From: Rhizobacter sp. OV335
GTDB taxonomy: Bacteria > Pseudomonadota > Gammaproteobacteria > Burkholderiales > Burkholderiaceae_C
DNA length: 64,000 nt
Direction: 5' to 3'
Assembly: GCF_900142965.1 (NCBI RefSeq)
Contig: NZ_FRCQ01000004.1
Location: 186,001 to 250,000 of the forward strand
Shown here piece after piece: positions 1 through 64,000 of the stretch. A program made the translations under genes and the position numbers. Each line of letters starts with the position of its first letter. Position 1 is the stretch's first letter. Below the pieces are notes generated by a model, which did not search any database, was not told where the DNA came from, and worked only from the letters and a program-made list of their open reading frames with translations.

Positions 1-495
1 CAGCACCGCGAGCGTGCCGACGATCATGCCGGCGGTTTCGGACATGGCGCCGTTGGTGAGCACCGAGAAGACCACGCCCAGCGCGGTGATCTGCGCCGCC
101 ACCCAGCCGAGGTAGCTCAGGATGATGGCCAGCGAGCAGAACACCTCGACGCCCTTGCCGTAGCGCTTGCGATAGAAGTCGCCGATGGTCAGCAGGTTCT
201 GCTTGTAGAGCTTGGTCGCGAAGAACAGGCCGACCAGGACCAGGCAGGTACCGGCGCCGAACGGGTCTTCGACGATGGCCCCGAGGCCGCTTTGCACGAA
301 CTTGGCCGGGATGCCCATCACGGTTTCGGCGCCGAACCAGGTGGCGAAGGTGGTGGTGACCACCATGATCAGCGGCAGGCTGCGGCCGGCGATCGCGAAA
401 TCGCGGGTGGTCTTGATGCGCGTGCCGGCCCAGACGCCCAGGCCCAGGGTTCCCAGCAGATACAGCACGACGAAGGAAATCAGGGTGGTGTTCAT
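1..495 (-). CDS. Sodium:solute symporter (SSS family), N-terminal part, cut by window edge
   Basis: Reading the minus strand from the ATG at 493-495 gives 165 residues that begin with a membrane segment (MNTTLISFVVLYLLG), then an amphipathic stretch with the family-typical DFAIAGRSLP and TFATWFGAETVMG, then further hydrophobic segments. This is the N-terminal third of an SLC5/SSS-type Na+-coupled transporter of the inner membrane. The C-terminal part lies beyond position 1, so the substrate (carboxylate, amino acid, sugar or proline) cannot be told. It is separated from ubiB, which runs in the same direction, by about 80 bases that hold a hairpin, so the two are probably separate transcripts. 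Confidence 0.85.
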   Translation of the reverse strand, partial: MNTTLISFVVLYLLGTLGLGVWAGTRIKTTRDFAIAGRSLPLIMVVTTTFATWFGAETVMGIPAKFVQSGLGAIVEDPFGAGTCLVLVGLFFATKLYKQNLLTIGDFYRKRYGKGVEVFCSLAIILSYLGWVAAQITALGVVFSVLTNGAMSETAGMIVGTLAVL

Positions 496-554
496 CGACC
501 TGGGCGCGCGGCGCGGGGTTGGAGGCGGGCGAGATTATCCATGCAAGTGCCGGG

Positions 555-571
555 CCCGGATGGCATCCGGG
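555..571. terminator. GC-rich hairpin downstream of ubiB
   Basis: CCCGGAT-GGC-ATCCGGG is a 7-bp perfect stem with a 3-base loop, flanked by a further CCGGG/CCCGG pair. It lies just after the ubiB stop, between ubiB and the symporter. No T-tract follows, so it is a terminator candidate by position and shape only. Confidence 0.45.
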
Positions 572-578
572 ACCCGGG

Positions 579-2126
579 TTACCGCCAGTGCGTCATCACC
601 TGCGTCGCGACCAGGCCGAGCACGAACCCCACCGCCCCGTAGATGATCGCCCGCAGCAGCCGGTTGGTGCGCCGCTGCTCAGCGAGCACCGCCTCGAGCA
701 GCCTCGGCTCGGTGCCGCGCGGCTGCTGCAGCGCGTGGTGCAGCAGGCGCGGCAGCTCGGGCAGCAGCTGCACGTAGCGCGGCGCCTCTTTCTTCAGGTT
801 CTGCAGCAGCCCGCGCCAGCCGACCTGCTGGTTCATCCAGCGCTCGAGGAAAGGCTTGGCGGTGTTCCACAGGTCGAGTTCGGGGTCGAGCTGGCGGCCC
901 AGGCCCTCGACGTTCAGCAGCGTCTTCTGCAGCAGCACCAGCTGCGGCTGGATCTCCACATTGAAGCGGCGCGAGGTCTGGAACAGCCGCAGCAGCACCT
1001 GGCCCAGCGAGATGTCTTTCAGCGGCCGGTCGAAGTGCGGCTCGCAGACCGCGCGGATCGCGCCTTCGAGTTCGTCCACCCGCGTGGTCGACGGCACCCA
1101 GCCCGACTCCACGTGCAGCTCGGCGACGCGCTTGTAGTCGCGGCGGAAGAACGCGATGAAGTTCTGCGCGAGGTAGTCCTTGTCGAACTCGGTCAGCGTG
1201 CCGACGATGCCGAAATCGAGCGCGATGTAGTGCCCGAAGGTCTTCGGGTCGAGGCTCACCTGGATGTTGCCGGGGTGCATGTCGGCATGGAAGAAGCCGT
1301 CGCGGAACACCTGCGTGAAGAAGATGGTCACGCCGTCGCGCGCGAGCTTCGGGATGTCGACGCCGGCATCGCGCAGCCGCTGCGACTGGCTGATCGGCAC
1401 GCCGTACATGCGCTCCATCACGATCACGCTGGTGGTGCACAGGTCCCACACCATCTCGGGCACCAGCACCAGGTTCAGGCCCTGCATGTTGCGGCGCAGC
1501 TGCGCGGCGTTGGCGGCCTCGCGCACCAGGTCGAGCTCGTCGTGCAGGTAGTTGTCGAACTCGGCCACCACCTCGCGCGGCTTCAGGCGCTTGCCGTCCG
1601 ACGACAGGCGCTCGATCCAGCGCGCGATGCTGCGCAGCAGCGTCAGGTCGTCCTCGATCACCGCGAGCATGCCGGGGCGCAGCACCTTCACCGCGACCTG
1701 GCGGCCGCTCTTCAGCGTCGCGAAGTGCACCTGCGCGATCGACGCGCTGGCCACCGGCTCGGCCTCGAAGCTCGCGAAGATGTCCTCGATCGGCCGGCCG
1801 TAGGCCCGCTCGACCAGCTGGCGCGCCAGCACGGCCGGGAACGGCGGCACGTTGTCCTGCAGCCGGGCCAGCTCGTCGGCCAGGTCGTCGGGCAGCAGGT
1901 CGCGCCGGGTCGACAGCACCTGGCCGAACTTGACGAAGATGGGCCCGAGCCGCTCCAGCGCCTCGCGCAGCCGCACGCCGCGCGGCGCATGCAGCCGGCG
2001 GCCGAGCGTCATCACGCGCACCAGCAGCCGCACCCAGCGCTGGCGGAAGCCCGAGAGTGCGAGTTCGTCGAGCCCGTAGCGCAGGACGATGAAGCCGATG
2101 AACAGCAGGCGAAGCAGGTGCCTCAT
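579..2126 (-). CDS. ubiB: UbiB, ubiquinone biosynthesis ABC1/ADCK atypical kinase
   Basis: The product is a 515-residue atypical kinase/ATPase needed for ubiquinone synthesis, acting at the inner membrane with the Ubi complex. Family marks are visible: the KxGQ region ([16 protein letters not shown]), the Ala-rich nucleotide loop ([10 protein letters not shown]), the lysine of VAVKVLRPG, the catalytic loop [11 protein letters not shown] and the metal-binding DFG (LDFGIVG). Two hydrophobic helices at the extreme C-terminus ([18 protein letters not shown]) match the family's membrane anchor. The reading frame stays open upstream, but the ATG at 2124-2126 (MRHLLRLLF) is chosen because it overlaps the ubiJ stop as ATGA and gives the usual length. 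It is co-transcribed after ubiJ. Confidence 0.95.
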
Positions 2127-2656
2127 CGGGGGGTGCCGCCCCCGTTGCGATTGACCAGGCTCTGCAGCACGTGCACCGCCTCGCGCAGGCCGCCGGCCAC
2201 CATCGCGGCGAAACGCGACAGCTCGTGCGCGGGGGCCGGGCCGATGATCTTGGCCAGGTCGTCCTGCAGGTCCCAGCGCAGGTTGTCGATCAGCCAGCTG
2301 ACGTCGGCGGCGAAGGCCGAATCGCCCTCGATGCCGACCTTCGGGCGCACGCCGCTGAACCACTGGGCGGCCAGCCGCGCCGGGTTCGAGGCGTCGAGGG
2401 TCAATCGGAGGTCGGGGTTGGCGGGCGGCTCCTCGCCGCACCATTCGAGCAGCCCGGCCGGCGTCACGCGGAACGCGATCTGCGGCGGTGCCGGCAGCAT
2501 CGACGGCCAGCCGGTCAGCGTGAGCTGCACGCTGCGGCCGGCGTGCGGCTTGAGGCGATCGGTCGCGACGGTCTCGGACGCGATCACGTGGTTGAGCAAC
2601 AGGGTGATGCGCTCCAGCGCACCGGCGCCTAGCGACGCGAAGAAGGCATTCAGCAT
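2123..2656 (-). CDS. ubiJ: UbiJ, SCP2-domain ubiquinone biosynthesis accessory factor
   Basis: The product is a 177-residue SCP2-like protein ([23 protein letters not shown]...). UbiJ binds lipids and organises the soluble Ubi complex that carries out late ring modifications of ubiquinone. It starts with the conserved short helix followed by the SCP2 beta-sheet ([21 protein letters not shown]), and its C-terminal helices match the family. It sits directly upstream of ubiB with an ATGA overlap, the classical ubiE-ubiJ-ubiB order; ubiE is not in this window. An upstream in-frame extension to 2788 is rejected because it would run into the galE promoter region and lacks conserved sequence. Confidence 0.9.
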
Positions 2657-2759
2657 GCGCGGGATTGTAGGTGGCGGCACCGGTGCCCTCCATCCCGGGG
2701 GCTCTCGCCGCGGCCCCTGCAACCTATGATCCGTCGCCCTGCGCAGAACGAACGATCCC

Positions 2760-3773
2760 ATGCCCACGATCCTGCTGACCGGTGCCACCGGCTACATCGC
2801 CTCCCACACCTGGCTTGCGCTGCAGGCTGCCGGCTTCGACGTGGTCGGCGTCGACAACTTCGCGAACAGTTCACGCATCGTGCTGGACCGGCTGGCCGAA
2901 CTGGGCGGCCGCACGCCGGTGTTCATCGAGGCCGATGTCTGCGAGCGCGCGGCGATGGACGCGGTGTTCCGCCAGCACCGCATCGACGCGGTGGTGCATT
3001 TCGCGGCGCACAAGGCGGTCGGCGAATCGGCGCAGAAGCCGCTGGAGTACTACCGCAACAACATCGGCGGGCTGATCAATGTGGCGCAGGTGATGCAGGA
3101 CCACGGTTGCAAGCGGCTGGTGTTCAGCTCGTCGGCCACCGTCTACGGCCAGCCCGAGCGGCTGCCGATCACGGAGGATTCGGCGCTGTCGGCCACCAAC
3201 CCCTATGGCACCACCAAGCTGCTCGGCGAAGAGTTGCTGCGCGAGCTGGCGCGCTGCGACGCGGCCTGGCAGATCGCGTTCCTGCGCTACTTCAACCCGG
3301 TGGGCGCACACCCGAGCGGGCGCATCGGCGAAGACCCGCGCGGCGTGCCGAACAACCTGATGCCGTACGTGGCGCAGGTGGCGGTCGGCCAGCGCGAGTT
3401 CCTGCAGGTGTTCGGCGACGACTACGACACGCCCGACGGCACCGGCGTGCGCGACTACATCCATGTGATGGACCTGGCCGACGGGCATGTGGCGGCGCTG
3501 CGCTACCTGCTGGCGCAGCAGAAGTCGCTGACGGTCAACCTCGGGACAGGGCGCGGCTACAGCGTGCTGGAGGTGGTGAAGGCCTTCGAGCGGGCCAGCG
3601 GCAAGGCGGTTCCGTACCGCATCGTGCCGCGCCGGCCGGGGGATGTGGCGGCCTGCTATGCGGATCCGTCGAAGGCGCGCGAGCTGCTCGGGTGGTCGGC
3701 GACGCGCGACATCGACGCGATGTGCGTGGATGCGTGGCGGTGGCAGAGCGGGAATCCGCGCGGGTTCGAGTGA
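2760..3773 (+). CDS. galE: UDP-glucose 4-epimerase
   Basis: A 337-residue extended short-chain dehydrogenase that interconverts UDP-glucose and UDP-galactose in the cytoplasm. It has the NAD-binding GATGYIASH at the N-terminus, the SSSATVYG segment, and the catalytic Tyr-Lys pair in NPYGTTKLLGEELL. GalE signatures RYFNPVGAHPSG, GEDPRGVPNNLMPYVAQV and DGTGVRDYIHVMDLADGH are all present. It is divergent from ubiJ, sharing a 103-base intergenic region. Its product would feed surface-polysaccharide synthesis, in keeping with the next gene block, but it is not in that operon. Confidence 0.96.
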   Translation: MPTILLTGATGYIASHTWLALQAAGFDVVGVDNFANSSRIVLDRLAELGGRTPVFIEADVCERAAMDAVFRQHRIDAVVHFAAHKAVGESAQKPLEYYRNNIGGLINVAQVMQDHGCKRLVFSSSATVYGQPERLPITEDSALSATNPYGTTKLLGEELLRELARCDAAWQIAFLRYFNPVGAHPSGRIGEDPRGVPNNLMPYVAQVAVGQREFLQVFGDDYDTPDGTGVRDYIHVMDLADGHVAALRYLLAQQKSLTVNLGTGRGYSVLEVVKAFERASGKAVPYRIVPRRPGDVAACYADPSKARELLGWSATRDIDAMCVDAWRWQSGNPRGFE

Positions 3774-3800
3774 TACGCCGTTCGGGCCGACTTGATTCCC

Positions 3801-3957
3801 GTTCGGGCTGAGCCTGTCGAAGCCCATTTCCGCTCGCCCTGAGCCTGTCGAAGGGTCGCGTTGAGCTTGTCGAAACGCCGTGCCGCTCGCCGGTTTCGAC
3901 AGGCTCAACCCGAACGGATTGGTGGCTCGCCGGCTTCGACAGGCTCAGCCCGAACGG
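3801..3957. repeat. REP-like palindromic repeat cluster 1 (core CTTCGACAGGCTCAG)
   Basis: Five copies of a roughly 22-base element occur between the converging ends of galE and the hydrolase gene: 3801-3822, 3831-3854 and 3861-3876 in one orientation, then 3894-3917 and 3934-3957 in the other. Paired copies can fold into long hairpins and probably act as a bidirectional terminator or mRNA stabiliser. The same element recurs at 17489-17609 and 41448-41571. Elements with this core are common between genes of GC-rich proteobacteria. Confidence 0.85.
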
Positions 3958-3965
3958 GGAGTTTG

Positions 3966-5789
3966 TCAGCCCGAGCGGGCCGTCAGCCGTCTTCCGATCG
4001 CCGCCACCACGCGCCGCCTTGCCGCTTCGCGCGAGAACGTGTGGTCGGCCTCGTCGATGAACTCCAGCGCGAGATCGCCGTTCTTGATCGCGCGCCGCGC
4101 CGTCTGGCGCGCACCGTCCTGCAGCATGTCCCAGCCGGGGTCGCCCGACGACACGATCAAGGTCACGTGCCGCTTCGCCGCGAACAGCTGCCGCAGCTGC
4201 CGTGACAGCAACGGCCCGCGCGACGGGAACAGCAGCTCGGTGATCGCGCTCACGCGCGAGGCCACCTGCTTGCGCAGGTGCGACAGCACCACCCCCGCGA
4301 GGTAGACCAGGTTCACCTGCCCGCGCAGCAGCTTCTTCCAGCTGTCGAGCCGGCGCATCGTGCCCTTGTAGTGCGCCACCGCCGAGAAGTGCTTCGTGTC
4401 GACCGCATCGCCCTCGACCCAGCGCCAGGTCAGCGGGTTGATCAGCACCAGCTCGCTGATCTGCGCCGCCTGCTCGACCAGCCCGGTCTGGAACGCGGTG
4501 TACGCGCCCGAGCACAAGCCCATCAGCACGAACTCGCGCACGCCGAAACGCTCGCGCAGGCTGTGCAGCACCTGCTGCGCATCGGGCACCGCACTGTCCG
4601 GGTAAGGATGGTTCTCGCGACCCGCTCCGCGCTGCACGCTGTCGCCCAGGCCCTCCAGGTCGCAGCGCACCGTCGGGAAACCGAGCGCGGCCAGCTCGCG
4701 CGCAAGCATCACGTACAGCCGGTTCGGGCCGACGTGGTGCACCGTGCCGGAGTTGAACAGCACGACCATCGGCCGCGTCGAATTGGAAACACCGACCTCC
4801 GCATCGGCCTGCACATGCAGCCCGAACAGCTGCCCCTCGGTGCCGAGCGCGCACAGCGTTTCGGTCAGCGCCACCGTGCGGCCATCGGCCGTCGCATGCG
4901 TGAAGCGCGCCTGCGTCGCCCCCTCCGGTGACGGCAACAGCGGCACCGCCGCCTCACGCGGCGCCGTCTGCGCCACCATCCACTGCACGATGCTGTCGAG
5001 CGCCTGGCGCGGCACGACGGTGTGCACCGGCTCGGCCATCATGTCGGCATAGCCGGCGCAGGCGATCGCATCGGTCGCGATGCCGAGCGTCAGCAGGTGC
5101 TCGCGCAACGCGTCTTCCTCGCCGATCAGGTCGTCGCGCGCGACCAGCAGCGCGCGGCCGCTGACGCGCAACGCCTCGCGCGTCAGTTGCACGGCCTTCA
5201 CGGCCTCCTGCGTCTCGCGGCTCATCAGGAAGCCCGCCGGCTCCAGCGGCGCACTCACCGGCCGCTGCCCGCCGCCGGCCGCCATGTCGAGCGCCTGCAT
5301 CTCGCGCACATGGCGCCGGCCCGAGGCACACACGTTCCACAGCACCAGCCAGTCGACCTCGCGCTGCGCGGCGACCAGCGCCGCGAGCGTCGCGCCCAGC
5401 CGCACGCCGAGCAGCCCGACGCGCGCGCTGCCGCTGAGCGACTGCGCGGCGGCGATCGCCGCATGCACATCGTCCTGCCAGCGCTGCAGCCGGCCGGCGT
5501 CGGTCTCCAGCCCCGGCGAATCGCCGGTGCCGTGGTAGTCGAAGCGCAGCGCCGGCACGCCGGAGCGCGCGAGGTCGTCGGCCAGGTGGCGCAGCGAGCG
5601 GTGGCCGTGCGCGTACTCGTAGCCCATCGGGTTGCAGATCACGACGACCGCGTCGCGGCGCGGCACCGCATCGGCCACGTGGTACCAGCCGAACAGCGGC
5701 TGCTCGGCGCTGCCGAGCATCAGCGGCTCGCGCCTCACCTCGGGGCGCCGCGCGGCGTCCGGCTGCAGCGGGATGTCGTCAGTCCGCAC
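3966..5789 (-). CDS. Tandem double alpha/beta-hydrolase with Arg and Cys at the nucleophile elbows
   Basis: 607 residues forming two alpha/beta-hydrolase domains in one chain (about 20-275 and 290-605). The first elbow reads G128-V-R-L-G, so the nucleophile position is Arg130 and the domain is probably not a hydrolase. The second elbow reads G424-L-C-S-G, placing Cys426 at the nucleophile position, with Asp550 (SSGDPGWD) and His583 (DEADHTFS) completing a likely Cys-Asp-His triad like that of dienelactone hydrolase. No signal peptide is seen. It resembles exosortase/EPS-associated hydrolases. Start: GTG at 5787-5789, overlapping the preceding GH2 stop by 11 bases; ATG 24 codons later is an alternative. 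As last gene of the operon it may move an acyl or aminoacyl group; the substrate is unknown. Confidence 0.85.
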   Translation of the reverse strand: MRTDDIPLQPDAARRPEVRREPLMLGSAEQPLFGWYHVADAVPRRDAVVVICNPMGYEYAHGHRSLRHLADDLARSGVPALRFDYHGTGDSPGLETDAGRLQRWQDDVHAAIAAAQSLSGSARVGLLGVRLGATLAALVAAQREVDWLVLWNVCASGRRHVREMQALDMAAGGGQRPVSAPLEPAGFLMSRETQEAVKAVQLTREALRVSGRALLVARDDLIGEEDALREHLLTLGIATDAIACAGYADMMAEPVHTVVPRQALDSIVQWMVAQTAPREAAVPLLPSPEGATQARFTHATADGRTVALTETLCALGTEGQLFGLHVQADAEVGVSNSTRPMVVLFNSGTVHHVGPNRLYVMLARELAALGFPTVRCDLEGLGDSVQRGAGRENHPYPDSAVPDAQQVLHSLRERFGVREFVLMGLCSGAYTAFQTGLVEQAAQISELVLINPLTWRWVEGDAVDTKHFSAVAHYKGTMRRLDSWKKLLRGQVNLVYLAGVVLSHLRKQVASRVSAITELLFPSRGPLLSRQLRQLFAAKRHVTLIVSSGDPGWDMLQDGARQTARRAIKNGDLALEFIDEADHTFSREAARRRVVAAIGRRLTARSG

Positions 5790-8238
5790 GGACGGTCACC
5801 GTCTCTCGCAGGTTCAGCGCACCGAGGTGCGCCTTGAACTTGCGCGGCGCGGCGTCCAGCGGACGAAAGCGCAGCGTGCGGCGCGACTGCGGCGCCAGGT
5901 GGAAATGCAAGTCGTCCACCGAGTAGCCGTCGCATTCGACGTGCAGCGCGTGGATGAGCGCGGTGCTCTCCAGCACCACCTCGACGCTGCCGCCGTCGAG
6001 GCGCCGTGCCTGCGCGGCCAGTGCACCGGCGCGCTGCGGCGGCAGGTTGAGCCCGTGCGGAAAGTGGAAGTCCTCGGCCAGCGTCTCACCCGCTTCGTTC
6101 TTCAGCCGCGCGACCGCCACGTCATGCTGCGGCGGCCCGAAGCGGTACGCATACGCGGTGTCGGCGAAGTGGCCGACCAGTGCATCGGCCTGCAGCGCGA
6201 GGCTCTCGTTCGCGGCCAGCATCACGCCGATGCTGCCGCCGGCGGTGCGCACCTGGCCGTCCTGGTACAGCGCGAACTCGACGCTGCCCGCGAACGGCGC
6301 GACACCCTCGTTGTGCACCTGCAGCTGCAGCCCGTCGAGCCCGCCGTCGGTGATCAGCACGGTGCGCGGCGCCCAGGCGCGCTTCAGCGCCCAGTACACC
6401 GCCTTCGGCCGGCCGGTGCTGTCGATCAGGCCCCAGCCGGCGCCCGGCCACAGGTCCTTCAGGAACCAGACCAGGCCGCCGCCGCAGGCGCTGCCCGGTG
6501 CGCGCCATTCGGCGAACACGCGCTTCAGCACCTCGCCGGTCACCGCGCGCGAGATCGCGAGGTAGCGCGCGATGTCGGTGCTGCGCAGCGCGACCGGATC
6601 GAGCCCGGTGAGCTCGCGCAGGTAGTGGTCGCGGATGTCCTCGAAATCCCAGCCGGCGCCGTTGTCGCGCGGCTGGCGCTGCTTCCACAGCGGGTGGTGC
6701 GGCGCGATCGTCGGGTGGCCGCCCATCAGCTCGATGGTCTCGGGCTCGGGCACGTGCGAGAAGCCGAGGCACTCGGTCGTGAACTTGACGCCCGCGTGCT
6801 TCGCGTCGCTGACCGGGCGTCGGTAGGCGCCGACCCCGTAGTAGTGCGAGATGCCGACGCCCACGTGGAAGGGCAGTGCGCCCTCGCACGGCGACGAGCG
6901 GAAGTACGGCACGCCGGCATGGCGGCTCGCGCAGCGCGCCGGCAGCGTCTCGCTGAAGAAATCGTTGCTCCACTCCGAGGCCGGCAGGCCGAGCATCGCG
7001 GCCTGCTGCTCGACCTCGCTGCCGCCGCAGTACGCGGCGATGCACGGGTGCGCCTGCAGGCGCTGGAGCTGCTGCGCGGCCTCACGCTCGATCTCGGCGC
7101 GGAAGGCTTCGTCGGCAACCGGGTAGTCCATGTTGGCGAACATGAAGTCCTGCCACACCAGGATGCCGAGCTCGTCGCACAGCGCGTAGAACGCGTCGGA
7201 CTCGTAGGTCATCGTGCCGCCGATGCGCAGCATGTTCAGGCCGCCGTCGCGCGCGAGCGTCAGCGTGCGGCGCAGTTGCGCCGGGTCGCCGTGCAAGCGC
7301 AGGAAATCGTCGGTGGTCCAGCAGGCGCCGCGGCAGAACACCGGCGAGCCGTTGACGTGGAACTGCACCAGGCCGTCGTCCCGCCGCACCTCGACCTGAC
7401 GGAAACCGATGCGGCCGCGGTCGATCGAATGCCATTGCGTGCCCTGGCGCAGTTCGATCGCGCAGTCGTGCAATGCCGGCGCGCCGTGCGTGTGCGGCCA
7501 CCACAGCGGCACATCGGGCAGCCGCAGATCGGCCGACAGCGTGTCGCCGTCGAGCGCGAGCGCATGAGTCTGGTCGCCGATGCGCAAGCGCGCCTCGGCC
7601 ACATCGCTGCCGGCCGTCAGCGTGGCGCTCAGCCGCAGCCGGGCCACGCCACCCGCGGCATCGCACTGCAGGTCGATCGATGCGAGGCCGCCCGGCGACA
7701 CCGTCTCCAGCCACACCGGTTTCCACACGCCGACCGGGTGGATCGGCGGCGTCCAGCCGGGGATGCGGCCGAGCAGCGTGGTGCGCACCCAGCGCAGGTT
7801 CTGCGCGTCGACCAGCGCGGTCTTCCAGCGCGGGCGCGGCTTGCGCGCGGCGAGTTCGGCGTCGAGCGAGCGGAAGCGGATGCGCAGCTCGTTGTCGGGC
7901 CGCAGCCGGCCGGTCACGTCGACCCGCTCGGTGGTGAACATGTTGCGGGTGCTCAGCACCGGCTCGTCATTCAGCCACACGTCGGCGATGCCGGCGAGGC
8001 CGTCGCAGCGCAGTTGCTGGCGGTCGCCGCTGCGCTGCGCAGGCGCCTTGAAGCGGCAGCGGTACCACCAGTCCTGCGTGTCGTAGCGACCATGTGGCGT
8101 GTCAAGCTCGACGCCCAGGCTCGCACCTACTGTGCCGAGTTCACGCACCGGCGCCCAGGCCAAGCCCTCAGCCGCACCCGCGGCGATCTCCCAGCCGCTG
8201 TCCAGTGCGATCGCCGAGTTCATGGCCGCGTGCGTCAC
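5779..8238 (-). CDS. Glycoside hydrolase family 2, beta-mannosidase-like
   Basis: 819 residues with GH2 architecture: a jelly-roll sugar-binding domain (about 40-190, with DVWLNDEPV), an immunoglobulin-like domain, a TIM barrel (about 310-620) and C-terminal beta domains. The barrel keeps the (N)MLRIGG, LVWQDFMFANMDYP and CGGSEVEQQ stretches; the Glu of CGGSE is at the acid/base position (usually CGNNE in beta-mannosidases) and the Glu of FTTECLGFS at the nucleophile position. No signal peptide is evident, so cytoplasmic action is expected. The GTG start at 8236-8238 forms a GTGA overlap with the DUF1839 stop; ATG at 8221-8223 is possible. Likely acts on a mannose-type beta-glycoside linked to the polysaccharide made by this cluster (inference). 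Confidence 0.88.
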   Translation of the reverse strand: MTHAAMNSAIALDSGWEIAAGAAEGLAWAPVRELGTVGASLGVELDTPHGRYDTQDWWYRCRFKAPAQRSGDRQQLRCDGLAGIADVWLNDEPVLSTRNMFTTERVDVTGRLRPDNELRIRFRSLDAELAARKPRPRWKTALVDAQNLRWVRTTLLGRIPGWTPPIHPVGVWKPVWLETVSPGGLASIDLQCDAAGGVARLRLSATLTAGSDVAEARLRIGDQTHALALDGDTLSADLRLPDVPLWWPHTHGAPALHDCAIELRQGTQWHSIDRGRIGFRQVEVRRDDGLVQFHVNGSPVFCRGACWTTDDFLRLHGDPAQLRRTLTLARDGGLNMLRIGGTMTYESDAFYALCDELGILVWQDFMFANMDYPVADEAFRAEIEREAAQQLQRLQAHPCIAAYCGGSEVEQQAAMLGLPASEWSNDFFSETLPARCASRHAGVPYFRSSPCEGALPFHVGVGISHYYGVGAYRRPVSDAKHAGVKFTTECLGFSHVPEPETIELMGGHPTIAPHHPLWKQRQPRDNGAGWDFEDIRDHYLRELTGLDPVALRSTDIARYLAISRAVTGEVLKRVFAEWRAPGSACGGGLVWFLKDLWPGAGWGLIDSTGRPKAVYWALKRAWAPRTVLITDGGLDGLQLQVHNEGVAPFAGSVEFALYQDGQVRTAGGSIGVMLAANESLALQADALVGHFADTAYAYRFGPPQHDVAVARLKNEAGETLAEDFHFPHGLNLPPQRAGALAAQARRLDGGSVEVVLESTALIHALHVECDGYSVDDLHFHLAPQSRRTLRFRPLDAAPRKFKAHLGALNLRETVTVRAD

Positions 8239-9206
8239 CCGTGCTGTCGACGCAGCTCGCCGATGCCTCGTGCCCAGGCCTCGCCCATCGCGTCGATCGG
8301 CGACAGGTCGAGCGCCTTCTTGCGCGCCATCGAGCGCGCGAGCTGGAACTGGAAGGCCTTCGCGGTCTGCGAGATCTGCGACACGTCGTCGGCCGCACTG
8401 CCCACGTCGACACCCTGCTCCGCGAGCCAGCGCAGGTAGGTCTCGGCCAGCTCGAAGCAGGCGCCGTACTGGCGCAGCGTCGCGAACGAATAGGTGTGGA
8501 AGACCGCGATGTCGGACTGCATCAGCCAGTCGAGGTCTTTCGCGAACTGCGTCTTGAAGCGCTCGAACGGGTTGGTCGCCGGCACGCGCGTCAGGTGCTT
8601 GCGCAGCAGCGCGAGCGAGCCGTCGACGAGTGCCGCGCCGGTCGGCGGCGTGAAGTTCGGCCGCGCCTTCAGGTACTCGATGTACGGCGGCAGCATGCGC
8701 TCATGCACCAGCCCATCGAGCTGGAACACGTCGCGGAAGTCGTCACCCGCCAGCGCGTAGAAGCCCTGGTTGTGGAAGTAGTCCATGCGACGCGCCTTCA
8801 CGTCGATCGCATTGACGCCCACCGTCGACTTGGTGTGCGCGAGCCGGTAGGCCGAGCCGGCGGTGTCCGGCAGGAACCACGAGTCCAGCTCGACCAGCAC
8901 CGGCCGGCCTTGCGCGACCTGGTCCTCGATGTGGTCGACCAGCGGCCGCCACACCGCGAGTTCCTGGATGTCGACGCCGTACAGGTCGTACAGGTCGCCA
9001 TCGGGGAACTTGAAGAAGGTCCACTGGTCGCCTTCGAAGTCGACGCCGAGCGTGAACGCGAGCGCCGGCACCGGGTCGTGGCCGAGCCCGTGCAGCAGCT
9101 CGATCAGCACGTCGGCGTAGCAGTTGGTCTCGGCCCAGGTGCGCGGCGCGGTGTGGATCGGGTGGCGCTGGAAGCTCGCCGGCTCGATCGGCAGGACACG
9201 TTTCAT
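8235..9206 (-). CDS. DUF1839 family protein
   Basis: 323 residues matching the uncharacterised DUF1839 family by its N-terminal TWAETNCYADVLIELLHGLG and by WTFFKFPDGDLYDLYG. It opens with a conserved Asn-Cys-Tyr and later has GRPVLVELDSWFLPDT and KSTVGVNAI, giving the look of a papain-like/C39-like fold (Cys, then His-Thr-Lys and Asp), though this is inference. The start at 9204-9206 is preferred over a TTG further upstream because GAGGG lies just ahead of it. It follows the amino acid:carrier protein ligase by 10 bases, a neighbourhood known from rhizobia, so it probably handles the carrier-bound aminoacyl group, possibly transferring it to an acceptor. Confidence 0.8.
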   Translation of the reverse strand: MKRVLPIEPASFQRHPIHTAPRTWAETNCYADVLIELLHGLGHDPVPALAFTLGVDFEGDQWTFFKFPDGDLYDLYGVDIQELAVWRPLVDHIEDQVAQGRPVLVELDSWFLPDTAGSAYRLAHTKSTVGVNAIDVKARRMDYFHNQGFYALAGDDFRDVFQLDGLVHERMLPPYIEYLKARPNFTPPTGAALVDGSLALLRKHLTRVPATNPFERFKTQFAKDLDWLMQSDIAVFHTYSFATLRQYGACFELAETYLRWLAEQGVDVGSAADDVSQISQTAKAFQFQLARSMARKKALDLSPIDAMGEAWARGIGELRRQHG

Positions 9207-9216
9207 GCGGCCCTCG

Positions 9217-10137
9217 TCAAGCCATCGCAAGCTGTTGGCGCACCTCGTGCGGCCAGCGCTTCGGGTCGAACCCGTGCGTCTTCAGCAGCGCGAGCGCGAT
9301 GCGTTCGAGCCCGAAGCCGATGCAGGCAGTGTGCGCCGGCGTGCCGTCGGCCTGCAGGATGTCGAACGAGATGCCGAAGTGGTCGAGGTGGTAGTTGCAC
9401 GAGGTGATCGCGGTCGGCTTGTCTTCCTTGCAGATCGGCACCACCAGTTCGTACTTCAGGTCCTGCTCGCGCTGCGTGGCCTTCATGATGCGCGCGCCGC
9501 GCCCGAAGAACGGATCGTCGGCCAGCACTTTCTTGACCGGCAGGCCCACCGATTCGAGGATGGCCTGGCCGCGCGCGAGCCAGTCGTTGCGGTGGTTCAG
9601 CGCCTGGTCGGGGGTGCCGAGGCGCACGAACTCGCGCTGGCGGAAGATCTGCATGCGCGCCGGATCGTCCGACGGCTCATGGCGGAACACGAAGGTCTTC
9701 AGGTCGACGACGCGGCCTTGCGCCGTCAGCGTGCCGGTGGCCGTCGGGTACAGCGGGTAGCAGGCGGCCGGCACCAGCATCACTTCGGCCGGCGTCAGCG
9801 AGGAGGTCCAGTCTTCCTTCGCCTCGAACTTGCCGAGCATGGCCTGGTGTTCTTTCTCGCCACCGAGGAAGCTGTGCACCGAGCCCATCAGGTCCGGGAA
9901 GTTGTTGATGTGGTCGATGCGCGCGTAGTGGGCCCGCGGAAAGATCGGCGGAAAGCGCATCACCTCGGCGTTCTGGAACGCACCTTCGCGCGTCACCAGG
10001 CCTTCGAACTGGTCGATGATGTTCTCGAAGGTGCCGCTGCGGCCGTAGACGCCGCGCACGCCCGAGGGGATCAGCAGGCCGGCCTCGATCAGCTCGGCCT
10101 GGTACTGCTTGTAGGGATCGTCGTGTTGGGTGCACAT
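9217..10137 (-). CDS. Amino acid:[acyl-carrier-protein] ligase (class II aaRS-like)
   Basis: 306 residues made only of a class II aminoacyl-tRNA-synthetase catalytic core, related to archaeal-type SerRS but lacking the tRNA-binding N-terminal coiled coil. Motif 2 is FRHEPSDD...FRQREFVRLG and motif 3 is GFGLERIALALL. Cys126 (PAACYPLYP), Glu169 (RQREF) and Cys272 (TACIGFG) correspond to the zinc ligands of characterised Bradyrhizobium and Agrobacterium enzymes. Those enzymes activate glycine or alanine with ATP and load it onto the phosphopantetheine arm of a neighbouring carrier protein rather than tRNA. The carrier (11381-11623) and DUF1839 gene are its operon partners. Which amino acid is used here cannot be read safely from the sequence. 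Confidence 0.93.
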   Translation of the reverse strand: MCTQHDDPYKQYQAELIEAGLLIPSGVRGVYGRSGTFENIIDQFEGLVTREGAFQNAEVMRFPPIFPRAHYARIDHINNFPDLMGSVHSFLGGEKEHQAMLGKFEAKEDWTSSLTPAEVMLVPAACYPLYPTATGTLTAQGRVVDLKTFVFRHEPSDDPARMQIFRQREFVRLGTPDQALNHRNDWLARGQAILESVGLPVKKVLADDPFFGRGARIMKATQREQDLKYELVVPICKEDKPTAITSCNYHLDHFGISFDILQADGTPAHTACIGFGLERIALALLKTHGFDPKRWPHEVRQQLAMA

Positions 10138-10158
10138 GGCAGGAATCCTTGTGGTTCT

Positions 10159-11331
10159 TCAGCGTTGCACGATCTGCATCGTGGCGCTCTGCCCGAGGAT
10201 GCGGTCGTTGTTGACCATCAGCGCCGCGCCATACGCATCGCGCAGGTGCCGGCCCAGCGTCAGCTTCGAATCGTTGCGGTAGCCCTGGATGCCGCAGATC
10301 AGCATCGCCTTGCCGACCACCTCGACCACGAACTGCGAGGCCGTCAGCTTCAGGTTGTTGATATTGATCGCGAAGCTGAAGCCCGAGTAGGCCTCGGGAT
10401 CGTTGGCGATCAGCACGTCGTGGTACTCGCGCAGCGTCTGGTAGACGCCGCCGCGCATCGAGAACAGCACCGTGTCGAGCTCCGCCAGGCGCGTCGCCGA
10501 GATCGGCGTCACGCTCGGGTTCTTGCGCGCTTCGGCCCGCACCGCGCTGCGCGCGCGGCTCACCGCGTCGATCGACAGGCCCAGCCACAGCGAGGCCCAC
10601 ACGACGTGCGAGAACGGGTGCATCGTGCGGCGGTGGATGTCGGCGTACGGCTGCGGCAGGATCTGCTCCACTCGCCCTTGCGACTTCAGCACGAAGCCTT
10701 CGCTGCAGGTGCCGCGGAAGCCCAGCGTGTCCCAGCCCGAGAGCTTGGTCAGCTCGTAGTCGCTCTTGCGCACCAGCACCTGCACCTGGTCGTTGCGCGC
10801 CGCGTCTTCCGACTTGCGGCAAGTCACCAGGATCGCGTCCGCGGTGGCGCCGTACGAGATCACCGGCGTCTGCTTCTCGAGCGTGAAGCGGTCACCGGTC
10901 ACCTGCACCGCGCACAGGCTGGAGCGCACGTCGCCGCCGATGCCCAGCTCGGTGGTGGCCGACGCGATCAGGTACTGCTGCTCGACCATCTCGCGGGCAT
11001 AGCCGCGGAAGAACTCGGAGTCGAGCGCGTGGTGCACGATGCAGCCGACCTGGATCTGGTGCATCGCGAAGATCATCGCGGTCGAGCCGCAGTACTGGCC
11101 CAGCACCTCGCAGATCTGCGACAGGTCGCTGATGTTCAACCCCATGCCGCCGTACTCCACCGGCACGTAGCAGCTCAGCAGCTTCTGCTGCTTCAGCGCC
11201 GCATAGGCCTCGTGCGGAAAGCGCGCGTCGCGGTCCACCTCGGCGGCGTGCGGCGCGATGATGTCGCGGCCGATGCCGTGCAGCCCTTCGAGCAGGGCAG
11301 GCAGTTGGGGGCTGAGTCGGGTGGGTTGCAT
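10159..11331 (-). CDS. Acyl-CoA dehydrogenase-like flavoprotein
   Basis: 390 residues with the acyl-CoA dehydrogenase fold: helical N-domain (AAEVDRDARFPHEAYAALKQQKLLSCYVP), the middle beta-domain with TTELGIGGDVRSS and the family-typical LSGWDTLGFRGTCSEGFVL, and a C-terminal helical FAD domain. The gene lies between the carrier protein and the aminoacyl:carrier ligase. This recalls flavoenzymes that oxidise carrier-bound prolyl groups in antibiotic pathways, so it may oxidise the aminoacyl-S-carrier intermediate, or an unrelated acyl chain on the same carrier (inference). The ATG at 11329-11331 is chosen; a TTG four codons upstream is possible. Confidence 0.88.
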   Translation of the reverse strand: MQPTRLSPQLPALLEGLHGIGRDIIAPHAAEVDRDARFPHEAYAALKQQKLLSCYVPVEYGGMGLNISDLSQICEVLGQYCGSTAMIFAMHQIQVGCIVHHALDSEFFRGYAREMVEQQYLIASATTELGIGGDVRSSLCAVQVTGDRFTLEKQTPVISYGATADAILVTCRKSEDAARNDQVQVLVRKSDYELTKLSGWDTLGFRGTCSEGFVLKSQGRVEQILPQPYADIHRRTMHPFSHVVWASLWLGLSIDAVSRARSAVRAEARKNPSVTPISATRLAELDTVLFSMRGGVYQTLREYHDVLIANDPEAYSGFSFAININNLKLTASQFVVEVVGKAMLICGIQGYRNDSKLTLGRHLRDAYGAALMVNNDRILGQSATMQIVQR

Positions 11332-11380
11332 GGTGTGTTCCAAACGCGGAGGTCGCCAGGGATGGCGGCAGTGCAGCGCT

Positions 11381-11623
11381 TCAGGCGCTGACGAGTTCTT
11401 CGATGGCTTCGGACAGCGAGCGGATGCTCTCGAAGGTCTTGCGGCCGAGCATCTTGTCGGAGAACTCGATGTCGAACTCGTCTTCGAGCGCCAGCATCAG
11501 GTTGACCGTCGTCAGCGAGGTCAGCCCGGCGGCGTACAGGTCGCTGTCTTCGGTCAGCGTGGCGGCGTCCACCGACAGGCGGGCGTGCTTGGCGATGACG
11601 GAACGGATCTTGTCGGTGTGCAT
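11381..11623 (-). CDS. Acyl/aminoacyl carrier protein
   Basis: 80 residues, the size of a stand-alone carrier protein: four-helix pattern with an acidic helix II and the phosphopantetheine attachment serine at Ser36 in YAAGLTSLTTV. The residue before the Ser is Thr rather than the Asp of canonical DSL, as is common in the carrier proteins that partner with amino acid:carrier ligases. AGGA is well placed before the ATG at 11621-11623. It is the first of the aminoacyl-carrier set and follows the UDP-HexNAc epimerase by 70 bases in the same direction. No phosphopantetheinyl transferase is in the window, so the housekeeping one must activate it. Confidence 0.93.
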   Translation of the reverse strand: MHTDKIRSVIAKHARLSVDAATLTEDSDLYAAGLTSLTTVNLMLALEDEFDIEFSDKMLGRKTFESIRSLSEAIEELVSA

Positions 11624-11693
11624 GTCGATGTCCTGCAGTTCAAGGGAAAGGGTTCTGCCGAGCGGCCCGTGCCGCGCAGCGTCGTGAAAGAAT

Positions 11694-12752
11694 TCAGACG
11701 GTCTGGCGGGCGCGCTGCACGTACCAGCCGATCGCCTCGAGCAGCCCGGCGCGCACGTCGTGGCTGGGTTGGTAGCCGAGCAGCCGGCGCGCCTTCGACA
11801 CGTCGGCCAGCGAGTGGCGCACGTCGCCGGCGCGGAACGAGGCGTATTGCGGCGGCTCGACTCGCAGCGCCGGGCATTCGCGCAGCAGCGCCTCGGCGAG
11901 CGCGCCGTGCAGCTGGTTCAGCGTGGTGCGGTCGCCCACCGCCACGTTGAACACCTGGTTCGACGCCTCGGGCTCCTCGCAGAGGCCGGCGCGCAGGTTG
12001 GCCTGCACCGCGTTCGTCACGAAGCAGAAGTCGCGCGAGGTCTCGCCGTCGCCGTTGATCACGCAGCGCGAGCCTTCGAGCATCTGCGCCGCCCAGCGCG
12101 GGATCACCGCGGCATAGGCGCCGTTCGGGTCCTGGCGCGGGCCGAACACGTTGAAGTAGCGCAGCCCGATCGTCGACAGCCCGTAGCAGCGGCCGAACAC
12201 CTCGGCATACAGCTCGTTCAGGTACTTGGTGACGGCGTACGGCGACAGCGGCCGGCCGATGGTGTCCTCGACCTTCGGCAGCGTCGGCGAATCGCCGTAC
12301 GTCGAACTCGACGCGGCATAGACGAAGCGCTTCACGCCGGCAGTGCGCGCGGCCTCGAGCATCGTCAGGAAGCCGGTCGCGTTCGAGCGGTGCGTGGTCA
12401 GCGGGTCCTTGATGGAACGCGGCACCGAGCCGAGCGCGGCCTGGTGCAGCACGATCTCGGCGCCGTCGCAGGCCTGCGCGCAGCTCGCGAGGTCGGCGAT
12501 GTCGCCGCGGATGAAGGTGTGGCGCGACCAGGCCTCTTCGCCGACGAGGCGGCGCACCTCATCGAGGTTGGCCTGGTGGCCGGTCGAGAAGTTGTCGAGG
12601 CTCGTGACCTGCTGGCCGGCGCGCAGCAGGTTCTCCAGCAGGTGCGAGCCGATGAAGCCGGCGCTGCCGGTGACGAGCCAGCGGCGCGGCGCGGCGCGCA
12701 GCTGCGCGAGCACCGGGTCGAGGAATTCGTTGGTCGTCACGTTGGCTTCCAT
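11694..12752 (-). CDS. UDP-N-acetylglucosamine 4-epimerase family (WbpP/TviC-like)
   Basis: 352-residue extended SDR epimerase. NAD-binding [15 protein letters not shown], substrate loop [22 protein letters not shown] and the Tyr-Lys pair in [15 protein letters not shown] are present, with [21 protein letters not shown] typical of the WbpP/TviC branch that acts on N-acetylated UDP-hexosamines. Paired with the dehydrogenase before it, it would give UDP-GalNAc-uronic acid, the sugar of Vi-type acidic polymers. The ATG at 12750-12752 shares one base with the upstream stop (TGATG), implying translational coupling. Confidence 0.92.
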
Positions 12753-14032
12753 CACAGGCGCCAGACGTTCAGGCCACGCGCGCGCAAGGCTTTCGCATCG
12801 GCCTGGCTCTTCACGTCCACATACAGCCCGTTCGGCACCAGCTTCGCGACGAAGTCGTCGATCGGGCGGGCCTTCAACGCCTTGTGCGCGACGGCGGCCA
12901 CCACGGCCTGCGCCTGCGGCAGCGCATCCCAGGCCACCAGGTCGACACCGTACTCGTGCTTCGCCTCGTCGGCCGCGGCCACCGGGTCGTGCACGTGCAC
13001 CGTCACGCCGTAGCTCTCGAGCTCGCGCACCACGTCGATCACCTTCGAGTTGCGCAGGTCCGGGCAGTCTTCCTTGAAGGTCAGGCCCAGCACGATGACG
13101 TCGGCGCCTTTCACCTGGAAGCCGGCCTGGATCAGGTTCTTGATGGTCTGCTCGGCCACATACTTGGCCATGCCGTCGTTGATGCGGCGCCCGGCCAGGA
13201 TGACCTGCGGGTGATACCCCAGGCGCTCGGCCTTGTGCGTCAGGTAGTACGGGTCGACGCCGATGCAATGCCCGCCGACCAGGCCCGGCCTGAACGGCAG
13301 GAAGTTCCACTTCGTGCCGGCGGCTTCCAGCACCTCGAGCGTGTCGATGCCGATGCGGTGGAAGATCAGCGAAAGCTCGTTGACGAGCGCGATGTTCAGG
13401 TCGCGCTGGGTGTTCTCGATCACCTTCGCGGCCTCGGCCACCTTGATGCTGGTGGCCTTGTAGACGCCGGCGGTGATGACGCTGCCGTACATCTCGGCGA
13501 CCAGCTTCAGCGTGTCCGGCGTGTCGCCCGACACCACCTTGGTGATGGTCGTCAGCGTGTGCAGCTTGTCGCCCGGGTTGATGCGCTCGGGGGAATATCC
13601 GACGAAGAAATCCTGCTTCCACTTGAGGCCGGATTCGCGCTCGATGATCGGAATGCAGACCTCTTCGGTCGCGCCCGGGTAGACGGTGGATTCGAAGACG
13701 ATGGTCGCGCCGCGCTTCAGGTTGCGGCCGACCGAGGTGCTGGAGCCCACCAGCGGCGACAGGTCGGGGTTGTGGGCGTCGTCCACCGGCGTCGGCACCG
13801 CGACGACGATGAAATCGGCCTCTTTCAGCGCGGCGGGATCGGTGGTGGGGTGCAGCTGGCTCGCGGCCTTCAGCGCCTCGGTGCTGACTTCACCGGTCGG
13901 GTCGATGTGTTCGCGGTATGCGGCGATTTTGGCGGCCGACAAATCAAACCCGATGGTCTTGTATTTCTTGCCGAATTCAACTGCCAGCGGCAATCCGACA
14001 TACCCCAGGCCGACGATAGCAACGGTGGTCAT
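12752..14032 (-). CDS. UDP-N-acetyl-hexosamine 6-dehydrogenase (TviB/WbpO-like)
   Basis: 426-residue nucleotide-sugar dehydrogenase that oxidises C6 of UDP-GlcNAc or UDP-GalNAc to the uronic acid in two NAD+-dependent steps. It has the N-terminal [16 protein letters not shown] Rossmann loop, VAVPTPVD, and the catalytic cysteine in [12 protein letters not shown]; the C-terminal NAD-binding domain has [19 protein letters not shown]. The length and [13 protein letters not shown] motif match the TviB/WbpO group rather than UDP-glucose dehydrogenases. It is the first gene of the long minus-strand operon that ends at 3966; its upstream region is the 673-base divergent control region. Confidence 0.94.
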
Positions 14033-14705
14033 GATTCTTTTGTTTGAAAGTGGTGCCGCGAATCTCGCCGCGACGTATTGAAAAAGCCCAGCGTTGCCAT
14101 GGAAAAGAGCACGGTGCCGGACGACAGACGAATCGTAGATGACGTGTTTGACAAAACCCGCCCCGATTTACCGATACAAGCTCCGGACCTCGCTGACGCT
14201 CCCAATTTGAATGGTGCGGATGATCGGAGAACCCCTCCACAGCGCCAATCCCTGAGTTGTGGGGTCCGCCGAAACGAGCACAGGTTCTCCGCAGGTATCT
14301 CCGGCGCCCTTCGCAGCGGCCCGCACGGGGCCGAAGCCCCTGCAAGTTCTGCCAGGCGGGCACTCCGGACCGGCACACTTTTCCGATTGTTTTTGTAACA
14401 GCGCTCCCGCGAACGAGGGGGTGCGTGGCACGCCCCGGAACAGCAGGCGAAGTGGCCGGCGTTGCAGGCGGCCGACAGTCCGGTGCCGCGATGTCAACCA
14501 TTCGGACATCCGATGGATGGACTGTGTGCGCTGCACCACGAATCGCGGCGAGCGAACGCCCACACGCCGAACGGCCGTCGGCAGCAAGCCACAAGCATCT
14601 GTAACCTGTCTATCCCACATCTGGACACAGGTTGGTGAGTGGGTGCCAACACAATCCGCTTCGGCCACCGTCCGTGTCGGATCGTGGTGTTAGCTGGAAG
14701 CCGCG
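14033..14705. promoter_or_regulatory. Long divergent control region between polysaccharide operon and lipoprotein genes
   Basis: 673 bases without a convincing gene; the short frames on either strand lack ribosome sites and sensible protein sequence. The stretch is noticeably less GC-rich near 14040-14200 and contains TTGACA at 14148-14153 on the plus strand, but no good -10 box at normal spacing. An inverted repeat AACCTGT...ACAGGTT occurs at 14603-14633, about 75 bases before the first lipoprotein gene. Its unusual length for this compact chromosome suggests complex control of both directions, such as an activator for exopolysaccharide genes, or a small RNA. Confidence 0.5.
14603..14633. 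promoter_or_regulatory. Inverted repeat, possible regulator site
   Basis: AACCTGT (14603-14609) and ACAGGTT (14627-14633) are perfect 7-base inverted arms with a 17-base spacer; the match extends loosely to GTAACCTGTC and GACACAGGTT. Arms about two turns apart on the same DNA face fit a dimeric regulator. The site precedes the lipoprotein gene at 14706. Confidence 0.4.
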
Positions 14706-17459
14706 ATGTCCCCGACCCCGATCTCCGCCCTCTCTTGTGTCTCGAAGTATCTGACGCTGTTCGCGCTCGGTGCGGCCCTCGCGGCCTGCGGTGGCAAGGG
14801 CGATGACGCCGCCGCCCCTTCCCCCGAACCGCAGATGTCGGTGCTGTCGATCAACCGCGTCGGCCAGGGCAGCATCGCATCGACGCCGAACGGCATCGAC
14901 TGCGGCACCGACTGTTCCGGCTCGTACGCGAAGGACACCGAGGTCACGCTGCATGCCGCGGCGGCCCAGGGCAACCAGTTCGCCGGCTGGAGCGGCGTCG
15001 GCATCGACTGCGCAGGCACCGGCGATTGCAGCGTGATGCTCGACCAGTCGAAGTCGCTGGTCGCGACCTTCAGCACCGTCAATGCAGCCGAGTACCCGCT
15101 CGACGTGGCGATCGCCGGCTCCGGAAGCGTCGCCGGCACCGCGCCGTTCTCGTGCAGCAGCGCCACCGACTGCGGCGGCACCTACACCGCCGGCACCGTC
15201 GTCACGCTGACGGCCACGCCCGCCTCCGGCTACACCGTCGGCGCATGGACCGTCAACGGCAGCACCTGCAGCGGCAGCACCTGCCAGGTCACGATGAGCG
15301 CGGCGCGCAACGTCAGCGTCAGCTTCACGGCCGTCGCGGTGCCGACCTATTCGCTCGGCGTCTCGGTCACCGGTTCCGGCACCGTCAGCTCTTCGCCGGC
15401 CGGCATCTCCTGCGGCAGCACCTGCGCGCACAGCTACAACCAGAACACCGTCGTCACGCTGAGCGCCGCGCCGGCCAGCGGCTATTCGTTCACCGGCTGG
15501 AGCGGCGCGGGCTGCACCGGCACCAACACCTGCGTGGTGACGATGTCGGCCGCGCGCACGGTCGCTGCCACCTTCACCGCGATCCCGGCCAGCAGCTTCG
15601 CGCTGACCACCACCGTGACCGGCTCCGGCCAGGGCACGCTGACGTCGAACCCGTCCGGCATCAACTGCCCGACCACCTGCAGCAGCACCGTCACCTCCGG
15701 CACCAACGTCACGTTGACGGCCGCCAGCGGCAGCACCTCGACCTTCAACGGCTGGAGCGGCGCTTGCGCGGCCACCGGCACGGTGACGGCCACCGGCGGC
15801 AGCTGCACCGTGAAGGTCAGCGCCGCGACGCAGGCCGGCGCCGTGTTCACGCTGAACACCTACGCGCTGGCCGTCACCAAGGTGGGCAGCGGCACGGTCG
15901 CGTCGAGCGGCGGCAACATCGCCTGCGGCAGCACCTGCAGCGCGAGCTTCAACGCCGGCACCGCCGTCACGCTGACCGCCACGCCGGCCACCGGCTACAC
16001 CTTCACCTCCTGGGGCGGCGCCTGCTCGGGCAGCGGCAGCTGCGCGGTCACGATGAACGCCGCGAAGTCGGTCAGCGCGACCTTCACCGCGATCAGCACC
16101 GGCGGCGGTGGTGGTGGCGGGGGCACCAGCGGCAAGAGCTGGTTCGTCGCGACCACCGGCAGCGACAGCGCGGCCGGCACGCTGGCAGCGCCGTTCAAGA
16201 GCATCACGAAGGCAGTCGGCGTCGCGACCGCGGGCGACATCATCGAGGTGCGCGCCGGCACCTACTCCGAAGCGGTGGTGATCCGCACCGCCGGCACCTC
16301 CACCGCCCGCATCACGATGCGCGGCTACAACGGCGAGCGCCCGGTGCTGCAGCGCACCGGCGCCGGCCCGACGATCTATTTCTACAACAGCGCCTGCGAC
16401 GAAGACGCCATCGGCAGCGGCACCGGCAACACCGACTGCTTCGCCAGCTGGTGGACGATCCAGGGCCTGGAAGTGCGCGGCAGCACGACCGGCGGCGACG
16501 ACGGCAACGTGATCAAGATCGACACCGCGAAAGTGCGCATCCAGGGCAACACGCTGTGCTGCAGCGTCGCCGACATCGTCAAGCTGGTGCGCACCGCGAA
16601 TGACGTCGAGGTGCTGGACAACGAGATCTACCAGAGCAGCAGCGTCGTGACGCCGGGCACCAATGCGCAGGGCGTGGACATCGTCGGCGCCAACAACACC
16701 CGCGTGGCCGGCAACTACGTGCACGACGTGCCCGATTTCGGCATGTACGCCAAGGGCAACGCGCGCAACACGGTCTTCGAGAACAACCTGCTCTACAACA
16801 TCGGGCGCAGCGACAACGGCCACGCGATCATGCTCGGCCAGGAGACCGACACCGATCGCCTGGTCGACGGCGTCTACGAGAGCTACGACGGCATCGTGCG
16901 CAACAACGTGGTCGTCAACGCCACCTGGGCCTGCGTCGCGACCTCGTCGTCGTCGAACGTGCGCATCTACAACAACAGCTGCTACAACACCGCCACCGCC
17001 GGCCAGGGCTCGATCTTCGTGTCGAACGAGTCGGAGATCGGCACCAAGGGCGTCAACATCGAGATCTACAACAACATCATCTACGGCTCGGCCGGACGCC
17101 CGCTGATCAAGGTGAACGCCGACGCGCTGGCCGATTTCTCGACACTGCGCATCGACGGCAACATCTACTGGGTGACCGGCGGCGCGCCGACCTTCGTGCT
17201 GAAGGACAACAGCGTGTCGGCGTCGCTGTGGGCCCTGCAGTACGCGACCGCGAGCTCCGGCCGCACCGACACCAGCCGCATCGTCGACCCGAAGTACGCC
17301 AGCACCGCCGTGACCGGCGCGACCAGCCGGCCGCTGACGCTGTCGACCGGCAGCCCGGCGATCAACACCGGTGTCGCGACCTCGCTGGTCACGACGGACT
17401 ACATCGGCACCGCTCGACCGCTGAACGGCAAGATCGACGTCGGCGCTTACGAGTACTGA
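14706..17459 (+). CDS. Lipoprotein with five InlB-like repeats and a right-handed beta-helix domain
   Basis: 917 residues. A lipoprotein signal ends in LGAALAAC, so the mature protein is anchored in the cell envelope. Residues about 44-468 hold five repeats of some 75-85 residues of the divergent InlB B-repeat type (GSGTVSSSPAGISCG ... GWSGAGC ... VTMSAARTV.ATF), each with four Cys that could form disulfides outside the cytoplasm. A poly-Gly linker follows, then a parallel beta-helix (about 475-917) opening with SWFVATTGSDSAAGTL.APFKSITKAV and ending GKIDVGAYEY, the fold of polysaccharide lyases and epimerases. Its closest partner is the paralogue at 20704. It probably binds or trims an extracellular polysaccharide; catalytic residues were not identified. 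Confidence 0.85.
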   Translation: MSPTPISALSCVSKYLTLFALGAALAACGGKGDDAAAPSPEPQMSVLSINRVGQGSIASTPNGIDCGTDCSGSYAKDTEVTLHAAAAQGNQFAGWSGVGIDCAGTGDCSVMLDQSKSLVATFSTVNAAEYPLDVAIAGSGSVAGTAPFSCSSATDCGGTYTAGTVVTLTATPASGYTVGAWTVNGSTCSGSTCQVTMSAARNVSVSFTAVAVPTYSLGVSVTGSGTVSSSPAGISCGSTCAHSYNQNTVVTLSAAPASGYSFTGWSGAGCTGTNTCVVTMSAARTVAATFTAIPASSFALTTTVTGSGQGTLTSNPSGINCPTTCSSTVTSGTNVTLTAASGSTSTFNGWSGACAATGTVTATGGSCTVKVSAATQAGAVFTLNTYALAVTKVGSGTVASSGGNIACGSTCSASFNAGTAVTLTATPATGYTFTSWGGACSGSGSCAVTMNAAKSVSATFTAISTGGGGGGGGTSGKSWFVATTGSDSAAGTLAAPFKSITKAVGVATAGDIIEVRAGTYSEAVVIRTAGTSTARITMRGYNGERPVLQRTGAGPTIYFYNSACDEDAIGSGTGNTDCFASWWTIQGLEVRGSTTGGDDGNVIKIDTAKVRIQGNTLCCSVADIVKLVRTANDVEVLDNEIYQSSSVVTPGTNAQGVDIVGANNTRVAGNYVHDVPDFGMYAKGNARNTVFENNLLYNIGRSDNGHAIMLGQETDTDRLVDGVYESYDGIVRNNVVVNATWACVATSSSSNVRIYNNSCYNTATAGQGSIFVSNESEIGTKGVNIEIYNNIIYGSAGRPLIKVNADALADFSTLRIDGNIYWVTGGAPTFVLKDNSVSASLWALQYATASSGRTDTSRIVDPKYASTAVTGATSRPLTLSTGSPAINTGVATSLVTTDYIGTARPLNGKIDVGAYEY

Positions 17460-17473
17460 ACACCCACGCCCCC

Positions 17474-20400
17474 ATGAATGCAAAAGAACCGCTCGCCCTG
17501 AGCTTGTCGAAGGGCCGGGCTGAGCCTGTCGAAGCCCTCGTGCCAGGACAACAACCCTTCGACAGACGGGCCTTCGACAAGCTCAGTCCCTGCTCAGGGC
17601 GAACGGGGCTGGTGCTGGCAGCCTTGCTGGCCGCACTGACCCTCGCTGCCTGCGGCAAGGGCGAGGACGACACCCCCGCCACCGCCGACCAGGCCACGCT
17701 GACGGTCAGCCGCGTCGGCCAGGGCCAGGTGCAGTCCAGCCCCGGCGGCATCGACTGCGGCAGCGTCTGCGCGAAGACCTTCTCGGCCGGTGCGTCGGTG
17801 ACGCTGAGCGCCGAGCCGGCCAGCGGCTACGACTTCATCGGCTGGAGCGGCAGCGCGCTCGATTGCAAGGGCAACGGCGACTGCGCGGTGACGGTCGAGG
17901 CGTCGAAGGCAGTGACCGCCACCTTCAGCCAGCAAGCCGCCACCCGCTTCAACCTCGCGCTGACGATCGCCGGCAGCGGCAGCATCGCCGCCGACGTCGG
18001 CGGCCTGACCTGCGCCACCGCCAGCGATTGCATCGGCAACTACGCGGCCAACACCGCCGTCACGCTGACCGCGACGCCGGCCACCGGCTTCGCCTTCAGC
18101 GGCTGGAGCGGCAGCGGCCTCGCCTGCACCGGCAGCAGCTGCCAGGTGCAGATGAGCAGCGCCCGCTCGGTGACGGCCACCTTCACCGCGGTGCCGACCG
18201 CGAACTTCGCGCTCAACGTGATCCTGAGCGGCTCGGGCAGCGTCAGCTCGTCGCCGGCCGGCATCAGCTGCGGCACGGTCTGCAACAAGAGCTTCGCGCA
18301 GGGCAGCAGCGTCACGCTCACCGCCAGCGCCAGCAGCGGCTTCACGTTCAGCGGCTGGAGCGGTGCGGGCTGCACCGGCTCCGGCACCTGCAAGGTGACG
18401 ATGAGCAATGCGCAGGGCGTCACCGCGAGCTTCACGCCGACGCCCGTCGGCATGGCGGCCATCAACGTCAAGGTCGACGGCAGCGGCAGCGTGCTGTCGG
18501 CACCGTCGGGCATCAACTGCCCCGGCGACTGCAGCGAATCGCTGCCGATGGGCACGCAGGTCAAGCTGACCGCGCAAGCCGCCGCGAAGCAGCGCTTCAC
18601 CGGCTGGACCTCCGGCTGCACCGGCACCGACGCCACCTGCAACGTCACGCTGTCGAGCGCGACCTCGGTCAACGCAGCGTTCCAGGCCATCACGTACACG
18701 CTGACCGCGACCAAGACCGGCTCGGGCAGCATCACCTCGTCAACCGGCGGATTGAATTGCGGCGCGACCTGCGCGGTGAGCCTGGAGACCGGCGCCGCGA
18801 CCACGCTGACCGCGACGCCGGCCGACGGCTTCCAGTTCGCGTCCTGGGGCGGCGCCTGCGCGAGCAGCAAGGTCGCGACCTGCAGCCTGACGATGAGCGC
18901 GAACCAGGCGGTCAGCGCGAGCTTCACCGAGAAGCCGAAGTACACGCTGACGGTCGCGACCGCCGGCACCGGCAGCGGCACCGTGTCGATCGCGACGCCG
19001 ACCGGCCTCGCCTGCGGCGCGTCGTGCACGCAGAACTTCACGTCGGGCACCGTCGTGACGCTGAATGCCGCCGCCGGCAGCAGCGCCAACTTCAGCGGCT
19101 GGAGCGGCGCCTGCACCGGCACCGGCGCCTGCACGGTGACGATGTCGCAGGCAGCGTCGGTCACCGCGAGCTTCGCGTCGACCGCACCGGCCGACACCAC
19201 GCCGCCCACCGTCTCGAGCACGACGCCGGCCACCGGCGGCAGCTCGATCGGCATCGCGACCACCGTCTCGGTGAGCTTCTCGGAAGCCGTCAACTGCAGC
19301 ACCGTGACGAGCGCGAGCCTGGGTATCAGCGGCGTCAGCGGCACGGTCTCGTGCAGCGGTTCGACCGCGATCTTCACGCCGGCCGCGAGCCTGGCCTACT
19401 CGACGAGCTACACCGCGCAGGTCACGACCGCGGTGAAGGACACCGCCGGCAACGCGATGGCCGCCGCGAAATCGTGGGCCTTCACGACCGGCGCCGCGCC
19501 GGTCGCCGGCGGCGCGTTCAGCTTCATGGCCTACGGCGACAGCCGCTCGGGCAACGGCTGCGACGGCAACGTGGCGCACATGGCGCTGGTCAGCCGCATG
19601 GTGGCCGAGCCGGCGTCGTTCGTGTTCAACCTCGGCGACATGATCACCGGCTACGACAAGTCGACCAACTGGATCCAGCGTGGCGACTGCCCGAGCGATG
19701 CGTCGAAGGGCAGCTTCAAGGAAATCATCGCGCCGCTGCAGACCAAGACGCCGGCGGCGGGCCTGCCGGTCTTCTACTACCCGGTGGTCGGCAACCACGA
19801 CGACAACTTCGGCGACGGCTGGTACCCCGACAAGTTCGGCGACGGCTTCTGCAGCGTGTTCGACCCGAAGCAGCTGGTGCCGAACCACACGCAGAGCAAG
19901 GCGTACTTCAAGGACTGGACGACCTCGAGCATCAAGCACTACAGCGATGCCGAGTTCTACACCGGCGCCTGCGCGACCACGCGCAACGGCGTCTACCCGG
20001 ACTTCATGTACTACTCGTTCGACTACAAGAACACCCACTTCGTCGTGCTGCGGATCAACTCCGACTACTTCGACCTGATGGAGTGCTCGAGCAACTGCAC
20101 CGCGGCGAACGAAGGCAACTACGACGCCTACTACTACAAGCACCAGCTCGACTGGCTGCGCTACGACCTGGCGAAGGCGGTGGCCAACACCGCCATCCAG
20201 AACACCGTGGTGCTGATGCACGCGCCGGTGATCTCGTACTCCGACGGCCATGCGCCGGTGGCCTCGTGGCCGACGCTGGTCAAGGAGTTCAGCAAGTACA
20301 AGGTGAAGATGGTGATCTCGGGCCACAGCCACGTGTACGAGCGCTCGGTGCCGGTGTATGCCGACGATGCCAACCCGAACGGCGTGCGCGACGATGCCAA

Positions 20401-20584
20401 GGGCACTGTCTACGTGGTGACCGGCGGCGGCGGCTCGGCGCTGGCCGGCTTCAAGACGCTGGGGCCGCTGAATGCGAAGGCGACCGCGGCGCACCACTAC
20501 ATGAAGCTGGACGTGAACGGCAGCACGCTGACGGTGAAAACCATCGGCAAGGACGGCACCGTCCTCGACTCGTTCTCTCGATAA
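17474..20584 (+). CDS. Envelope protein with six InlB-like repeats, Big_5 domain and metallophosphoesterase
   Basis: 1036 residues if started at the ATG 17474. Residues 7-45 are a translation of the palindromic repeat, then LVLAALLAALTLAAC looks like a lipoprotein signal with its Cys at residue 60. Six InlB-like repeats (about 73-570) and an Ig-like Big_5 domain (about 572-672, TPPTVSSTTPATGG...) lead to a calcineurin-type phosphoesterase: GDSRSG, GDMITGYD, GNHDDNFGD, MHAP and GHSHVYER supply the metal ligands of purple-acid-phosphatase-like enzymes. It follows the beta-helix gene by 14 bases. Likely an extracytoplasmic phosphomonoesterase or phosphodiesterase. A start downstream of the repeat insert (GTG near 17612) would leave too short a signal. 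Confidence 0.82.
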   Translation: MNAKEPLALSLSKGRAEPVEALVPGQQPFDRRAFDKLSPCSGRTGLVLAALLAALTLAACGKGEDDTPATADQATLTVSRVGQGQVQSSPGGIDCGSVCAKTFSAGASVTLSAEPASGYDFIGWSGSALDCKGNGDCAVTVEASKAVTATFSQQAATRFNLALTIAGSGSIAADVGGLTCATASDCIGNYAANTAVTLTATPATGFAFSGWSGSGLACTGSSCQVQMSSARSVTATFTAVPTANFALNVILSGSGSVSSSPAGISCGTVCNKSFAQGSSVTLTASASSGFTFSGWSGAGCTGSGTCKVTMSNAQGVTASFTPTPVGMAAINVKVDGSGSVLSAPSGINCPGDCSESLPMGTQVKLTAQAAAKQRFTGWTSGCTGTDATCNVTLSSATSVNAAFQAITYTLTATKTGSGSITSSTGGLNCGATCAVSLETGAATTLTATPADGFQFASWGGACASSKVATCSLTMSANQAVSASFTEKPKYTLTVATAGTGSGTVSIATPTGLACGASCTQNFTSGTVVTLNAAAGSSANFSGWSGACTGTGACTVTMSQAASVTASFASTAPADTTPPTVSSTTPATGGSSIGIATTVSVSFSEAVNCSTVTSASLGISGVSGTVSCSGSTAIFTPAASLAYSTSYTAQVTTAVKDTAGNAMAAAKSWAFTTGAAPVAGGAFSFMAYGDSRSGNGCDGNVAHMALVSRMVAEPASFVFNLGDMITGYDKSTNWIQRGDCPSDASKGSFKEIIAPLQTKTPAAGLPVFYYPVVGNHDDNFGDGWYPDKFGDGFCSVFDPKQLVPNHTQSKAYFKDWTTSSIKHYSDAEFYTGACATTRNGVYPDFMYYSFDYKNTHFVVLRINSDYFDLMECSSNCTAANEGNYDAYYYKHQLDWLRYDLAKAVANTAIQNTVVLMHAPVISYSDGHAPVASWPTLVKEFSKYKVKMVISGHSHVYERSVPVYADDANPNGVRDDAKGTVYVVTGGGGSALAGFKTLGPLNAKATAAHHYMKLDVNGSTLTVKTIGKDGTVLDSFSR
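17489..17609. repeat. REP-like repeat cluster 2, inside the 5' end of a gene
   Basis: Copies at 17489-17516 and 17517-17537 face copies within 17555-17609. Unlike the other two clusters these lie inside the reading frame of the 17474 gene and are read as [15 protein letters not shown] and similar residues, just ahead of its signal peptide. Confidence 0.85.
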
Positions 20585-20703
20585 CTTGAAGGATGCGGCG
20601 GCCACCCTGAGTGAGGGGGTGGGCCGGCGCAGGGCCACGGCCTTGTCAGACAATCGGGACTCGCCCGGGTATCGCCCGGGCGCGGTCGTTTTCCGAGGTC
20701 TCC

Positions 20704-22404
20704 GTGGTCATCACCAGAATCCAGCAGTTCGCGGCAGCCGCCGCATTCGTCGTCGTCGGCCTGGCCGGGTGCAGCGGAGGCGGTGGCGGCAGTTCCAGTG
20801 ACGGCGGCAACGGCGGCGAGCCGAGCGGACCGCAGGTCACGCTGCAGGCACACGTCGACGGCTCCGGCAGCATCACCTCGGCGGTGGCCGGGCTGGGCTG
20901 CAGCAGCGACTGCAGCGTCTCGCTGACCCAGGGCACCAGCTTCGTGCTGAACGCCGTGCCGGGCACCGGCTACGTGTTCAGCGGCTGGGGCGGCGCCTGC
21001 AGCGGCACCGGGGGCTGCACCGTGACGATGAGCGCGGCCGCGACGGTGAGCGCGAGCTTCACGCCCGGCGGCAGCTCCACCGGCAAGAGCTGGTTCGTCG
21101 CCACCACCGGCAGCGACGGCGCGGCCGGCACGCTGGCGGCACCGTTCATGACCATCACGAAGGCCGTCGGTGTCGCGACCGCCGGCGACACCATCGAAGT
21201 GCGTGCCGGCAACTACACCGAGGCGGTGATCATCCGCACCGCCGGCACCTCGACGGCCCGCATCACGCTGCGCGGCTACACCGCCGACCTGCCCGCGCGC
21301 CCGGTGCTGCAGCGCGCCGGCACCGGCCCGACGATCTACTTCTACAACGACGCCTGCGATGAAGACACCGTCGGCACCGCCAGCGGCAATGTCGACTGCT
21401 TCGCCAGCTGGTGGACGGTGCAAGGCCTCGAGGTGCGCGGCAGCACGACCGGTGGCGACGACGGCAACGTGATCAAGATCGACACCGCGAAGGTGCGCAT
21501 CCAGGGCAACAAGCTGTGCTGCAGCGTCGCCGACATCGTCAAGCTGGTGCGCACCGCGAATGACGTGGAAGTGCTGGACAACGAGATCTTCCAGAGCGTC
21601 GGCACCGTGACCCCCGGCAGCAACGCGCAGGGCATCGACATCGTCGGCGCCAACAACACCCGCGTGGCCGGCAACTACGTGCACGACGTGCCCGACTTCG
21701 GCATGTACGCGAAGGGCAATGCGCGCAGCACGATCTTCGAGAACAACCTGCTGGTCAACATCGGCCGTGCCGACAACGGCCACGCGATCATGCTGGGCCA
21801 GGAGACCGATTCGGACCGGCTGGCCGACGGCCGCTACGAGAGCTACGACGGCATCGTGCGCAACAACGTCGTGGTGAACGCCACCTGGGCCTGCGTCGCG
21901 ACCTCGTCGTCGTCGAACGTGCGCATCTACAACAACAGCTGCTTCAACACGGCCACCGCCGGCCAGGGCTCGATCTTCCTGTCCAACGAATCGGAAGTGC
22001 AGCAGGCCGGCACCAACGTCGAGATCGTCAACAACATCATCTACGGCGCGGCGGGCCGGCCGGTGATCAAGGTCAACGATGATGCGCTGACCGACTTCGC
22101 GACGCTGCGCATCAGCGGCAACATCTACTGGACGAGCAACGGCGCGCCGACCTTCTCGCTGAAGGGCACGGACGTGCCGGCGGGGCAGTGGTCGACGCTG
22201 TACAACACCATCACCGGCCTCACCGATGCGAGCCGCGTGCTCGACCCTCAGTTCGCGACCACCGGCGGCGGCACCCCGTTGACGCTGAAGGCCACGAGCC
22301 CGGCCATCAACACCGGCGTGCCGACCGCGCTGGTGGCGAAGGATTTCCTCGCCACGGCGCGGCCGCAGGGCGGCAAGATCGATGTTGGCGCTTATGAATA
22401 CTGA
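20704..22404 (+). CDS. Lipoprotein with one InlB-like repeat and a beta-helix domain (paralogue of 14706)
   Basis: 566 residues from the GTG at 20704, chosen because GAGG (20695-20698) sits five bases upstream and it gives a proper lipoprotein signal (VITRIQQFAAAAAFVVVGLAGC). A Gly/Ser linker, a single InlB-like repeat (about 46-121) and the beta-helix domain (about 128-566) follow. Long stretches of the beta-helix are almost identical to the 14706 protein, including IKIDTAKVRIQGN and VKLVRTANDVEVLDNEI, at DNA level too. This shows a relatively recent duplication or gene conversion. It is the third gene of the plus-strand lipoprotein block and 119 bases after the second. Confidence 0.85.
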   Translation: MVITRIQQFAAAAAFVVVGLAGCSGGGGGSSSDGGNGGEPSGPQVTLQAHVDGSGSITSAVAGLGCSSDCSVSLTQGTSFVLNAVPGTGYVFSGWGGACSGTGGCTVTMSAAATVSASFTPGGSSTGKSWFVATTGSDGAAGTLAAPFMTITKAVGVATAGDTIEVRAGNYTEAVIIRTAGTSTARITLRGYTADLPARPVLQRAGTGPTIYFYNDACDEDTVGTASGNVDCFASWWTVQGLEVRGSTTGGDDGNVIKIDTAKVRIQGNKLCCSVADIVKLVRTANDVEVLDNEIFQSVGTVTPGSNAQGIDIVGANNTRVAGNYVHDVPDFGMYAKGNARSTIFENNLLVNIGRADNGHAIMLGQETDSDRLADGRYESYDGIVRNNVVVNATWACVATSSSSNVRIYNNSCFNTATAGQGSIFLSNESEVQQAGTNVEIVNNIIYGAAGRPVIKVNDDALTDFATLRISGNIYWTSNGAPTFSLKGTDVPAGQWSTLYNTITGLTDASRVLDPQFATTGGGTPLTLKATSPAINTGVPTALVAKDFLATARPQGGKIDVGAYEY

Positions 22405-22417
22405 TCGGAGCACGGTG

Positions 22418-23620
22418 ATGCATCGCTTCTTCCACATCACGCTGGCCGTCCTGGCGGCGATCGCGGCCTGCAGCGGCGGCGGTGGCGGCGAGTCGGCGGA
22501 AGCCGCGGCGCCGAGCGCGCCCGCCACCGGCGACGGCACGTCGTTCAGCTTCCTGGCCTATGGCGACAGCCGGGCCGGCGGCGGCTGCGACGGCAACGCG
22601 ACCCACATCAACCTGGTGAGCAAGATGGCGGCCGAGGCCAACACCGCCTTCGTCTTCAACACCGGCGACATGATCACCGGCTACGACAAGTCGACCAACT
22701 GGGTGCAGCGCGGCGATTGCGCGGCCGATGCCTCGAAGGGCAGCTTCAAGGAAATCATCGCGCCGCTGCAGAACAAGGCGCCGGCGGCGGGGCTGCCGGT
22801 GTACTACTTCCCGGTGGTGGGCAACCACGACGACAACTTCGGCGACGGCTGGTACCCCGACAAGTTCGGCAACGGTTTTTGCGACGTGTTCAGCCAGGCG
22901 ACGGTGCAGAAGCTGGTGCCGAACCACACGCAGTCCAAGGCCTACTTCCAGGACTGGACGCGCCCCGACATCCAGCACCTGACCGACAGCGCGTTCTATG
23001 CATCGGCCTGCGCGAAGGTTCGCGGCGTGTATGCGGAGTTCATGTACTACTCGTTCGACTACAAGAACACGCACTTCACGGTGATGCACCTGAATTCGGA
23101 CTACTACAACCTGATGGAGTGTTCGAACAACTGCACGGTGGCGAACGAGGGCAACTACGACTCGTACTACTACAAGCACCAGCTCGACTGGCTGCGCTGG
23201 GACCTGGCGAAGGCGGCGGCCAATCCGGCGATCAAGAACACCATCGTGCTGACGCATGCGCCGCTGGTGACCTATTCCGACGGCCACGCGGCGAACGCGT
23301 CATGGAACACGCTGCTGCAGGAGTTCAGCAAGTACAAGGTGAAGATGGTGATCTCGGGCCACAACCACGTGTACGAGCGCTCGGTGCCGGTGTATGCCGA
23401 CAGCGCGAACCCGGCCGGCGCACGCGACGACGCGAAGGGCACGGTCTATGTGATCACCGGTGGCGGCGGGTCCGACCTGGCGGGGTTCCGCGCGATCGGC
23501 TCGCTGAATGCGAAGGCCACCGCGACCTACCACTACCTGCGGCTCGACGTGAAGGACTCGACCATCACGGTCAAGGCGATCGGTGCCGACGGAAGCACTG
23601 TCGACAGCTTCACGCGCTGA
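22418..23620 (+). CDS. Metallophosphoesterase lipoprotein without repeats (paralogue of 17474)
   Basis: 400 residues from the ATG at 22418, with GGAG seven bases upstream; an upstream ATG at 22394 is inside the previous gene. The signal ends LAVLAAIAAC, followed by a Gly/Ala linker and, from about residue 41, the phosphoesterase domain with GDSRAGGG, GDMITGYD, GNHDDNFGD, THAP and GHNHVYER. It is very similar to the C-terminal domain of the 17474 protein but lacks all InlB repeats and the Big_5 domain. Expected to be a metal-dependent phosphatase on the periplasmic or outer face. Confidence 0.88.
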   Translation: MHRFFHITLAVLAAIAACSGGGGGESAEAAAPSAPATGDGTSFSFLAYGDSRAGGGCDGNATHINLVSKMAAEANTAFVFNTGDMITGYDKSTNWVQRGDCAADASKGSFKEIIAPLQNKAPAAGLPVYYFPVVGNHDDNFGDGWYPDKFGNGFCDVFSQATVQKLVPNHTQSKAYFQDWTRPDIQHLTDSAFYASACAKVRGVYAEFMYYSFDYKNTHFTVMHLNSDYYNLMECSNNCTVANEGNYDSYYYKHQLDWLRWDLAKAAANPAIKNTIVLTHAPLVTYSDGHAANASWNTLLQEFSKYKVKMVISGHNHVYERSVPVYADSANPAGARDDAKGTVYVITGGGGSDLAGFRAIGSLNAKATATYHYLRLDVKDSTITVKAIGADGSTVDSFTR

Positions 23621-23624
23621 CGTT

Positions 23625-23779
23625 CGTTCTTTCTTGTGTGTGCCGCGAGGAGGCGGGGTGCCCCTCTCCGGTCATGTCCCCCGCGAAACGCCTGCCTCGC
23701 GGCAGGCCTTCCGCTCCTCCTTTACTTCCCTCCGAGGGGCACCCCGCCTCCTCGCGGCGCCGCCGCTCTCTCACTTCCT
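23625..23779 (+). ncRNA. Structured element copy 1 (24-bp outer stem, conserved boxes, inner hairpin)
   Basis: In order: box CGTTCTTT (23625-23632), outer stem arm 23643-23666, conserved box GGTCATGTCCCCCGC (23670-23684), inner hairpin GCCTGCC-TCGC-GGCAGGC (23690-23707), a 25-base conserved box (23713-23737), outer stem arm 23734-23757 pairing perfectly over 24 bp, and box CACTTCCT (23772-23779). A second copy in the opposite orientation keeps all boxes but has different stem sequences. No credible protein is encoded. It may be a structured RNA, a small mobile repeat, or both. Confidence 0.6.
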
Positions 23780-23809
23780 GAGAAAAGACGATGCAGCCCT
23801 CTCTTTGGG

Positions 23810-23959
23810 AGGAAGTGCGCGGTGTGGGCGCGGGGAGCTGGGGGGCTCCTCGGAGGGAAGTAAAGGAGGAGCCCGTTGATGGCCGCCAGGCCAGCAACGG
23901 GCGGGGGACATGACCGCAGAGGAGCCCCCCAGCTCCCCGCGCCCCGAAGGCAAAGAACG
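23810..23959 (-). ncRNA. Structured element copy 2, opposite orientation
   Basis: Read on the minus strand: box CGTTCTTT (23952-23959), outer arm 23919-23943, conserved box GGTCATGTCCCCCGC (23901-23915), inner hairpin 23873-23900 (CCGTTG and TGGCC pairing with GGCCA and CAACGG around a GCCA loop), the 25-base conserved box (23848-23872), outer arm 23827-23851 pairing perfectly over 25 bp, then CACTTCCT (23810-23817). Spacing between parts matches copy 1, including the 3-base gap before the first conserved box. It ends just before the dctP stop, so it could also end that transcript. Confidence 0.6.
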
Positions 23960-23961
23960 AC

Positions 23962-24975
23962 TTACTTCCGCAGCCGCACAAGCTCAGCTTGCGTCTCCTG
24001 CCAGAGGTCCATGCCGATGCCGGCGCCGATCCCGGCGTTGACGCGCGTCAGCTTGTCGCGCATGCGGCCGGCTTCAGTGGGCGACAGCTCGTTGATCTGC
24101 ATGCCCTTGGACTTCAGGTCGGCCAGCGCCTTGCCCGCTTCCTCACGCGTGTCCTTGCGCTCGAAATCGCGGCTCGCCTTCGCAGCATCGGCCAACACCT
24201 TCTGCTCGTCCTTCGACAACCCGTCCCACCACTTCTTGCTCACCAGCACGATCCACGGGCTGTAGACGTGGTTGGTGATGCTGAGGTACTTCTGCACCTC
24301 GAAGAACTTGCTCGACAGGATGGTGTTGTACGGATTTTCCTGGCCATCGACGGTGTTCGTCTCCAGCGCGCTGAAGAGTTCGGAGAACGGCAACGGGACC
24401 GCGTTGGCGCCCAGCGTCTTGAAGCTGTCGAGGTAGACGTTGTTCTGCATCACGCGCAGCTTGACGCCGTTCAGGTCCTCCAGCTTCGTGATCGGCCGCT
24501 TGCTGTTGGTCAGGTTGCGGAAGCCGTTCTCCCAGTACGCCAGGCCGACCAGGCCCTTCTCGGTCAGCTTGGCATTCACCTTCTGGCCGATCGGGCCGTC
24601 CAGCACCGCGTCGGCTTCCTTCGCGTTGTTGAACAGGAAGGGCGTGTCCCACAGCGCCATCTCCTTCGTGATGCCGACCAGCGTCGCCGTGGAGCCGACC
24701 ATCATCTCCTGCGCGCCACCGATCAGCGCCTGCTGCATCTGCACGTCCGGGCCGAGCGCGGCGGCACCGATCGCGCGCACCTTCATCTTGCCGCCCGAGG
24801 CCTTCTCGACCTGCTCGGCGAAGAACTTCGCGGCGCGGCCCTGGTTGCTCTGCTCGTTCAGGCCGTAGCCGAAACGGATCAGGCGCGGCTTGATGTCCTG
24901 CGCAAAGCCGGCCAGCGGCAAGGCGAGGGTGGCGGCTGCGGCGGCGGCCACGAGCGTACGGCGAATCATGTTCAT
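23962..24975 (-). CDS. dctP: TRAP transporter solute-binding protein (DctP type)
   Basis: 337 residues with a Sec signal (MNMIRRTLVAAAAAATLALPLAGFAQ) and the DctP fold: FGYGLNEQSNQGRAAKFFAEQV at the N-terminus, the substrate-carboxylate-binding Arg region NGVKLRVMQNNVYLDSFKTLGANAVPLPFSELFSAL, and DGQENPYNTI. It captures an organic acid in the periplasm for the DctQM permease. Since gluconokinase and a GntR-like LacI regulator share the locus, gluconate or a related sugar acid is the likely ligand. It is the last gene of the operon, 47 bases after dctM. Confidence 0.93.
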   Translation of the reverse strand: MNMIRRTLVAAAAAATLALPLAGFAQDIKPRLIRFGYGLNEQSNQGRAAKFFAEQVEKASGGKMKVRAIGAAALGPDVQMQQALIGGAQEMMVGSTATLVGITKEMALWDTPFLFNNAKEADAVLDGPIGQKVNAKLTEKGLVGLAYWENGFRNLTNSKRPITKLEDLNGVKLRVMQNNVYLDSFKTLGANAVPLPFSELFSALETNTVDGQENPYNTILSSKFFEVQKYLSITNHVYSPWIVLVSKKWWDGLSKDEQKVLADAAKASRDFERKDTREEAGKALADLKSKGMQINELSPTEAGRMRDKLTRVNAGIGAGIGMDLWQETQAELVRLRK

Positions 24976-25022
24976 GCTTTGTCTCCTCAGGGGATGGAAG
25001 GGAAAGGGGAATCTCTGCGCCG

Positions 25023-26318
25023 TCAGCGCATCCAGTGCACCGGCGCGATCACGATCTGCGGGAACACGACGAACAGCGCCAGGATCAGCACGTAGACCAG
25101 CAGGAACGGGTTCACGCCCTTGATCACGCTGCCCATCGACAGCCGGCCCACGCCGGCCACCACGTTCAGCACCGTGCCCACCGGCGGCGTGATCAGCCCG
25201 ATCGCGCCGTTCAGGATGAACATCAGCCCGAAGTACACCGGGTCGATGCCGGCCTTCACCGCGATCGGCAGCATCACCGGGCCAAAGATCAGGATCGTCG
25301 GCGTCAGGTCGAGCGCGGTGCCGATCAGCACCAGCACGATCATCATCACCGCCATCAGCAGCCGCGGGCTCTCGACCAGCGGGCCGAGCCAGCTCGTCAG
25401 CACGCTCGGCAGATCGGCCAGCGTGATCATGTAGCTCGCGACCTGCGCGCCGGCGCACAGGAACATCACGATGGCCGTGGTCTTGGCCGCCCGCTCGAGC
25501 ACGCCGACGACCTCGGCAATGCGCATCTCGCGGTGCACGAACAAGGCCACCACCAGCGCATAGAAGGCCGCGACCACCGCGGCCTCGGTCGGCGTGAACA
25601 CGCCGCTCTTCATGCCGCCGATGATGATGATCGGCATCAGCATCGCCCAGAACGCGCGGGCCGTGGCCTTCAGCCGATCGCGCATCGGCAGCGGCGTGCC
25701 GCGCGGCAGCTCGATGCGGCGCAGCACCCACTTCCACGCGACGATCAACCCCGTGCCCATCAGCAGCCCCGGCACGATGCCGGAGATGAACAGCGCCGAG
25801 ATCGAGGTGTTGGTCGTCACGCCGTAGATCACGAACGGCATCGACGGCGGGATGATCGGCGCGATGATCCCGCCCGACGCGATCAGCCCGGCCGAGGTGG
25901 CCATCGGGTAGCCCTGCTGGCGCATCATCGGCAGCAGGATGGTGGCGAGCGCCGCGGTGTCGGCCAGCGCCGAGCCGCTCATGCTGGCCATCAGCACCGC
26001 CGCGCCGATCGCCACGTAGCCGAGCCCGCCGCGAATGTGGCCGACCCAGGCCTGCGCCATGTCGATGATGCGGCGGCTGATGCCACCGGAGTTCATCAGC
26101 TCGCCGGCCAGGATGAAGAAGGGCACGGCCAGCAGCGGGAAGCTGTCGACGCCGGCCACCAGGTTCTGCGCCAGCAGCTGGGTGTCCCAGAAGCCGAGCA
26201 CCCAGGCCATGCCGGCGCCGGTGAGCACCAGCGCGAGCGCCATGTTCATGCCGATGCCCATCAGCAGCAGCATGCCGGCCGAGAAGACGACGAAGGCGAG
26301 ACCTTCTGGCGACATCAT
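25023..26318 (-). CDS. dctM: TRAP transporter large permease (DctM)
   Basis: 431 residues with about 12 hydrophobic segments. Family marks include FPLLAVPFFILAGELMNSGGISRRIIDMA, MASMSGSALADTAALATILLPMM, SGGIIAPIIPPSMPFVIYG and a repeat-like second half LNGAIGLITPPVGTVLNV. It is the Na+-coupled transport subunit of the inner membrane. The ATG at 26316-26318 overlaps the dctQ stop as ATGA, which fixes the start and indicates coupled translation. Confidence 0.94.
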   Translation of the reverse strand: MMSPEGLAFVVFSAGMLLLMGIGMNMALALVLTGAGMAWVLGFWDTQLLAQNLVAGVDSFPLLAVPFFILAGELMNSGGISRRIIDMAQAWVGHIRGGLGYVAIGAAVLMASMSGSALADTAALATILLPMMRQQGYPMATSAGLIASGGIIAPIIPPSMPFVIYGVTTNTSISALFISGIVPGLLMGTGLIVAWKWVLRRIELPRGTPLPMRDRLKATARAFWAMLMPIIIIGGMKSGVFTPTEAAVVAAFYALVVALFVHREMRIAEVVGVLERAAKTTAIVMFLCAGAQVASYMITLADLPSVLTSWLGPLVESPRLLMAVMMIVLVLIGTALDLTPTILIFGPVMLPIAVKAGIDPVYFGLMFILNGAIGLITPPVGTVLNVVAGVGRLSMGSVIKGVNPFLLVYVLILALFVVFPQIVIAPVHWMR

Positions 26319-26821
26319 TCGACCTCCGCGCCGTGGCCTAGCTGGATCGGCCGGTTGCGCACCAGCTCGATGAGCGCCATCACGCCGATCGCGCAGGCGC
26401 ACAGGAAGGCCGGCAGCGGCAGCAGCGCCGCCGGGTAGCCGAGCACCACCGAGTGGCTGTCCATGCCGACCACCACCTGCTGCCACGCGCCCCAGGCCAG
26501 CAGCACGCTGGCCAGCACGACCAGCGCGCGGATCAGCACGGTGAGCAGCCGCACCGCGAGCGGCTTGCGCTGCAGCGCGCCGAGCAGGCTGGTGAAGGCC
26601 ATGTGCTCGCCAAGCGGGTAGGCCGCGGTCGCGCCGATGAACACCATCCAGACGAACAGCAGCCGCGACAGCTCTTCACTCGCCGCGACGCCGCTGCCGA
26701 AGCCGTAGCGCAGCACGACGTTGATGAACACCGCCACCGCCATCACGCCCAGGCAGGCGGCCATCGCCCAGTTGGCGAGGCGCAGCAGGCGGTGCGGCCG
26801 CGAGGAAGAGGTTGTTGTCAT
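26315..26821 (-). CDS. dctQ: TRAP transporter small permease (DctQ)
   Basis: 168 residues with four predicted membrane helices and the DctQ signatures VVLRYGFGSGVAASEELSRLLFVWMVFIGA. It forms the membrane complex with DctM. Its start overlaps the gluconokinase stop and its stop overlaps the dctM start, both as ATGA. Confidence 0.93.
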   Translation of the reverse strand: MTTTSSSRPHRLLRLANWAMAACLGVMAVAVFINVVLRYGFGSGVAASEELSRLLFVWMVFIGATAAYPLGEHMAFTSLLGALQRKPLAVRLLTVLIRALVVLASVLLAWGAWQQVVVGMDSHSVVLGYPAALLPLPAFLCACAIGVMALIELVRNRPIQLGHGAEVE

Positions 26822-27324
26822 GGGGTCTCCGTGGCATGCAGCCAGGCCGAGATGCGGGTCTGCAGTTCGGCCAGTGGGGCGGTCGCGTCGACGCGCAGCA
26901 CGAGCGGCTCGCCGACCGGTGATTCGAGCGTCTCGAACTGGCTGTCGACCAGGGTGGCCGAGAAGAAGTGCGACGACGCCCGCGCGGTGACGCGCGCCAG
27001 CGCCTGGTCGCGCGTCAGGTCGAGGAACACGAAGCGCAGCGCCGGCGAGGCGGCGCGCAGCTGATCGCGGTAGGCGCGGCGCAGGGCCGAGCAGGTGAGC
27101 ACGATGCCCTGCGGCTGCGCCGCCAGCTCGCCGGCCAGCGTCGCCAGCCAGCCGACGCGGTCGGCATCGGTCAGCGGGACGCCGCGGCTCATCTTGTCGC
27201 GGCTGGCCGCGCTGTGGTGGTCATCGCCTTCCACCAAGGGCATGCGCTCGGCCTGCGCAACCACCGCGCCCACCGTCGATTTGCCGCACCCGGCCACACC
27301 CATCATCACCACCGAACCGATCAT
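26818..27324 (-). CDS. gntK: Gluconokinase
   Basis: 168-residue P-loop kinase that phosphorylates D-gluconate to 6-phosphogluconate. The Walker A motif GVAGCGKST is at residues 9-17, followed by EGDDHHSAASRDKMSRGVPLTDADRVGWL, which is diagnostic for GntK, and LTCSALRRAYRDQLR. The ATG at 27322-27324 gives the normal length; a TTG further upstream adds unconserved residues. First gene of gntK-dctQ-dctM-dctP, and its identity suggests that the TRAP system imports gluconate. Confidence 0.94.
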   Translation of the reverse strand: MIGSVVMMGVAGCGKSTVGAVVAQAERMPLVEGDDHHSAASRDKMSRGVPLTDADRVGWLATLAGELAAQPQGIVLTCSALRRAYRDQLRAASPALRFVFLDLTRDQALARVTARASSHFFSATLVDSQFETLESPVGEPLVLRVDATAPLAELQTRISAWLHATETP

Positions 27325-27386
27325 CTGCAGTCGCACGAGAAGCTGGAAAAACAAGGCCTGGGCTGCCCGGCAGGGTACCGGCCAAG

Positions 27387-27396
27387 ACAGCGCTGT
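27387..27396. promoter_or_regulatory. Operator 1 for the divergent GntR-type repressor
   Basis: ACAGCGCTGT is a perfect palindrome within AGACAGCGCTGTCCT, about 60 bases upstream of gntK. It nearly matches the second site at 27451-27466; a central GCGC dyad is typical of LacI-family operators. Confidence 0.65.
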
Positions 27397-27450
27397 CCTC
27401 CATCGTCTCGATGGAAGGTATCAGGGGAATCACTGCATCATTCGTGTTGC

Positions 27451-27466
27451 AGGACAGCGCTATCCT
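27451..27466. promoter_or_regulatory. Operator 2 for the divergent GntR-type repressor
   Basis: AGGACAGCGCTATCCT is a 16-base imperfect palindrome (one mismatched pair) sharing ACAGCGCT with operator 1. The centres are 67 bases apart. Two sites between gntK and the LacI-type gene allow joint control of both directions, possibly with looping. Confidence 0.65.
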
Positions 27467-27529
27467 AGTCAACAATGGTCCGCCCACCGATGCGGACTTT
27501 CCCTGATCGGTCTCCCTGATCCACGCGCC

Positions 27530-28591
27530 ATGACCACCGATGCGAGCCCACTCGCCAGCACAGGCACCAGCACCAGCCCGTCGCGCCCCCGCGCCACCGG
27601 CCGCGTGACGCTGGCCGACGTGGCGCGGCTGGCCGAGGTGAGCCCGATCACGGTGTCGCGCGCGCTGCGCGGCGAGCGCGCGGTGCACCCCGACCTGGTC
27701 GCGCGCGTCAAGAGCGCGGCGCAGCGCCTGGGCTACGTGCCCGACCCGGCGGCGCGCGCGCTCGCCTCGCGGCACAGCGCGCACGTCGCGGTGCTGATCC
27801 CGATGCTGTCGAACGCGCTGTTCGTCGACCTGCTCGAAGAGGTGCAGCGCACGCTGCGCGCGGCCGGCTACCAGAGCCTGATCGGCGTCACGCACTACGA
27901 CATCGGCGAAGAAGAGCAGCTGCTGCGCGAGCAGCTGCAGCACCGCCCGGCCGGCCTGATGGTGACCGGGCTCGACCGCAGCGAGGCCACGCGGGCGCTG
28001 ATCGCGCAGAGCGGCGTGCCCTGCGTGCACCTGATGGAGCTGTCGGAGGTGCCGGGCGTCTACAGCGTCGGTTTCTCGCAGGCCGATGCGGCCGCCACGC
28101 TGACGCGCCACCTGCTGTCGCGCGGGCGGCGCCGCATCGCGTTCGCCGCCGCCCAGCTCGACCCGCGCACGATGCAGCGGCGCGAAGGCTGGCGGCGCGA
28201 GCTGAAGGCGGCCGGTGCCTACGACGCGACGCTCGAATGGCTGAACCCGGCGCCGTCGTCGCTCGCGCTCGGCGGGCAGATGCTGGAGCAGATCCTCGAG
28301 CTGAAGCGGCCGGTCGACGCGATCTTCTTCTGCAACGACGACCTCGCGCAGGGCGCGCTGCTGGCCGCGCTGCGGCTGGGCGTGGCGGTGCCGGAGCGCA
28401 TCGCGATCGCCGGCTTCAACGACCTGACCGGCAGCGACCAGATGCTGCCGGCGCTGACCACCGTGCGCACGCCGCGCGGCGAGGTCGGCGCGGCGGCGGC
28501 CCGCATGCTGCTCGCGCTGATGCGCGGCGAAGGCGTCGCGCAGCCGGCGGTCGATGCGGGCTATCAGTTGATGGTGCGCGCCAGCACCTGA
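27530..28591 (+). CDS. gntR: LacI-family transcription regulator of gluconate genes
   Basis: 353 residues. After a low-complexity Ser/Thr/Pro leader the LacI DNA-binding helix-turn-helix and hinge read VTLADVARLAEVSPITVSRALRGERAVHPDLVARVKSAAQRLGYVPDPAARALA, then a periplasmic-binding-like sensor domain (AVLIPMLSNALFVDLL ... FFCNDDLAQGALLAALRLG). Divergent from gntK, with two shared palindromes between them, it is most likely the gluconate-responsive repressor. The ATG at 27530 is chosen; upstream in-frame sequence overlaps the operators. Confidence 0.9.
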   Translation: MTTDASPLASTGTSTSPSRPRATGRVTLADVARLAEVSPITVSRALRGERAVHPDLVARVKSAAQRLGYVPDPAARALASRHSAHVAVLIPMLSNALFVDLLEEVQRTLRAAGYQSLIGVTHYDIGEEEQLLREQLQHRPAGLMVTGLDRSEATRALIAQSGVPCVHLMELSEVPGVYSVGFSQADAAATLTRHLLSRGRRRIAFAAAQLDPRTMQRREGWRRELKAAGAYDATLEWLNPAPSSLALGGQMLEQILELKRPVDAIFFCNDDLAQGALLAALRLGVAVPERIAIAGFNDLTGSDQMLPALTTVRTPRGEVGAAAARMLLALMRGEGVAQPAVDAGYQLMVRAST

Positions 28592-28679
28592 GGAGCCTGA
28601 AGGGGCCCCTGCAAGGGTGAAGTACTGAGGTACGCTTGCGCGTTCCGGATTCCCGGCCCGCAACCGACTCCACGCCGTC

Positions 28680-29954
28680 GTGCCCGACCTGTTCCGCCGC
28701 CAGGCCATCGACCAACAGCGCCAGAAATTCCACGGTGCCATCGTGCTCACGCGCAGCCCGCAACAGGCCGCGTGGACGGTGTTCTTCGTGCTGCTGGTGC
28801 TCGCGCTGATCGCGTTCGCCGCGACGCAGGGCTTCGCGCGCCAGGAAACCGTCACCGGCGTGCTGCTGCCGAGCGGCGGCGTGCTGCGGCTGGTGGCGCC
28901 GCAGGCCGGCGTGGTGCTGCCGGGCGGCGCCGCGCAGGGGCAGCCGGTGGCGGCGAACGCGCCGGTGCTGCGCCTGTCGGCCGAACAGTCCAGTGCGACG
29001 GGGCCGACGCAATCGGCGGTCGCCGACTCGCTGACGAGCCGCCAGCGCGCGCTGCTCGACGAACTGAAGCAGCAGGCCGAGCAGGCGCGCCAGCAGGCCG
29101 CCGCGCTCGACGCCCGCATCGCCAACCTCGATGCCGCACTGCAGCAGCACGAGCGCGAACTCGCGCTGCAGCGCGAGCGCATCGCGGTGATGCAGGACAT
29201 CGCCGCGCGCTACCCGGAGCTGGTGCGCAGCGGCGCGGTCTCGCCGGTCGAGGTGGCCGAGAAGAACGCCGAGGTGCTCGACCAGCGCGCGCGGCTGTCG
29301 ACGCTGGAGCGGCAACGCCTCGCGCTGCAGCAGGACCTGGCGAGCGCCCGCGCGCAGCGCCAGGCGGTGCCGCTGCAGGCCGAGCGCGAAGGCTCGCAGC
29401 TGCGCCGCGAGGCCCAGGCCTTGTCGCAGCAGCAGGCCGAGAACGAGGCCCGCCGAGAGACGGCCGTGCTCGCGCCGCAGGCCGGGCGCATCGGCACCGT
29501 GCTGGCGAGCCCCGGCCAGTCGGTCGCGGCCGGGCAGCTGCTCGCGACGCTGCTGCCCGGCGGCAGCGGCAGCGCGCTCGAGGCCGAGCTGGAGGTGCCG
29601 ACCCGCGCCGCCGGCTTCGTGAAGCCGGGCACGCTGGTGAAGCTGCGCGTCGACGCGTTCCCGTATGCGCGCTTCGGGCAGTTGCCGGCGCATGTGCGCG
29701 AGGTGTCGCAGAGCGCGGTGGCGATGGCGCCCACCGATGACACGCCCGCCGTCACCGGCAGTGCCAGCCCCGGTGGCAGCAGCGGCGTCTACCGCGTGCG
29801 CGTCGTGATCGACGCGACCGACAGCGCTGCCCTCGCGTGGCGCGACTCGCTGAAGGCCGGCATGCGTGTGCAGGCCAGCCTGGTCGCCGAGAAGCGCACG
29901 CTGATCGAATGGGTGCTGGAGCCGCTGGCCGGCCTGCAGGTGGCGGCCCGATGA
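28680..29954 (+). CDS. HlyD-family periplasmic adaptor of a type I secretion system
   Basis: 424 residues: a short cytoplasmic tail with FRRQAIDQQRQKFHGAIVL, one membrane segment (WTVFFVLLVLALIAFAA), a lipoyl-like half (VLRLVAPQAGVVLPG), a long coiled coil (about 110-265, rich in Gln/Ala/Arg), the second lipoyl half (APQAGRIGTVLASPGQSVAAGQLL) and a beta-barrel domain. This is the membrane-fusion partner of CvaB/PCAT exporters (CvaA/MchE/RaxA-like). GTG start. Its stop overlaps the ABC transporter start as ATGA. An outer-membrane TolC must come from elsewhere. Confidence 0.9.
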   Translation: MPDLFRRQAIDQQRQKFHGAIVLTRSPQQAAWTVFFVLLVLALIAFAATQGFARQETVTGVLLPSGGVLRLVAPQAGVVLPGGAAQGQPVAANAPVLRLSAEQSSATGPTQSAVADSLTSRQRALLDELKQQAEQARQQAAALDARIANLDAALQQHERELALQRERIAVMQDIAARYPELVRSGAVSPVEVAEKNAEVLDQRARLSTLERQRLALQQDLASARAQRQAVPLQAEREGSQLRREAQALSQQQAENEARRETAVLAPQAGRIGTVLASPGQSVAAGQLLATLLPGGSGSALEAELEVPTRAAGFVKPGTLVKLRVDAFPYARFGQLPAHVREVSQSAVAMAPTDDTPAVTGSASPGGSSGVYRVRVVIDATDSAALAWRDSLKAGMRVQASLVAEKRTLIEWVLEPLAGLQVAAR

Positions 29955-32116
29955 GCCTCGACCAGGATCCGGTGCCGCCCGGCGTGACGCGCCGGCTCGG
30001 CCTCGGGCGGCACCTGCCGGTGATCGTGCAGACCGAGGCCACCGAATGCGGGCTCGCCAGCATCGCGATGATCGCGGTCTACCACGGCATCGACACCGAC
30101 CTGCCGACACTGCGGCTGCGCTTCGCGCTGTCGCGCAAGGGCACCAACTTCGAGAGCATGGTGCGCATCGCCGCCGCGCTCGGGCTCGACAACCGGCCGC
30201 TGAAGCTCGAGATGGAGCACCTGCCGCAGCTCGCGTTGCCCTGCGTGCTGCACTGGGACATGAACCACTTCGTGGTGCTGAAGTCGGTGTCGGCGCGGCG
30301 CATCGTGATCCACGACCCGGCGATCGGTGTGCGCTCGTTCACGCCCGCGGAATTCGCGCAGCACTTCACCGGCATCGCGATGGAGCTGACGCCGGCGGCC
30401 GGCTTCGAGCCGCGGCGCGAGAAGCTCGAGTTCACGCTGCGCGGGCTGATGGGCCGCATCACCGGGCTGGGCGCGAGCCTCGGGCAGATCGTCGCGCTGG
30501 CGGTGGCGCTCGAGGTGGTGGTGATCGCGCTGCCGTTCTACCTGCAGTGGGTGGTCGACCATGGGCTGCTGGCCGCCGACCTCGACCTGCTGGCGATCCT
30601 CGCGATCGGCTTCAGCCTGCTGGTGCTGCTGCAGAGCGGGCTCGGCGCGGTGCGCGGCTGGTGGGTCGCGACGCTGAGCGCGCGGCTGAACTTCCAGTGG
30701 CTGGGCAACGTGTTCGGCCACCTGGTGAAGCTGCCGCTGGAGTTCTTCGAGAAGCGGCACGTCGGCCACATCATCTCCTGCTTCGGCTCGGTCACGGTGA
30801 TCCAGAAGACGCTGACGACCGGCGTGGTGACCGCGCTGGTCGATGCGCTGATGGTGCTCGGCACCGCCGCGATGATGGCGGCCTACAGCCTGCAGCTGAT
30901 GGCGGTGTCGGTCGTCGCGACGCTGCTGTACGCCGGGCTGCGCTGGTCGGTGTTCCGCGCGCTGCGCGCCGCCAGCGCCGAGGAGATCATCCACGCGGCG
31001 CGCCAGCAGACGCACTTCCTCGAGACCGCCAGCGGCATCCAGAGCGTGCGGCTGTTCGGCCGCGGCAACCTGCGCCGCGCCGGCTGGATGAACATGCTGG
31101 CCGACCAGTTCAACGCCGGGCTGCGCGTGCAGCGGGTGCACATCGGCAACGAGACCGCGCAGACGCTGCTGTTCGGGCTGGAGCGGGTGCTGGTGGTGTG
31201 GCTCGCGGCGCGCTCGGTGCTGGCCGGCAGCTTCACGGTCGGCATGCTGTTCGCGTACATGGCCTACAAGGAGCTGTTCTCGACGCGCGTCGCGTCGATG
31301 ATCGACAAGCTGTCAGAACTCGCGATGCTGCGCCTGCACGGCGAGCGCGTGGCCGACATCGTGCTGGCCGAGGCCGAAGCCGCCGAGGGGCTGGCAGGCG
31401 CGAACGCGGTCGAGGTCGACCTGTCGCGCCGGCCGGCGCGCATCGAGCTGCGCGGCGTGTCGTACCGCTATGCGAGCACCGAGCCCTGGGTGCTGGAGAA
31501 CGTCAACCTGACGGTGGAGGCCGGCGAGTGCCTGGCGCTGACCGGGGCCTCGGGCTGTGGCAAGACGACGCTGGTGAAGGTGATGCTCGGGCTGCTGCCG
31601 CCGACGCAGGGCGAGGTGCTGTTCGACGGCACGCCGATCCTGCACCTGGGCCTCGCGAACTACCGCGCGCTGATCGGCACCGTGATGCAGGAGGACCGGC
31701 TGTTCTCCGGCTCGCTGGCGGACAACATCTGCTTCTTCGATGCCGAGCCCGACATGGCGCGCATCGAGGCCTGCGCGAAGATCGCGGCGATCGACACCGA
31801 GATCCAGGCGATGCCGATGGGCTACCACACGCTGGTCGGCGACGTGGGCGTCGGCATCTCGGGCGGGCAGAAGCAGCGCGTGCTGCTGGCGCGCTCGCTG
31901 TACCGCGAGCCGCGCATCCTCGTGCTCGACGAAGCCACCAGCCACCTCGACCTGCGCAACGAGCAGACGGTGAACCACGCGGTGGCGGCGATGCGGCTGA
32001 CGCGGGTGGTGGTGGCGCACCGGCCGGACACGATCGCGATGGCGGATCGGGTGGTGGTGATCGAGCACGGGCGGGTGGCGGGGGAGGAGCGGAACGCGGA
32101 GGCCCCGGTCAGCTGA
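29951..32116 (+). CDS. C39-peptidase ABC exporter (bacteriocin-type, PCAT)
   Basis: 721 residues. The N-terminal C39 peptidase is complete: Cys33 in QTEATECGLAS, His106 in MNHFVVLK and Asp122 in IHDPAIG, so it should cut double-glycine leaders. A six-helix membrane domain follows (about 165-440), then the ABC domain with Walker A GASGCGKTT, Q-loop, signature GISGGQKQR and Walker B ILVLDEATSHLD. It processes and exports small peptides together with the adaptor before it. No double-glycine precursor gene was found next to it, so the cargo is encoded elsewhere or is too short and divergent to recognise. Confidence 0.94.
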   Translation: MSLDQDPVPPGVTRRLGLGRHLPVIVQTEATECGLASIAMIAVYHGIDTDLPTLRLRFALSRKGTNFESMVRIAAALGLDNRPLKLEMEHLPQLALPCVLHWDMNHFVVLKSVSARRIVIHDPAIGVRSFTPAEFAQHFTGIAMELTPAAGFEPRREKLEFTLRGLMGRITGLGASLGQIVALAVALEVVVIALPFYLQWVVDHGLLAADLDLLAILAIGFSLLVLLQSGLGAVRGWWVATLSARLNFQWLGNVFGHLVKLPLEFFEKRHVGHIISCFGSVTVIQKTLTTGVVTALVDALMVLGTAAMMAAYSLQLMAVSVVATLLYAGLRWSVFRALRAASAEEIIHAARQQTHFLETASGIQSVRLFGRGNLRRAGWMNMLADQFNAGLRVQRVHIGNETAQTLLFGLERVLVVWLAARSVLAGSFTVGMLFAYMAYKELFSTRVASMIDKLSELAMLRLHGERVADIVLAEAEAAEGLAGANAVEVDLSRRPARIELRGVSYRYASTEPWVLENVNLTVEAGECLALTGASGCGKTTLVKVMLGLLPPTQGEVLFDGTPILHLGLANYRALIGTVMQEDRLFSGSLADNICFFDAEPDMARIEACAKIAAIDTEIQAMPMGYHTLVGDVGVGISGGQKQRVLLARSLYREPRILVLDEATSHLDLRNEQTVNHAVAAMRLTRVVVAHRPDTIAMADRVVVIEHGRVAGEERNAEAPVS

Positions 32117-32117
32117 A

Positions 32118-32171
32118 AAATGACCGCAATCCCAGTCCGCATTCCGACAACGACCGTGATTGCGGTCATTT
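32118..32171. terminator. Bidirectional terminator-like hairpin between exporter and hipA
   Basis: AAATGACCGCAAT (32118-32130) and ATTGCGGTCATTT (32159-32171) are perfect 13-base inverted arms with A/T ends on both sides, enclosing a 28-base loop. It lies between the converging ends of the ABC exporter and hipA. Confidence 0.65.
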
Positions 32172-32177
32172 CTGCCG

Positions 32178-33452
32178 CTATGCCCACCCGACGTCGCGCG
32201 GGTGCCGCATCGCGGAGCTGACGATCTCCAGGTCCTTCGCCTCGACGCCGAACTGCTCGAACCAGGTTCGCCACTCGTCCACGCAGCGGGCGATCCGGTC
32301 GACGATCTCGCGCGCCTGTTCATCGGTCAGCCCGAACAGCGGCGCGCGGCTCAGCGCATTGGGCAAGGTGGCCAGCCGCCCTTCGGCGCCGACGCTCAGG
32401 TGCAGGTAGCGTGTGTGCGCCACCTGCGGCTTCGGCAGCACGTCGTACAGCGGGCTGAGGGTCCAGCCCTTCACCTGCGGCTGCCACACGAACGCATGGT
32501 TGCGCAGGTGGTCGTCGTCGTTGCTGACCAGGATGTTGAAGACCATGCGGCCGAACAGCTCCGTGCGGTCGCTCTGCACCCGCCCCGCCGCGCCGATGGC
32601 GGCAAGCTTCAACGAGATGTCGGCATACGACGCCTGCGAGGACTGCGACTCGTGCAGTTCGAGCGCGGTCAACGCACTGATGGCATGCCGCCGCGCGAAG
32701 CCGCCTTCGCAGGGGTAGCGGTCGAAGCGCTCGATCAGCATCACGTCACGGCCGTCCGGCAGGCGCATCAGCTCGGTCACCGGCACGGCCAACCCGCAGG
32801 TGCGCGCCAGTTCCAGCGTGGCGCGCTCCACCGCAGGGATGTTGAAGCGGTCGCCGACCGACGGAAACTTGGCGAGGTACTGGACGCCGTCCTTCACCAC
32901 CACCGCCTTCGGACGGGCGCCGCCCATGCTCGGGCCGGCATCGAACAGCTGCTCGAGTTCGTGCGGCACCGGTTCGCTGCGCTGCACCTTGTCGGCCGCG
33001 TCGAGCAGGTAACGCACATCGGCCACCGGCACCAGCCGGTCCCGGGTCTCGTCGTGGTCCAGGCCCGGTCGGATGTCGAGCGCGCCGAACCGGTTCGACC
33101 CGGCCTCCATCAGGTAGCGCGTCTCGGCCAGTGCGTTCGGTGGCGCCTTCAGGATGTTCTCGATGACCCGCCGGCCCCACATGTCGGGCATGGCGTCGCG
33201 CACGGCACCGAAGAACTCCAGGCCATTGGAGGGTTCGTACGTGCGTTGCGACCCGGGAACCGCGGTGGCCAGCGACAGCGTCGCGGCATCGATCGGAATG
33301 GCCTTGGGCCGTTCGAGGTACTTGGCACCGAAGCCGAAGCTCGACGACACGACCGCCAGCCCCTCTTCGACGATGGACAGTTGCCCGGCCGGAACGGCCT
33401 TCAGCTCGCCCGGCAGCCAGGCGAAGACGACACCCTTGAATTCAGAAGGCAT
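32178..33452 (-). CDS. hipA: HipA-type serine/threonine kinase toxin
   Basis: 424 residues with HipA N-terminal couple domain (FKGVVFAWLPGELKAVPAGQL, FEFFGAVRDAMPDMWGRRVIE) and kinase core: GPSMGGARPKAVVV nucleotide loop, LIERFDR, RHAISALTALEL, the catalytic loop FNILVSNDDDHLRNHAF and metal site SPLYDVLP. HipA toxins phosphorylate a cytoplasmic target (GltX in E. coli) and cause growth arrest; the partner HipB neutralises them. The ATG at 33450-33452 overlaps hipB by 11 bases. Catalytic residues look intact, so it is probably active. Confidence 0.92.
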   Translation of the reverse strand: MPSEFKGVVFAWLPGELKAVPAGQLSIVEEGLAVVSSSFGFGAKYLERPKAIPIDAATLSLATAVPGSQRTYEPSNGLEFFGAVRDAMPDMWGRRVIENILKAPPNALAETRYLMEAGSNRFGALDIRPGLDHDETRDRLVPVADVRYLLDAADKVQRSEPVPHELEQLFDAGPSMGGARPKAVVVKDGVQYLAKFPSVGDRFNIPAVERATLELARTCGLAVPVTELMRLPDGRDVMLIERFDRYPCEGGFARRHAISALTALELHESQSSQASYADISLKLAAIGAAGRVQSDRTELFGRMVFNILVSNDDDHLRNHAFVWQPQVKGWTLSPLYDVLPKPQVAHTRYLHLSVGAEGRLATLPNALSRAPLFGLTDEQAREIVDRIARCVDEWRTWFEQFGVEAKDLEIVSSAMRHPRDVGWA

Positions 33453-33792
33453 AGGGGTCCTCCGCGGCGTCCTTGCCCCTCGACCCGGTGGCGCGCTTGC
33501 GCTGTTCGAGCTGGCGCCGGGCTCGGCCGGCAGCATCGGCATCAGGGTCGGCAGCCCTTTGAAGAATCGGCAGCAGGTTGGAGACTTCCATCGCGGACAG
33601 CCACGAAGAAAAGCTCACCGCGGGGTCACCCCGCTCGATGCGCTGCAAGGTGGCGACGCTCATGCGGGCACGCTCCGCAAAGTCGGCCTGCGTGAGGTTG
33701 CGCGCCAGGCGGGCCAGGCGGATCGCCGCCCCCAGCTGGCCGGAGGCCGCGACGGACGCAGGGCTGGCAAAGGCGGCTTCGGGACGGCGCAT
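33442..33792 (-). CDS. hipB: HipB-type antitoxin, XRE helix-turn-helix
   Basis: 116 residues: an XRE-type DNA-binding domain (LGAAIRLARLARNLTQADFAERARMSVATLQRIERGDPAVSFSSWLSAMEV) and a basic, probably disordered tail. It precedes hipA with an 11-base overlap, the usual antitoxin-toxin order, and should repress the shared promoter, which carries a perfect palindrome at 33812-33833. Confidence 0.9.
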   Translation of the reverse strand: MRRPEAAFASPASVAASGQLGAAIRLARLARNLTQADFAERARMSVATLQRIERGDPAVSFSSWLSAMEVSNLLPILQRAADPDADAAGRARRQLEQRKRATGSRGKDAAEDPYAF

Positions 33793-33811
33793 GACTTCTC
33801 GCAGTCAAAGG

Positions 33812-33833
33812 AATGCATCATATCTGATGCATT
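33812..33833 (-). promoter_or_regulatory. hipBA operator-promoter
   Basis: AATGCATCATATCTGATGCATT contains perfect 9-base inverted arms around a 4-base centre, 20 bases before hipB. On the minus strand TATGAT (33817-33822) inside the palindrome fits a -10 box, with TTATTG (33841-33846) at 18 bases as -35. Binding would block RNA polymerase, as expected for HipB autoregulation. The region is strikingly AT-rich for this chromosome. Confidence 0.7.
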
Positions 33834-33931
33834 GACAATGCAATAATCCATCATATTTGCTGCCTTAAGAAGATAAGGTAGCAATTAAGCTGTAAACCGC
33901 CTCAAACTGAATCAGTCCATTCGTCCCTGTT

Positions 33932-35461
33932 TCATCCCCCGTCGAATGCGGCACCGATCGCCGCCGCAACCTCGGCAGCCAGGCTCTCCTGCAACAGCGC
34001 CGGAAACTCCTTCTTCAGCTTGTTCGACACCAGTCCGCCGCTGTCGCGCACCGAACGGATGATCCGGTCGATGTCGGCGTCAGGCCCCTCGACGAACTGC
34101 TTGACCCGTTCGCGCGCGGTGCGAAGGCTGCGCAGATGGCGCGCTTCCTTGCGCATTTCCTGCTCGAGGGTCGATTGCACGACCTCGGCCAGGTACTCCA
34201 CGTGGTCGGTCAGGTCGGGATAGCGCCACGCAGGCAAGGCGTCGTCATAGGCATCGAAGCGAAGGTTGCTGAGCACCCCGTCGTCTGCCACCTCTTCCGC
34301 GCCGAAGCGCCAGGCTTCGGCGTACTTGCGCATCAACGGCCGCGAGAACAACTCGAGCACCTGGTCATAGCCACGCCGGCGGACGACGCTGCTGATGATC
34401 GTGGCCGACACCGGAAGGATGAACGGTGCTGCCACCGCACCATCGCGCCGCAGCGTGTCGTTGATCAGGAAGCGCGAGATCCGCCCGTTGCCGTCGGACA
34501 TCGGGTGGATGTAGACGAAGCCGAACGACAGCACCGCCGCCCGCACCAGCGCCGACGCGCCGGCCGTGCGTTCTGCAAAACTTCGCAGCCCGGACAGCAA
34601 CGCGGGCGCGTCTTCCCAATGAGGCGCGATGTAGTGGACCACCTCGATGAAGCCATCGATCTCACCGACGAACACCGGTGAGCGGCGCACGCCGTAACGC
34701 GTCGCGCGCGGGCCGAGAATCTGCGATTGCAGCTCGCCCAGCGCGTCGATCGACAAGGGGTCGTCGCCCTGGCCGCAACGCTGCTCCATCGCCGATGCAA
34801 AGCGCCGCACGCGATCGACGTGCTGCTCTTCGTGCTCGATCGCAAAGCTCGCCCGGCTCTCCTTGACCGTCAGCCAGACCACGCTGCGCAGCAGCAGGTC
34901 GGCGCCGAACTCGACTTCAAGCGCGGCGAGTTGCTTCGCACAGTCGTAGTCCTCGGCGTCGCGCACACGGGCCGTGCGCAGCACCATCGGGCAATAGTCT
35001 CGCGTGCCCGGCAGGTTGTCGCGAACCCGCCAGCGCGGGTCGTTCACGACCTGGCGCGCGGTCACGCAGGATTCCTCGTCGAGCGCGGCCACGTAGTTGC
35101 CGGACGCGACGCCCGCGAAGGCCAGCCGGCGCCCCGTCAGGTACTCGTAGAAGAAGCAGGCCCGGCGCGCATACTGGCCGGTCGGTTCGGCGGCGATCCA
35201 GGCCTCCAGCACCGACACCTCCACCACGGCGAACAGGCGTGCCAGGAACTCGAGGTGGACGCCCTCTCGTTTCAACGCGAAGGCCAGATGCCCGGACACG
35301 GTGTCCGAGGGCCGGGCCGACGCCGGGTAGTGCTCGCGAACGTAGCCGTTCTCGCTGACGGTGCTGCGAGAGCCGGCAATGGCGCTGACGGTGCGAAAGG
35401 CCTGCACCGGCGCCACGCCGTGGCGCTCGGCCAGCCACTGGTAGCCGATCCAGTCGGTCAC
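33932..35461 (-). CDS. Fic-domain protein (AMPylase-like)
   Basis: 509 residues. The Fic core has the active-site loop HPMSDGNGRISR (His319 to Arg330), a canonical HPxxDGNGR with Met in place of the common Phe. An inhibitory-helix-like S205-F-A-I-E-H lies upstream of the core, so Glu209 could block ATP binding as in class II Fic proteins; the residue after Glu is His rather than Gly/Asn. The N-terminal DUF4172-like part and a C-terminal helical domain flank the core. Fic enzymes transfer AMP to target hydroxyls. It lies next to hipBA in a lower-GC island, without its own antitoxin gene. Confidence 0.9.
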   Translation of the reverse strand: MTDWIGYQWLAERHGVAPVQAFRTVSAIAGSRSTVSENGYVREHYPASARPSDTVSGHLAFALKREGVHLEFLARLFAVVEVSVLEAWIAAEPTGQYARRACFFYEYLTGRRLAFAGVASGNYVAALDEESCVTARQVVNDPRWRVRDNLPGTRDYCPMVLRTARVRDAEDYDCAKQLAALEVEFGADLLLRSVVWLTVKESRASFAIEHEEQHVDRVRRFASAMEQRCGQGDDPLSIDALGELQSQILGPRATRYGVRRSPVFVGEIDGFIEVVHYIAPHWEDAPALLSGLRSFAERTAGASALVRAAVLSFGFVYIHPMSDGNGRISRFLINDTLRRDGAVAAPFILPVSATIISSVVRRRGYDQVLELFSRPLMRKYAEAWRFGAEEVADDGVLSNLRFDAYDDALPAWRYPDLTDHVEYLAEVVQSTLEQEMRKEARHLRSLRTARERVKQFVEGPDADIDRIIRSVRDSGGLVSNKLKKEFPALLQESLAAEVAAAIGAAFDGG

Positions 35462-35553
35462 TTCGGAATCCCGGGTTCGTGATGAAAATCGATTAACGGC
35501 CCGAGATATTGATTAGAAATCGACCAATCGTCAATAAAACGATTACAAACCCT
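35462..35553. promoter_or_regulatory. AT-rich region upstream of fic gene with repeated ATCGATT-like words
   Basis: About 90 bases, very AT-rich compared with the surroundings, contain ATCGATTA, ATTGATTA, ATCGACC, CAATCGT and AACGATT. Repeats of one short word in both orientations suggest binding sites that control the Fic gene. It also holds the 3' boundary of ridA. Confidence 0.4.
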
Positions 35554-35943
35554 TCACTTCACCGGCTTGAACGCGATCACGTCGACTTCCACCTTCGCGT
35601 CCACCATCAGCCGCGCCTCGGTCGTCGAGCGCGCCGGTTTCCCGTTCGGGAAGTAGCTCATGTAGATGCGGTTGAACGCGCCGAAGTCGCGCGCGTCCTG
35701 CAGCCAGCAGGTGCTCTTGCAGACGTCGTCGAACGTCGCGCCGGCCAGCGCCAGCACCGCCTTCAGGTTCTCCATCACCTGGCGCGTCTGCGCCTCGATG
35801 CCACCGGCGACGATCTCGCCGTTCGCATCGGCCGGGACCTGTCCTGACACGTAGATGAAATCGCCGGCGCGCACCGCCGGCGAGAAAGGCCGCGCCTGGC
35901 GGTCGGAGGCCACCGGCGGGGCGCCGAGGTATTCAAGGGGCAT
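35554..35943 (-). CDS. RidA family enamine/imine deaminase
   Basis: 129 residues of the YjgF/YER057c/UK114 family, which hydrolyse reactive enamines and imines released by PLP enzymes. Conserved features are RPFSPAVRAGDFIYVSGQVP, the trimer-interface loop and the catalytic Arg in KPARSTTEARL. AGGAG stands eight bases before the ATG at 35941-35943. It is divergent from the Dpp-like operon and shares its control region with two TGAAA-N5-TTTCA sites; a partner of the PLP enzyme at 41601 is likely, since D-serine or D-threonine dehydration gives exactly such enamines. Confidence 0.92.
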   Translation of the reverse strand: MPLEYLGAPPVASDRQARPFSPAVRAGDFIYVSGQVPADANGEIVAGGIEAQTRQVMENLKAVLALAGATFDDVCKSTCWLQDARDFGAFNRIYMSYFPNGKPARSTTEARLMVDAKVEVDVIAFKPVK

Positions 35944-35990
35944 GGAAGACTCCTTCAGGGTGAAAACAGTGCAGCTGCGCACCATAGATG

Positions 35991-36005
35991 TGAAAGTGTC
36001 TTTCA
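35991..36005. promoter_or_regulatory. RpiR-type operator, site 1
   Basis: TGAAAGTGTCTTTCA, perfect 5-base arms with a 5-base centre, about 50 bases upstream of ridA. It matches site 2 at 36076-36090 in architecture and sequence of the arms. Confidence 0.65.
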
Positions 36006-36075
36006 GTCAACACCGTCACATGGCGGGTAAACCCCGATTATTTGGCATGGGGATTGCTCCATAGTCGCGTCGTTC

Positions 36076-36090
36076 TGAAAAATACTTTCA
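36076..36090. promoter_or_regulatory. RpiR-type operator, site 2
   Basis: TGAAAAATACTTTCA, with flanking C and G extending the arms to CTGAAA/TTTCAG, 35 bases before the substrate-binding protein gene. Two sites 85 bases apart (about eight helical turns) fit co-control of both directions by the RpiR-type regulator at 42901. Confidence 0.65.
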
Positions 36091-36124
36091 GATTCCAGCC
36101 GTACTGTTCATTGGAGAGCCCGCC

Positions 36125-37687
36125 ATGTCCCGCATCGACTCCCTCCCCCGCCGCACCCTGCTGAAGCTGCCCGCCGCGCTCGGCCTGGCCGCCTGCCTGC
36201 TCGGGGCCGCCGGCGCCGCGCAGGCCCAGGGCCCGCGCAACTTCGCGACGCTCGCGATGGTCGGCGAACCGCAGACGCTGGACCCGATGGGCTCCACCGC
36301 CGACCTGGTCGGCACCATCATGCAGCACGTCTACGAGCCGCTCTACACCTTCGACGCGAAGTGGAACGTGGTGCCGATGCTGGCCGAGTCGCAGCCGAAG
36401 ATCAGCGCCGACGGCAAGACCTACGTGATCACGCTGCGCAAGGGCGTGATGCTGCACAGTGGCCGCGAGCTGACCGCCGACGACGTGGTCGCGAGCCTGC
36501 AGCGCTGGATGGAACAGGCGCCGCGCGGCAAGGCCGTCGCGAAGGAGCTCGACAGCCTCAAGGCGACCGGCCCGCTCGCGGTGCAGATCGTGCTGAAGAA
36601 CCCGTATGCCCCGCTGCTGGCCCAGCTCGCGCTGCCGAGCGGCATGGCCGCGATCATGGCCAAGGAGTCGATCGCGACGCCGCTGAAGGAGTTCGTCGGC
36701 ACCGGCCCGTACCGCTTCAAGGAACGCAAGCCCGACGCCTACGTGCTGCTGACGCGCTTCGACAAGTACAGCGCCCGCAAGGAGCCGGCGAGCGGCTACG
36801 CCGGCAAGCGCGAGGCCCTGATCGAGGAACTGCGCTTCGTGCCGGTGCCCAACGCGAACACCCGCGTCGAAGGCGCGCTCGCCGCGCAGTACGACTTCGC
36901 CGACCTGCTGCCGGTCGAGGCGCTGTCGCGGCTCGAGAAGGCCGGCGGCAAGACGGTGCCGATCCTGACCACCTCGTTCGGCTTCCCGTACCTGGTGCTC
37001 AACACCAAGGAAGGCGTGAACGCCAACGTCGGCGTGCGCCGTGCGCTGCAGACCGCGATCGGCGAAGGCGAGATGCTGGCCGCCGGCTTCGGCGACACCC
37101 GCTTCTTCAGCGCCGAGGGCAACCACTTCCCGAAGGGCTCGCCGTTCTACTCGAACGTCGGCACCGACCTCTACAACCAGCGCAACGCGAAGAAGGCCAA
37201 GGACGAGGCCGAGAAGGCCGGCTACAAGGGCGAGCCGGTGCGGGTGCTGACGAGCCGCCAGTACGACTTCCACTACAACATGGCGCTGCTGATGGCCGAG
37301 CAGCTGAAGCGCGCCGGCTTCAAGGTCGAGCTCAACGTCGTCGACTGGGCCACGCTGGTGCAGCGCCGCAACGACTCGAAGCTGTGGGACCTGTACGTCA
37401 CCCACTCCGGCCAGTTCCCCGAGCCGATGCTGTCGCCGCCGCAACTCGGCGAAGGCGCGCCGGGCTGGTGGAGTTCGCCGGCCAAGCAGGCGGCGCTGTC
37501 GGCCTTCAACCAGGAAACCGATGCGGCGAAACGCGGCGCACTGTGGGGCAAGGTGCAGCAGGTGGTCTACGACGAAGTGCCGTACATCAACGTCGGCCGC
37601 TTCAACGGGCTGTCGGCGCGCAGCCTGGCGCTCGACGGCTACGTGCCGGCGACCTGGCCGTTCTTCTGGAACGTGCGCATCAAGTAA
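36125..37687 (+). CDS. ABC transporter substrate-binding protein, peptide/nickel family (DppA-like)
   Basis: 520 residues of solute-binding family 5. The N-terminus LPRRTLLKLPAALGLAACLLG has a twin-arginine-like motif, then a cleavable signal ending AAQA. Typical stretches are TLDPMGSTADLVGTIMQHVYEPLY, GKTYVITLRKGVMLHSGRELTADDVVASLQRW and VGTGPYRFKERKPD. It binds oligopeptides or modified amino acids in the periplasm. With D-aminoacylase and a D-serine dehydratase-like enzyme in the same operon, peptides or N-acyl compounds containing D-amino acids are probable ligands. Confidence 0.93.
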   Translation: MSRIDSLPRRTLLKLPAALGLAACLLGAAGAAQAQGPRNFATLAMVGEPQTLDPMGSTADLVGTIMQHVYEPLYTFDAKWNVVPMLAESQPKISADGKTYVITLRKGVMLHSGRELTADDVVASLQRWMEQAPRGKAVAKELDSLKATGPLAVQIVLKNPYAPLLAQLALPSGMAAIMAKESIATPLKEFVGTGPYRFKERKPDAYVLLTRFDKYSARKEPASGYAGKREALIEELRFVPVPNANTRVEGALAAQYDFADLLPVEALSRLEKAGGKTVPILTTSFGFPYLVLNTKEGVNANVGVRRALQTAIGEGEMLAAGFGDTRFFSAEGNHFPKGSPFYSNVGTDLYNQRNAKKAKDEAEKAGYKGEPVRVLTSRQYDFHYNMALLMAEQLKRAGFKVELNVVDWATLVQRRNDSKLWDLYVTHSGQFPEPMLSPPQLGEGAPGWWSSPAKQAALSAFNQETDAAKRGALWGKVQQVVYDEVPYINVGRFNGLSARSLALDGYVPATWPFFWNVRIK

Positions 37688-38629
37688 ATGCACCGCTACC
37701 TCCTCTCACGCCTGGCCGGCATGCTGGCGGTGCTCGCCATCGTCGCGGTGATGGTGTTCGTGCTGACGCGCGCCGCGTCGGGCGACCCGATCTCGGTGCT
37801 GCTGGGCGACCAGGCCACCGCCGAGGACATCGCCCGCGTGCAGAAGGACTACGGCCTCGACAAGCCGCTGCCGGTGCAATTCGCGTACTGGCTCGGCGAG
37901 GTGCTGCACGGCAACCTCGGCCAGTCGATCTTCTTGCAGCGCCCGGTCACGCAGGCGCTGTGGGAGCGCGCCGAGCCGACCACGCTGCTCGCGCTGATGG
38001 CGGTCGCCATCGCGGCGCTGATCGGCATCCCGTGCGGCATCGTCTCGGCGGTGTACCGCGGGCGCTGGCTCGACCAGGTCGTCACCGGCGCCGCGATGCT
38101 GGGCGCCAGCATCCCGAGCTTCTGGTTCGGCATCGTGCTGATCCAGCTGTTCGCGGTGTCGCTCGGCTGGTTCCCGGTGTCGGGCTACGGCGCGCCCGAT
38201 GCCGGGCTCGGCGAACGCCTGCATGCGCTGATGCTGCCGTCGCTGGTGCTGGGCGTGCTGAACTCGGCGCTGATCATCCGCTTCACGCGCGCGTCGATGC
38301 TCGACGTGCTGGGCGAAGACTACGTGCGTACCGCGCGCTCGAAGGGCCTCGGCGAAGGCACGGTGGTGCTGAAGCACGCGCTGCGCAACGCGCTGGTGCC
38401 GGTCGTCACGGTGCTGGGGCTGACGGTCGCGCTGATGATCGGCGGCGCGGTCGTCACCGAGACGGTGTTCGGGCTGCCCGGCATCGGCAACCTGGTGGTC
38501 AACGCGGTGCTGCGGCGCGACTACCCGGTGATCCAGGGCGCGCTGCTGGTGATCGCGGCGATCTATGTGCTGATCAATTTCGCGATCGACCTGCTGTACG
38601 TGGCGGTCGACCCCCGGGTGAAATTGTGA
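37688..38629 (+). CDS. ABC transporter permease (DppB-like)
   Basis: 313 residues, six membrane helices, with the permease coupling loop EDYVRTARSKGLGEGTVVLKHALRNALVPVVTVLG. It starts immediately after the binding-protein stop and its own stop overlaps the next start as GTGA. Confidence 0.94.
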   Translation: MHRYLLSRLAGMLAVLAIVAVMVFVLTRAASGDPISVLLGDQATAEDIARVQKDYGLDKPLPVQFAYWLGEVLHGNLGQSIFLQRPVTQALWERAEPTTLLALMAVAIAALIGIPCGIVSAVYRGRWLDQVVTGAAMLGASIPSFWFGIVLIQLFAVSLGWFPVSGYGAPDAGLGERLHALMLPSLVLGVLNSALIIRFTRASMLDVLGEDYVRTARSKGLGEGTVVLKHALRNALVPVVTVLGLTVALMIGGAVVTETVFGLPGIGNLVVNAVLRRDYPVIQGALLVIAAIYVLINFAIDLLYVAVDPRVKL

Positions 38630-39464
38630 AACTCCCTCGCCTCCTTCGACAACTGATGCATCGCCGCATCGTGATGGTCTCGGCCGCGCTGCTGCTGATC
38701 ATTGCGGTGCTGGCGCTCGGCGCGCCCTGGTTCGCGTCGTTCGATCCGAACGACACCGCGGTGCTCGACCGCCTGAAGGCACCGAGCGCCGCCCACCTGC
38801 TCGGCACCGACGAGCTCGGCCGCGACCTGTATGCGCGCATCGTGCATGGCGCGCGCTATTCGCTCGCCATCGCGGCGCTGACGGCGCTCGGCTCGGTGCT
38901 CGCCGGCACGCTGCTCGGGCTGGTGGCCGGCTTCTTCCGCCGGCTCGACACGCCGCTGATGCGGGTGGTCGACGCGATGATGTCCTTCCCCGACATCCTG
39001 CTGGCGATCGCGCTGGTCGCGATCCTCGGGGCCTCGCTGCTGAACGTGGTGCTGGCGCTGGTGCTGGTCTACACGCCGCGCGTCGCGCGCGTGGTGCGGG
39101 CCTCGACGCTGGTGGTGCGCGAGCTGCTGTTCGTCGAGGCGGTGCGCGCGCTGGGCGTGCGCACCTCACGCATCCTGTGGCGCCACATCCTGCCGAACCT
39201 GCTGTCGCCGATCCTGGTGCAGGTGTCGTTCATCTTCGCGTACGCGATCCTGGCCGAGGCCGGGCTGTCGTTCCTAGGCGTCGGCGTGCCGCCGGAGATC
39301 CCCACCTGGGGCACGATGGTCGCCGGCAGCCAGCAGTACGCCGACCGCGCGTTCTGGGTCGTGCTGTTCCCCGGCCTCGCGATCATCGTGACCGCGCTGT
39401 CGCTGCAGATCCTCGGCGACGGCGTGCGCGACCTGCTCGACCCGAAGCTGAAGAAGACCTTGTG

Positions 39465-39465
<1 letters not shown>
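38626..39465 (+). CDS. ABC transporter permease (DppC-like)
   Basis: 279 residues from the GTG at 38626, coupled to the previous gene by [28 protein letters not shown] and the coupling loop [24 protein letters not shown] are typical of DppC/OppC. About six membrane helices. Confidence 0.94.
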
Positions 39466-40480
<1,015 letters not shown>

Positions 40481-40484
<4 letters not shown>

Positions 40485-41428
40485 GCGCGACGGCCACCCC
40501 GCTGATCGAGGTGCGGAACCTCAAGCGCTATTTCGGCAGCGCCGACAAGCCGGTGCGCGCCGTCGACGACGTTTCGTTCGAGATCCGCGCCGGCGAGACG
40601 CTGGGCTTGGTCGGCGAATCCGGCTCGGGCAAGAGCACGATCGGCCGCACCGTGCTGCGCCTGATCGAGCGCACCGGCGGCCAGGTGCTGTACCGCGGCG
40701 AAGACCTCGGTGCGCTGTCGGCCGAGCGCATGCGCAAGCTGCGCAGCAAGCTGCAGATCATCTTCCAGGACCCGTACGCGAGCCTGAACCCGAAGATGCG
40801 CATCAGCGCGATCCTCGACGAGGCCTTGTCCACGCACGGGCTCGCGAAGGGCCGGCGCAAGGAGCGCATCGCCGAACTGCTCGACCTGGTCGGGCTGCGG
40901 CCGGAGCATGCGAGCCGCTTCCCGCACGAGTTCTCCGGCGGCCAGCGGCAGCGCATCGGCATCGCGCGCGCGCTGGCGGTGGAGCCGGAGTTCATCGTCG
41001 CCGACGAGCCGCTGTCGGCGCTCGACGTGTCGATCCAGGCGCAGGTGATCAACCTGCTGGCCGAGCTGCGCGAGCGCCTGTCGCTGACGATGCTGTTCAT
41101 CTCGCACGACCTCGACGTGGTCGAGTACCTGTGCGACCGCGTGGTGGTGCTGTACCTGGGGCGCGTGATGGAGGTGTCGACCACCGCCGAGCTGTTCGCG
41201 CAGCCGCTGCACCCGTACACGCAGGCGCTGCTGGCCGCGAGCCCGAAGCCCGACCCGCTGGACAAGACCGAGATCATCCCGCTGAAAGGCGACATCCCGA
41301 GCCCGATGAACCCGCCGTCGGGCTGCGTGTTCCGCACGCGCTGCCCGAAGGCGATCGATGCGTGCGCGCAGGCCGTGCCGCCGCTGGAAGAGAAGGCGCC
41401 GGGACGGTTCTCGGCGTGCATCCTGTGA
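40481..41428 (+). CDS. ABC transporter ATPase (DppF-like)
   Basis: 315 residues. Walker [28 protein letters not shown], signature [16 protein letters not shown], Walker [33 protein letters not shown]. The C-terminal [16 protein letters not shown] holds the Cys set of the oligopeptide ATPases. ATGA overlap with the DppD-like gene completes the five-gene transporter. Confidence 0.95.
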
Positions 41429-41447
41429 AGCTGCATCACTCCCCTCC

Positions 41448-41571
41448 CGTTCACCCTGAGCAGGGACCGAGCTTGTCGAGGGCCCGTGTCGAAGGGCTGC
41501 CTCCGGAGCGACTCGACCAGGGCTTCGACAGGCTCAGCCCGGCCCTTCGACAAGCTCAGGGCGAGCGGGTG
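41448..41571. repeat. REP-like palindromic repeat cluster 3
   Basis: Copies of the CTTCGACAGGCTCAG-type element occur between the DppF-like gene and the PLP-enzyme gene, including degenerate copies at 41448-41500 and good ones at 41522-41544 and 41542-41565 in opposite orientation. The hairpins they form lie inside the operon and could lower or protect downstream mRNA. Confidence 0.8.
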
Positions 41572-41600
41572 TGGAGTCCATTCGCAAAGAGAGTCACCCC

Positions 41601-42890
41601 ATGACCAACGACCTGATCGACCCGCTGCTGCAACCCGGCCTGAAGGGCTACCCGCTGACCGCTTCGCCGCGCCGCCGCAGCGAGGTCGCCGCCGCCGCCT
41701 GGAACGTGCTGGCCGGCGACCTGCCGCTGCCGCTGGCGCTGCTCAAGCGCGAGGCGCTGGAGCACAACATCGCGTGGATGCAGCAGCGCACCAAGGACTG
41801 GGGCATCGAGCTCGCGCCGCACGGCAAGACGACGATGTCGCCGCAGCTGTTCCGCCGCCAGCTCGATGCCGGCGCCTGGGGCCTGACCTTCGCGACGGTG
41901 AACCAGCTCGCGATCGGCGTCGCCGCCGGTGCGCGCCGCACGCTGATCGCCAACCAGGTCGTGCACGACGCCGACCTCGCGGCGATCCAGGCGCTGCTGC
42001 GCGGCCACGCCGAGCTGCGCATCGTGTTCCTGGTCGACTCGCTCGCGCAGCTCGACCTGATCGAGGCCTGGGCGCAGGCCCACCCCGGCGCCCTGCCCTT
42101 CGAGGCGATGCTCGAGGTCGGCGTGGCCGGCGGCCGCAGCGGCGTGCGCACATCCGAAGAAGCCACCGCGCTCGCGCGCCGGATGCACGCGAGCGCGGCG
42201 CTGAAGCTGGTCGGCATCGAATGCTACGAAGGCCTCGGCGCCAAGGGCGAGACCGATGCCGACACGGCGTATGCGAAGGCGCTGATGGACCGTGTCGAGG
42301 CGATCACGAAGACCGCCGACGCCGAGGGCCTGTTCGATGCCGATGAGGTGCTGCTGTCGGCCGGCGGCTCGGCCATCTTCGACCTGGTGGCCGGCCGGCT
42401 CACGCCGTCGCTCGGGCGGCCGGTGCGCGGCCTGCTGCGCTCGGGCTGCTACGTGACGCACGACCACGGCTTCTACCAGCGCATGGTGAACAGCGTCGAG
42501 GCCCGCCTGGGCTGCGGCTGCGGCGAAACGCTTCGCCCCGCGATGGAGGTGTGGGCGATGGTGCAGTCGCGCCCGGAGCCGGGCCTCGCGATCCTCGCGG
42601 TCGGCAAGCGCGACATCTCGTTCGACCTGGCGCTGCCGGTGCCGATCGCACGCGCGGCGCGCGGTGCGCTGCAGGCCTCGCTGGTGCCGGCGGGCTGGTC
42701 GATCACCGGCCTGAACGACCAGCACGCCTACCTGCGCTGGGCCGCGGATGACGAAGCCACCGCCCCCGCCGTCGGCGAGCGCATCGGCCTCGGCATCTCG
42801 CACCCCTGCACCACCTTCGACAAATGGCACTGGATGCCGGTCGTCGAGAACGACTACCGCGTCAGCGACGCCGTGGCGATGCACTTCTGA
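41601..42890 (+). CDS. D-serine dehydratase/D-threonine aldolase-like PLP enzyme
   Basis: 429 residues of fold type III PLP enzymes. The PLP lysine lies in ELAPHGKTTMSPQLF, with the alanine-racemase-like barrel before residue 300 and the D-serine-dehydratase-like C-terminal domain ending GLGISHPCTTFDKW, whose His and Cys bind zinc in this family. It probably removes ammonia from a D-hydroxy-amino acid (D-serine or D-threonine) in the cytoplasm. The ATG at 41601 is preferred over one at 41571 that lies at the edge of the repeat cluster. Middle of the D-amino-acid operon. Confidence 0.88.
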   Translation: MTNDLIDPLLQPGLKGYPLTASPRRRSEVAAAAWNVLAGDLPLPLALLKREALEHNIAWMQQRTKDWGIELAPHGKTTMSPQLFRRQLDAGAWGLTFATVNQLAIGVAAGARRTLIANQVVHDADLAAIQALLRGHAELRIVFLVDSLAQLDLIEAWAQAHPGALPFEAMLEVGVAGGRSGVRTSEEATALARRMHASAALKLVGIECYEGLGAKGETDADTAYAKALMDRVEAITKTADAEGLFDADEVLLSAGGSAIFDLVAGRLTPSLGRPVRGLLRSGCYVTHDHGFYQRMVNSVEARLGCGCGETLRPAMEVWAMVQSRPEPGLAILAVGKRDISFDLALPVPIARAARGALQASLVPAGWSITGLNDQHAYLRWAADDEATAPAVGERIGLGISHPCTTFDKWHWMPVVENDYRVSDAVAMHF

Positions 42891-42900
42891 TCCCCCGACC

Positions 42901-43803
42901 ATGACCAAGAGCCTGCTGGAGAACGTGGCCGCGGCGCGCGAGGGCGCACCGACCGCACGCCGCGCGATCCTCGACCTGATCCTCGACGACCCCGACCGCG
43001 TGCTCGAGGAAAGCTTCGAATCGCTGGCCGCGCGCGCCGGCAGCTCGGTGCCCACCGTGATGCGCACCTGCCGCGACCTCGGCTTCGCCGGGCTGCGCGA
43101 GTTCAAGCTCGCGCTGGCCCATGCACTGGCACTCGGCGGCTCGCCGCTGCACCGGCGCGTCAACATCGAGGACAGCGCCGACGAGGTGGTCACGAAGATC
43201 TCACGCAGCGCCGCCGCGTCGGTGGCCGGGGTGCGCGCGCAACTCGACATGGCCGCGCTCGGCGCCGCGGTCGACGCGCTCGCGGTCGCGCGCCACGTCG
43301 ACCTGTACGGCGCCGGTTCCACCTCGTGGTTCATGGCGCAGGACCTGCAGGCGCGGCTGTTCCGCCTCGGCCTGTCGGCCACCGCGTGGGCCGACTACCA
43401 CCTGCAGCAGGTGGCGGCCGCCGCGCAGGACGAACGCGGCGTCGTGATCGCGATCTCGCACGTCGGCGGCATGCCCTCGCTGCTCGATTCGGTCGACATC
43501 GCCCGTGCACAGGGCGCGAAGGCGGTGTGCATCACCCGCCCCGGCACGCCGCTGGCCGAGCGCGCCGACATGCTGATCGCGCTGAGCGTGCCCGACGACG
43601 CGGTGATGCACGTCGGCATCGACGCCTACCTGACCCACCTGACCGTGATCGAGATCCTGACCGTGCTGGTCGCGCAGCGCCGCGGCGACCCTGCGGTGCA
43701 GCGGCTGCGCTACGTGCGCGAAGCACTACAGCGCCACGGCATCGACGTGCGCACGCACCCGCTGCAGAGCTGGGATGGCGGCGGCGTGGGAGCCAAGCCA
43801 TGA
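42901..43803 (+). CDS. MurR/RpiR-family transcription regulator
   Basis: 300 residues: an N-terminal RpiR helix-turn-helix (ARRAILDLILDDPDRVLEESFESLAARAGSSVPTVMRTCRDLGFAGLREFKLALA) and a SIS sugar-phosphate-binding domain (VDLYGAGSTSWFMAQDLQARLFRLG, VIAISHVGGMPSLLDSV). The sensor fold usually sees a phosphosugar, which matches the PfkB kinase of this operon. Likely binds the two TGAAA-N5-TTTCA sites in the divergent control region at 35991-36090. It starts 10 bases after the PLP enzyme. Confidence 0.9.
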   Translation: MTKSLLENVAAAREGAPTARRAILDLILDDPDRVLEESFESLAARAGSSVPTVMRTCRDLGFAGLREFKLALAHALALGGSPLHRRVNIEDSADEVVTKISRSAAASVAGVRAQLDMAALGAAVDALAVARHVDLYGAGSTSWFMAQDLQARLFRLGLSATAWADYHLQQVAAAAQDERGVVIAISHVGGMPSLLDSVDIARAQGAKAVCITRPGTPLAERADMLIALSVPDDAVMHVGIDAYLTHLTVIEILTVLVAQRRGDPAVQRLRYVREALQRHGIDVRTHPLQSWDGGGVGAKP

Positions 43804-45275
43804 CCGTCTCGGCCACCCTGTTCCAGAACGGACTCGTCATCGACGGCTCGGGCACCCCCGGCTGGACCGGTGACGTGCTGATCGCCGGCGACCGCATCCT
43901 GCGCACCGGCGCCGGCCTGCGCGACCGCCTGCCCGAGGGCCTGTCGCCCGACGAGGTCGAGACCGTCGACTGCACGGGCCTGGCGATCGCGCCCGGCTTC
44001 ATCGACGCCCACACGCACGACGACGCGATCGTGCTGCGCGACCCCGACGGGCTGCCGAAGCTGTCGCAGGGCATCACCACCGTCATCACCGGCAACTGCG
44101 GCATCTCGCTCGCGCCCTTCGTCACCGACACCGCGAAGCCGCCGCTGAACCTGCTGGGCGCCGGCTCGTTCCGCTACCCGACGATGGCTGCCTACCGCGA
44201 TGCGGTGCGCACCGCGCAGCCGTCGCTGAACGTCGCCGCGCTGGTCGGCCACACGACGCTGCGCTTTGCCGCGCTGGCCGACCTGTCGCAGCCGGCCAGC
44301 GGCGACGAGCGCGCGCGCATGGCCGCGCTGCTCGAGGCCAGCATGGCGGACGGCGCGCACGGCCTGTCGTCCGGGCTGTTCTACGAAGAGGCCTACCCGG
44401 CGCCAGCCGACGAGGTGACGCAGCTCGCCCGCATCGTCGCGCGCCACGGCGGCATCTACGCGACCCACCTGCGCAGCGAGATGGCGCAGATCATCGAGGC
44501 GCTGCACGAGGCCGGCGACACCGCGTTCGAGGCCGGCGTGCCGCTGGTCATCTCGCACCACAAGTGCGCCGGCCCGGCCAACTGGGGCCGCACCCGCGAG
44601 ACGCTGCCGCTGATCGACGCGCTCGGCGCGCGCCAGCCGGTCGCGATGGACGTGTACCCCTATGTGGCCGGCTCCACCGTGCTGCGCGAGGACCTGGTCG
44701 ACGGCGTGATCGACGTGATGCTGACCTGGAGCGACACCCATCCGGAGCACACCGGCCGGATGCTGTCGGCGATCGCCGACGACTGGGGCGTCGACCAGAA
44801 GACCGCGTGCCGCCGGCTGCAGCCGGGCGGCGCCTGCTACTTCCAGATGAACGAAGAAGACGTCGAGCGCGTGATCGCGCACCCGCGCACGATGATCGGC
44901 TCCGACGGCCTGCCGCACGACCGCCATCCGCACCCGCGGCTGTGGGGCGCGTTCCCGCGCGTGCTGGCGCGCTACTGGCGCGAGCGCCGGCTCTTCACGC
45001 TGGAGCAGGCAGTGCACAAGATGACCGGCCTGACCGCGCGCAACTTCCGCATCGCCGAGCGCGGCCTGCTGCGCCCGGGGATGATGGCCGACGTGGTGGT
45101 GTTCGACCCGGCGCGCATCGCCGACACCGCCACCTACGACGTGCCGATCAGCGCGAGCATCGGGATTGCCTCGGTGCACGTGAACGGCGTCCGCGCCTAT
45201 GCTGCGGGACCGGTGCCGCAGGTGCTGCGGCGTGCCGGGCGGATGTTGACGAGGGGAACATCGGATGTCGTCTGA
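43800..45275 (+). CDS. D-aminoacylase (N-acyl-D-amino-acid deacylase)
   Basis: 491-residue amidohydrolase-superfamily enzyme that removes the acyl group from N-acyl-D-amino acids. Metal ligands appear in GFIDAHTHDD and the zinc-binding Cys of TTVITGNCGIS, then ATHLRSE, ISHHKCAGPANWGRT and the catalytic Asp in MIGSDGLPHDRHPHPRLWG, all characteristic of D-aminoacylases. Cytoplasmic; the released D-amino acid can pass to the PLP enzyme upstream. ATGA overlap with the RpiR gene. Confidence 0.93.
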   Translation: MTVSATLFQNGLVIDGSGTPGWTGDVLIAGDRILRTGAGLRDRLPEGLSPDEVETVDCTGLAIAPGFIDAHTHDDAIVLRDPDGLPKLSQGITTVITGNCGISLAPFVTDTAKPPLNLLGAGSFRYPTMAAYRDAVRTAQPSLNVAALVGHTTLRFAALADLSQPASGDERARMAALLEASMADGAHGLSSGLFYEEAYPAPADEVTQLARIVARHGGIYATHLRSEMAQIIEALHEAGDTAFEAGVPLVISHHKCAGPANWGRTRETLPLIDALGARQPVAMDVYPYVAGSTVLREDLVDGVIDVMLTWSDTHPEHTGRMLSAIADDWGVDQKTACRRLQPGGACYFQMNEEDVERVIAHPRTMIGSDGLPHDRHPHPRLWGAFPRVLARYWRERRLFTLEQAVHKMTGLTARNFRIAERGLLRPGMMADVVVFDPARIADTATYDVPISASIGIASVHVNGVRAYAAGPVPQVLRRAGRMLTRGTSDVV

Positions 45276-46197
45276 ACAGATGCTCGAGAAGTCGCTCGAC
45301 GTGTTGGCCATCGGCGAGGCGATGGCCGAGTTCAACCAGCAGCCCGACGGCCGCTACCTCGCCGGCTTCGGCGGCGACACCTCGAACTGCGCGATCGCCG
45401 CCGCCCGCATGGGCGCGCGCACCGGCTACCTGACGCAGCTCGGCGACGACCTGTTCGGCGAGCAGCTGCTGGCGCTGTGGCGGCACGAAGGCATCGAGAC
45501 GCAGGGCGTGCAGCGCATCGCGGGCGCCGAGACCGGGCTCTACTTCGTGACGCATGGGGACGGCGGCCACCGCTTCTCGTACCGCCGTGCCGGCAGCGCC
45601 GCGAGCCGCATGCGCCCCACCGACCTGCCGCCCAGCGTGGTGCAGGGCGCGCACTGGCTGCATTGCTCGGGCATCTCGCAGGCGATCAGCGCGTCGGCCT
45701 GCGATGCGGTGTTCGAAGCCATCGCCCGCGCACGCAGCGCCGGCACGCACGTCAGCTACGACCTGAACTTTCGCCCGGCGCTGTGGCCGGCCACCCGCGC
45801 ACTCGCGATCGCGCGCGAGACGCTGGCGCACTGCGACCTGTTCTTCCCGAGCATCGACGAGATCGGCGCGCTGACCGGGCTGCTGCGGCACGACGACATC
45901 CTGCGCTGGTCGCACGACCAGGGCGCAAAGCGGGTCGCGCTGAAGCTCGGTGCGTCGGGCTGCCTGGTGTCGGACGCGAACGGCACGCGGCTGATCGCGC
46001 CGCACCCGGTGACGCCGGTCGACGCGACCGGTGCCGGCGACTGCTTCGCCGGCGCGCTGCTCGCGCGGCTGTCGGCCGGCGACACGCTGGACCGCGCGGC
46101 CCGGCTGGCCAACATCGCCGCGGCGCTCAGCACCTGCGGGCATGGCGCCGTCGCGCCGCTGCCGACGCTGGCGGAGGTCTTCGCGGCCGAGGGCTGA
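45265..46197 (+). CDS. PfkB-family sugar kinase (2-keto-3-deoxygluconate kinase-like)
   Basis: 310 residues of the ribokinase/PfkB fold: N-terminal GEAMAEFNQQPDGRYLAGFGGDTSNCAIAAARMG and the ATP/anion-hole motif VDATGAGDCFAGALLARL with the catalytic Asp. Overall it resembles KDG kinases. GAGGGG precedes the ATG, which overlaps the D-aminoacylase end by 11 bases. Such kinases recur beside D-aminoacylases; the substrate may be a keto-deoxy sugar acid or an amino-sugar-derived acid freed from N-acyl compounds, and the product may be the RpiR inducer. Confidence 0.9.
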   Translation: MSSEQMLEKSLDVLAIGEAMAEFNQQPDGRYLAGFGGDTSNCAIAAARMGARTGYLTQLGDDLFGEQLLALWRHEGIETQGVQRIAGAETGLYFVTHGDGGHRFSYRRAGSAASRMRPTDLPPSVVQGAHWLHCSGISQAISASACDAVFEAIARARSAGTHVSYDLNFRPALWPATRALAIARETLAHCDLFFPSIDEIGALTGLLRHDDILRWSHDQGAKRVALKLGASGCLVSDANGTRLIAPHPVTPVDATGAGDCFAGALLARLSAGDTLDRAARLANIAAALSTCGHGAVAPLPTLAEVFAAEG

Positions 46198-46212
46198 GTT
46201 CGGGTGGGATCG

Positions 46213-46395
46213 TCAGGCGCCGTGCAGCATGCGCTGGCACCCGATCTCGATGAAGTCCCAGGCCCCGCCTTCGGCCAGCACCGCCCAGCGGACCATCAGC
46301 TCACCCAGTCCCGCCAGCGTGTCGGGCGCGCGCACCTCGATGCGCACCACCGGCTTCTCGATCTGCTGCATGTCTTCGTTCGTGACGGCGCGCAC
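46213..46395 (-). CDS. Small hypothetical protein, about 60 residues
   Basis: The C-terminal 52 residues (MQQIEKPVVRIEVRAPDTLAGLGELMVRWAVLAEGGAWDFIEIGCQRMLHGA) show protein-like composition and strong third-position GC, so a short gene is plausible. Starts: GTG at 46393-46395 with a weak AGG upstream, or ATG at 46369-46371. The rest of this 380-base gap, 46396-46577, shows no gene, repeat or clear promoter. No family recognised; it may be a remnant of a longer gene. Confidence 0.35.
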   Translation of the reverse strand: MRAVTNEDMQQIEKPVVRIEVRAPDTLAGLGELMVRWAVLAEGGAWDFIEIGCQRMLHGA

Positions 46396-46577
46396 CGCGC
46401 ACGCCTCGGCTCCGAAGGGGGCCCGCCTCGCGTCTGAAAGGGAGAAACGTGCCTGAACTGATGCTGGAATCGCCGCATACCGAACTCCCGATGAGTCGGT
46501 CGGCGGCACCGCGCCACGCCGACCCGCCCGCTGAGTAACGGCAGGCGGCGGCGGGTTCCAAGGTCATTGTTCCGGTG

Positions 46578-48149
46578 CTATTGAACCTCGCCGGCGCGCC
46601 GCAGTTCGTCGCACTGCGCGTGCTTCGCGAACTGCGGCTTGGCGCACTGCGCCTGCATGCAGTAGAGCAGTGCGAAATTCACGCGCGAGCCGCAGGCGGC
46701 GCGCGGGTTGGTCGCATTCGCCACGATGGCCTCGGCCGGTGGCTTCGCGGTGGTGGGCCCGGCCGGTGCCTGGATGGGTTGCGCCGGTGGGGCCGCGGCA
46801 GGCGCAACGGCCGCCGGCTCGGACACCGGCGGGGTCGCTGCCGCGGCCGGCGTGGACTCCGGCGTGTCGTCGTCGGCCGATTTGTCCGGCTCGACCGGCA
46901 CCAGGCGCGCGGGCGGTGCCAGCGGCTGCAAGGCCACGGCCGGCACCGGCACGGGTTTGGGGGCGCGGGGGCGCAGCGTGAGGTAGAGCGCCGCGCCCGC
47001 CAGCGAGGCCGCGCACAGCAGCACCAGCCAGGTGCCGGTGCGGCGGGGAGGCGCCACCGGCAACGGCGGCGGATCGAAGCGCGACTGGAAGCGTGAATCG
47101 CCGAAGCCGGGCTCGGCGCGGCCGCTGCCATTGGCGCGCGTCGCCGGCCGGACCGGCGGCGCGAGGGCCCGTTCGGCCGCGGCCGACAAGACCGGTGCCG
47201 CGGCCCGTGCCGGCGCGGGCGCCGATGAAGCGGAAGCCGTTGCAGGGGCCGCGACCGGCGGCGCCCATCCCAGGCAACGGCGGAACTCGGCCACGCTGCG
47301 CAGGCGCTGGCGCGGATCGACCGACAGCGCGCGGTCGATGCCCGACAGGAAGCGCGGGTCGTACGGCAGCCCGGTCAGCGGCCGGTGCACGCGCGGCACC
47401 GCCGAGCCGAGCGCGGCCTGGCCGGTGACCGCCGCGTGCAGCACGCTGGCGAGCGCGCGCAGGTCGCTCCAGGCCCCGGGTGGCGCCAGCGGCTTCTCGT
47501 CGGTGGGCGGCGGCGTGCTGGCCAGCAGCACCGGCACGCCAACGCCGCGCACGACGATCGCCTCGGACGAGATGCCGCCGTGGTGGGCCTGCGCCGCATG
47601 CAGCAGGTCGACCGCATCGAGCACCGGCGTCAGCATCGCGCGCAGCCAGGCTTCGTCGGGCGCGCGCGGCAAGGCCTTCAACGCGCCGGCCAGGTTCGGG
47701 CCCGGCACGAAATTCATCGCGTAGTACGCGGTGCCGTTCTCTTCCCAGTGGCTCTGCACCCGGATCAGTGCCGAATGCTCGAAGCGGGCGAACAACTTCG
47801 CACGCTGCACGAACTCACGCCGGCCGGCTTCGAGGGCGGCCCCATCGCCGCTGCGCCGAGGCACCACGCGCAGGCCGTCGTCGCGCTGCGCGAGCGTGGC
47901 GGGAAAGTATTCCTTGATCGCCACCTGCCGCTGCAGCGACGAATCCAGCGCCAGGTACACGACGCCCGAATCGCCACGGCCGAGCAGCTCGACGATGCGG
48001 AAGCCGCCGACGCGCGCACCCGCCAGCAGCACGTCGCTCGCCGGCACGGTGTCGAACTGCGTGGTCGGGCCGAAGTCGGGTCTCTTGGGAGCGCGAGGCG
48101 TCGTCATGGTCGAAGGTTCATCGCTGCGAATCCGGCGGTGGGCACTCAT
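46578..48149 (-). CDS. Membrane-anchored kinase-like protein with degenerate catalytic loop
   Basis: 523 residues (509 if ATG at 48105-48107 is used). The N-lobe is kinase-like: glycine loop LLGRGDSGVVYLA and Lys79 in VAIKEYFP. The C-lobe is degenerate: where HRDxxxxN is expected it reads H190-GGISSEAIVV, lacking the catalytic Asp, and the DFG is VLLAS. A long Pro/Ala linker, one membrane helix (about 375-395, WLVLLCAASLAGAALYLTL) and a second Pro/Ala tract end in a Cys-rich tail (CGSRVNFALLYCMQAQCAKPQFAKHAQC). It is probably a pseudokinase that senses or scaffolds at the envelope. Monocistronic. Confidence 0.8.
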   Translation of the reverse strand: MSAHRRIRSDEPSTMTTPRAPKRPDFGPTTQFDTVPASDVLLAGARVGGFRIVELLGRGDSGVVYLALDSSLQRQVAIKEYFPATLAQRDDGLRVVPRRSGDGAALEAGRREFVQRAKLFARFEHSALIRVQSHWEENGTAYYAMNFVPGPNLAGALKALPRAPDEAWLRAMLTPVLDAVDLLHAAQAHHGGISSEAIVVRGVGVPVLLASTPPPTDEKPLAPPGAWSDLRALASVLHAAVTGQAALGSAVPRVHRPLTGLPYDPRFLSGIDRALSVDPRQRLRSVAEFRRCLGWAPPVAAPATASASSAPAPARAAAPVLSAAAERALAPPVRPATRANGSGRAEPGFGDSRFQSRFDPPPLPVAPPRRTGTWLVLLCAASLAGAALYLTLRPRAPKPVPVPAVALQPLAPPARLVPVEPDKSADDDTPESTPAAAATPPVSEPAAVAPAAAPPAQPIQAPAGPTTAKPPAEAIVANATNPRAACGSRVNFALLYCMQAQCAKPQFAKHAQCDELRRAGEVQ

Positions 48150-48305
48150 TTGATCCGAGCGCGTGGGGCGGCCGGGAGGTGGTCGTCATACATCGCGGGG
48201 CCTCGTGAGAAAAGTCACGGCAGGAAACTTGAAGAAGTCGACGTGTTACCAACGGTGAGCTGTCCATCGCCAACGATGAAGCAGATGTTGCGCCAGCCAT
48301 CGGGC

Positions 48306-48911
48306 TCACGGGTGGAGCTTCTCGTGGCGGGCGAGCATGGCCACCAGCGTCGCGATGCGGCGCTCGCGGGTCTCGGGCTTCTTCGCGGTCTGGACGCGCC
48401 ACAGCACCGCATAGCGGTTCGCGCCGTTCAGCGTCTTGAAGAAGGCAGCGGCCCCCGGCGCGGCATCGAGCGCGGCCTGCAGGTCGGGCGGCACGGTGGC
48501 GCTGCGCGGCGAGTCGTAGGCCTGCTCCCAGCGGCCGTCGGCCTTGGCGCGGTCGATCTCGCGCCGGCCGGCCGGCCGCATGCGGCCCTGGGCAATGAGG
48601 GCCGCGACCTTCTCGCGGTTCACCTTCGACCAGATGCTGCGCGCCCGCCGCGGTGTGAAGCGCTGCAGCCAGTGGTGCTCGTCGAGGCCCTTCTTCTGTC
48701 CGTCGATCCAGCCGTGGCACAGCGCGACCTCGAGCGCCTCGGGGTAGCTGACCGAGCCCTTCTCGGCGCCCGGGCGCGAGATCAGCAGCCACAGGCCGTC
48801 GGAGCTGTCGTGGTGCTTGTTCAGCCATGTCTCCCAGCTGCGCACGGTCGCGAAGCGACGGGCGCTGCCTTCGGGCGTCTCTTGAGGCTTCTTGCCGGCG
48901 GGCGGGGTCAT
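48306..48911 (-). CDS. YdeI/OmpD-associated family protein
   Basis: 201 residues of the YdeI-like (bacteriocin-protection-like) family: ETWLNKHHDSSDGLWLLISR, VSYPEALEVALCHGWIDGQKKGLDEHHWLQRFTPRRARSIWSKVNREK. Cytoplasmic; exact role not established. ATGA overlap with the aminotransferase gene. The 156 bases before the next gene end hold nothing recognisable. Confidence 0.88.
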   Translation of the reverse strand: MTPPAGKKPQETPEGSARRFATVRSWETWLNKHHDSSDGLWLLISRPGAEKGSVSYPEALEVALCHGWIDGQKKGLDEHHWLQRFTPRRARSIWSKVNREKVAALIAQGRMRPAGRREIDRAKADGRWEQAYDSPRSATVPPDLQAALDAAPGAAAFFKTLNGANRYAVLWRVQTAKKPETRERRIATLVAMLARHEKLHP

Positions 48912-50089
48912 CTCGCGTCGTCGATGGCCTGCGCCAGGCGCTCGATGTCGTCGTCATCGTTGTAGACCTGTGCGGACACCCGCACGAACAGGCGATCGCC
49001 GCGCGAGATCACCGGCACCTCGATGCGGCGCTCGTCCAGCAACCAGTCCTTCAATCGCACGGCCGCCGCCGCATCACCGTGCGCGAGCCGCGCCGGCAGC
49101 GGCAGCGTGACCATGCAGCCGGTCATCGCGTCGGGCGTCTCCCACGGCTGGCCCCACAGCGAGGCCAGCCGCTGCGCCGCACGCCGCGCCAGCGCGTGCT
49201 TGTAGTCGTGCATCGTCGACTCGCCGAGGAAGCCGGTGATGAAATCGATGCCGTCGGGGGCGCACAAGAACGGCGTCGGGTCGCGCGTGCCGGTCCAGTC
49301 GAATTCCTGGTGCCAGCCGACGTCCAGGCCCCACGAGATGACCGGCGGGTGCAGCCCGTCGCGACGGCCGGGCGCGGCCCACAGCAGGCCGCAGCCGCGC
49401 GGCGCGAAGGCCCACTTGTGCATGTTCGCGACATACCAGTCGACGCCGAGCGACGGGATGTCGAGCGGGATCGCGCCCGGCGCATGCGCGCCGTCGGCCA
49501 GCACCGGCACGCCATGCGCGCGGCACAGCGCGGCGAGCTGCGCGAGCGGCAGCACCAGCGCGGTCTCGGACGTGACGTGGTCGAGGATCACGAGCCGCGT
49601 GCGGGCGTTCAGCACCGGCTCGAGCAGGCGCTGCGGCAGCGACGCGTCGGCGAGCGGGAACGGCAGCGTCAGCGTGACGACGCGGGCGCCGTGCTCGCGC
49701 GCAACGAACGCGGCGGTGCGCGACACCGCGCCATAGGCATGGTCGAACAGCACGATCTCGTCGCCGGCCTGCAGCCGCAGCGAGCGCAGCACCGAATTGA
49801 CGCCGGCGCTCGCGTTGTCGACGAAGACGAGGTCATCGCCGGCGGCGCCGACGAAGGCCGCGACGCGCGACGCCGCGGCGCGCACGCGGGTGGGTTCGGC
49901 CGGCGCCTGCGGTGCGAGGCTCATCAGCTCGCGCAGCAGGAAGCGCGCGGGATGGCGCTCGATCTGCTCGCGCATCGCCTGCTGCGCATCGAGCACGCGG
50001 CGCGGCGTGACGCCGACGGTGCCGTGGTTCAGGTAGGTGGCGTCGCGGTCGAGCCACCAGTGGTCGAGCATCTGTCGTCCGAAGCGCAC
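48908..50089 (-). CDS. Class V aminotransferase (isopenicillin-N-epimerase-like)
   Basis: 393 residues of fold type I PLP enzymes. TYLNHGTVGVTPRRVLDAQQ at the start, the cofactor region FVDNASAGVNSVLRSL, VILDHVTSETALVLP, DGAHAPGAIPLDIPSLGVDWYVANMHKW with the PLP lysine in NMHKWAFAP. This branch includes cysteine desulfurase-like, isopenicillin N epimerase-like and ergothioneine-lyase-like proteins, so the substrate remains open. GTG start at 50087-50089. Likely in an operon with the GNAT and the binding-protein gene upstream. Confidence 0.88.
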   Translation of the reverse strand: MRFGRQMLDHWWLDRDATYLNHGTVGVTPRRVLDAQQAMREQIERHPARFLLRELMSLAPQAPAEPTRVRAAASRVAAFVGAAGDDLVFVDNASAGVNSVLRSLRLQAGDEIVLFDHAYGAVSRTAAFVAREHGARVVTLTLPFPLADASLPQRLLEPVLNARTRLVILDHVTSETALVLPLAQLAALCRAHGVPVLADGAHAPGAIPLDIPSLGVDWYVANMHKWAFAPRGCGLLWAAPGRRDGLHPPVISWGLDVGWHQEFDWTGTRDPTPFLCAPDGIDFITGFLGESTMHDYKHALARRAAQRLASLWGQPWETPDAMTGCMVTLPLPARLAHGDAAAAVRLKDWLLDERRIEVPVISRGDRLFVRVSAQVYNDDDDIERLAQAIDDAR

Positions 50090-50149
50090 CTTGTGGGTCC
50101 TCCCTGGCGGTCGTGGCCGCCAGGGGACGATTCTGACGCAAGCGCGGCC

Positions 50150-50848
50150 TCATGAAAGAGACTCTTCGGCCGCTTGTTCGGTCGGTTGTCCGGCCCCCGC
50201 GAACAGCAACTCGAACAACTGTCGCGTGCGAGGCGTCATTTGCCGCGGGTCCGGGTGCTGCAGTTCGTGGCACGCCGCCAGCACCTTCGCGTACACCGCC
50301 TCGTAGATGCGCCGCACCGTGCCGCCGGCGCCGACGATCTCGCGGTCGTAGCCGGGCACGATGCCGATCAGCCGCCAGCCCAGCCGCTCGAAGGCCTGCT
50401 GGGTGTGCGGGATCTTCAGCGTCGCCATGCCGTAGATCAGCCCCATGCCGAGCGCGCGGCCGATGCGCTCGATCGCGGCGATCGCATGCAGGCCGAGGCC
50501 GGCGCCGCGGTGCTCGGGCGCGACGACGGCCAGGCGGCCGTACAGCGTCAGCGCCTCGGGCTCGCGTTCGCACGCGATCATCCCGGCGATGCGCTCGCCG
50601 CACTTCACCACGACGACGATGAAGTTGCGCCCGGGCGCGTCGGGCAGCAGCACCTCGCTCTCATAGAAGCTGCGGCGCAGGAAGCCGCTCGCCGCGCCGA
50701 CGCCCACGTCCGGGTACCAGCGGTCGAGGTGGGCCACCAGCGCGCCGATGTCGTCGCGCCGCAGCAGCTCGAAGCGGTAGCCCGCCGGCAGCGGCGACGC
50801 GTCGAGCACGCCGTCCAGCAGCGCCCGGTCGATGGGTGGAGCGCTCAT
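50150..50848 (-). CDS. GNAT-family acetyltransferase
   Basis: 232 residues; acetyl-CoA-binding segment LAVVAPEHRGAGLGLHAIAAIERIGRALGM (Q/RxxGxG/A-type loop RGAGLG) and LERLGWRLIGIVPGYDRE near the end. The acceptor is unknown. ATG at 50846-50848 overlaps the preceding stop as ATGA. Confidence 0.85.
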   Translation of the reverse strand: MSAPPIDRALLDGVLDASPLPAGYRFELLRRDDIGALVAHLDRWYPDVGVGAASGFLRRSFYESEVLLPDAPGRNFIVVVVKCGERIAGMIACEREPEALTLYGRLAVVAPEHRGAGLGLHAIAAIERIGRALGMGLIYGMATLKIPHTQQAFERLGWRLIGIVPGYDREIVGAGGTVRRIYEAVYAKVLAACHELQHPDPRQMTPRTRQLFELLFAGAGQPTEQAAEESLS

Positions 50849-51351
50849 GACACCCCTCCCATCGCCGCACCGGCGCTGCGGTAGCGGATCTCCAGCCGGC
50901 CGCTGCTGCGCGCACCGGCGCGGACCGACACCGGGTAGGCCAGCACCTCGCCGACCAGCCCGGCGTACTTGCCGCTGCCGCCCACCAGCCGGCTGCGCCG
51001 CACGCCGTAGCCCTCGAGTTCGGCCTCGTCGGCCTGCGTCTCGAACACGAAGCGATCGCCGGCGGGATCGACCAGCACGCAGGTGCGGCGGCTCACGACA
51101 CCGGCCCCGCGCAGGCTGATGCAGCGCCCGCTGGCCACGTGGAACCGGCCGCTGCCGCCATCGACGCGCGTGCGGGCCAGGCTCTCGACCACGACGATGG
51201 CTTCGCCGTCGGGCTGGCCGGTCGCGATGACCTCGCGCCGGCTGACGCTGTAGTCGCCGAACGCGACCTGCAGGTCGCCCTCGCCATGCGCCGCCGCGAG
51301 CAGCGTCCCGCAGGCCTGCAGCAGCAGGATCAGCTTGAAGACGGCCTTCAT
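50845..51351 (-). CDS. Secreted small protein, beta-barrel type, unknown function
   Basis: 168 residues with a Sec signal (MKAVFKLILLLQACGTLLAAAHG) and a beta-rich mature part. SRLVGGSGKYAGLVGE resembles the Gly-rich turn of allene-oxide-cyclase/dirigent-like barrels, and two Cys (GRCISL, RRTCVL) could pair. Lies 3 bases after the LIV-type binding-protein gene and overlaps the GNAT gene. Confidence 0.7.
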   Translation of the reverse strand: MKAVFKLILLLQACGTLLAAAHGEGDLQVAFGDYSVSRREVIATGQPDGEAIVVVESLARTRVDGGSGRFHVASGRCISLRGAGVVSRRTCVLVDPAGDRFVFETQADEAELEGYGVRRSRLVGGSGKYAGLVGEVLAYPVSVRAGARSSGRLEIRYRSAGAAMGGVS

Positions 51352-51354
51352 CGC

Positions 51355-52686
51355 TCATCCCTCCTTGCTGCAGTCGCGCACGGGGAGGCCCTTGTCGGCG
51401 GCGTATTTCTTGGCGGCCACTTCCATCATCGGCCCGAGCAGCGTGCGGTCGGATTCGTACCAGTCGGAGGTGTAGTGCCACGCCGCACCGTCCCAGCTGT
51501 GGATGCGCGCGCGGTGCGCGCCTTCATGGTCGGCGCACGAGGTGTGCAGCGGCTGCAGCATGCCGTCGATGCCGAGCGCGGCGATGCGCGTCGCATCGAT
51601 CGCGAGGTGTTCAGCCCCCCAGCGCACCTGGTCGCCGGTCAGCGGTTGCCGGCCATAGCGGCCCTGCGCGGTGCGCACCGCCTCGACCACCAGCAGCGCG
51701 TTCAGCAGCCCGCGGTTGTAGAGCACCTGGCCGACCGCCGACGCCTCGCCGATGCCCTTGCCGCGGCCGTACACGTAGCGGCGGATGTCGTCGTGCACGC
51801 GGCGCTGGTCGGCGCTGTGCTGCAGCGTCAGCGCGTTGTAGCCGGCGGCTGCCGCCTGCGACGGCAACACGTCGGGCTCGGCACCGGCCCACCAGACGCC
51901 GTACATGCGATCGCGCGGGTAGTTCACCGCGATGGCCTCGTTGATCGCGGTCGAGTTCATCACGCCCCAGCCCCAGACGAACACATGGTCGGGCCGGGTC
52001 TGGCGGATCTGCAGCCACGCCGCCTTCTGCTCGACGCCGGGGTGCACGACCGGGATCGCGGTGAACTCGAAGCCGAGCCGGTGCGACAGCGCCTGCAGCA
52101 CCGGGATCGGCTCCTTGCCGTACGGTGAGTCGTGGTACAGCAGCGCGATCTTGCGGCCGCGCAGCTTCGGCAGCCCACCCTCGCGCGCCGCGACGTGCTG
52201 CACCAGCATGTCGGCCGCATCCCAGTAGGTGCCGAGCAGCGGGAAGTTCCACTTGAACACGCTGCCGTCGGTCGACTCGGAGCGGCCGTAGCCCATCGTG
52301 ATCAGCGGGATCTTGTCGGCGGCGACCTTGTCGCCGAGCGCGAAGGTGATGCCAGTGGACAGCGGGTTGAAGCTGGTCGCGCCGGTCGGGCCCTTGCCCT
52401 TCAGGCGCTCGTAGCATTCGACGCCGCGGTCGGTCGAGTAGCCGGTCTCGCATTCTTCGTAGGTGATCTTCACCCCGCCGATGCCGCCGTCACGCTCGTT
52501 GACGAGGTTCAGGTAGTCGACGAAGCCGTTCGCCCACGGCACGCCGTTCGGCGCGTAGGCGCCGGTGCGGAACACCAGCACCGGAAAGAACTGCTCGTTC
52601 GGGATCGCGGCATGGCCCGGCACGGCGCTGCAGGCGGCGGCGACGGTGGCAACGGTGGTCATCAATTTCGTCAGGAAAGCGTTCAT
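51355..52686 (-). CDS. Branched-chain amino acid/amide-type ABC substrate-binding protein, orphan
   Basis: 443 residues, signal sequence ending AAACSAVPGHA, then the type 1 periplasmic-binding fold: VLVFRTGAYAPNGVPWANGFVDYLNLVNERDGGIGGVKI, TEEECETGYSTDRGVECYERL-like region and ALLYHDSPYGKEPIPVLQAL. HAA(L)T/LivK family. No permease or ATPase gene is adjacent, so it either uses a transporter encoded elsewhere or works as a sensor or carrier protein. First gene of an apparent minus-strand operon down to the YdeI-like gene. Confidence 0.9.
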   Translation of the reverse strand: MNAFLTKLMTTVATVAAACSAVPGHAAIPNEQFFPVLVFRTGAYAPNGVPWANGFVDYLNLVNERDGGIGGVKITYEECETGYSTDRGVECYERLKGKGPTGATSFNPLSTGITFALGDKVAADKIPLITMGYGRSESTDGSVFKWNFPLLGTYWDAADMLVQHVAAREGGLPKLRGRKIALLYHDSPYGKEPIPVLQALSHRLGFEFTAIPVVHPGVEQKAAWLQIRQTRPDHVFVWGWGVMNSTAINEAIAVNYPRDRMYGVWWAGAEPDVLPSQAAAAGYNALTLQHSADQRRVHDDIRRYVYGRGKGIGEASAVGQVLYNRGLLNALLVVEAVRTAQGRYGRQPLTGDQVRWGAEHLAIDATRIAALGIDGMLQPLHTSCADHEGAHRARIHSWDGAAWHYTSDWYESDRTLLGPMMEVAAKKYAADKGLPVRDCSKEG

Positions 52687-52823
52687 CGGGAGGTCCTCGA
52701 AAGGGGGTTGGCATGCCCCGGTCGGGACATGTCGCACAGCGTAGGAGGAGGACCCCGTCGCACTCGTCGCGCGACGACGTTGCTTCGTCGCGCAGCGATG
52801 TTGCAAATGTTCAGGCTTCAGTT

Positions 52824-53543
52824 TCAGGCGGGCAGCGGCTCGCGGCGCAGCGCCGCCGTCAGCGCCGAGGGCGACTGGTAGCCGCACTGCAGCGCGGCCT
52901 GGTAGACCGGCATGCCGGCGTCGAGGCAGCGGCGGGCCGCCGCGAGGCGACGCCGCCGCACCAGCGCCATCGGGCTCATGCCGAGCTCGGCCCGGCAACG
53001 CAACGCGAACTGCGGTGCGCTCAGGTGGACCTGCGCCGCGAGGTCGGCGACGGCCAGCGGCTCGTCGAGGCGCTCATCGATCCAGCGGTCGAGCGCCTCC
53101 CAGTCGATGCTGCGGCGCAGCCGCGGCCCGCCGAGCGGCGTGCTGGCGGCCAGGCTCGCGATCAGCAGCTCGATGGTCGCGGCCTGCGAGGCCGCGTCGT
53201 CGGCATGCCGGCGGCTGGCGAGGTAGCGCATCAGGTGGGCGGTCGACGGGTGGACCGAGCGCACCTGCCCCGCCAGCGGCGCCAGCGCCGCGCGGTGCGC
53301 AGCCTCGCCGGAGCGCAGCACCAGGCAGGCCGCGCCGGAGCGCATCGCGCAGCAACGCTGCTCGCCGGGCGGGATCACCAGCACGCGGCCGGCCTGCACC
53401 GCGTGGCGGCGGCCCTTCAGCATCAGCTCGAGGCGCCCCTGCATGCCGAAGACGACCTGGAAGTGGTCGCTGGCCGGCACCGTCTCGTCGCCGGACTGCA
53501 GGGTCAGCATCGAAACCGAGGGAAAGCTGGGGACGGAACTCAT
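52824..53543 (-). CDS. AraC-family transcription regulator
   Basis: 239 residues: a cupin-like N-terminal sensor (HFQVVFGMQGRLELMLKGRRHAVQAGRVLVIPPGEQRCC) and two helix-turn-helices (AVADLAAQVHLSAPQFALRCRAELGMSPMALVRRRRLAAARRCLD ... VYQAALQCGYQSPSALTAALRR). ATG at 53541-53543 chosen over a GTG four codons upstream. It may control the binding-protein operon directly downstream, where 137 bases of intergenic space remain. Confidence 0.9.
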   Translation of the reverse strand: MSSVPSFPSVSMLTLQSGDETVPASDHFQVVFGMQGRLELMLKGRRHAVQAGRVLVIPPGEQRCCAMRSGAACLVLRSGEAAHRAALAPLAGQVRSVHPSTAHLMRYLASRRHADDAASQAATIELLIASLAASTPLGGPRLRRSIDWEALDRWIDERLDEPLAVADLAAQVHLSAPQFALRCRAELGMSPMALVRRRRLAAARRCLDAGMPVYQAALQCGYQSPSALTAALRREPLPA

Positions 53544-53578
53544 TGACAGCAGCACGGCGCCGGTGAAAGATCGAACCT

Positions 53579-53597
53579 GGATTCATGAGATGAATCC
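53579..53597. promoter_or_regulatory. Palindromic operator for the TetR-type regulator
   Basis: GGATTCAT-GAG-ATGAATCC: perfect 8-base arms with a 3-base centre, 43 bases before the TetR gene. Extra half-sites GGATTCA (53598-) and GATTCAT (about 53625) follow. Position and symmetry fit autorepression and possible control of the divergent AraC gene. Confidence 0.7.
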
Positions 53598-53639
53598 GGA
53601 TTCAGAGCTTAGGCGACCCAAGGCGATTCATCAACCCGC

Positions 53640-54302
53640 ATGGCGTACCAGCGCACCCCTTATGTCGAGAGCAAGCGTGCCGAGGCGCGCGACCGCTTCA
53701 TCGAGGCCGGCGTGACGCTGCTGGCGCAGGGCGGCTGGCGCGACGTGCAGATGTCGGCTGTCGCGGCGCTGGCGGGGCTGTCGACGGGCGCGCTGTACCT
53801 GCATTTCCCGTCGAAGACGCAGCTGCTGCTGGAGCTGTACCGCGTGCAGGCGGGCAAGGAGCTGGAGGTCACGACGGCGATCGCCGCACAAGCAGGCACG
53901 GCGCGCGAGCGGCTCGCGGCGGCCATCGGCAGCTTCGCGCAGCGCGCGCTGAACGGCGGGCGGCTGTCGTACGCGCTGGTGCAGGAGCCGACCGACAACG
54001 AGGTCGAGCAGCTGCGGCTGCAGTTCCATGCCGAGTTCATCGCGCTGTTCCAGAAGATCCTGGACGACGGCCGGGCGAGCGGCGAACTGCGCGTGGCCGA
54101 CACGCGCGTTGCGGCGGCCTGCGTGTTCGGCAGCATCACCGAATCGCTGCTGCACCCGCTGGGCATGGCCGCGCAGGCAGCGGGCGAGGTGAAGCGCGGG
54201 CGCCGGGTCGACGCGTCGGCGCTGATCGGGCCGCTGGTGGATTTCTGTTTTCACGGGGCGGCGGGCGAAGCCGCGCCTGCCAAGCGGCGCACCCGGTCAT
54301 GA
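53640..54302 (+). CDS. TetR-family transcription regulator
   Basis: 220 residues: N-terminal helix-turn-helix with ARDRFIEAGVTLLAQGGWRDVQMSAVAALAGLSTGALYLHFPSKTQLLLELY, then a variable ligand-binding helical domain. Divergent from the AraC gene and converging on the lipoprotein gene. A palindrome lies in its promoter region. Confidence 0.92.
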   Translation: MAYQRTPYVESKRAEARDRFIEAGVTLLAQGGWRDVQMSAVAALAGLSTGALYLHFPSKTQLLLELYRVQAGKELEVTTAIAAQAGTARERLAAAIGSFAQRALNGGRLSYALVQEPTDNEVEQLRLQFHAEFIALFQKILDDGRASGELRVADTRVAAACVFGSITESLLHPLGMAAQAAGEVKRGRRVDASALIGPLVDFCFHGAAGEAAPAKRRTRS

Positions 54303-54309
54303 CCCTCAA

Positions 54310-54338
54310 GCCCATCCGGAGCGCCGCCCCGGATGGGC
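54310..54338. terminator. Terminator-like hairpin between converging genes
   Basis: GCCCATCCGG (54310-54319) pairs perfectly with CCGGATGGGC (54329-54338) around a 9-base loop, between the ends of the TetR and lipoprotein genes. No T-tract. Confidence 0.6.
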
Positions 54339-54345
54339 CTCCGGG

Positions 54346-56352
54346 CTACTGCGCCAGGTACCCGTTGTTCGCCCCGTCCTTCACCGTCGGCCCGCGGTCG
54401 TTGATCACGTGCGTGATCTCGCCCTTGCCGCCCAGCGAGACAGTCGCCATGCGGGTGAACTGCACGCCGGCCGCCGTCGGCGCCTCGATCGCGCTGCCCA
54501 GCTTGACCTGCGGGTTGGTCTGGAAGAAGCAGTAGATGCCCAGGCCCGTCGCCATGTGGCTCGTCACCTGGCTGCCGAGCTTGTACGACGCATAGCCGTT
54601 GGCCGTGCCGTTCATCCACGCCGCCTGGTTCGGCACGTCGTACGGGATCTCGCTCTGGTAGAAGTAGAGCTTGCCGCCGTTGCCGTTCCACAGCGTCTGG
54701 TACTCGTGGAAGTGCTCGACGAACAGGCCGTACAGCGTCACGTCGGCACCATTGACGACCAGCCCGTTGCGCGTCGTGTTGACGGTCCAGCCCACCCCAT
54801 CACCGTGGTCGGCGCGCCAGATCCAGAAGTGGTCGCCCAGCACCTGCCGGCTGTTGATCACCAGGCTGGCGTCGGCCTTGCCGGGCCCGGCCCCGCCGAC
54901 GCGGAAGAACAGGTCGTGCAGCGAACTCGGGTTGGCCGAGTGATCGGCCGTGCCGTTCGCCGTGCCCACCTCCAGCAGCGACGGCGAGCTGGTGGTGCCG
55001 GCATCGAACAGCAGGCCGGCGACCTTGACGCCGTCGACATCGGCCACCTGCATCGCGGTCACGCCACCGTCCGGGATCAGCGTCGCGAGACCCAGCCCCA
55101 GCACCACGGTGTTCGCCTTCGTGACCTTCAGCGTCTCCTTCAGGTGGTACACGCCCGGCGTGAACAGCAGGTGCTTGCCGCCGGCCAGCGCGGCGTTCAG
55201 CGTGGCGGTGCTGTCGGCCGGCTTCGCGACGTAGAAGTCGGCGATCGGGATCGACTGGCTCGGCGGCGCGTTGTTGTTCAGCCAGCTCACGCCGTGGCTG
55301 TTGCTGCGCACCGAGGGCACGACGACGGCATAGCGCCCGTCGCCGCCGACCGTCAGGAACGGCTTCTCGCGCACCGACGGCGTCTGCGGCACCGTGGTGT
55401 GCGGCGTGCCCGGCCAGGCGTTGCCGGGCGGCGCGTTGTCGCTGCCGACGAACACCATGTTCCACACGCCACCGCTCCAGCTGCCGAAGGATGCATTGCG
55501 CGACATCCACTGCTGCTGGCTGCCGGAACCGGTGTTGCCGTCGATCTTGCTGTCGGCGATGAAGCCGCCGCTGGACCAGCCGCCGCCCGGGTCGAGCGTC
55601 ATGTTGCCCTTCACGTGCATGCGGCGGAACGGCGCGGCCTGCGCCACCGCCCACAGCAGCGATTCACCGTTCTGCGGCGCCACCGACAGGTTCTCGGCGC
55701 TGCGCCAGAAGTTCTGCGTCGCATTGCCGTCGAACCACGCGGCGTCGACCTGCGTGCGGCCGTTGATCGTCACGTCGTCCGGCGAGGCGCCGAGGCCCAG
55801 CACCTGCGTGTAGAAGCCGACGTTGATGTTGACGCGGTAGGTGCCCGGCTTGAACGCAAGCGCATAGCGCTCGGTACCGAACTGGTTGCGCTGCTGCGTC
55901 GCGAACACGGCATCGACCTTGGCCTGCAGCGTGGCCTGCGGCGTCGACGGATCGAACACCAGCACGTTCGGGCCGAGGTCGGGCGTCGCGCCGGTGTCGG
56001 GCACGGTGCCGGGTGCGGGGGCCGGGGACGGCGCTGCAGGAGAAGGTGCCGGCGCGGGTGCCGGTGCAGGCGCAGGGCTCGGAGCAGGAGAGGGACTGGG
56101 CGCCGGTGCAGGTGCAGGCGCCGGACTCGGCGAAGGTGCCGGGCTCGGCGCGGGAGCGGGGGCCGGTGCAGGGGATGGCGCGGGGGCGGGAGCCGGTGAT
56201 GGCGAGGGCGCCGACGAACTCGGCGGGCTGCCCGCCGGCGCGTCGTCCTTGCCGCCACCGCAGGCCGCGACGGCCACCGCAGAGGCGAACATCGCCGCAA
56301 GAAGCGCGGCACGCGAGGGGGCGTGCGGGCGGGTGGAATCGTCGGGCTGCAT
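54346..56352 (-). CDS. Lipoprotein with Pro/Ala/Ser tract and pectate-lyase-like beta-helix
   Basis: 668 residues. Lipoprotein signal ending AVAVAAC followed by GGGKDD. Residues about 40-125 are almost purely Pro, Ala and Ser, a spacer as in surface-exposed lipoproteins. Then a parallel beta-helix: PQATLQAKVDAVFATQQRNQFG, LAFKPGTYRVNINVGFYTQVLGLG, VITKANTVVLGLGLATLIP-like coils, LGDHFWIWRADHGDGVGW, LVVNGADVTLYGLFVEHFHEYQTLWNGNGG, matching GH55-like or pectate-lyase-3-like secreted proteins often annotated as adenylyl cyclase or factor 5/8 proteins. It probably binds or hydrolyses a beta-glucan or other polysaccharide outside the cell. Confidence 0.85.
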   Translation of the reverse strand: MQPDDSTRPHAPSRAALLAAMFASAVAVAACGGGKDDAPAGSPPSSSAPSPSPAPAPAPSPAPAPAPAPSPAPSPSPAPAPAPAPSPSPAPSPAPAPAPAPAPSPAAPSPAPAPGTVPDTGATPDLGPNVLVFDPSTPQATLQAKVDAVFATQQRNQFGTERYALAFKPGTYRVNINVGFYTQVLGLGASPDDVTINGRTQVDAAWFDGNATQNFWRSAENLSVAPQNGESLLWAVAQAAPFRRMHVKGNMTLDPGGGWSSGGFIADSKIDGNTGSGSQQQWMSRNASFGSWSGGVWNMVFVGSDNAPPGNAWPGTPHTTVPQTPSVREKPFLTVGGDGRYAVVVPSVRSNSHGVSWLNNNAPPSQSIPIADFYVAKPADSTATLNAALAGGKHLLFTPGVYHLKETLKVTKANTVVLGLGLATLIPDGGVTAMQVADVDGVKVAGLLFDAGTTSSPSLLEVGTANGTADHSANPSSLHDLFFRVGGAGPGKADASLVINSRQVLGDHFWIWRADHGDGVGWTVNTTRNGLVVNGADVTLYGLFVEHFHEYQTLWNGNGGKLYFYQSEIPYDVPNQAAWMNGTANGYASYKLGSQVTSHMATGLGIYCFFQTNPQVKLGSAIEAPTAAGVQFTRMATVSLGGKGEITHVINDRGPTVKDGANNGYLAQ

Positions 56353-56491
56353 GGGGCTCTCTTCCTGTTACACGGAACGGTCTTGTTCCATGACGCAGAA
56401 AACGTGCCTTTGTCACGACCCGGCCGGGTGGGGGCAGAGCTGACGATTCGTGTGTCGTCACTCCGAAGCTGCGATGGCTGGCATGCCGCAT

Positions 56492-56524
56492 CACGATGGG
56501 CGCGCACGCAGCGCGTCCATCGTG
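56492..56524. terminator. Long near-perfect hairpin after the crystallin-like gene
   Basis: CACGATGGGCGCGC (56492-56505) and GCGCGTCCATCGTG (56511-56524) pair over 14 positions with one G-U/A-C exception, loop ACGCA. It lies about 50 bases after the end of the gene at 56575 and upstream of the beta-helix lipoprotein gene, so it may end the former transcript. Confidence 0.5.
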
Positions 56525-56574
56525 TAAGCAGGCTTTACAGCATGTCGCTTGGAAGTTCAGCTCAAAGCGTCAGC

Positions 56575-57681
56575 TCAAAGGCGCGGTTCGCCGTTGTCGT
56601 TGACGACCACCGTGCGGCCCGGCGGGGCGGTCATCTGCACGTGGTGCTCGACGCCGCGGAACTGGTAGGCCACGTCCCAGTACTCGGGGCGGCCTTGCGC
56701 CGGCACGGCGGCGCAGCGCTGCACGTCCTGCGTCGCGACGCTGCGGCCGTCGCGGCCGACGTTGGCGCCGATCACCGCACCGGCCACCGCGCCGCCGACG
56801 GTCGCGATGTCGCGACCCGAGCCGCTGCCGACCTGGTGGCCGAGGATGCCGCCGACGATCCCGCCGATCACCGCACCGCCGACGTTCGGGTCACCACGCT
56901 CGTTTTTCACGACCTGCTCGCGCTCGACCCAGCAGCGTTGCGTCGGCGCGGCATAGACCGCGTGCACCGCCGTCACCGGCGCTTCGAAGATGCGCTCCTG
57001 CGGGCGACGGCGCCAGTCGTAGACCGGCGCCGGCGGCGGCGCATAGCGGCCTTCGTCATAGCGGGCGGCGGGGTGCAGCGCGCGCACCGACGACAGCCGG
57101 TCGTTCAGCCCCATCGAGCGCAGGTCGGGGTAGCGGCCCGGGCGCAGGATCACGCAGCGGCCGCTGAAGTCGGCGTGTTCGCAGGCCTCCCAGCGTTCGC
57201 CGAGCACGATCACCGACGACGCGCGGTCGTTGAAGCCGAAGCGGTCGAAGTTGACGACGTCGCGTTCGGTGCTGAACGCGCGGCCCTGGAAGCCCTCGCG
57301 CTCGAAGAAGGTGATCTGCCCGTCCATCGGCGGCGGCGCGTAGCGGCCTTCGTCGTGGCGGCGGTCGCGATCGACCGGGCGGGCCGACGACAGCTTGTCG
57401 TTCATGCGCATCGCGCCGAGCGACGCATAGCTGCCGGGCCGCAGGATGAAGCACTGGCCGCCGTAGTCGACGTGCTCGCAGACCTCCCAGGGCTCGCCGC
57501 GCACCACAACCGACGAGACGCGGTCGTTGAAGCCGATGCGGGTGAAGTCGTTCAACGGGTCGCGGGCGGCGAAGCTGCGGCCGCCGAAGTTGTCGTGCTC
57601 GTAGAAGGTGGCCTCGGCCGACGCGGCGCTGGCACCGATCGCGGCACACAAGGCCAGTGCGATCTTCAAGACTGCTTTCAT
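56575..57681 (-). CDS. Secreted beta/gamma-crystallin plus glycine-zipper protein
   Basis: 368 residues with a Sec signal (MKAVLKIALALCAAIGASAASA). Two beta/gamma-crystallin-type modules (about 23-100 and 115-195: ATFYEHDNFGGRSF...FNDRVSSVVV...VCEHVDYGGQCFILRPG and ITFFEREGFQGRAF...CEHADFSGRCVILRPG) are followed by a glycine-zipper 2TM domain (GGAVIGGIVGGILGHQVGSG.SGRDIATVGGAVAGAVIGANVG) and a short tail. The NDR/KLSS and NDRLSS stretches are of the Ca2+-binding type. Likely a periplasmic or surface Ca2+-binding protein that inserts in or spans a membrane. The ATG 12 bases upstream (57691-57693) is also possible. Confidence 0.85.
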   Translation of the reverse strand: MKAVLKIALALCAAIGASAASAEATFYEHDNFGGRSFAARDPLNDFTRIGFNDRVSSVVVRGEPWEVCEHVDYGGQCFILRPGSYASLGAMRMNDKLSSARPVDRDRRHDEGRYAPPPMDGQITFFEREGFQGRAFSTERDVVNFDRFGFNDRASSVIVLGERWEACEHADFSGRCVILRPGRYPDLRSMGLNDRLSSVRALHPAARYDEGRYAPPPAPVYDWRRRPQERIFEAPVTAVHAVYAAPTQRCWVEREQVVKNERGDPNVGGAVIGGIVGGILGHQVGSGSGRDIATVGGAVAGAVIGANVGRDGRSVATQDVQRCAAVPAQGRPEYWDVAYQFRGVEHHVQMTAPPGRTVVVNDNGEPRL

Positions 57682-57820
57682 GGGGGCGTCCATCCTGGTT
57701 GGGATTCGTCGCGGGGCCGGTGCGGCCCTGCATGGGGCGAACAACGCGCGGGGCGGTGTGTCAGACGACACGCGCGCGATCGAAGCGTCGGATTTACAAG
57801 CAGACACGTCGGGCCGGGCC

Positions 57821-58492
57821 TCACGCGGCTTGCAATGCAGCACCGACCGCGATCGGAACACGGTTGGCACGCACGTAGGCCAGGCCCGCCCGCCCGGACC
57901 ATTCAGCCAACTCCGCCGCCACATCGACGCCGAGTTCGTTCCAGTACGACACCAGCACCTCCTCGCTGACGCGATGTTTCAACAGGCGCTTCGCGTAATG
58001 CGCCGCCCGTTCGAAATCCAGCGGCTCGCCCTGCTCGAAGTACTCGAGCCGCCCATGGTCGTTGCGCATGACCCTGACGACGCGCGGCCGCGTCGCCACG
58101 GCACCTTGCCGCACGACCAGTTCGCCGAGTGCATCGGCATGCTGCCAGTCACGGCAGAGCGAGGTGCTGATCACACGGCAGCGCAGGCGGATCGCGATCG
58201 TCGTCAGCAGGCCGTCGGCGCGATCGGTCTCGGCGCTCCACAGGCAGGTCTGTCCGGGCCGGCTGGCGGATGCGGCGAGCACGCCGAACTGCACCCGGCC
58301 TGCGTAGCGGTCCACTGCCGACATGTCGAAGCGGCATGGCAACGCGTGCCATGCCACCCAGCCATCACGCGCCGCGGCCTCCCAGAGCAAGCGGCACAGC
58401 GCCATGACTTCGGCCGGGTCGGCCTCGATCAGGCTGAACGATTCGGGGTGGAGGCCGGCCAGGCCGGTCGGCAGCAGAGCCGTTGACGTCAT
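57821..58492 (-). CDS. Uncharacterised protein, 223 residues
   Basis: Soluble, without signal or membrane segments; Trp-rich start region (LLWEAAARDGWVAWHALPC), RVVRVMRNDHGRLEYFEQGEPLDFERAAHYAKRLLKHRVSEEVLVSYWNELGVDV near the end. Third-position GC is normal, so this is a real gene. No family recognised. ATGA overlap with the small gene upstream suggests a two-gene unit. Confidence 0.7.
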   Translation of the reverse strand: MTSTALLPTGLAGLHPESFSLIEADPAEVMALCRLLWEAAARDGWVAWHALPCRFDMSAVDRYAGRVQFGVLAASASRPGQTCLWSAETDRADGLLTTIAIRLRCRVISTSLCRDWQHADALGELVVRQGAVATRPRVVRVMRNDHGRLEYFEQGEPLDFERAAHYAKRLLKHRVSEEVLVSYWNELGVDVAAELAEWSGRAGLAYVRANRVPIAVGAALQAA

Positions 58493-58740
58493 GGGGCCGG
58501 CGCGCGGAAGTCATGGCGGGCACGGCCGGCTGCGGCCAGCAGAACGACGTGCGCGAGCGGTCCCACCGACGCGGTCAGCCAGTCGACATCGGTGCCAGGC
58601 GATGCGGTCGCCAGCGGCCGCAGGCCCGAGGCCGCGGACCAGGTGTGCAAGCTCACGCCAGGCACCGCCTGGCGCAGAACGCCGAGCAACTCGGGCAGGT
58701 CCGACGGCGCGGCATGGAACTGGACGGCTCTGGAACTCAT
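58489..58740 (-). CDS. Small uncharacterised protein, 83 residues
   Basis: MSSRAVQFHAAPSDLPELLG...; starts at ATG 58738-58740 and ends in an ATGA overlap with the next gene, which supports translation. The longer in-frame extension toward 58872 runs through the divergent promoter. No recognised domain; probable partner of the 223-residue protein. Confidence 0.6.
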   Translation of the reverse strand: MSSRAVQFHAAPSDLPELLGVLRQAVPGVSLHTWSAASGLRPLATASPGTDVDWLTASVGPLAHVVLLAAAGRARHDFRAPAP

Positions 58741-58810
58741 TCGTTGAATCGACGGAAGACATGCCCCCTCGGCGCGGCGATTGTCACCCGCCGCGCCACA
58801 ATCCCGCCCC

Positions 58811-59485
58811 ATGTTCACCGCCGCCATCTTCGACATGGACGGGCTGCTGCTCGATTCCGAACGCACCATCATGAAGGCGTGGCTCGCGTCGGCACGCGCG
58901 CTCGACCTGCTGCTGCACGAGGCCGACTACATCGGCGTGGTCGGGCTGGCCCATGCCGAATCGACCGCGCGGCTGACCGCGTTGCTCGGGAGCACGCACG
59001 ACTACGAACGCGTGCAGCGCGATGCGGCGCGGCGGTTGTCACCCGAGGCCGGCGTCGTGTTCGCGCTGAAGCCTGGCGCGATGCTGCTGTTGCAGGCCTT
59101 GCAGCAACGCGGCGTGCCGTGCGCGGTGGCTTCGTCGACGCAGGTGGCGGAGGTACGCCGCCGCCTCGCGGTGGCCGGCATCGACGGCTTCTTCCGCGCG
59201 GTGGCCGGTGGCGACGAGGTGCCGCGCGGCAAGCCCGACCCCGCGGTCTACCGCCTCGCGGCCCAGCGCGCCGGCATCGACCCGCACACCGCGCTCGCGT
59301 TCGAAGACAGCGACCACGGCAGCGCCGCCGCGCGCGCCGCCGGCCTGCAGGTGGTCACCGTGCCCGACCTGAAGACCCCCGATGCCGCCAGCTCGCTGCA
59401 GCAACTGGCGTCGCTCGTCGACGCGCTGCAGCACCTCGACGACTGGTTTGCGGCGGCCCCCAGGAACACCCTGCCCGGGCTTTAG
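58811..59485 (+). CDS. HAD-family phosphatase (beta-phosphoglucomutase-like)
   Basis: 224 residues. Motif I FDMDGLLLDSE with the nucleophile Asp and acid Asp, motif II SS(T)Q, motif III Lys in GKPDPAVYRLA and motif IV FEDSDHG. The cap helical domain matches subfamily IA (GS1-like or beta-PGM-like), so it dephosphorylates a sugar phosphate or similar. It precedes the LacI-controlled sugar block but an 11-base palindrome separates it from the epimerase gene. Confidence 0.9.
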   Translation: MFTAAIFDMDGLLLDSERTIMKAWLASARALDLLLHEADYIGVVGLAHAESTARLTALLGSTHDYERVQRDAARRLSPEAGVVFALKPGAMLLLQALQQRGVPCAVASSTQVAEVRRRLAVAGIDGFFRAVAGGDEVPRGKPDPAVYRLAAQRAGIDPHTALAFEDSDHGSAAARAAGLQVVTVPDLKTPDAASSLQQLASLVDALQHLDDWFAAAPRNTLPGL

Positions 59486-59487
59486 AC

Positions 59488-59498
59488 GTTTACTAAAC
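59488..59498. promoter_or_regulatory. LacI-family operator candidate before aldose epimerase
   Basis: GTTTACTAAAC, perfect 5-base arms around one base, 28 bases before the GTG start of the epimerase. A related AAAC...GTTT site lies ahead of the binding-protein gene at 61541. Confidence 0.55.
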
Positions 59499-59526
59499 AA
59501 CGACGGGTTTCTACACTGGCCCGATC

Positions 59527-60555
59527 GTGGCCCCTCCGCCCTCCTCCACTGCTCTCCCCGAAGACGACGCTCGCCGCCTGCGCTGGGCGCATGGCGACGC
59601 GGAGTTGCACGCTTTCGGCGGCATGCTGGCGCCGGTGCACTTTCGCGCGGACGGGCAGGCGGATTTCTCGCCGCTGCACGTGGCGTCCTGGGCCGACGAT
59701 CCGCAGGCGCACCAGCAATGGCCCGGCCTGCTCGGCCGGCTGCGCGGCGAGTGGCCCTGCGTGCCGTTCGGGCGCTGCGACCGGCCCGATGGGCTGCCTG
59801 CCACCTGGCTTGCACGTCAACCCGCCGACGACTGGCCACACGGCTACGCATCGCACCATCGCTGGCAGTGGCTGCCCTCGGGACCGCTTGCGCTGGCGTT
59901 GCGCATCGAGATGCCGCCCGGGCACCCGGTGCAGCGCCTGACACGCACCGTGCGTGCCGTGGCCGACGCGCCGGCGCTGGAGATCGAACTGCAGATCGAC
60001 GCCCGCAAGCCCTGCCGGCTGCCGGTCGCGCTGCACCCGACGCTGCGGCTGGACCTCGGCCGCGTCGCGCTCGACCTGCAGCACGATGGCGCGGGCTTCA
60101 ACTACCCGGTGCCGACCGAGCCGGGGCACTCGCGGCTCATGCCCGGTGCCCGCTTCGAGCAGCTCGACGCCGTGCCGCTGGCCGACGGCACGCCGGGCGA
60201 CTTCACGCAGTTCCCGCAGCCGGCCGACGGCGAAGACCTGCTGCAGCTGATGGACATCGTCGGCCCGGTGACGGCTCGCTTCATCGACGCCGGCTGGGCG
60301 TTGACGATCGACTGGGACCGCGCGCTGCTGCCCGACCTGATGCTGTGGGTGAGCCAGCGCGGCCGGCTCGCGCCGCCATGGAGCGGCCGGCACCTCGCGC
60401 TCGGCGTCGAGCCGGTGAACGGCGCCTGGGACCTGGGCCGCGTCGGCCGCCCGCCGGCCGAGCACCCGCTGGCGGCGCGCGGCGGCATCGCGCTGCATCC
60501 CGATGCGCCATGCGTGATCCGCTATCGCCTGTCGGCGCGGCCGCTGACGCCATGA
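59527..60555 (+). CDS. Aldose 1-epimerase (galactose mutarotase)
   Basis: 342 residues of the aldose-1-epimerase fold, which interconverts alpha and beta anomers of aldoses. Includes RLRWAHGDAELHAFGGMLAPVHF, HPTLRLDL, and LALGVEPVNGAWDLG near the end, where the catalytic Glu is expected. GTG start. ATGA overlap with the LacI-type regulator; helps convert sugar imported by the ABC transporter downstream. Confidence 0.85.
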   Translation: MAPPPSSTALPEDDARRLRWAHGDAELHAFGGMLAPVHFRADGQADFSPLHVASWADDPQAHQQWPGLLGRLRGEWPCVPFGRCDRPDGLPATWLARQPADDWPHGYASHHRWQWLPSGPLALALRIEMPPGHPVQRLTRTVRAVADAPALEIELQIDARKPCRLPVALHPTLRLDLGRVALDLQHDGAGFNYPVPTEPGHSRLMPGARFEQLDAVPLADGTPGDFTQFPQPADGEDLLQLMDIVGPVTARFIDAGWALTIDWDRALLPDLMLWVSQRGRLAPPWSGRHLALGVEPVNGAWDLGRVGRPPAEHPLAARGGIALHPDAPCVIRYRLSARPLTP

Positions 60556-61538
60556 GCGCCGATGGCGTGACCATCCGCGACATCGCCGAGGCGGCCGGCG
60601 TCTCGATCGGCACCGTCTCGCGCGCGCTGAAGAACCAGCGCGGCCTCTCCGACGAAACCCGCCGCCAGGTGCGCGAGGTCGCGCGCAAGCTCGGCTACGA
60701 CCCCGGCCGGCTGCGTTCGGCCAAGGCGCGGCGGCTGCTGTTCATGGTGCACCGCCACCACAGCAGCTTCTCGCTGAACCCGTTCTTCTCGCAGGTGATG
60801 CACGGTGTCGAAGAAGCCTGCCGCGAATTCGGCGTGGTGCCGACGGTGCTCAGCACCGGCCCGGCCGATCCGGTGCGCCAGCTGCTGCGGCTGCACGAGC
60901 CCGATGCGCTGATGGCGGCCGGCTACTTCGAGGCCGAGGTCGTCGACCTGCTGCGCGCGATGGACCTGCCGCTCGCGCTGGTCGATTTCTGGATGCCGGG
61001 CTGCCGCGCGGTGAACCCCGACAACGCGCAGGGTGGCTACCTAGCGACACAGCACCTGCTGGCGCAGGGCTACCGGCGCATCGCCTACCTGGCCGGCTCG
61101 CTGGCGCACTTCAGCATCCGCGAGCGCGAGCGCGGCTACCGGCGCGCGCTGTTCGAGGCCGGCGTGCTGGCCGATCCCGATCTGGAGGTGGTCGCGCCCC
61201 CCGGGCTGGACACCACCGCCGGTGCCGAGGCCGCGATGCGCGAGCTGCTGAAGCTGCGGCCGCGGCCCGATGCCGTGTTCGCCTACAACGACATGGCCGC
61301 GCTCGCCGCGATCCGCGTCTGCCAGGCGGCCGGGCTGCGCGTGCCGCAGGACATCGCCTTCGTCGGCTTCGACGACATCGCCGCCGCGGCCTACGGCACG
61401 ATGGGGCTGACGACAATGCGCGTCGACAAGGAGGCGCTCGGCCGCACCGGCGTCGAGATGGTGATGCGGGGCGATTCGATGCCGCAGGACATCGTTCAGC
61501 CGGTCGAACTGGTGGTGCGGGACAGCAGCCTCTCGTAG
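60552..61538 (+). CDS. LacI-family transcription regulator of sugar uptake
   Basis: 328 residues: LacI helix-turn-helix and hinge (VTIRDIAEAAGVSIGTVSRALKNQRGLSDETRRQVREVARKLGYDPGRLRSAKARR) followed by a sugar-sensing domain (LFMVHRHHSSFSLNPFFSQVMHGVEE ... AFVGFDDIAAAAYGTMGLTTMRVDKEALG). ATGA overlap with the mutarotase gene. The binding sites GTTTACTAAAC at 59488 and AAACAGGGTTT at 61541 are the candidate operators. Confidence 0.9.
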   Translation: MSADGVTIRDIAEAAGVSIGTVSRALKNQRGLSDETRRQVREVARKLGYDPGRLRSAKARRLLFMVHRHHSSFSLNPFFSQVMHGVEEACREFGVVPTVLSTGPADPVRQLLRLHEPDALMAAGYFEAEVVDLLRAMDLPLALVDFWMPGCRAVNPDNAQGGYLATQHLLAQGYRRIAYLAGSLAHFSIRERERGYRRALFEAGVLADPDLEVVAPPGLDTTAGAEAAMRELLKLRPRPDAVFAYNDMAALAAIRVCQAAGLRVPQDIAFVGFDDIAAAAYGTMGLTTMRVDKEALGRTGVEMVMRGDSMPQDIVQPVELVVRDSSLS

Positions 61539-61540
61539 CT

Positions 61541-61551
61541 AAACAGGGTTT
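61541..61551. promoter_or_regulatory. LacI-family operator candidate before the sugar ABC operon
   Basis: AAACAGGGTTT: AAAC and GTTT arms around three bases, directly after the regulator's stop and about 120 bases ahead of the binding-protein gene. Weaker than the 59488 site. Confidence 0.45.
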
Positions 61552-61669
61552 GTTTCGCGATCAGCGCTGACTCTTGCGCGGGAATCCCCCGTCAGAACGT
61601 TCGGCGCTGCGGCCTATCCTGATCGGCGTGACCTCGACGTCACACCCCTACAAAGCAGGAGACAAGCGA

Positions 61670-62929
61670 ATGACACGTCACCCTCTGAAGACATTCATCG
61701 CGGCCGCATGCGCGCTCGCGTTCTCGGGCCTGGCCTCCGTGGCATCGGCCCAGCAAAGCGTGGAGGTGCTGCACTGGTGGACCTCCGGCGGCGAGGCCGC
61801 GGCGCTGAACGTGCTGAAGGGCAACCTCGAGAAGCAGGGCGTCAAGTGGAACGACATGCCGGTGGCCGGCGGCGGCGGCGAGGCCGCGATGACCGCGGTG
61901 CGCGCCCGCGTGACGGCCGGCAACCCGCCGACCGCCGTGCAGCTGCTCGGCTTCGACATCCAGGACTGGGCCAAGCAGGGCGTGCTGGCCGACCTGAACG
62001 CGGTCGCCGCGAAGGAAGGCTGGGACAAGGTCGTGCCGGGCGCGCTGCAGGCGTTCTCGAAGTACGACGGCAAGTGGATTGCCGCGCCGGTCAACGTGCA
62101 CTCGACCAACTGGGTCTGGGCCAACAAGTCGGTGCTCGACAAGGCCGGCGTCACGACGATGCCGACCAATTTCGACGAGTTCATCGCCGCCGCCGAGAAG
62201 GTGCAGAAGGCGGGCTTCGTCGCGCTCGCGCACGGCGGCCAGCCGTGGCAGGACGCGACGCTGTTCGACAGCGTGGTGCTGAGCACCGGCGGCATCGACT
62301 TCTACAAGAAGGTCTTCATCCAGAAGGACAAGGCCGCGCTCGGTTCGCCGACGATGCTGAAGGCCTTCGACCGCATGGGCCAGCTGCGCAAGCTGGTCGA
62401 CAAGGACTTCTCCAACCGCGACTGGAACCTCGCGTCGGCGATGGTCATCAGCGGCAAGGCCGGCTTCCAGATGATGGGCGACTGGGCCAAGGGCGAGTTC
62501 GTCGCGGCGAAGAAGAAGCCGGGCGTCGACTTCATCTGCATGCGCTTCCCCGGTACGCAGGGCATGGTGTCGTTCAACTCCGACCAGTTCGCGATGTTCA
62601 AGGTGGGCGGCGACAAGGCCGCGGCGCAGGCCAAGATGGCCAGCGCGGTGATGGACCCGGCATTCCAGTCGGCCTTCAACGTCGTCAAGGGCTCGGTGCC
62701 GGCGCGCACCGACGTGTCGGACGCGGCCTTCGACGACTGCGGCAAGAAGGGCATCAAGGACTTGGCCGAGGCCAGCGGCAAGGGCGCGCTGGTCGGCTCG
62801 ATGGCGCACGGCCACGCGGTGCCGGCCGGCATCAAGAACGCGTTCTACGACGTGATCACGCGCCACTTCAACGGCCAGATCGACAGCAAGGCCGCCGTCA
62901 AGGAAATGGTCGCCGCAGTCGACAACTGA
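61670..62929 (+). CDS. Sugar ABC transporter substrate-binding protein (glucose/mannose type)
   Basis: 419 residues; Sec signal [28 protein letters not shown], then the family 1 binding fold: [90 protein letters not shown]. Closest in style to GtsA-type glucose/mannose-binding proteins. AGGAG is 8 bases before the ATG. First gene of the transporter operon. Confidence 0.94.
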
Positions 62930-62936
62930 TCCGTCG

Positions 62937-63806
62937 ATGAAAGCTCCGTTGATCGCGAAGGCGGTGCTGTCGCCGAGCGTGCTGCTGATCGGCGTCTGCG
63001 TCTACGGCTACATCGCGTTCACCGTGTGGCTGTCGTTCACCGCATCGACGATGGTGCCGGTGACGACGCTGTCCGGCCCCGAGGCGTACGTGCGCCTCGT
63101 CGGGCTGAACAACTGGGTGCTGTCGGTCAAGAACCTCGGCATCTTCGCGACGCTGTACATCCTCGGCTGCGGGGTGCTGGGGCTGCTGCTGGCGGTGCTG
63201 ATCGACCAGAAGGTGCGCGCCGAGGCGGGCTTCCGCTCGATCTTCCTGTACCCGATGGCGTTGTCGTTCATCGTCACCGGCACCGCGTGGAAGTGGCTGA
63301 TGGACCCGGGCATCGGGCTCGAACGCTCGATGCACGCGGTCGGCTGGACCAGCTTCGCGTTCGGCTGGGTCAAGGACAGCGACCTCGCGATCTACTGCGT
63401 CGTGATCGCCGCGGTGTGGCAGACCTCGGGCTTCGTGATGGCGCTGTTCCTGGCCGGGCTGCGCGGCGTCGACACCGAGGTGGTCAACGCCGCCCGGCTC
63501 GACGGCGCGCGCGCCTGGCGCATCTACCAGCGCGTGATCCTGCCGCAGCTCGGCGCGAGCTTCATCTCGGCCTTCGTGATCCTCGCGCACATGGCGATCA
63601 AGTCGTATGACCTGGTGATCGCGCTGACCAATGGCGGCCCGGGGCGCGCAAGCTGGCTGCCGTCGCTCTTCATGTACCAATACACCTTCACGCGCAACGA
63701 GATGGCGGTCGGCGCGGCCAGCGCGGTGCTGATGCTGATTGCCATCGCGATCGTCGTGGTGCCGTACATCCTGCGCGAGACGCGCGGGGGGGATGCGCAT
63801 GGCTGA
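62937..63806 (+). CDS. Sugar ABC transporter permease (GtsB-like)
   Basis: 289 residues, six membrane helices, with the coupling loop EVVNAARLDGARAWRIYQRVILPQLGASF. It begins 7 bases after the binding-protein stop and overlaps the next permease start by 8 bases. Confidence 0.94.
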   Translation: MKAPLIAKAVLSPSVLLIGVCVYGYIAFTVWLSFTASTMVPVTTLSGPEAYVRLVGLNNWVLSVKNLGIFATLYILGCGVLGLLLAVLIDQKVRAEAGFRSIFLYPMALSFIVTGTAWKWLMDPGIGLERSMHAVGWTSFAFGWVKDSDLAIYCVVIAAVWQTSGFVMALFLAGLRGVDTEVVNAARLDGARAWRIYQRVILPQLGASFISAFVILAHMAIKSYDLVIALTNGGPGRASWLPSLFMYQYTFTRNEMAVGAASAVLMLIAIAIVVVPYILRETRGGDAHG

Positions 63807-64000
63807 GCGCTCGCTGAAGACGGTGCTGGCACGTGTGTTGCCGCGTGTGCTGCTGTACGGCGTGCTCGGCTGGTTCGCGCTGCTGTTCCTGATGCCGCTG
63901 TACGTGATGCTGGTCAACTCGGTGAAGCCGCTCGACGAGATCCGCGCCGGCGACCTGATGGCCTGGCCCGACGCGTTCACGCTGCAGCCGTGGCACGACG
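63799..64000 (+). CDS. Sugar ABC transporter permease (GtsC-like), N-terminal part
   Basis: First 67 residues only: MAERSLKTVLARVLPRVLLYGVLGWFALLFLMPLYVMLVNSVKPLDEIRAGDLMAWP, a typical first helix and periplasmic stretch of the second permease. The gene continues beyond the window. Confidence 0.9.
   Translation, partial: MAERSLKTVLARVLPRVLLYGVLGWFALLFLMPLYVMLVNSVKPLDEIRAGDLMAWPDAFTLQPWHD

Follow-up and report, generated by a model that had tools for sequence, protein, structure and literature searches.

The seryl-tRNA-synthetase-like amino acid:carrier ligases raise a simple question: what becomes of the amino acid that they load? Enzymes of the Bll0957 family, named for a Bradyrhizobium protein, load glycine or alanine onto a carrier; to our knowledge such ligases are known without an acceptor step, and the use of the loaded amino acid is open. 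A literature search, judged from the matches listed and with most subscription papers lying outside its scope, gave no answer. In the 64-kb stretch of Rhizobacter DNA that was analysed (hereafter, the window), such a ligase lies in a run of eight genes, as follows.

12752..14032, minus strand: nucleotide-sugar 6-dehydrogenase, TviB-like (TIGR03026, 385 bits, cut-off 190; NF011729 TviB, 502 bits, cut-off 592)
11694..12752, minus strand: NAD-dependent sugar epimerase, TviC-like (NF011728 TviC, 408-424 bits, cut-off 760)
11381..11623, minus strand: 80-residue carrier protein (ACP) with phosphopantetheine serine S36; core (NF005480, 108 bits, cut-off 72)
10159..11343, minus strand: ACAD-like (acyl-CoA-dehydrogenase-like) flavoprotein, C-terminal motif without Glu; core (family match and alignment)
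9217..10137, minus strand: amino acid:[acyl-carrier-protein] ligase, seryl-tRNA-synthetase-like; core (NF005479, 443 bits, cut-off 357)
8235..9230, minus strand: DUF1839, putative carrier-dependent aminoacyl transferase of papain fold, with Cys37; core (PF08893, 408 bits, cut-off 22.5)
5779..8238, minus strand: GH2 glycosidase, beta-mannosidase-like, with E408 and E489 and no evident signal peptide; core (family match and alignment)
3966..5789, minus strand: double alpha/beta-hydrolase, with Arg in the nucleophile place of the N-half (GxRxG) and Cys426 in the C-half (family match and alignment)

A preliminary description of this DNA had reported eight same-strand genes in this order, with overlaps of TGATG, GTGA and 11 bases; upon re-examination all frames proved to be open on the minus strand and the overlaps to be exact. 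The epimerase starts at the ATG inside the TGATG overlap, and the DUF1839 frame as listed starts with a TTG at 9230, with an ATG present at 9206. A scan for promoters found no promoter-like site, and a scan for terminators found one terminator-like site against 4.6 expected. Chance is no credible source of the arrangement, since dozens of loci carry this gene set.

Comparison of those loci defined a conserved unit of six genes, comprising the ACP, the ACAD-like protein, the ligase, DUF1839, GH2 and, less constantly, the double hydrolase. The TviB/TviC-like pair lies outside that set as local partners; both members in the window score under the curated equivalog cut-offs (502 against 592 and 424 against 760 bits), and the TviB-like gene of one other locus (L028) passes its cut-off at 645 bits. 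When loci were located via DUF1839 alone, the five-gene core was present in 32 of 36 flanked loci, a count made without G528, the broken G432 and the short stretches L044-L060 and L089-L097, many of which come from the same genomes. Taken search by search, the core set was found in all 15 loci of one DUF1839-only search, in each of 11 plasmid records examined (hand-chosen from 40 listed of 59), and in six of ten same-family loci, where it is split as two divergent halves. None of the 16 same-family genomes listed without DUF1839 gave a ligase match. One genome (G428, locus L143) keeps the ACP, ACAD-like protein, DUF1839, GH2 and hydrolase with no ligase match, and two same-family genomes (L141, L142) carry a divergent DUF1839 outside any complete cassette. 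DUF1839 itself occurs in 16 of the 398 Pseudomonadota genomes sampled, among them that of the window, and in 59 of 72,556 plasmid records, from Rhizobium, Azospirillum, Mycetohabitans and others. The literature matches listed name the six-gene set nowhere. Radical-SAM and lysyl-synthetase-type genes lie upstream in some loci and were set aside as neighbours. The arrangement of the f51 loci (L065-L069, L071) resembles that of a Rhizobium record, from which we infer that f51 is Rhizobiaceae.

The loading half of the system is the more familiar. The earlier reading of an intact zinc site in the ligase was borne out, in that C126, E169 and C272, which we take to be zinc-ligand positions, line up with Bll0957 and show at least 95% conservation; the carrier serine S36 is also at least 95% conserved, among 35 aligned members. 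The ligase matches the Bll0957 structures 4h2w (3.9e-77) and 3mey (3.3e-76), and the comparison of a cassette ligase with the solved structure gives 344 bits. By family membership, the enzyme would adenylate a small amino acid (Gly or Ala) and load it onto the dedicated ACP.

The acceptor half turns on DUF1839. A search of its profile against PDB sequences gave no match at E <= 5; its predicted model (pLDDT 93), compared with the PDB by Foldseek, matched 12 chains at E <= 0.001, belonging to CtaG (eight), the AziU2-U3 complex (three) and CcbD with a carrier domain (one), and no others at that threshold. These matches of a predicted model have TM-scores of 0.55-0.67, rmsd values of 4.7-6.7 and identities of 10-16%. 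As described in PMC12945683, CcbD acts by a ping-pong mechanism with a Cys-His-Glu site and attaches proline, tethered to a carrier, to a thiooctose through the latter's amino group. CtaG is proposed to be a transferase. Cys37 of DUF1839 is found in 30 of the 32 sequences of alignment A1 (which omits near-duplicates, cut sequences and most frames with unclear starts), and it opens a core helix, residues 37-48, in the predicted model. Both exceptions come from genomes with a second DUF1839 that has a TNC motif, 4-5 kb away in one of them. H132 and H153 are invariant in the alignment; a published model (PMC10318531) has the order Cys-Thr/Ser-His, unlike CcbD, and puts Thr/Ser at the His position. 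Identity to CcbD is about 13%, and the active-site order may differ. The near-invariance of Cys37 across the alignment suggests a covalent acyl intermediate, and, judged from the modelled fold, DUF1839 would pass the aminoacyl group to an amine, probably that of an amino sugar. The earlier proposal had an aminoacyl-carrier module with DUF1839 or the Cys hydrolase as transferase; the module, and DUF1839 as its likely transferase, draw support from the match of the predicted fold to CcbD, CtaG and the AziU2-U3 complex.

A mechanism can be outlined for the whole cassette, the steps of which we infer. Following the charging of the ACP, the ACAD-like flavoprotein may act on or read the carrier-bound group. 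DUF1839, for which a transfer activity is proposed from predicted fold and aligned cysteine, would then take the aminoacyl group onto Cys37 and pass it to an amine, most likely one on an amino sugar, in the manner of CcbD during the making of celesticetin. GH2, which appears to be a cytoplasmic enzyme, may release or trim a beta-linked sugar of the acceptor, and the Cys hydrolase might perform a second acyl transfer or clear mis-loaded carrier. The carboxyl made reactive in a carrier thioester is that of the amino acid, so that an amine or a hydroxyl, and not a carboxylate, is expected as acceptor. By simple hydropathy the six proteins look soluble, with few exceptions, which would make the reaction intracellular. 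Other genes would make and export the substrate, be it a sugar precursor, a glycoside or an oligosaccharide linked to lipid; for the glycan of the window's lineage, a HexNAc-uronate nucleotide sugar would come from the TviB/TviC-like pair. We place at about even the probability that the genes form such a self-contained aminoacyl-transfer cassette, with DUF1839 delivering to an amine that most likely belongs to an amino sugar.

Several established systems display related logic. Lincosamide condensation (by CcbD or LmbD, with carriers CcbZ and LmbN) likewise uses a carrier-bound amino acid; there the amino acid is activated by an NRPS-type adenylation domain, whereas the cassette employs a tRNA-synthetase-like ligase and adds a flavoprotein, a GH2 enzyme and a double hydrolase. 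The D-alanylation of teichoic acids (Dlt) and the glycylation of lipid A (Alm) are comparable in that a ligase charges a carrier with Ala or Gly for an envelope glycopolymer or lipid, but their ligases belong to a different superfamily, and their transfer takes place at or beyond the membrane, unlike the cassette enzymes, which look cytoplasmic. DltA and AlmE appear as Ala/Gly carrier-loading ligases in PMC12930378. CcbD, the papain-like enzyme by which a carrier-bound amino acid is coupled with an amino sugar, has an overall fold (9dks) similar to that of the DUF1839 model. Bll0957 (3mey, 4h2w) is of the same family as the cassette ligase, for which an acceptor step is proposed here.

The nature of the product is a separate matter. 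The preliminary description had placed the module in a 'HexNAc-uronate polysaccharide operon', a label that comparison did not bear out as a rule: TviB-like genes lie near the cassette in only 8 of 43 loci (a lower bound, for loci found via the ligase, the ligase itself being called in 40 of 43 and several contigs being cut; the window itself, L001, is omitted), in 16 of 20 genomes the contig of the ligase shows no sugar-phosphate transferase up to 20 kb away from it, and GT4, sugar-phosphate-transferase and flippase profiles match nothing in the window's 64 kb, of whose frames Pfam covered part. The broader tie to glycan genes fared better. Nine of 15 cassette loci hold glycan-assembly genes, as do only 3 of 38 control stretches (p = 1.7e-4), the controls having been hand-placed, non-randomly, near 10, 50 and 90% of contigs, away from the cassette, in 14 of the 15 genomes; the comparison favours cassette loci, which provided the seeds of the GT4, flippase and other profiles, these then being grown on all loci collected. 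Without L065-L067, which supplied the flippase seeds and one GT4 seed, the enrichment is 6 of 12 against 3 of 38 (p = 0.003). TviB-like dehydrogenases lie within 10 kb in four lineages (on the opposite strand in L004), and in 5 of 20 genomes, from three lineages, the ligase has a UDP-sugar dehydrogenase no more than 10 kb away, against 0.17 expected under random placement, related genomes being non-independent and short contigs possibly hiding neighbours. Ligase, carrier and DUF1839 sets do co-occur with sugar-nucleotide genes in some loci; a complete lack of such co-occurrence would have told against the earlier proposal. No glycan-assembly match was found in any of the seven Planctomycete loci longer than 15 kb, nor in 12 of 27 ligase loci above that length overall. 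A polymer is a plausible product. Tentatively, and with well under even probability, we suggest that in several phyla a tRNA-synthetase offshoot charges a carrier, DUF1839, as an enzyme of the kind that assembles antibiotics, places amino acids on the amines of the amino sugars of surface glycans inside the cell, and a flippase, sometimes fused to the hydrolase, exports the result.

The same chemistry could instead yield a small secreted metabolite, such as an aminoacyl amino-glycoside acting as a lincosamide-like signal or antibiotic, rather than a polymer or surface glycan. The nearest fold relatives of DUF1839 serve small-molecule pathways, and several plasmid cassettes have neighbours unrelated to glycans (genes for nif, propionate, regulators with repABC, transposases and amino-acid transport). 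The flippase-type domain that is fused to the hydrolase in two loci belongs to a superfamily that also includes drug exporters. Against this stand the enrichment of polymer-type genes, initiating sugar-phosphate transferases and GT4 among them, one plasmid cassette flanked by GT4 genes and another with GT9 and sulfotransferase genes some kilobases upstream, and the failure of the annotated flanking frames to yield any exporter or resistance gene that recurs; we consider a small metabolite possible but rather unlikely.

A further alternative concerns what DUF1839 does to the carrier-bound amino acid. The top Foldseek match is a chain of the AziU2-U3 complex, which makes an aziridine and not an amide, and the ACAD-like flavoprotein adjoins DUF1839 in 32 of 32 complete sets, so that DUF1839 might alter or cyclise the amino acid after the flavoprotein, with another enzyme performing transfer. 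The catalytic Glu of acyl-CoA dehydrogenases usually lies in a C-terminal Y-E-G-T region; the cassette protein has V-N-N-D-R-I at that motif, without the Glu, and its N379-D380-R381 are invariant in 33 sequences. It may be a nitrososynthase: single-sequence searches matched DnmZ and nitrososynthases, which are missing from the seven best profile matches, all ACADs, in a search with matches at 1e-19 and nothing at E <= 1e-36. An AziU2-U3-like role for DUF1839 appears improbable, given that CcbD, a transferase, and CtaG, a proposed one, share the fold with similar scores, and that the near-invariant Cys suggests an acyl intermediate.

Both carboxylates of a retaining glycosidase, acid/base and nucleophile, are present in GH2: position 408 is Glu in 35 of 38 sequences and Asp in three, and Glu489 is found in all 38 with a residue there, two of the 40 alignment rows being cut. 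Of the 32 aligned double hydrolases that reach position 426, 31 have the Cys and one, in L022, has Ser, and D550 and H583 are invariant in the 32-sequence alignment; in L065 and L067 the protein is fused to a Polysacc_synt_3 (flippase-like) domain of 12-13 hydrophobic segments. Both the conserved Cys426 site and these fusions would fit a C-half that itself transfers the aminoacyl group, DUF1839 having some other role, but the stretches fetched for 6 of 15 DUF1839-found loci and for 5 of 11 plasmid loci hold no hydrolase match, a comparison that depends on the use of DUF1839 as query, and the fold neighbours, among 50 listed, are mostly esterases and lipases; we hold this assignment to be unlikely.

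The halves of the hydrolase also resemble exosortase-A-associated hydrolases 1 and 2, with both scores below cut-off (TIGR03100, 140 bits against 168; TIGR03101, 92 against 203). The exosortase/PEP-CTERM link that these matches prompted was weakened, since 10 of 20 cassette genomes had no exosortase match (E <= 0.001) and the exosortase of the window's genome lies on another contig, near polysaccharide-export genes. Anti-phage defence was also considered and set aside, PADLOC giving a single partial match, of GH2 to a CARF/beta-galactosidase profile (about 320 of 1791 positions, 74.5 bits).

Finally, the earlier suggestion that the aminoacyl group is amide-bound to the uronic acid carboxyl, to which the adjoining TviB/TviC-like genes lend some appeal, is highly improbable, as it would need an enzyme for uronate activation, none of which was recognised among the annotated genes, as the thioester activates the carboxyl of the amino acid and not its amine, disfavouring a carboxylate acceptor, and as TviB-like genes are so seldom near the cassette.

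If the transfer of carrier-bound amino acids by DUF1839 is correct, the cassette would give amino acid:carrier ligases their missing purpose, providing a testable role for seryl-tRNA-synthetase-like enzymes whose structures have been solved, and a proposed function for a domain of unknown function. The fixed set of partners and a plausible acceptor enzyme would reduce the question to a simple assay, combining aminoacyl-ACP, DUF1839 and an amino sugar.

The eight minus-strand genes that the preliminary description had placed in a single operon, running from position 14032 to 3966 of the window, were confirmed as claimed, and the overlaps reported between them (TGATG, GTGA and 11 bases) correspond exactly to the sequence. 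Matches to Pfam and NCBIfam identified the members as a TviB-like dehydrogenase, a TviC-like epimerase, a carrier protein (ACP), an acyl-CoA-dehydrogenase-like protein (ACAD), an amino acid:[ACP] ligase, DUF1839, a GH2 enzyme and a double alpha/beta-hydrolase. The surrounding genome is 6.9 Mb in size, and its ligase shares 99% identity with the Rhizobacter sp. Root1238 enzyme. A convergent GalE gene (UDP-glucose 4-epimerase, 432 bits; window 2760-3773, plus strand) follows the end of the operon, and large plus-strand frames at positions 14706-17459 and 20611-22404 encode InlB-type repeats and right-handed beta-helix domains, with a 908-residue plus-strand frame without a Pfam match lying between them (within 14706-22404). 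An exosortase region on another contig of the same genome (L061) carries EpsE-type export, EpsI-type and Rhs-type genes.

A search seeded with the ligase yielded 42 loci, assigned by record title to Proteobacteria, Acidobacteria, Planctomycetes, Verrucomicrobia, Gemmatimonadota, Abditibacteriaceae and Bacteriovorax; one record (L011) carries a title naming a Klebsiella pneumoniae metagenome bin, and its gene content raises the suspicion that the bin is mislabelled. Across the 43 loci used for clustering (these 42 and the window), for which all gene tallies are lower bounds, GH2 and the ligase were each present in at least 40, ACAD in at least 39, DUF1839 and ACP each in at least 35, the double hydrolase in at least 33 and a TviB-like gene in at least 8. 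The commonest gene order was ACP-ACAD-ligase-DUF1839-GH2, with the hydrolase at one end or the other.

Because a ligase-seeded search is biased towards the ligase, loci were also sought by DUF1839 alone, which was found in 16 of 398 Pseudomonadota genomes (that of the window included), 13 of 150 genomes of the window's family, 2 of 149 genomes of the phylum to which G012 belongs (including G012 itself, already known) and 59 of 72,556 plasmid records. The complete five-gene core was present in 32 of the 36 DUF1839-found loci with flanks, corresponding to 15/15 loci, 11/11 hand-picked plasmid records and 6/10 loci from the same family. The exceptions comprised a 12.4-kb contig in which GH2 was unmatched (L144); a locus with no adjoining ligase, and no NF005479 match anywhere in its genome, whose cassette may employ a different loading enzyme in the ligase's stead (L143); and two divergent DUF1839 genes without the core (L141 and L142, the latter with a weak hydrolase match). 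The six complete same-family loci have the set broken into a pair of divergent blocks, one of ACAD-ligase-DUF1839 and one of ACP-GH2, and in five of these loci the hydrolase accompanies ACP-GH2; the genes therefore stay together despite a changed order. The hydrolase varied most in its presence, with matches in 9 of the 15 loci and 6 of the 11 plasmid records. On contig C68 of genome G432 (36995-37171), the DUF1839 match is a short piece with an internal stop, and the adjoining ligase matches at full length.

An AlphaFold2 model of DUF1839, built from 32 relatives (mean pLDDT 93), was compared with the PDB using Foldseek, and at E <= 0.001 produced 12 matches: eight CtaG entries, three chains of the AziU2-U3 complex (the output does not label which AziU chain matched) and one CcbD mutant with a bound carrier domain. 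CcbD and LmbD are described as joining a carrier-tethered proline-type acid to the amino group of a thiooctose as an amide, CcbD acting by a ping-pong mechanism with Cys-His-Glu (PMC12945683), and CtaG is a proposed peptidyl transferase between carriers (PMC6772006). A published analysis already assigns DUF1839 to the papain-like proteins, gives its residue arrangement as Cys-Thr/Ser-His, and guesses from gene context that it may act in acyl-CoA-dependent glycan processing at the cell wall (PMC10318531); no relation to CcbD, CtaG or AziU2-U3 was found in the literature searched. Cys37 is kept in 30 of the 32 aligned relatives, and both genomes whose copies have lost it (L063 and L064) encode a second DUF1839 bearing a TNC motif. 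The two L064 genes lie on the same stretch (7401-8378 and 12235-13494), the cassette copy lacking the Cys motif and the other carrying TNC.

The ligase matches structures of Bll0957. In the ACAD-like protein, the C-terminal motif that usually supplies the catalytic base lacks Glu, and the GH2 protein is nearest to beta-mannosidases and keeps both carboxylates. In the double hydrolase, Arg occupies the nucleophile position of the first half in 30 of the 31 members that have a residue at this site (L043 has Gly), and the second half keeps Cys426 in 31 of 32 (L022 has Ser). A simple hydropathy test of 33-40 aligned members per family made no signal peptides or membrane helices evident. The few exceptions were a hydrophobic stretch at the N-terminus of two ACPs, one ligase frame, and a single helix-like stretch in each of two hydrolases. 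At two loci, 12-13 hydrophobic segments precede the double hydrolase in a single frame.

Single frames that fuse the double hydrolase to a membrane part resembling a flippase
L065, 14364-17696: 1111 residues; membrane part with a Polysacc_synt_3 match (Pfam)
L067, 2960-6313: 1118 residues; membrane part recognized by hydrophobic segments

At a third locus (L066) the flippase match is separate from the hydrolase, and in an annotated record of Rhizobium NLR16a a GT4 gene precedes a hydrolase of similar length. Radical-SAM genes adjoin the cassettes of L065, L067 and L069, the last also having a class II synthetase-like gene; annotated neighbours of the L084 cassette include efp, epmA and lysine-2,3-aminomutase-like genes.

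Glycan genes recur near the cassette. Of 20 cassette genomes, 5 (from three lineages; 0.17 expected) have a UDP-sugar dehydrogenase no more than 10 kb from the ligase, and 4 have a sugar-phosphate transferase within 20 kb of it (0.33 expected). Among 15 DUF1839-found genomes, 3 have a sugar-phosphate transferase within 10 kb (0.22 expected). The neighbouring dehydrogenase resembles TviB in the window, L004, L009 and L028. When GT4, sugar-phosphate transferase, nucleotide-sugar dehydrogenase and flippase genes were pooled, they occurred in 9 of 15 cassette stretches versus 3 of 38 control stretches of the same contigs, and in 15 of 27 ligase loci longer than 15 kb, the window included; none was found in the remaining 12, among them all seven from Planctomycetes. 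These 12 loci speak against a glycan link, as do the absence of any GT4, sugar-phosphate-transferase or flippase match within the window's 64 kb and the several plasmid cassettes that adjoin nif, repABC or catabolic genes. In a Rhizobium gallicum plasmid (L079), the cassette lies a few hundred bases past nif-cluster genes and an annotated exopolysaccharide production repressor gene.

Transfer of the aminoacyl group to the uronic acid, one of the options originally proposed, is disfavoured, because a carrier thioester by itself cannot acylate the carboxyl group of a uronate. The product would be either a polymer or a small molecule, which the sequence does not tell apart. The combination of ligase, carrier and CcbD-fold enzyme points to an amide that links a small amino acid to an amine, and in view of CcbD, the GH2 enzyme and the glycan genes, the acceptor would most likely be an amino sugar.
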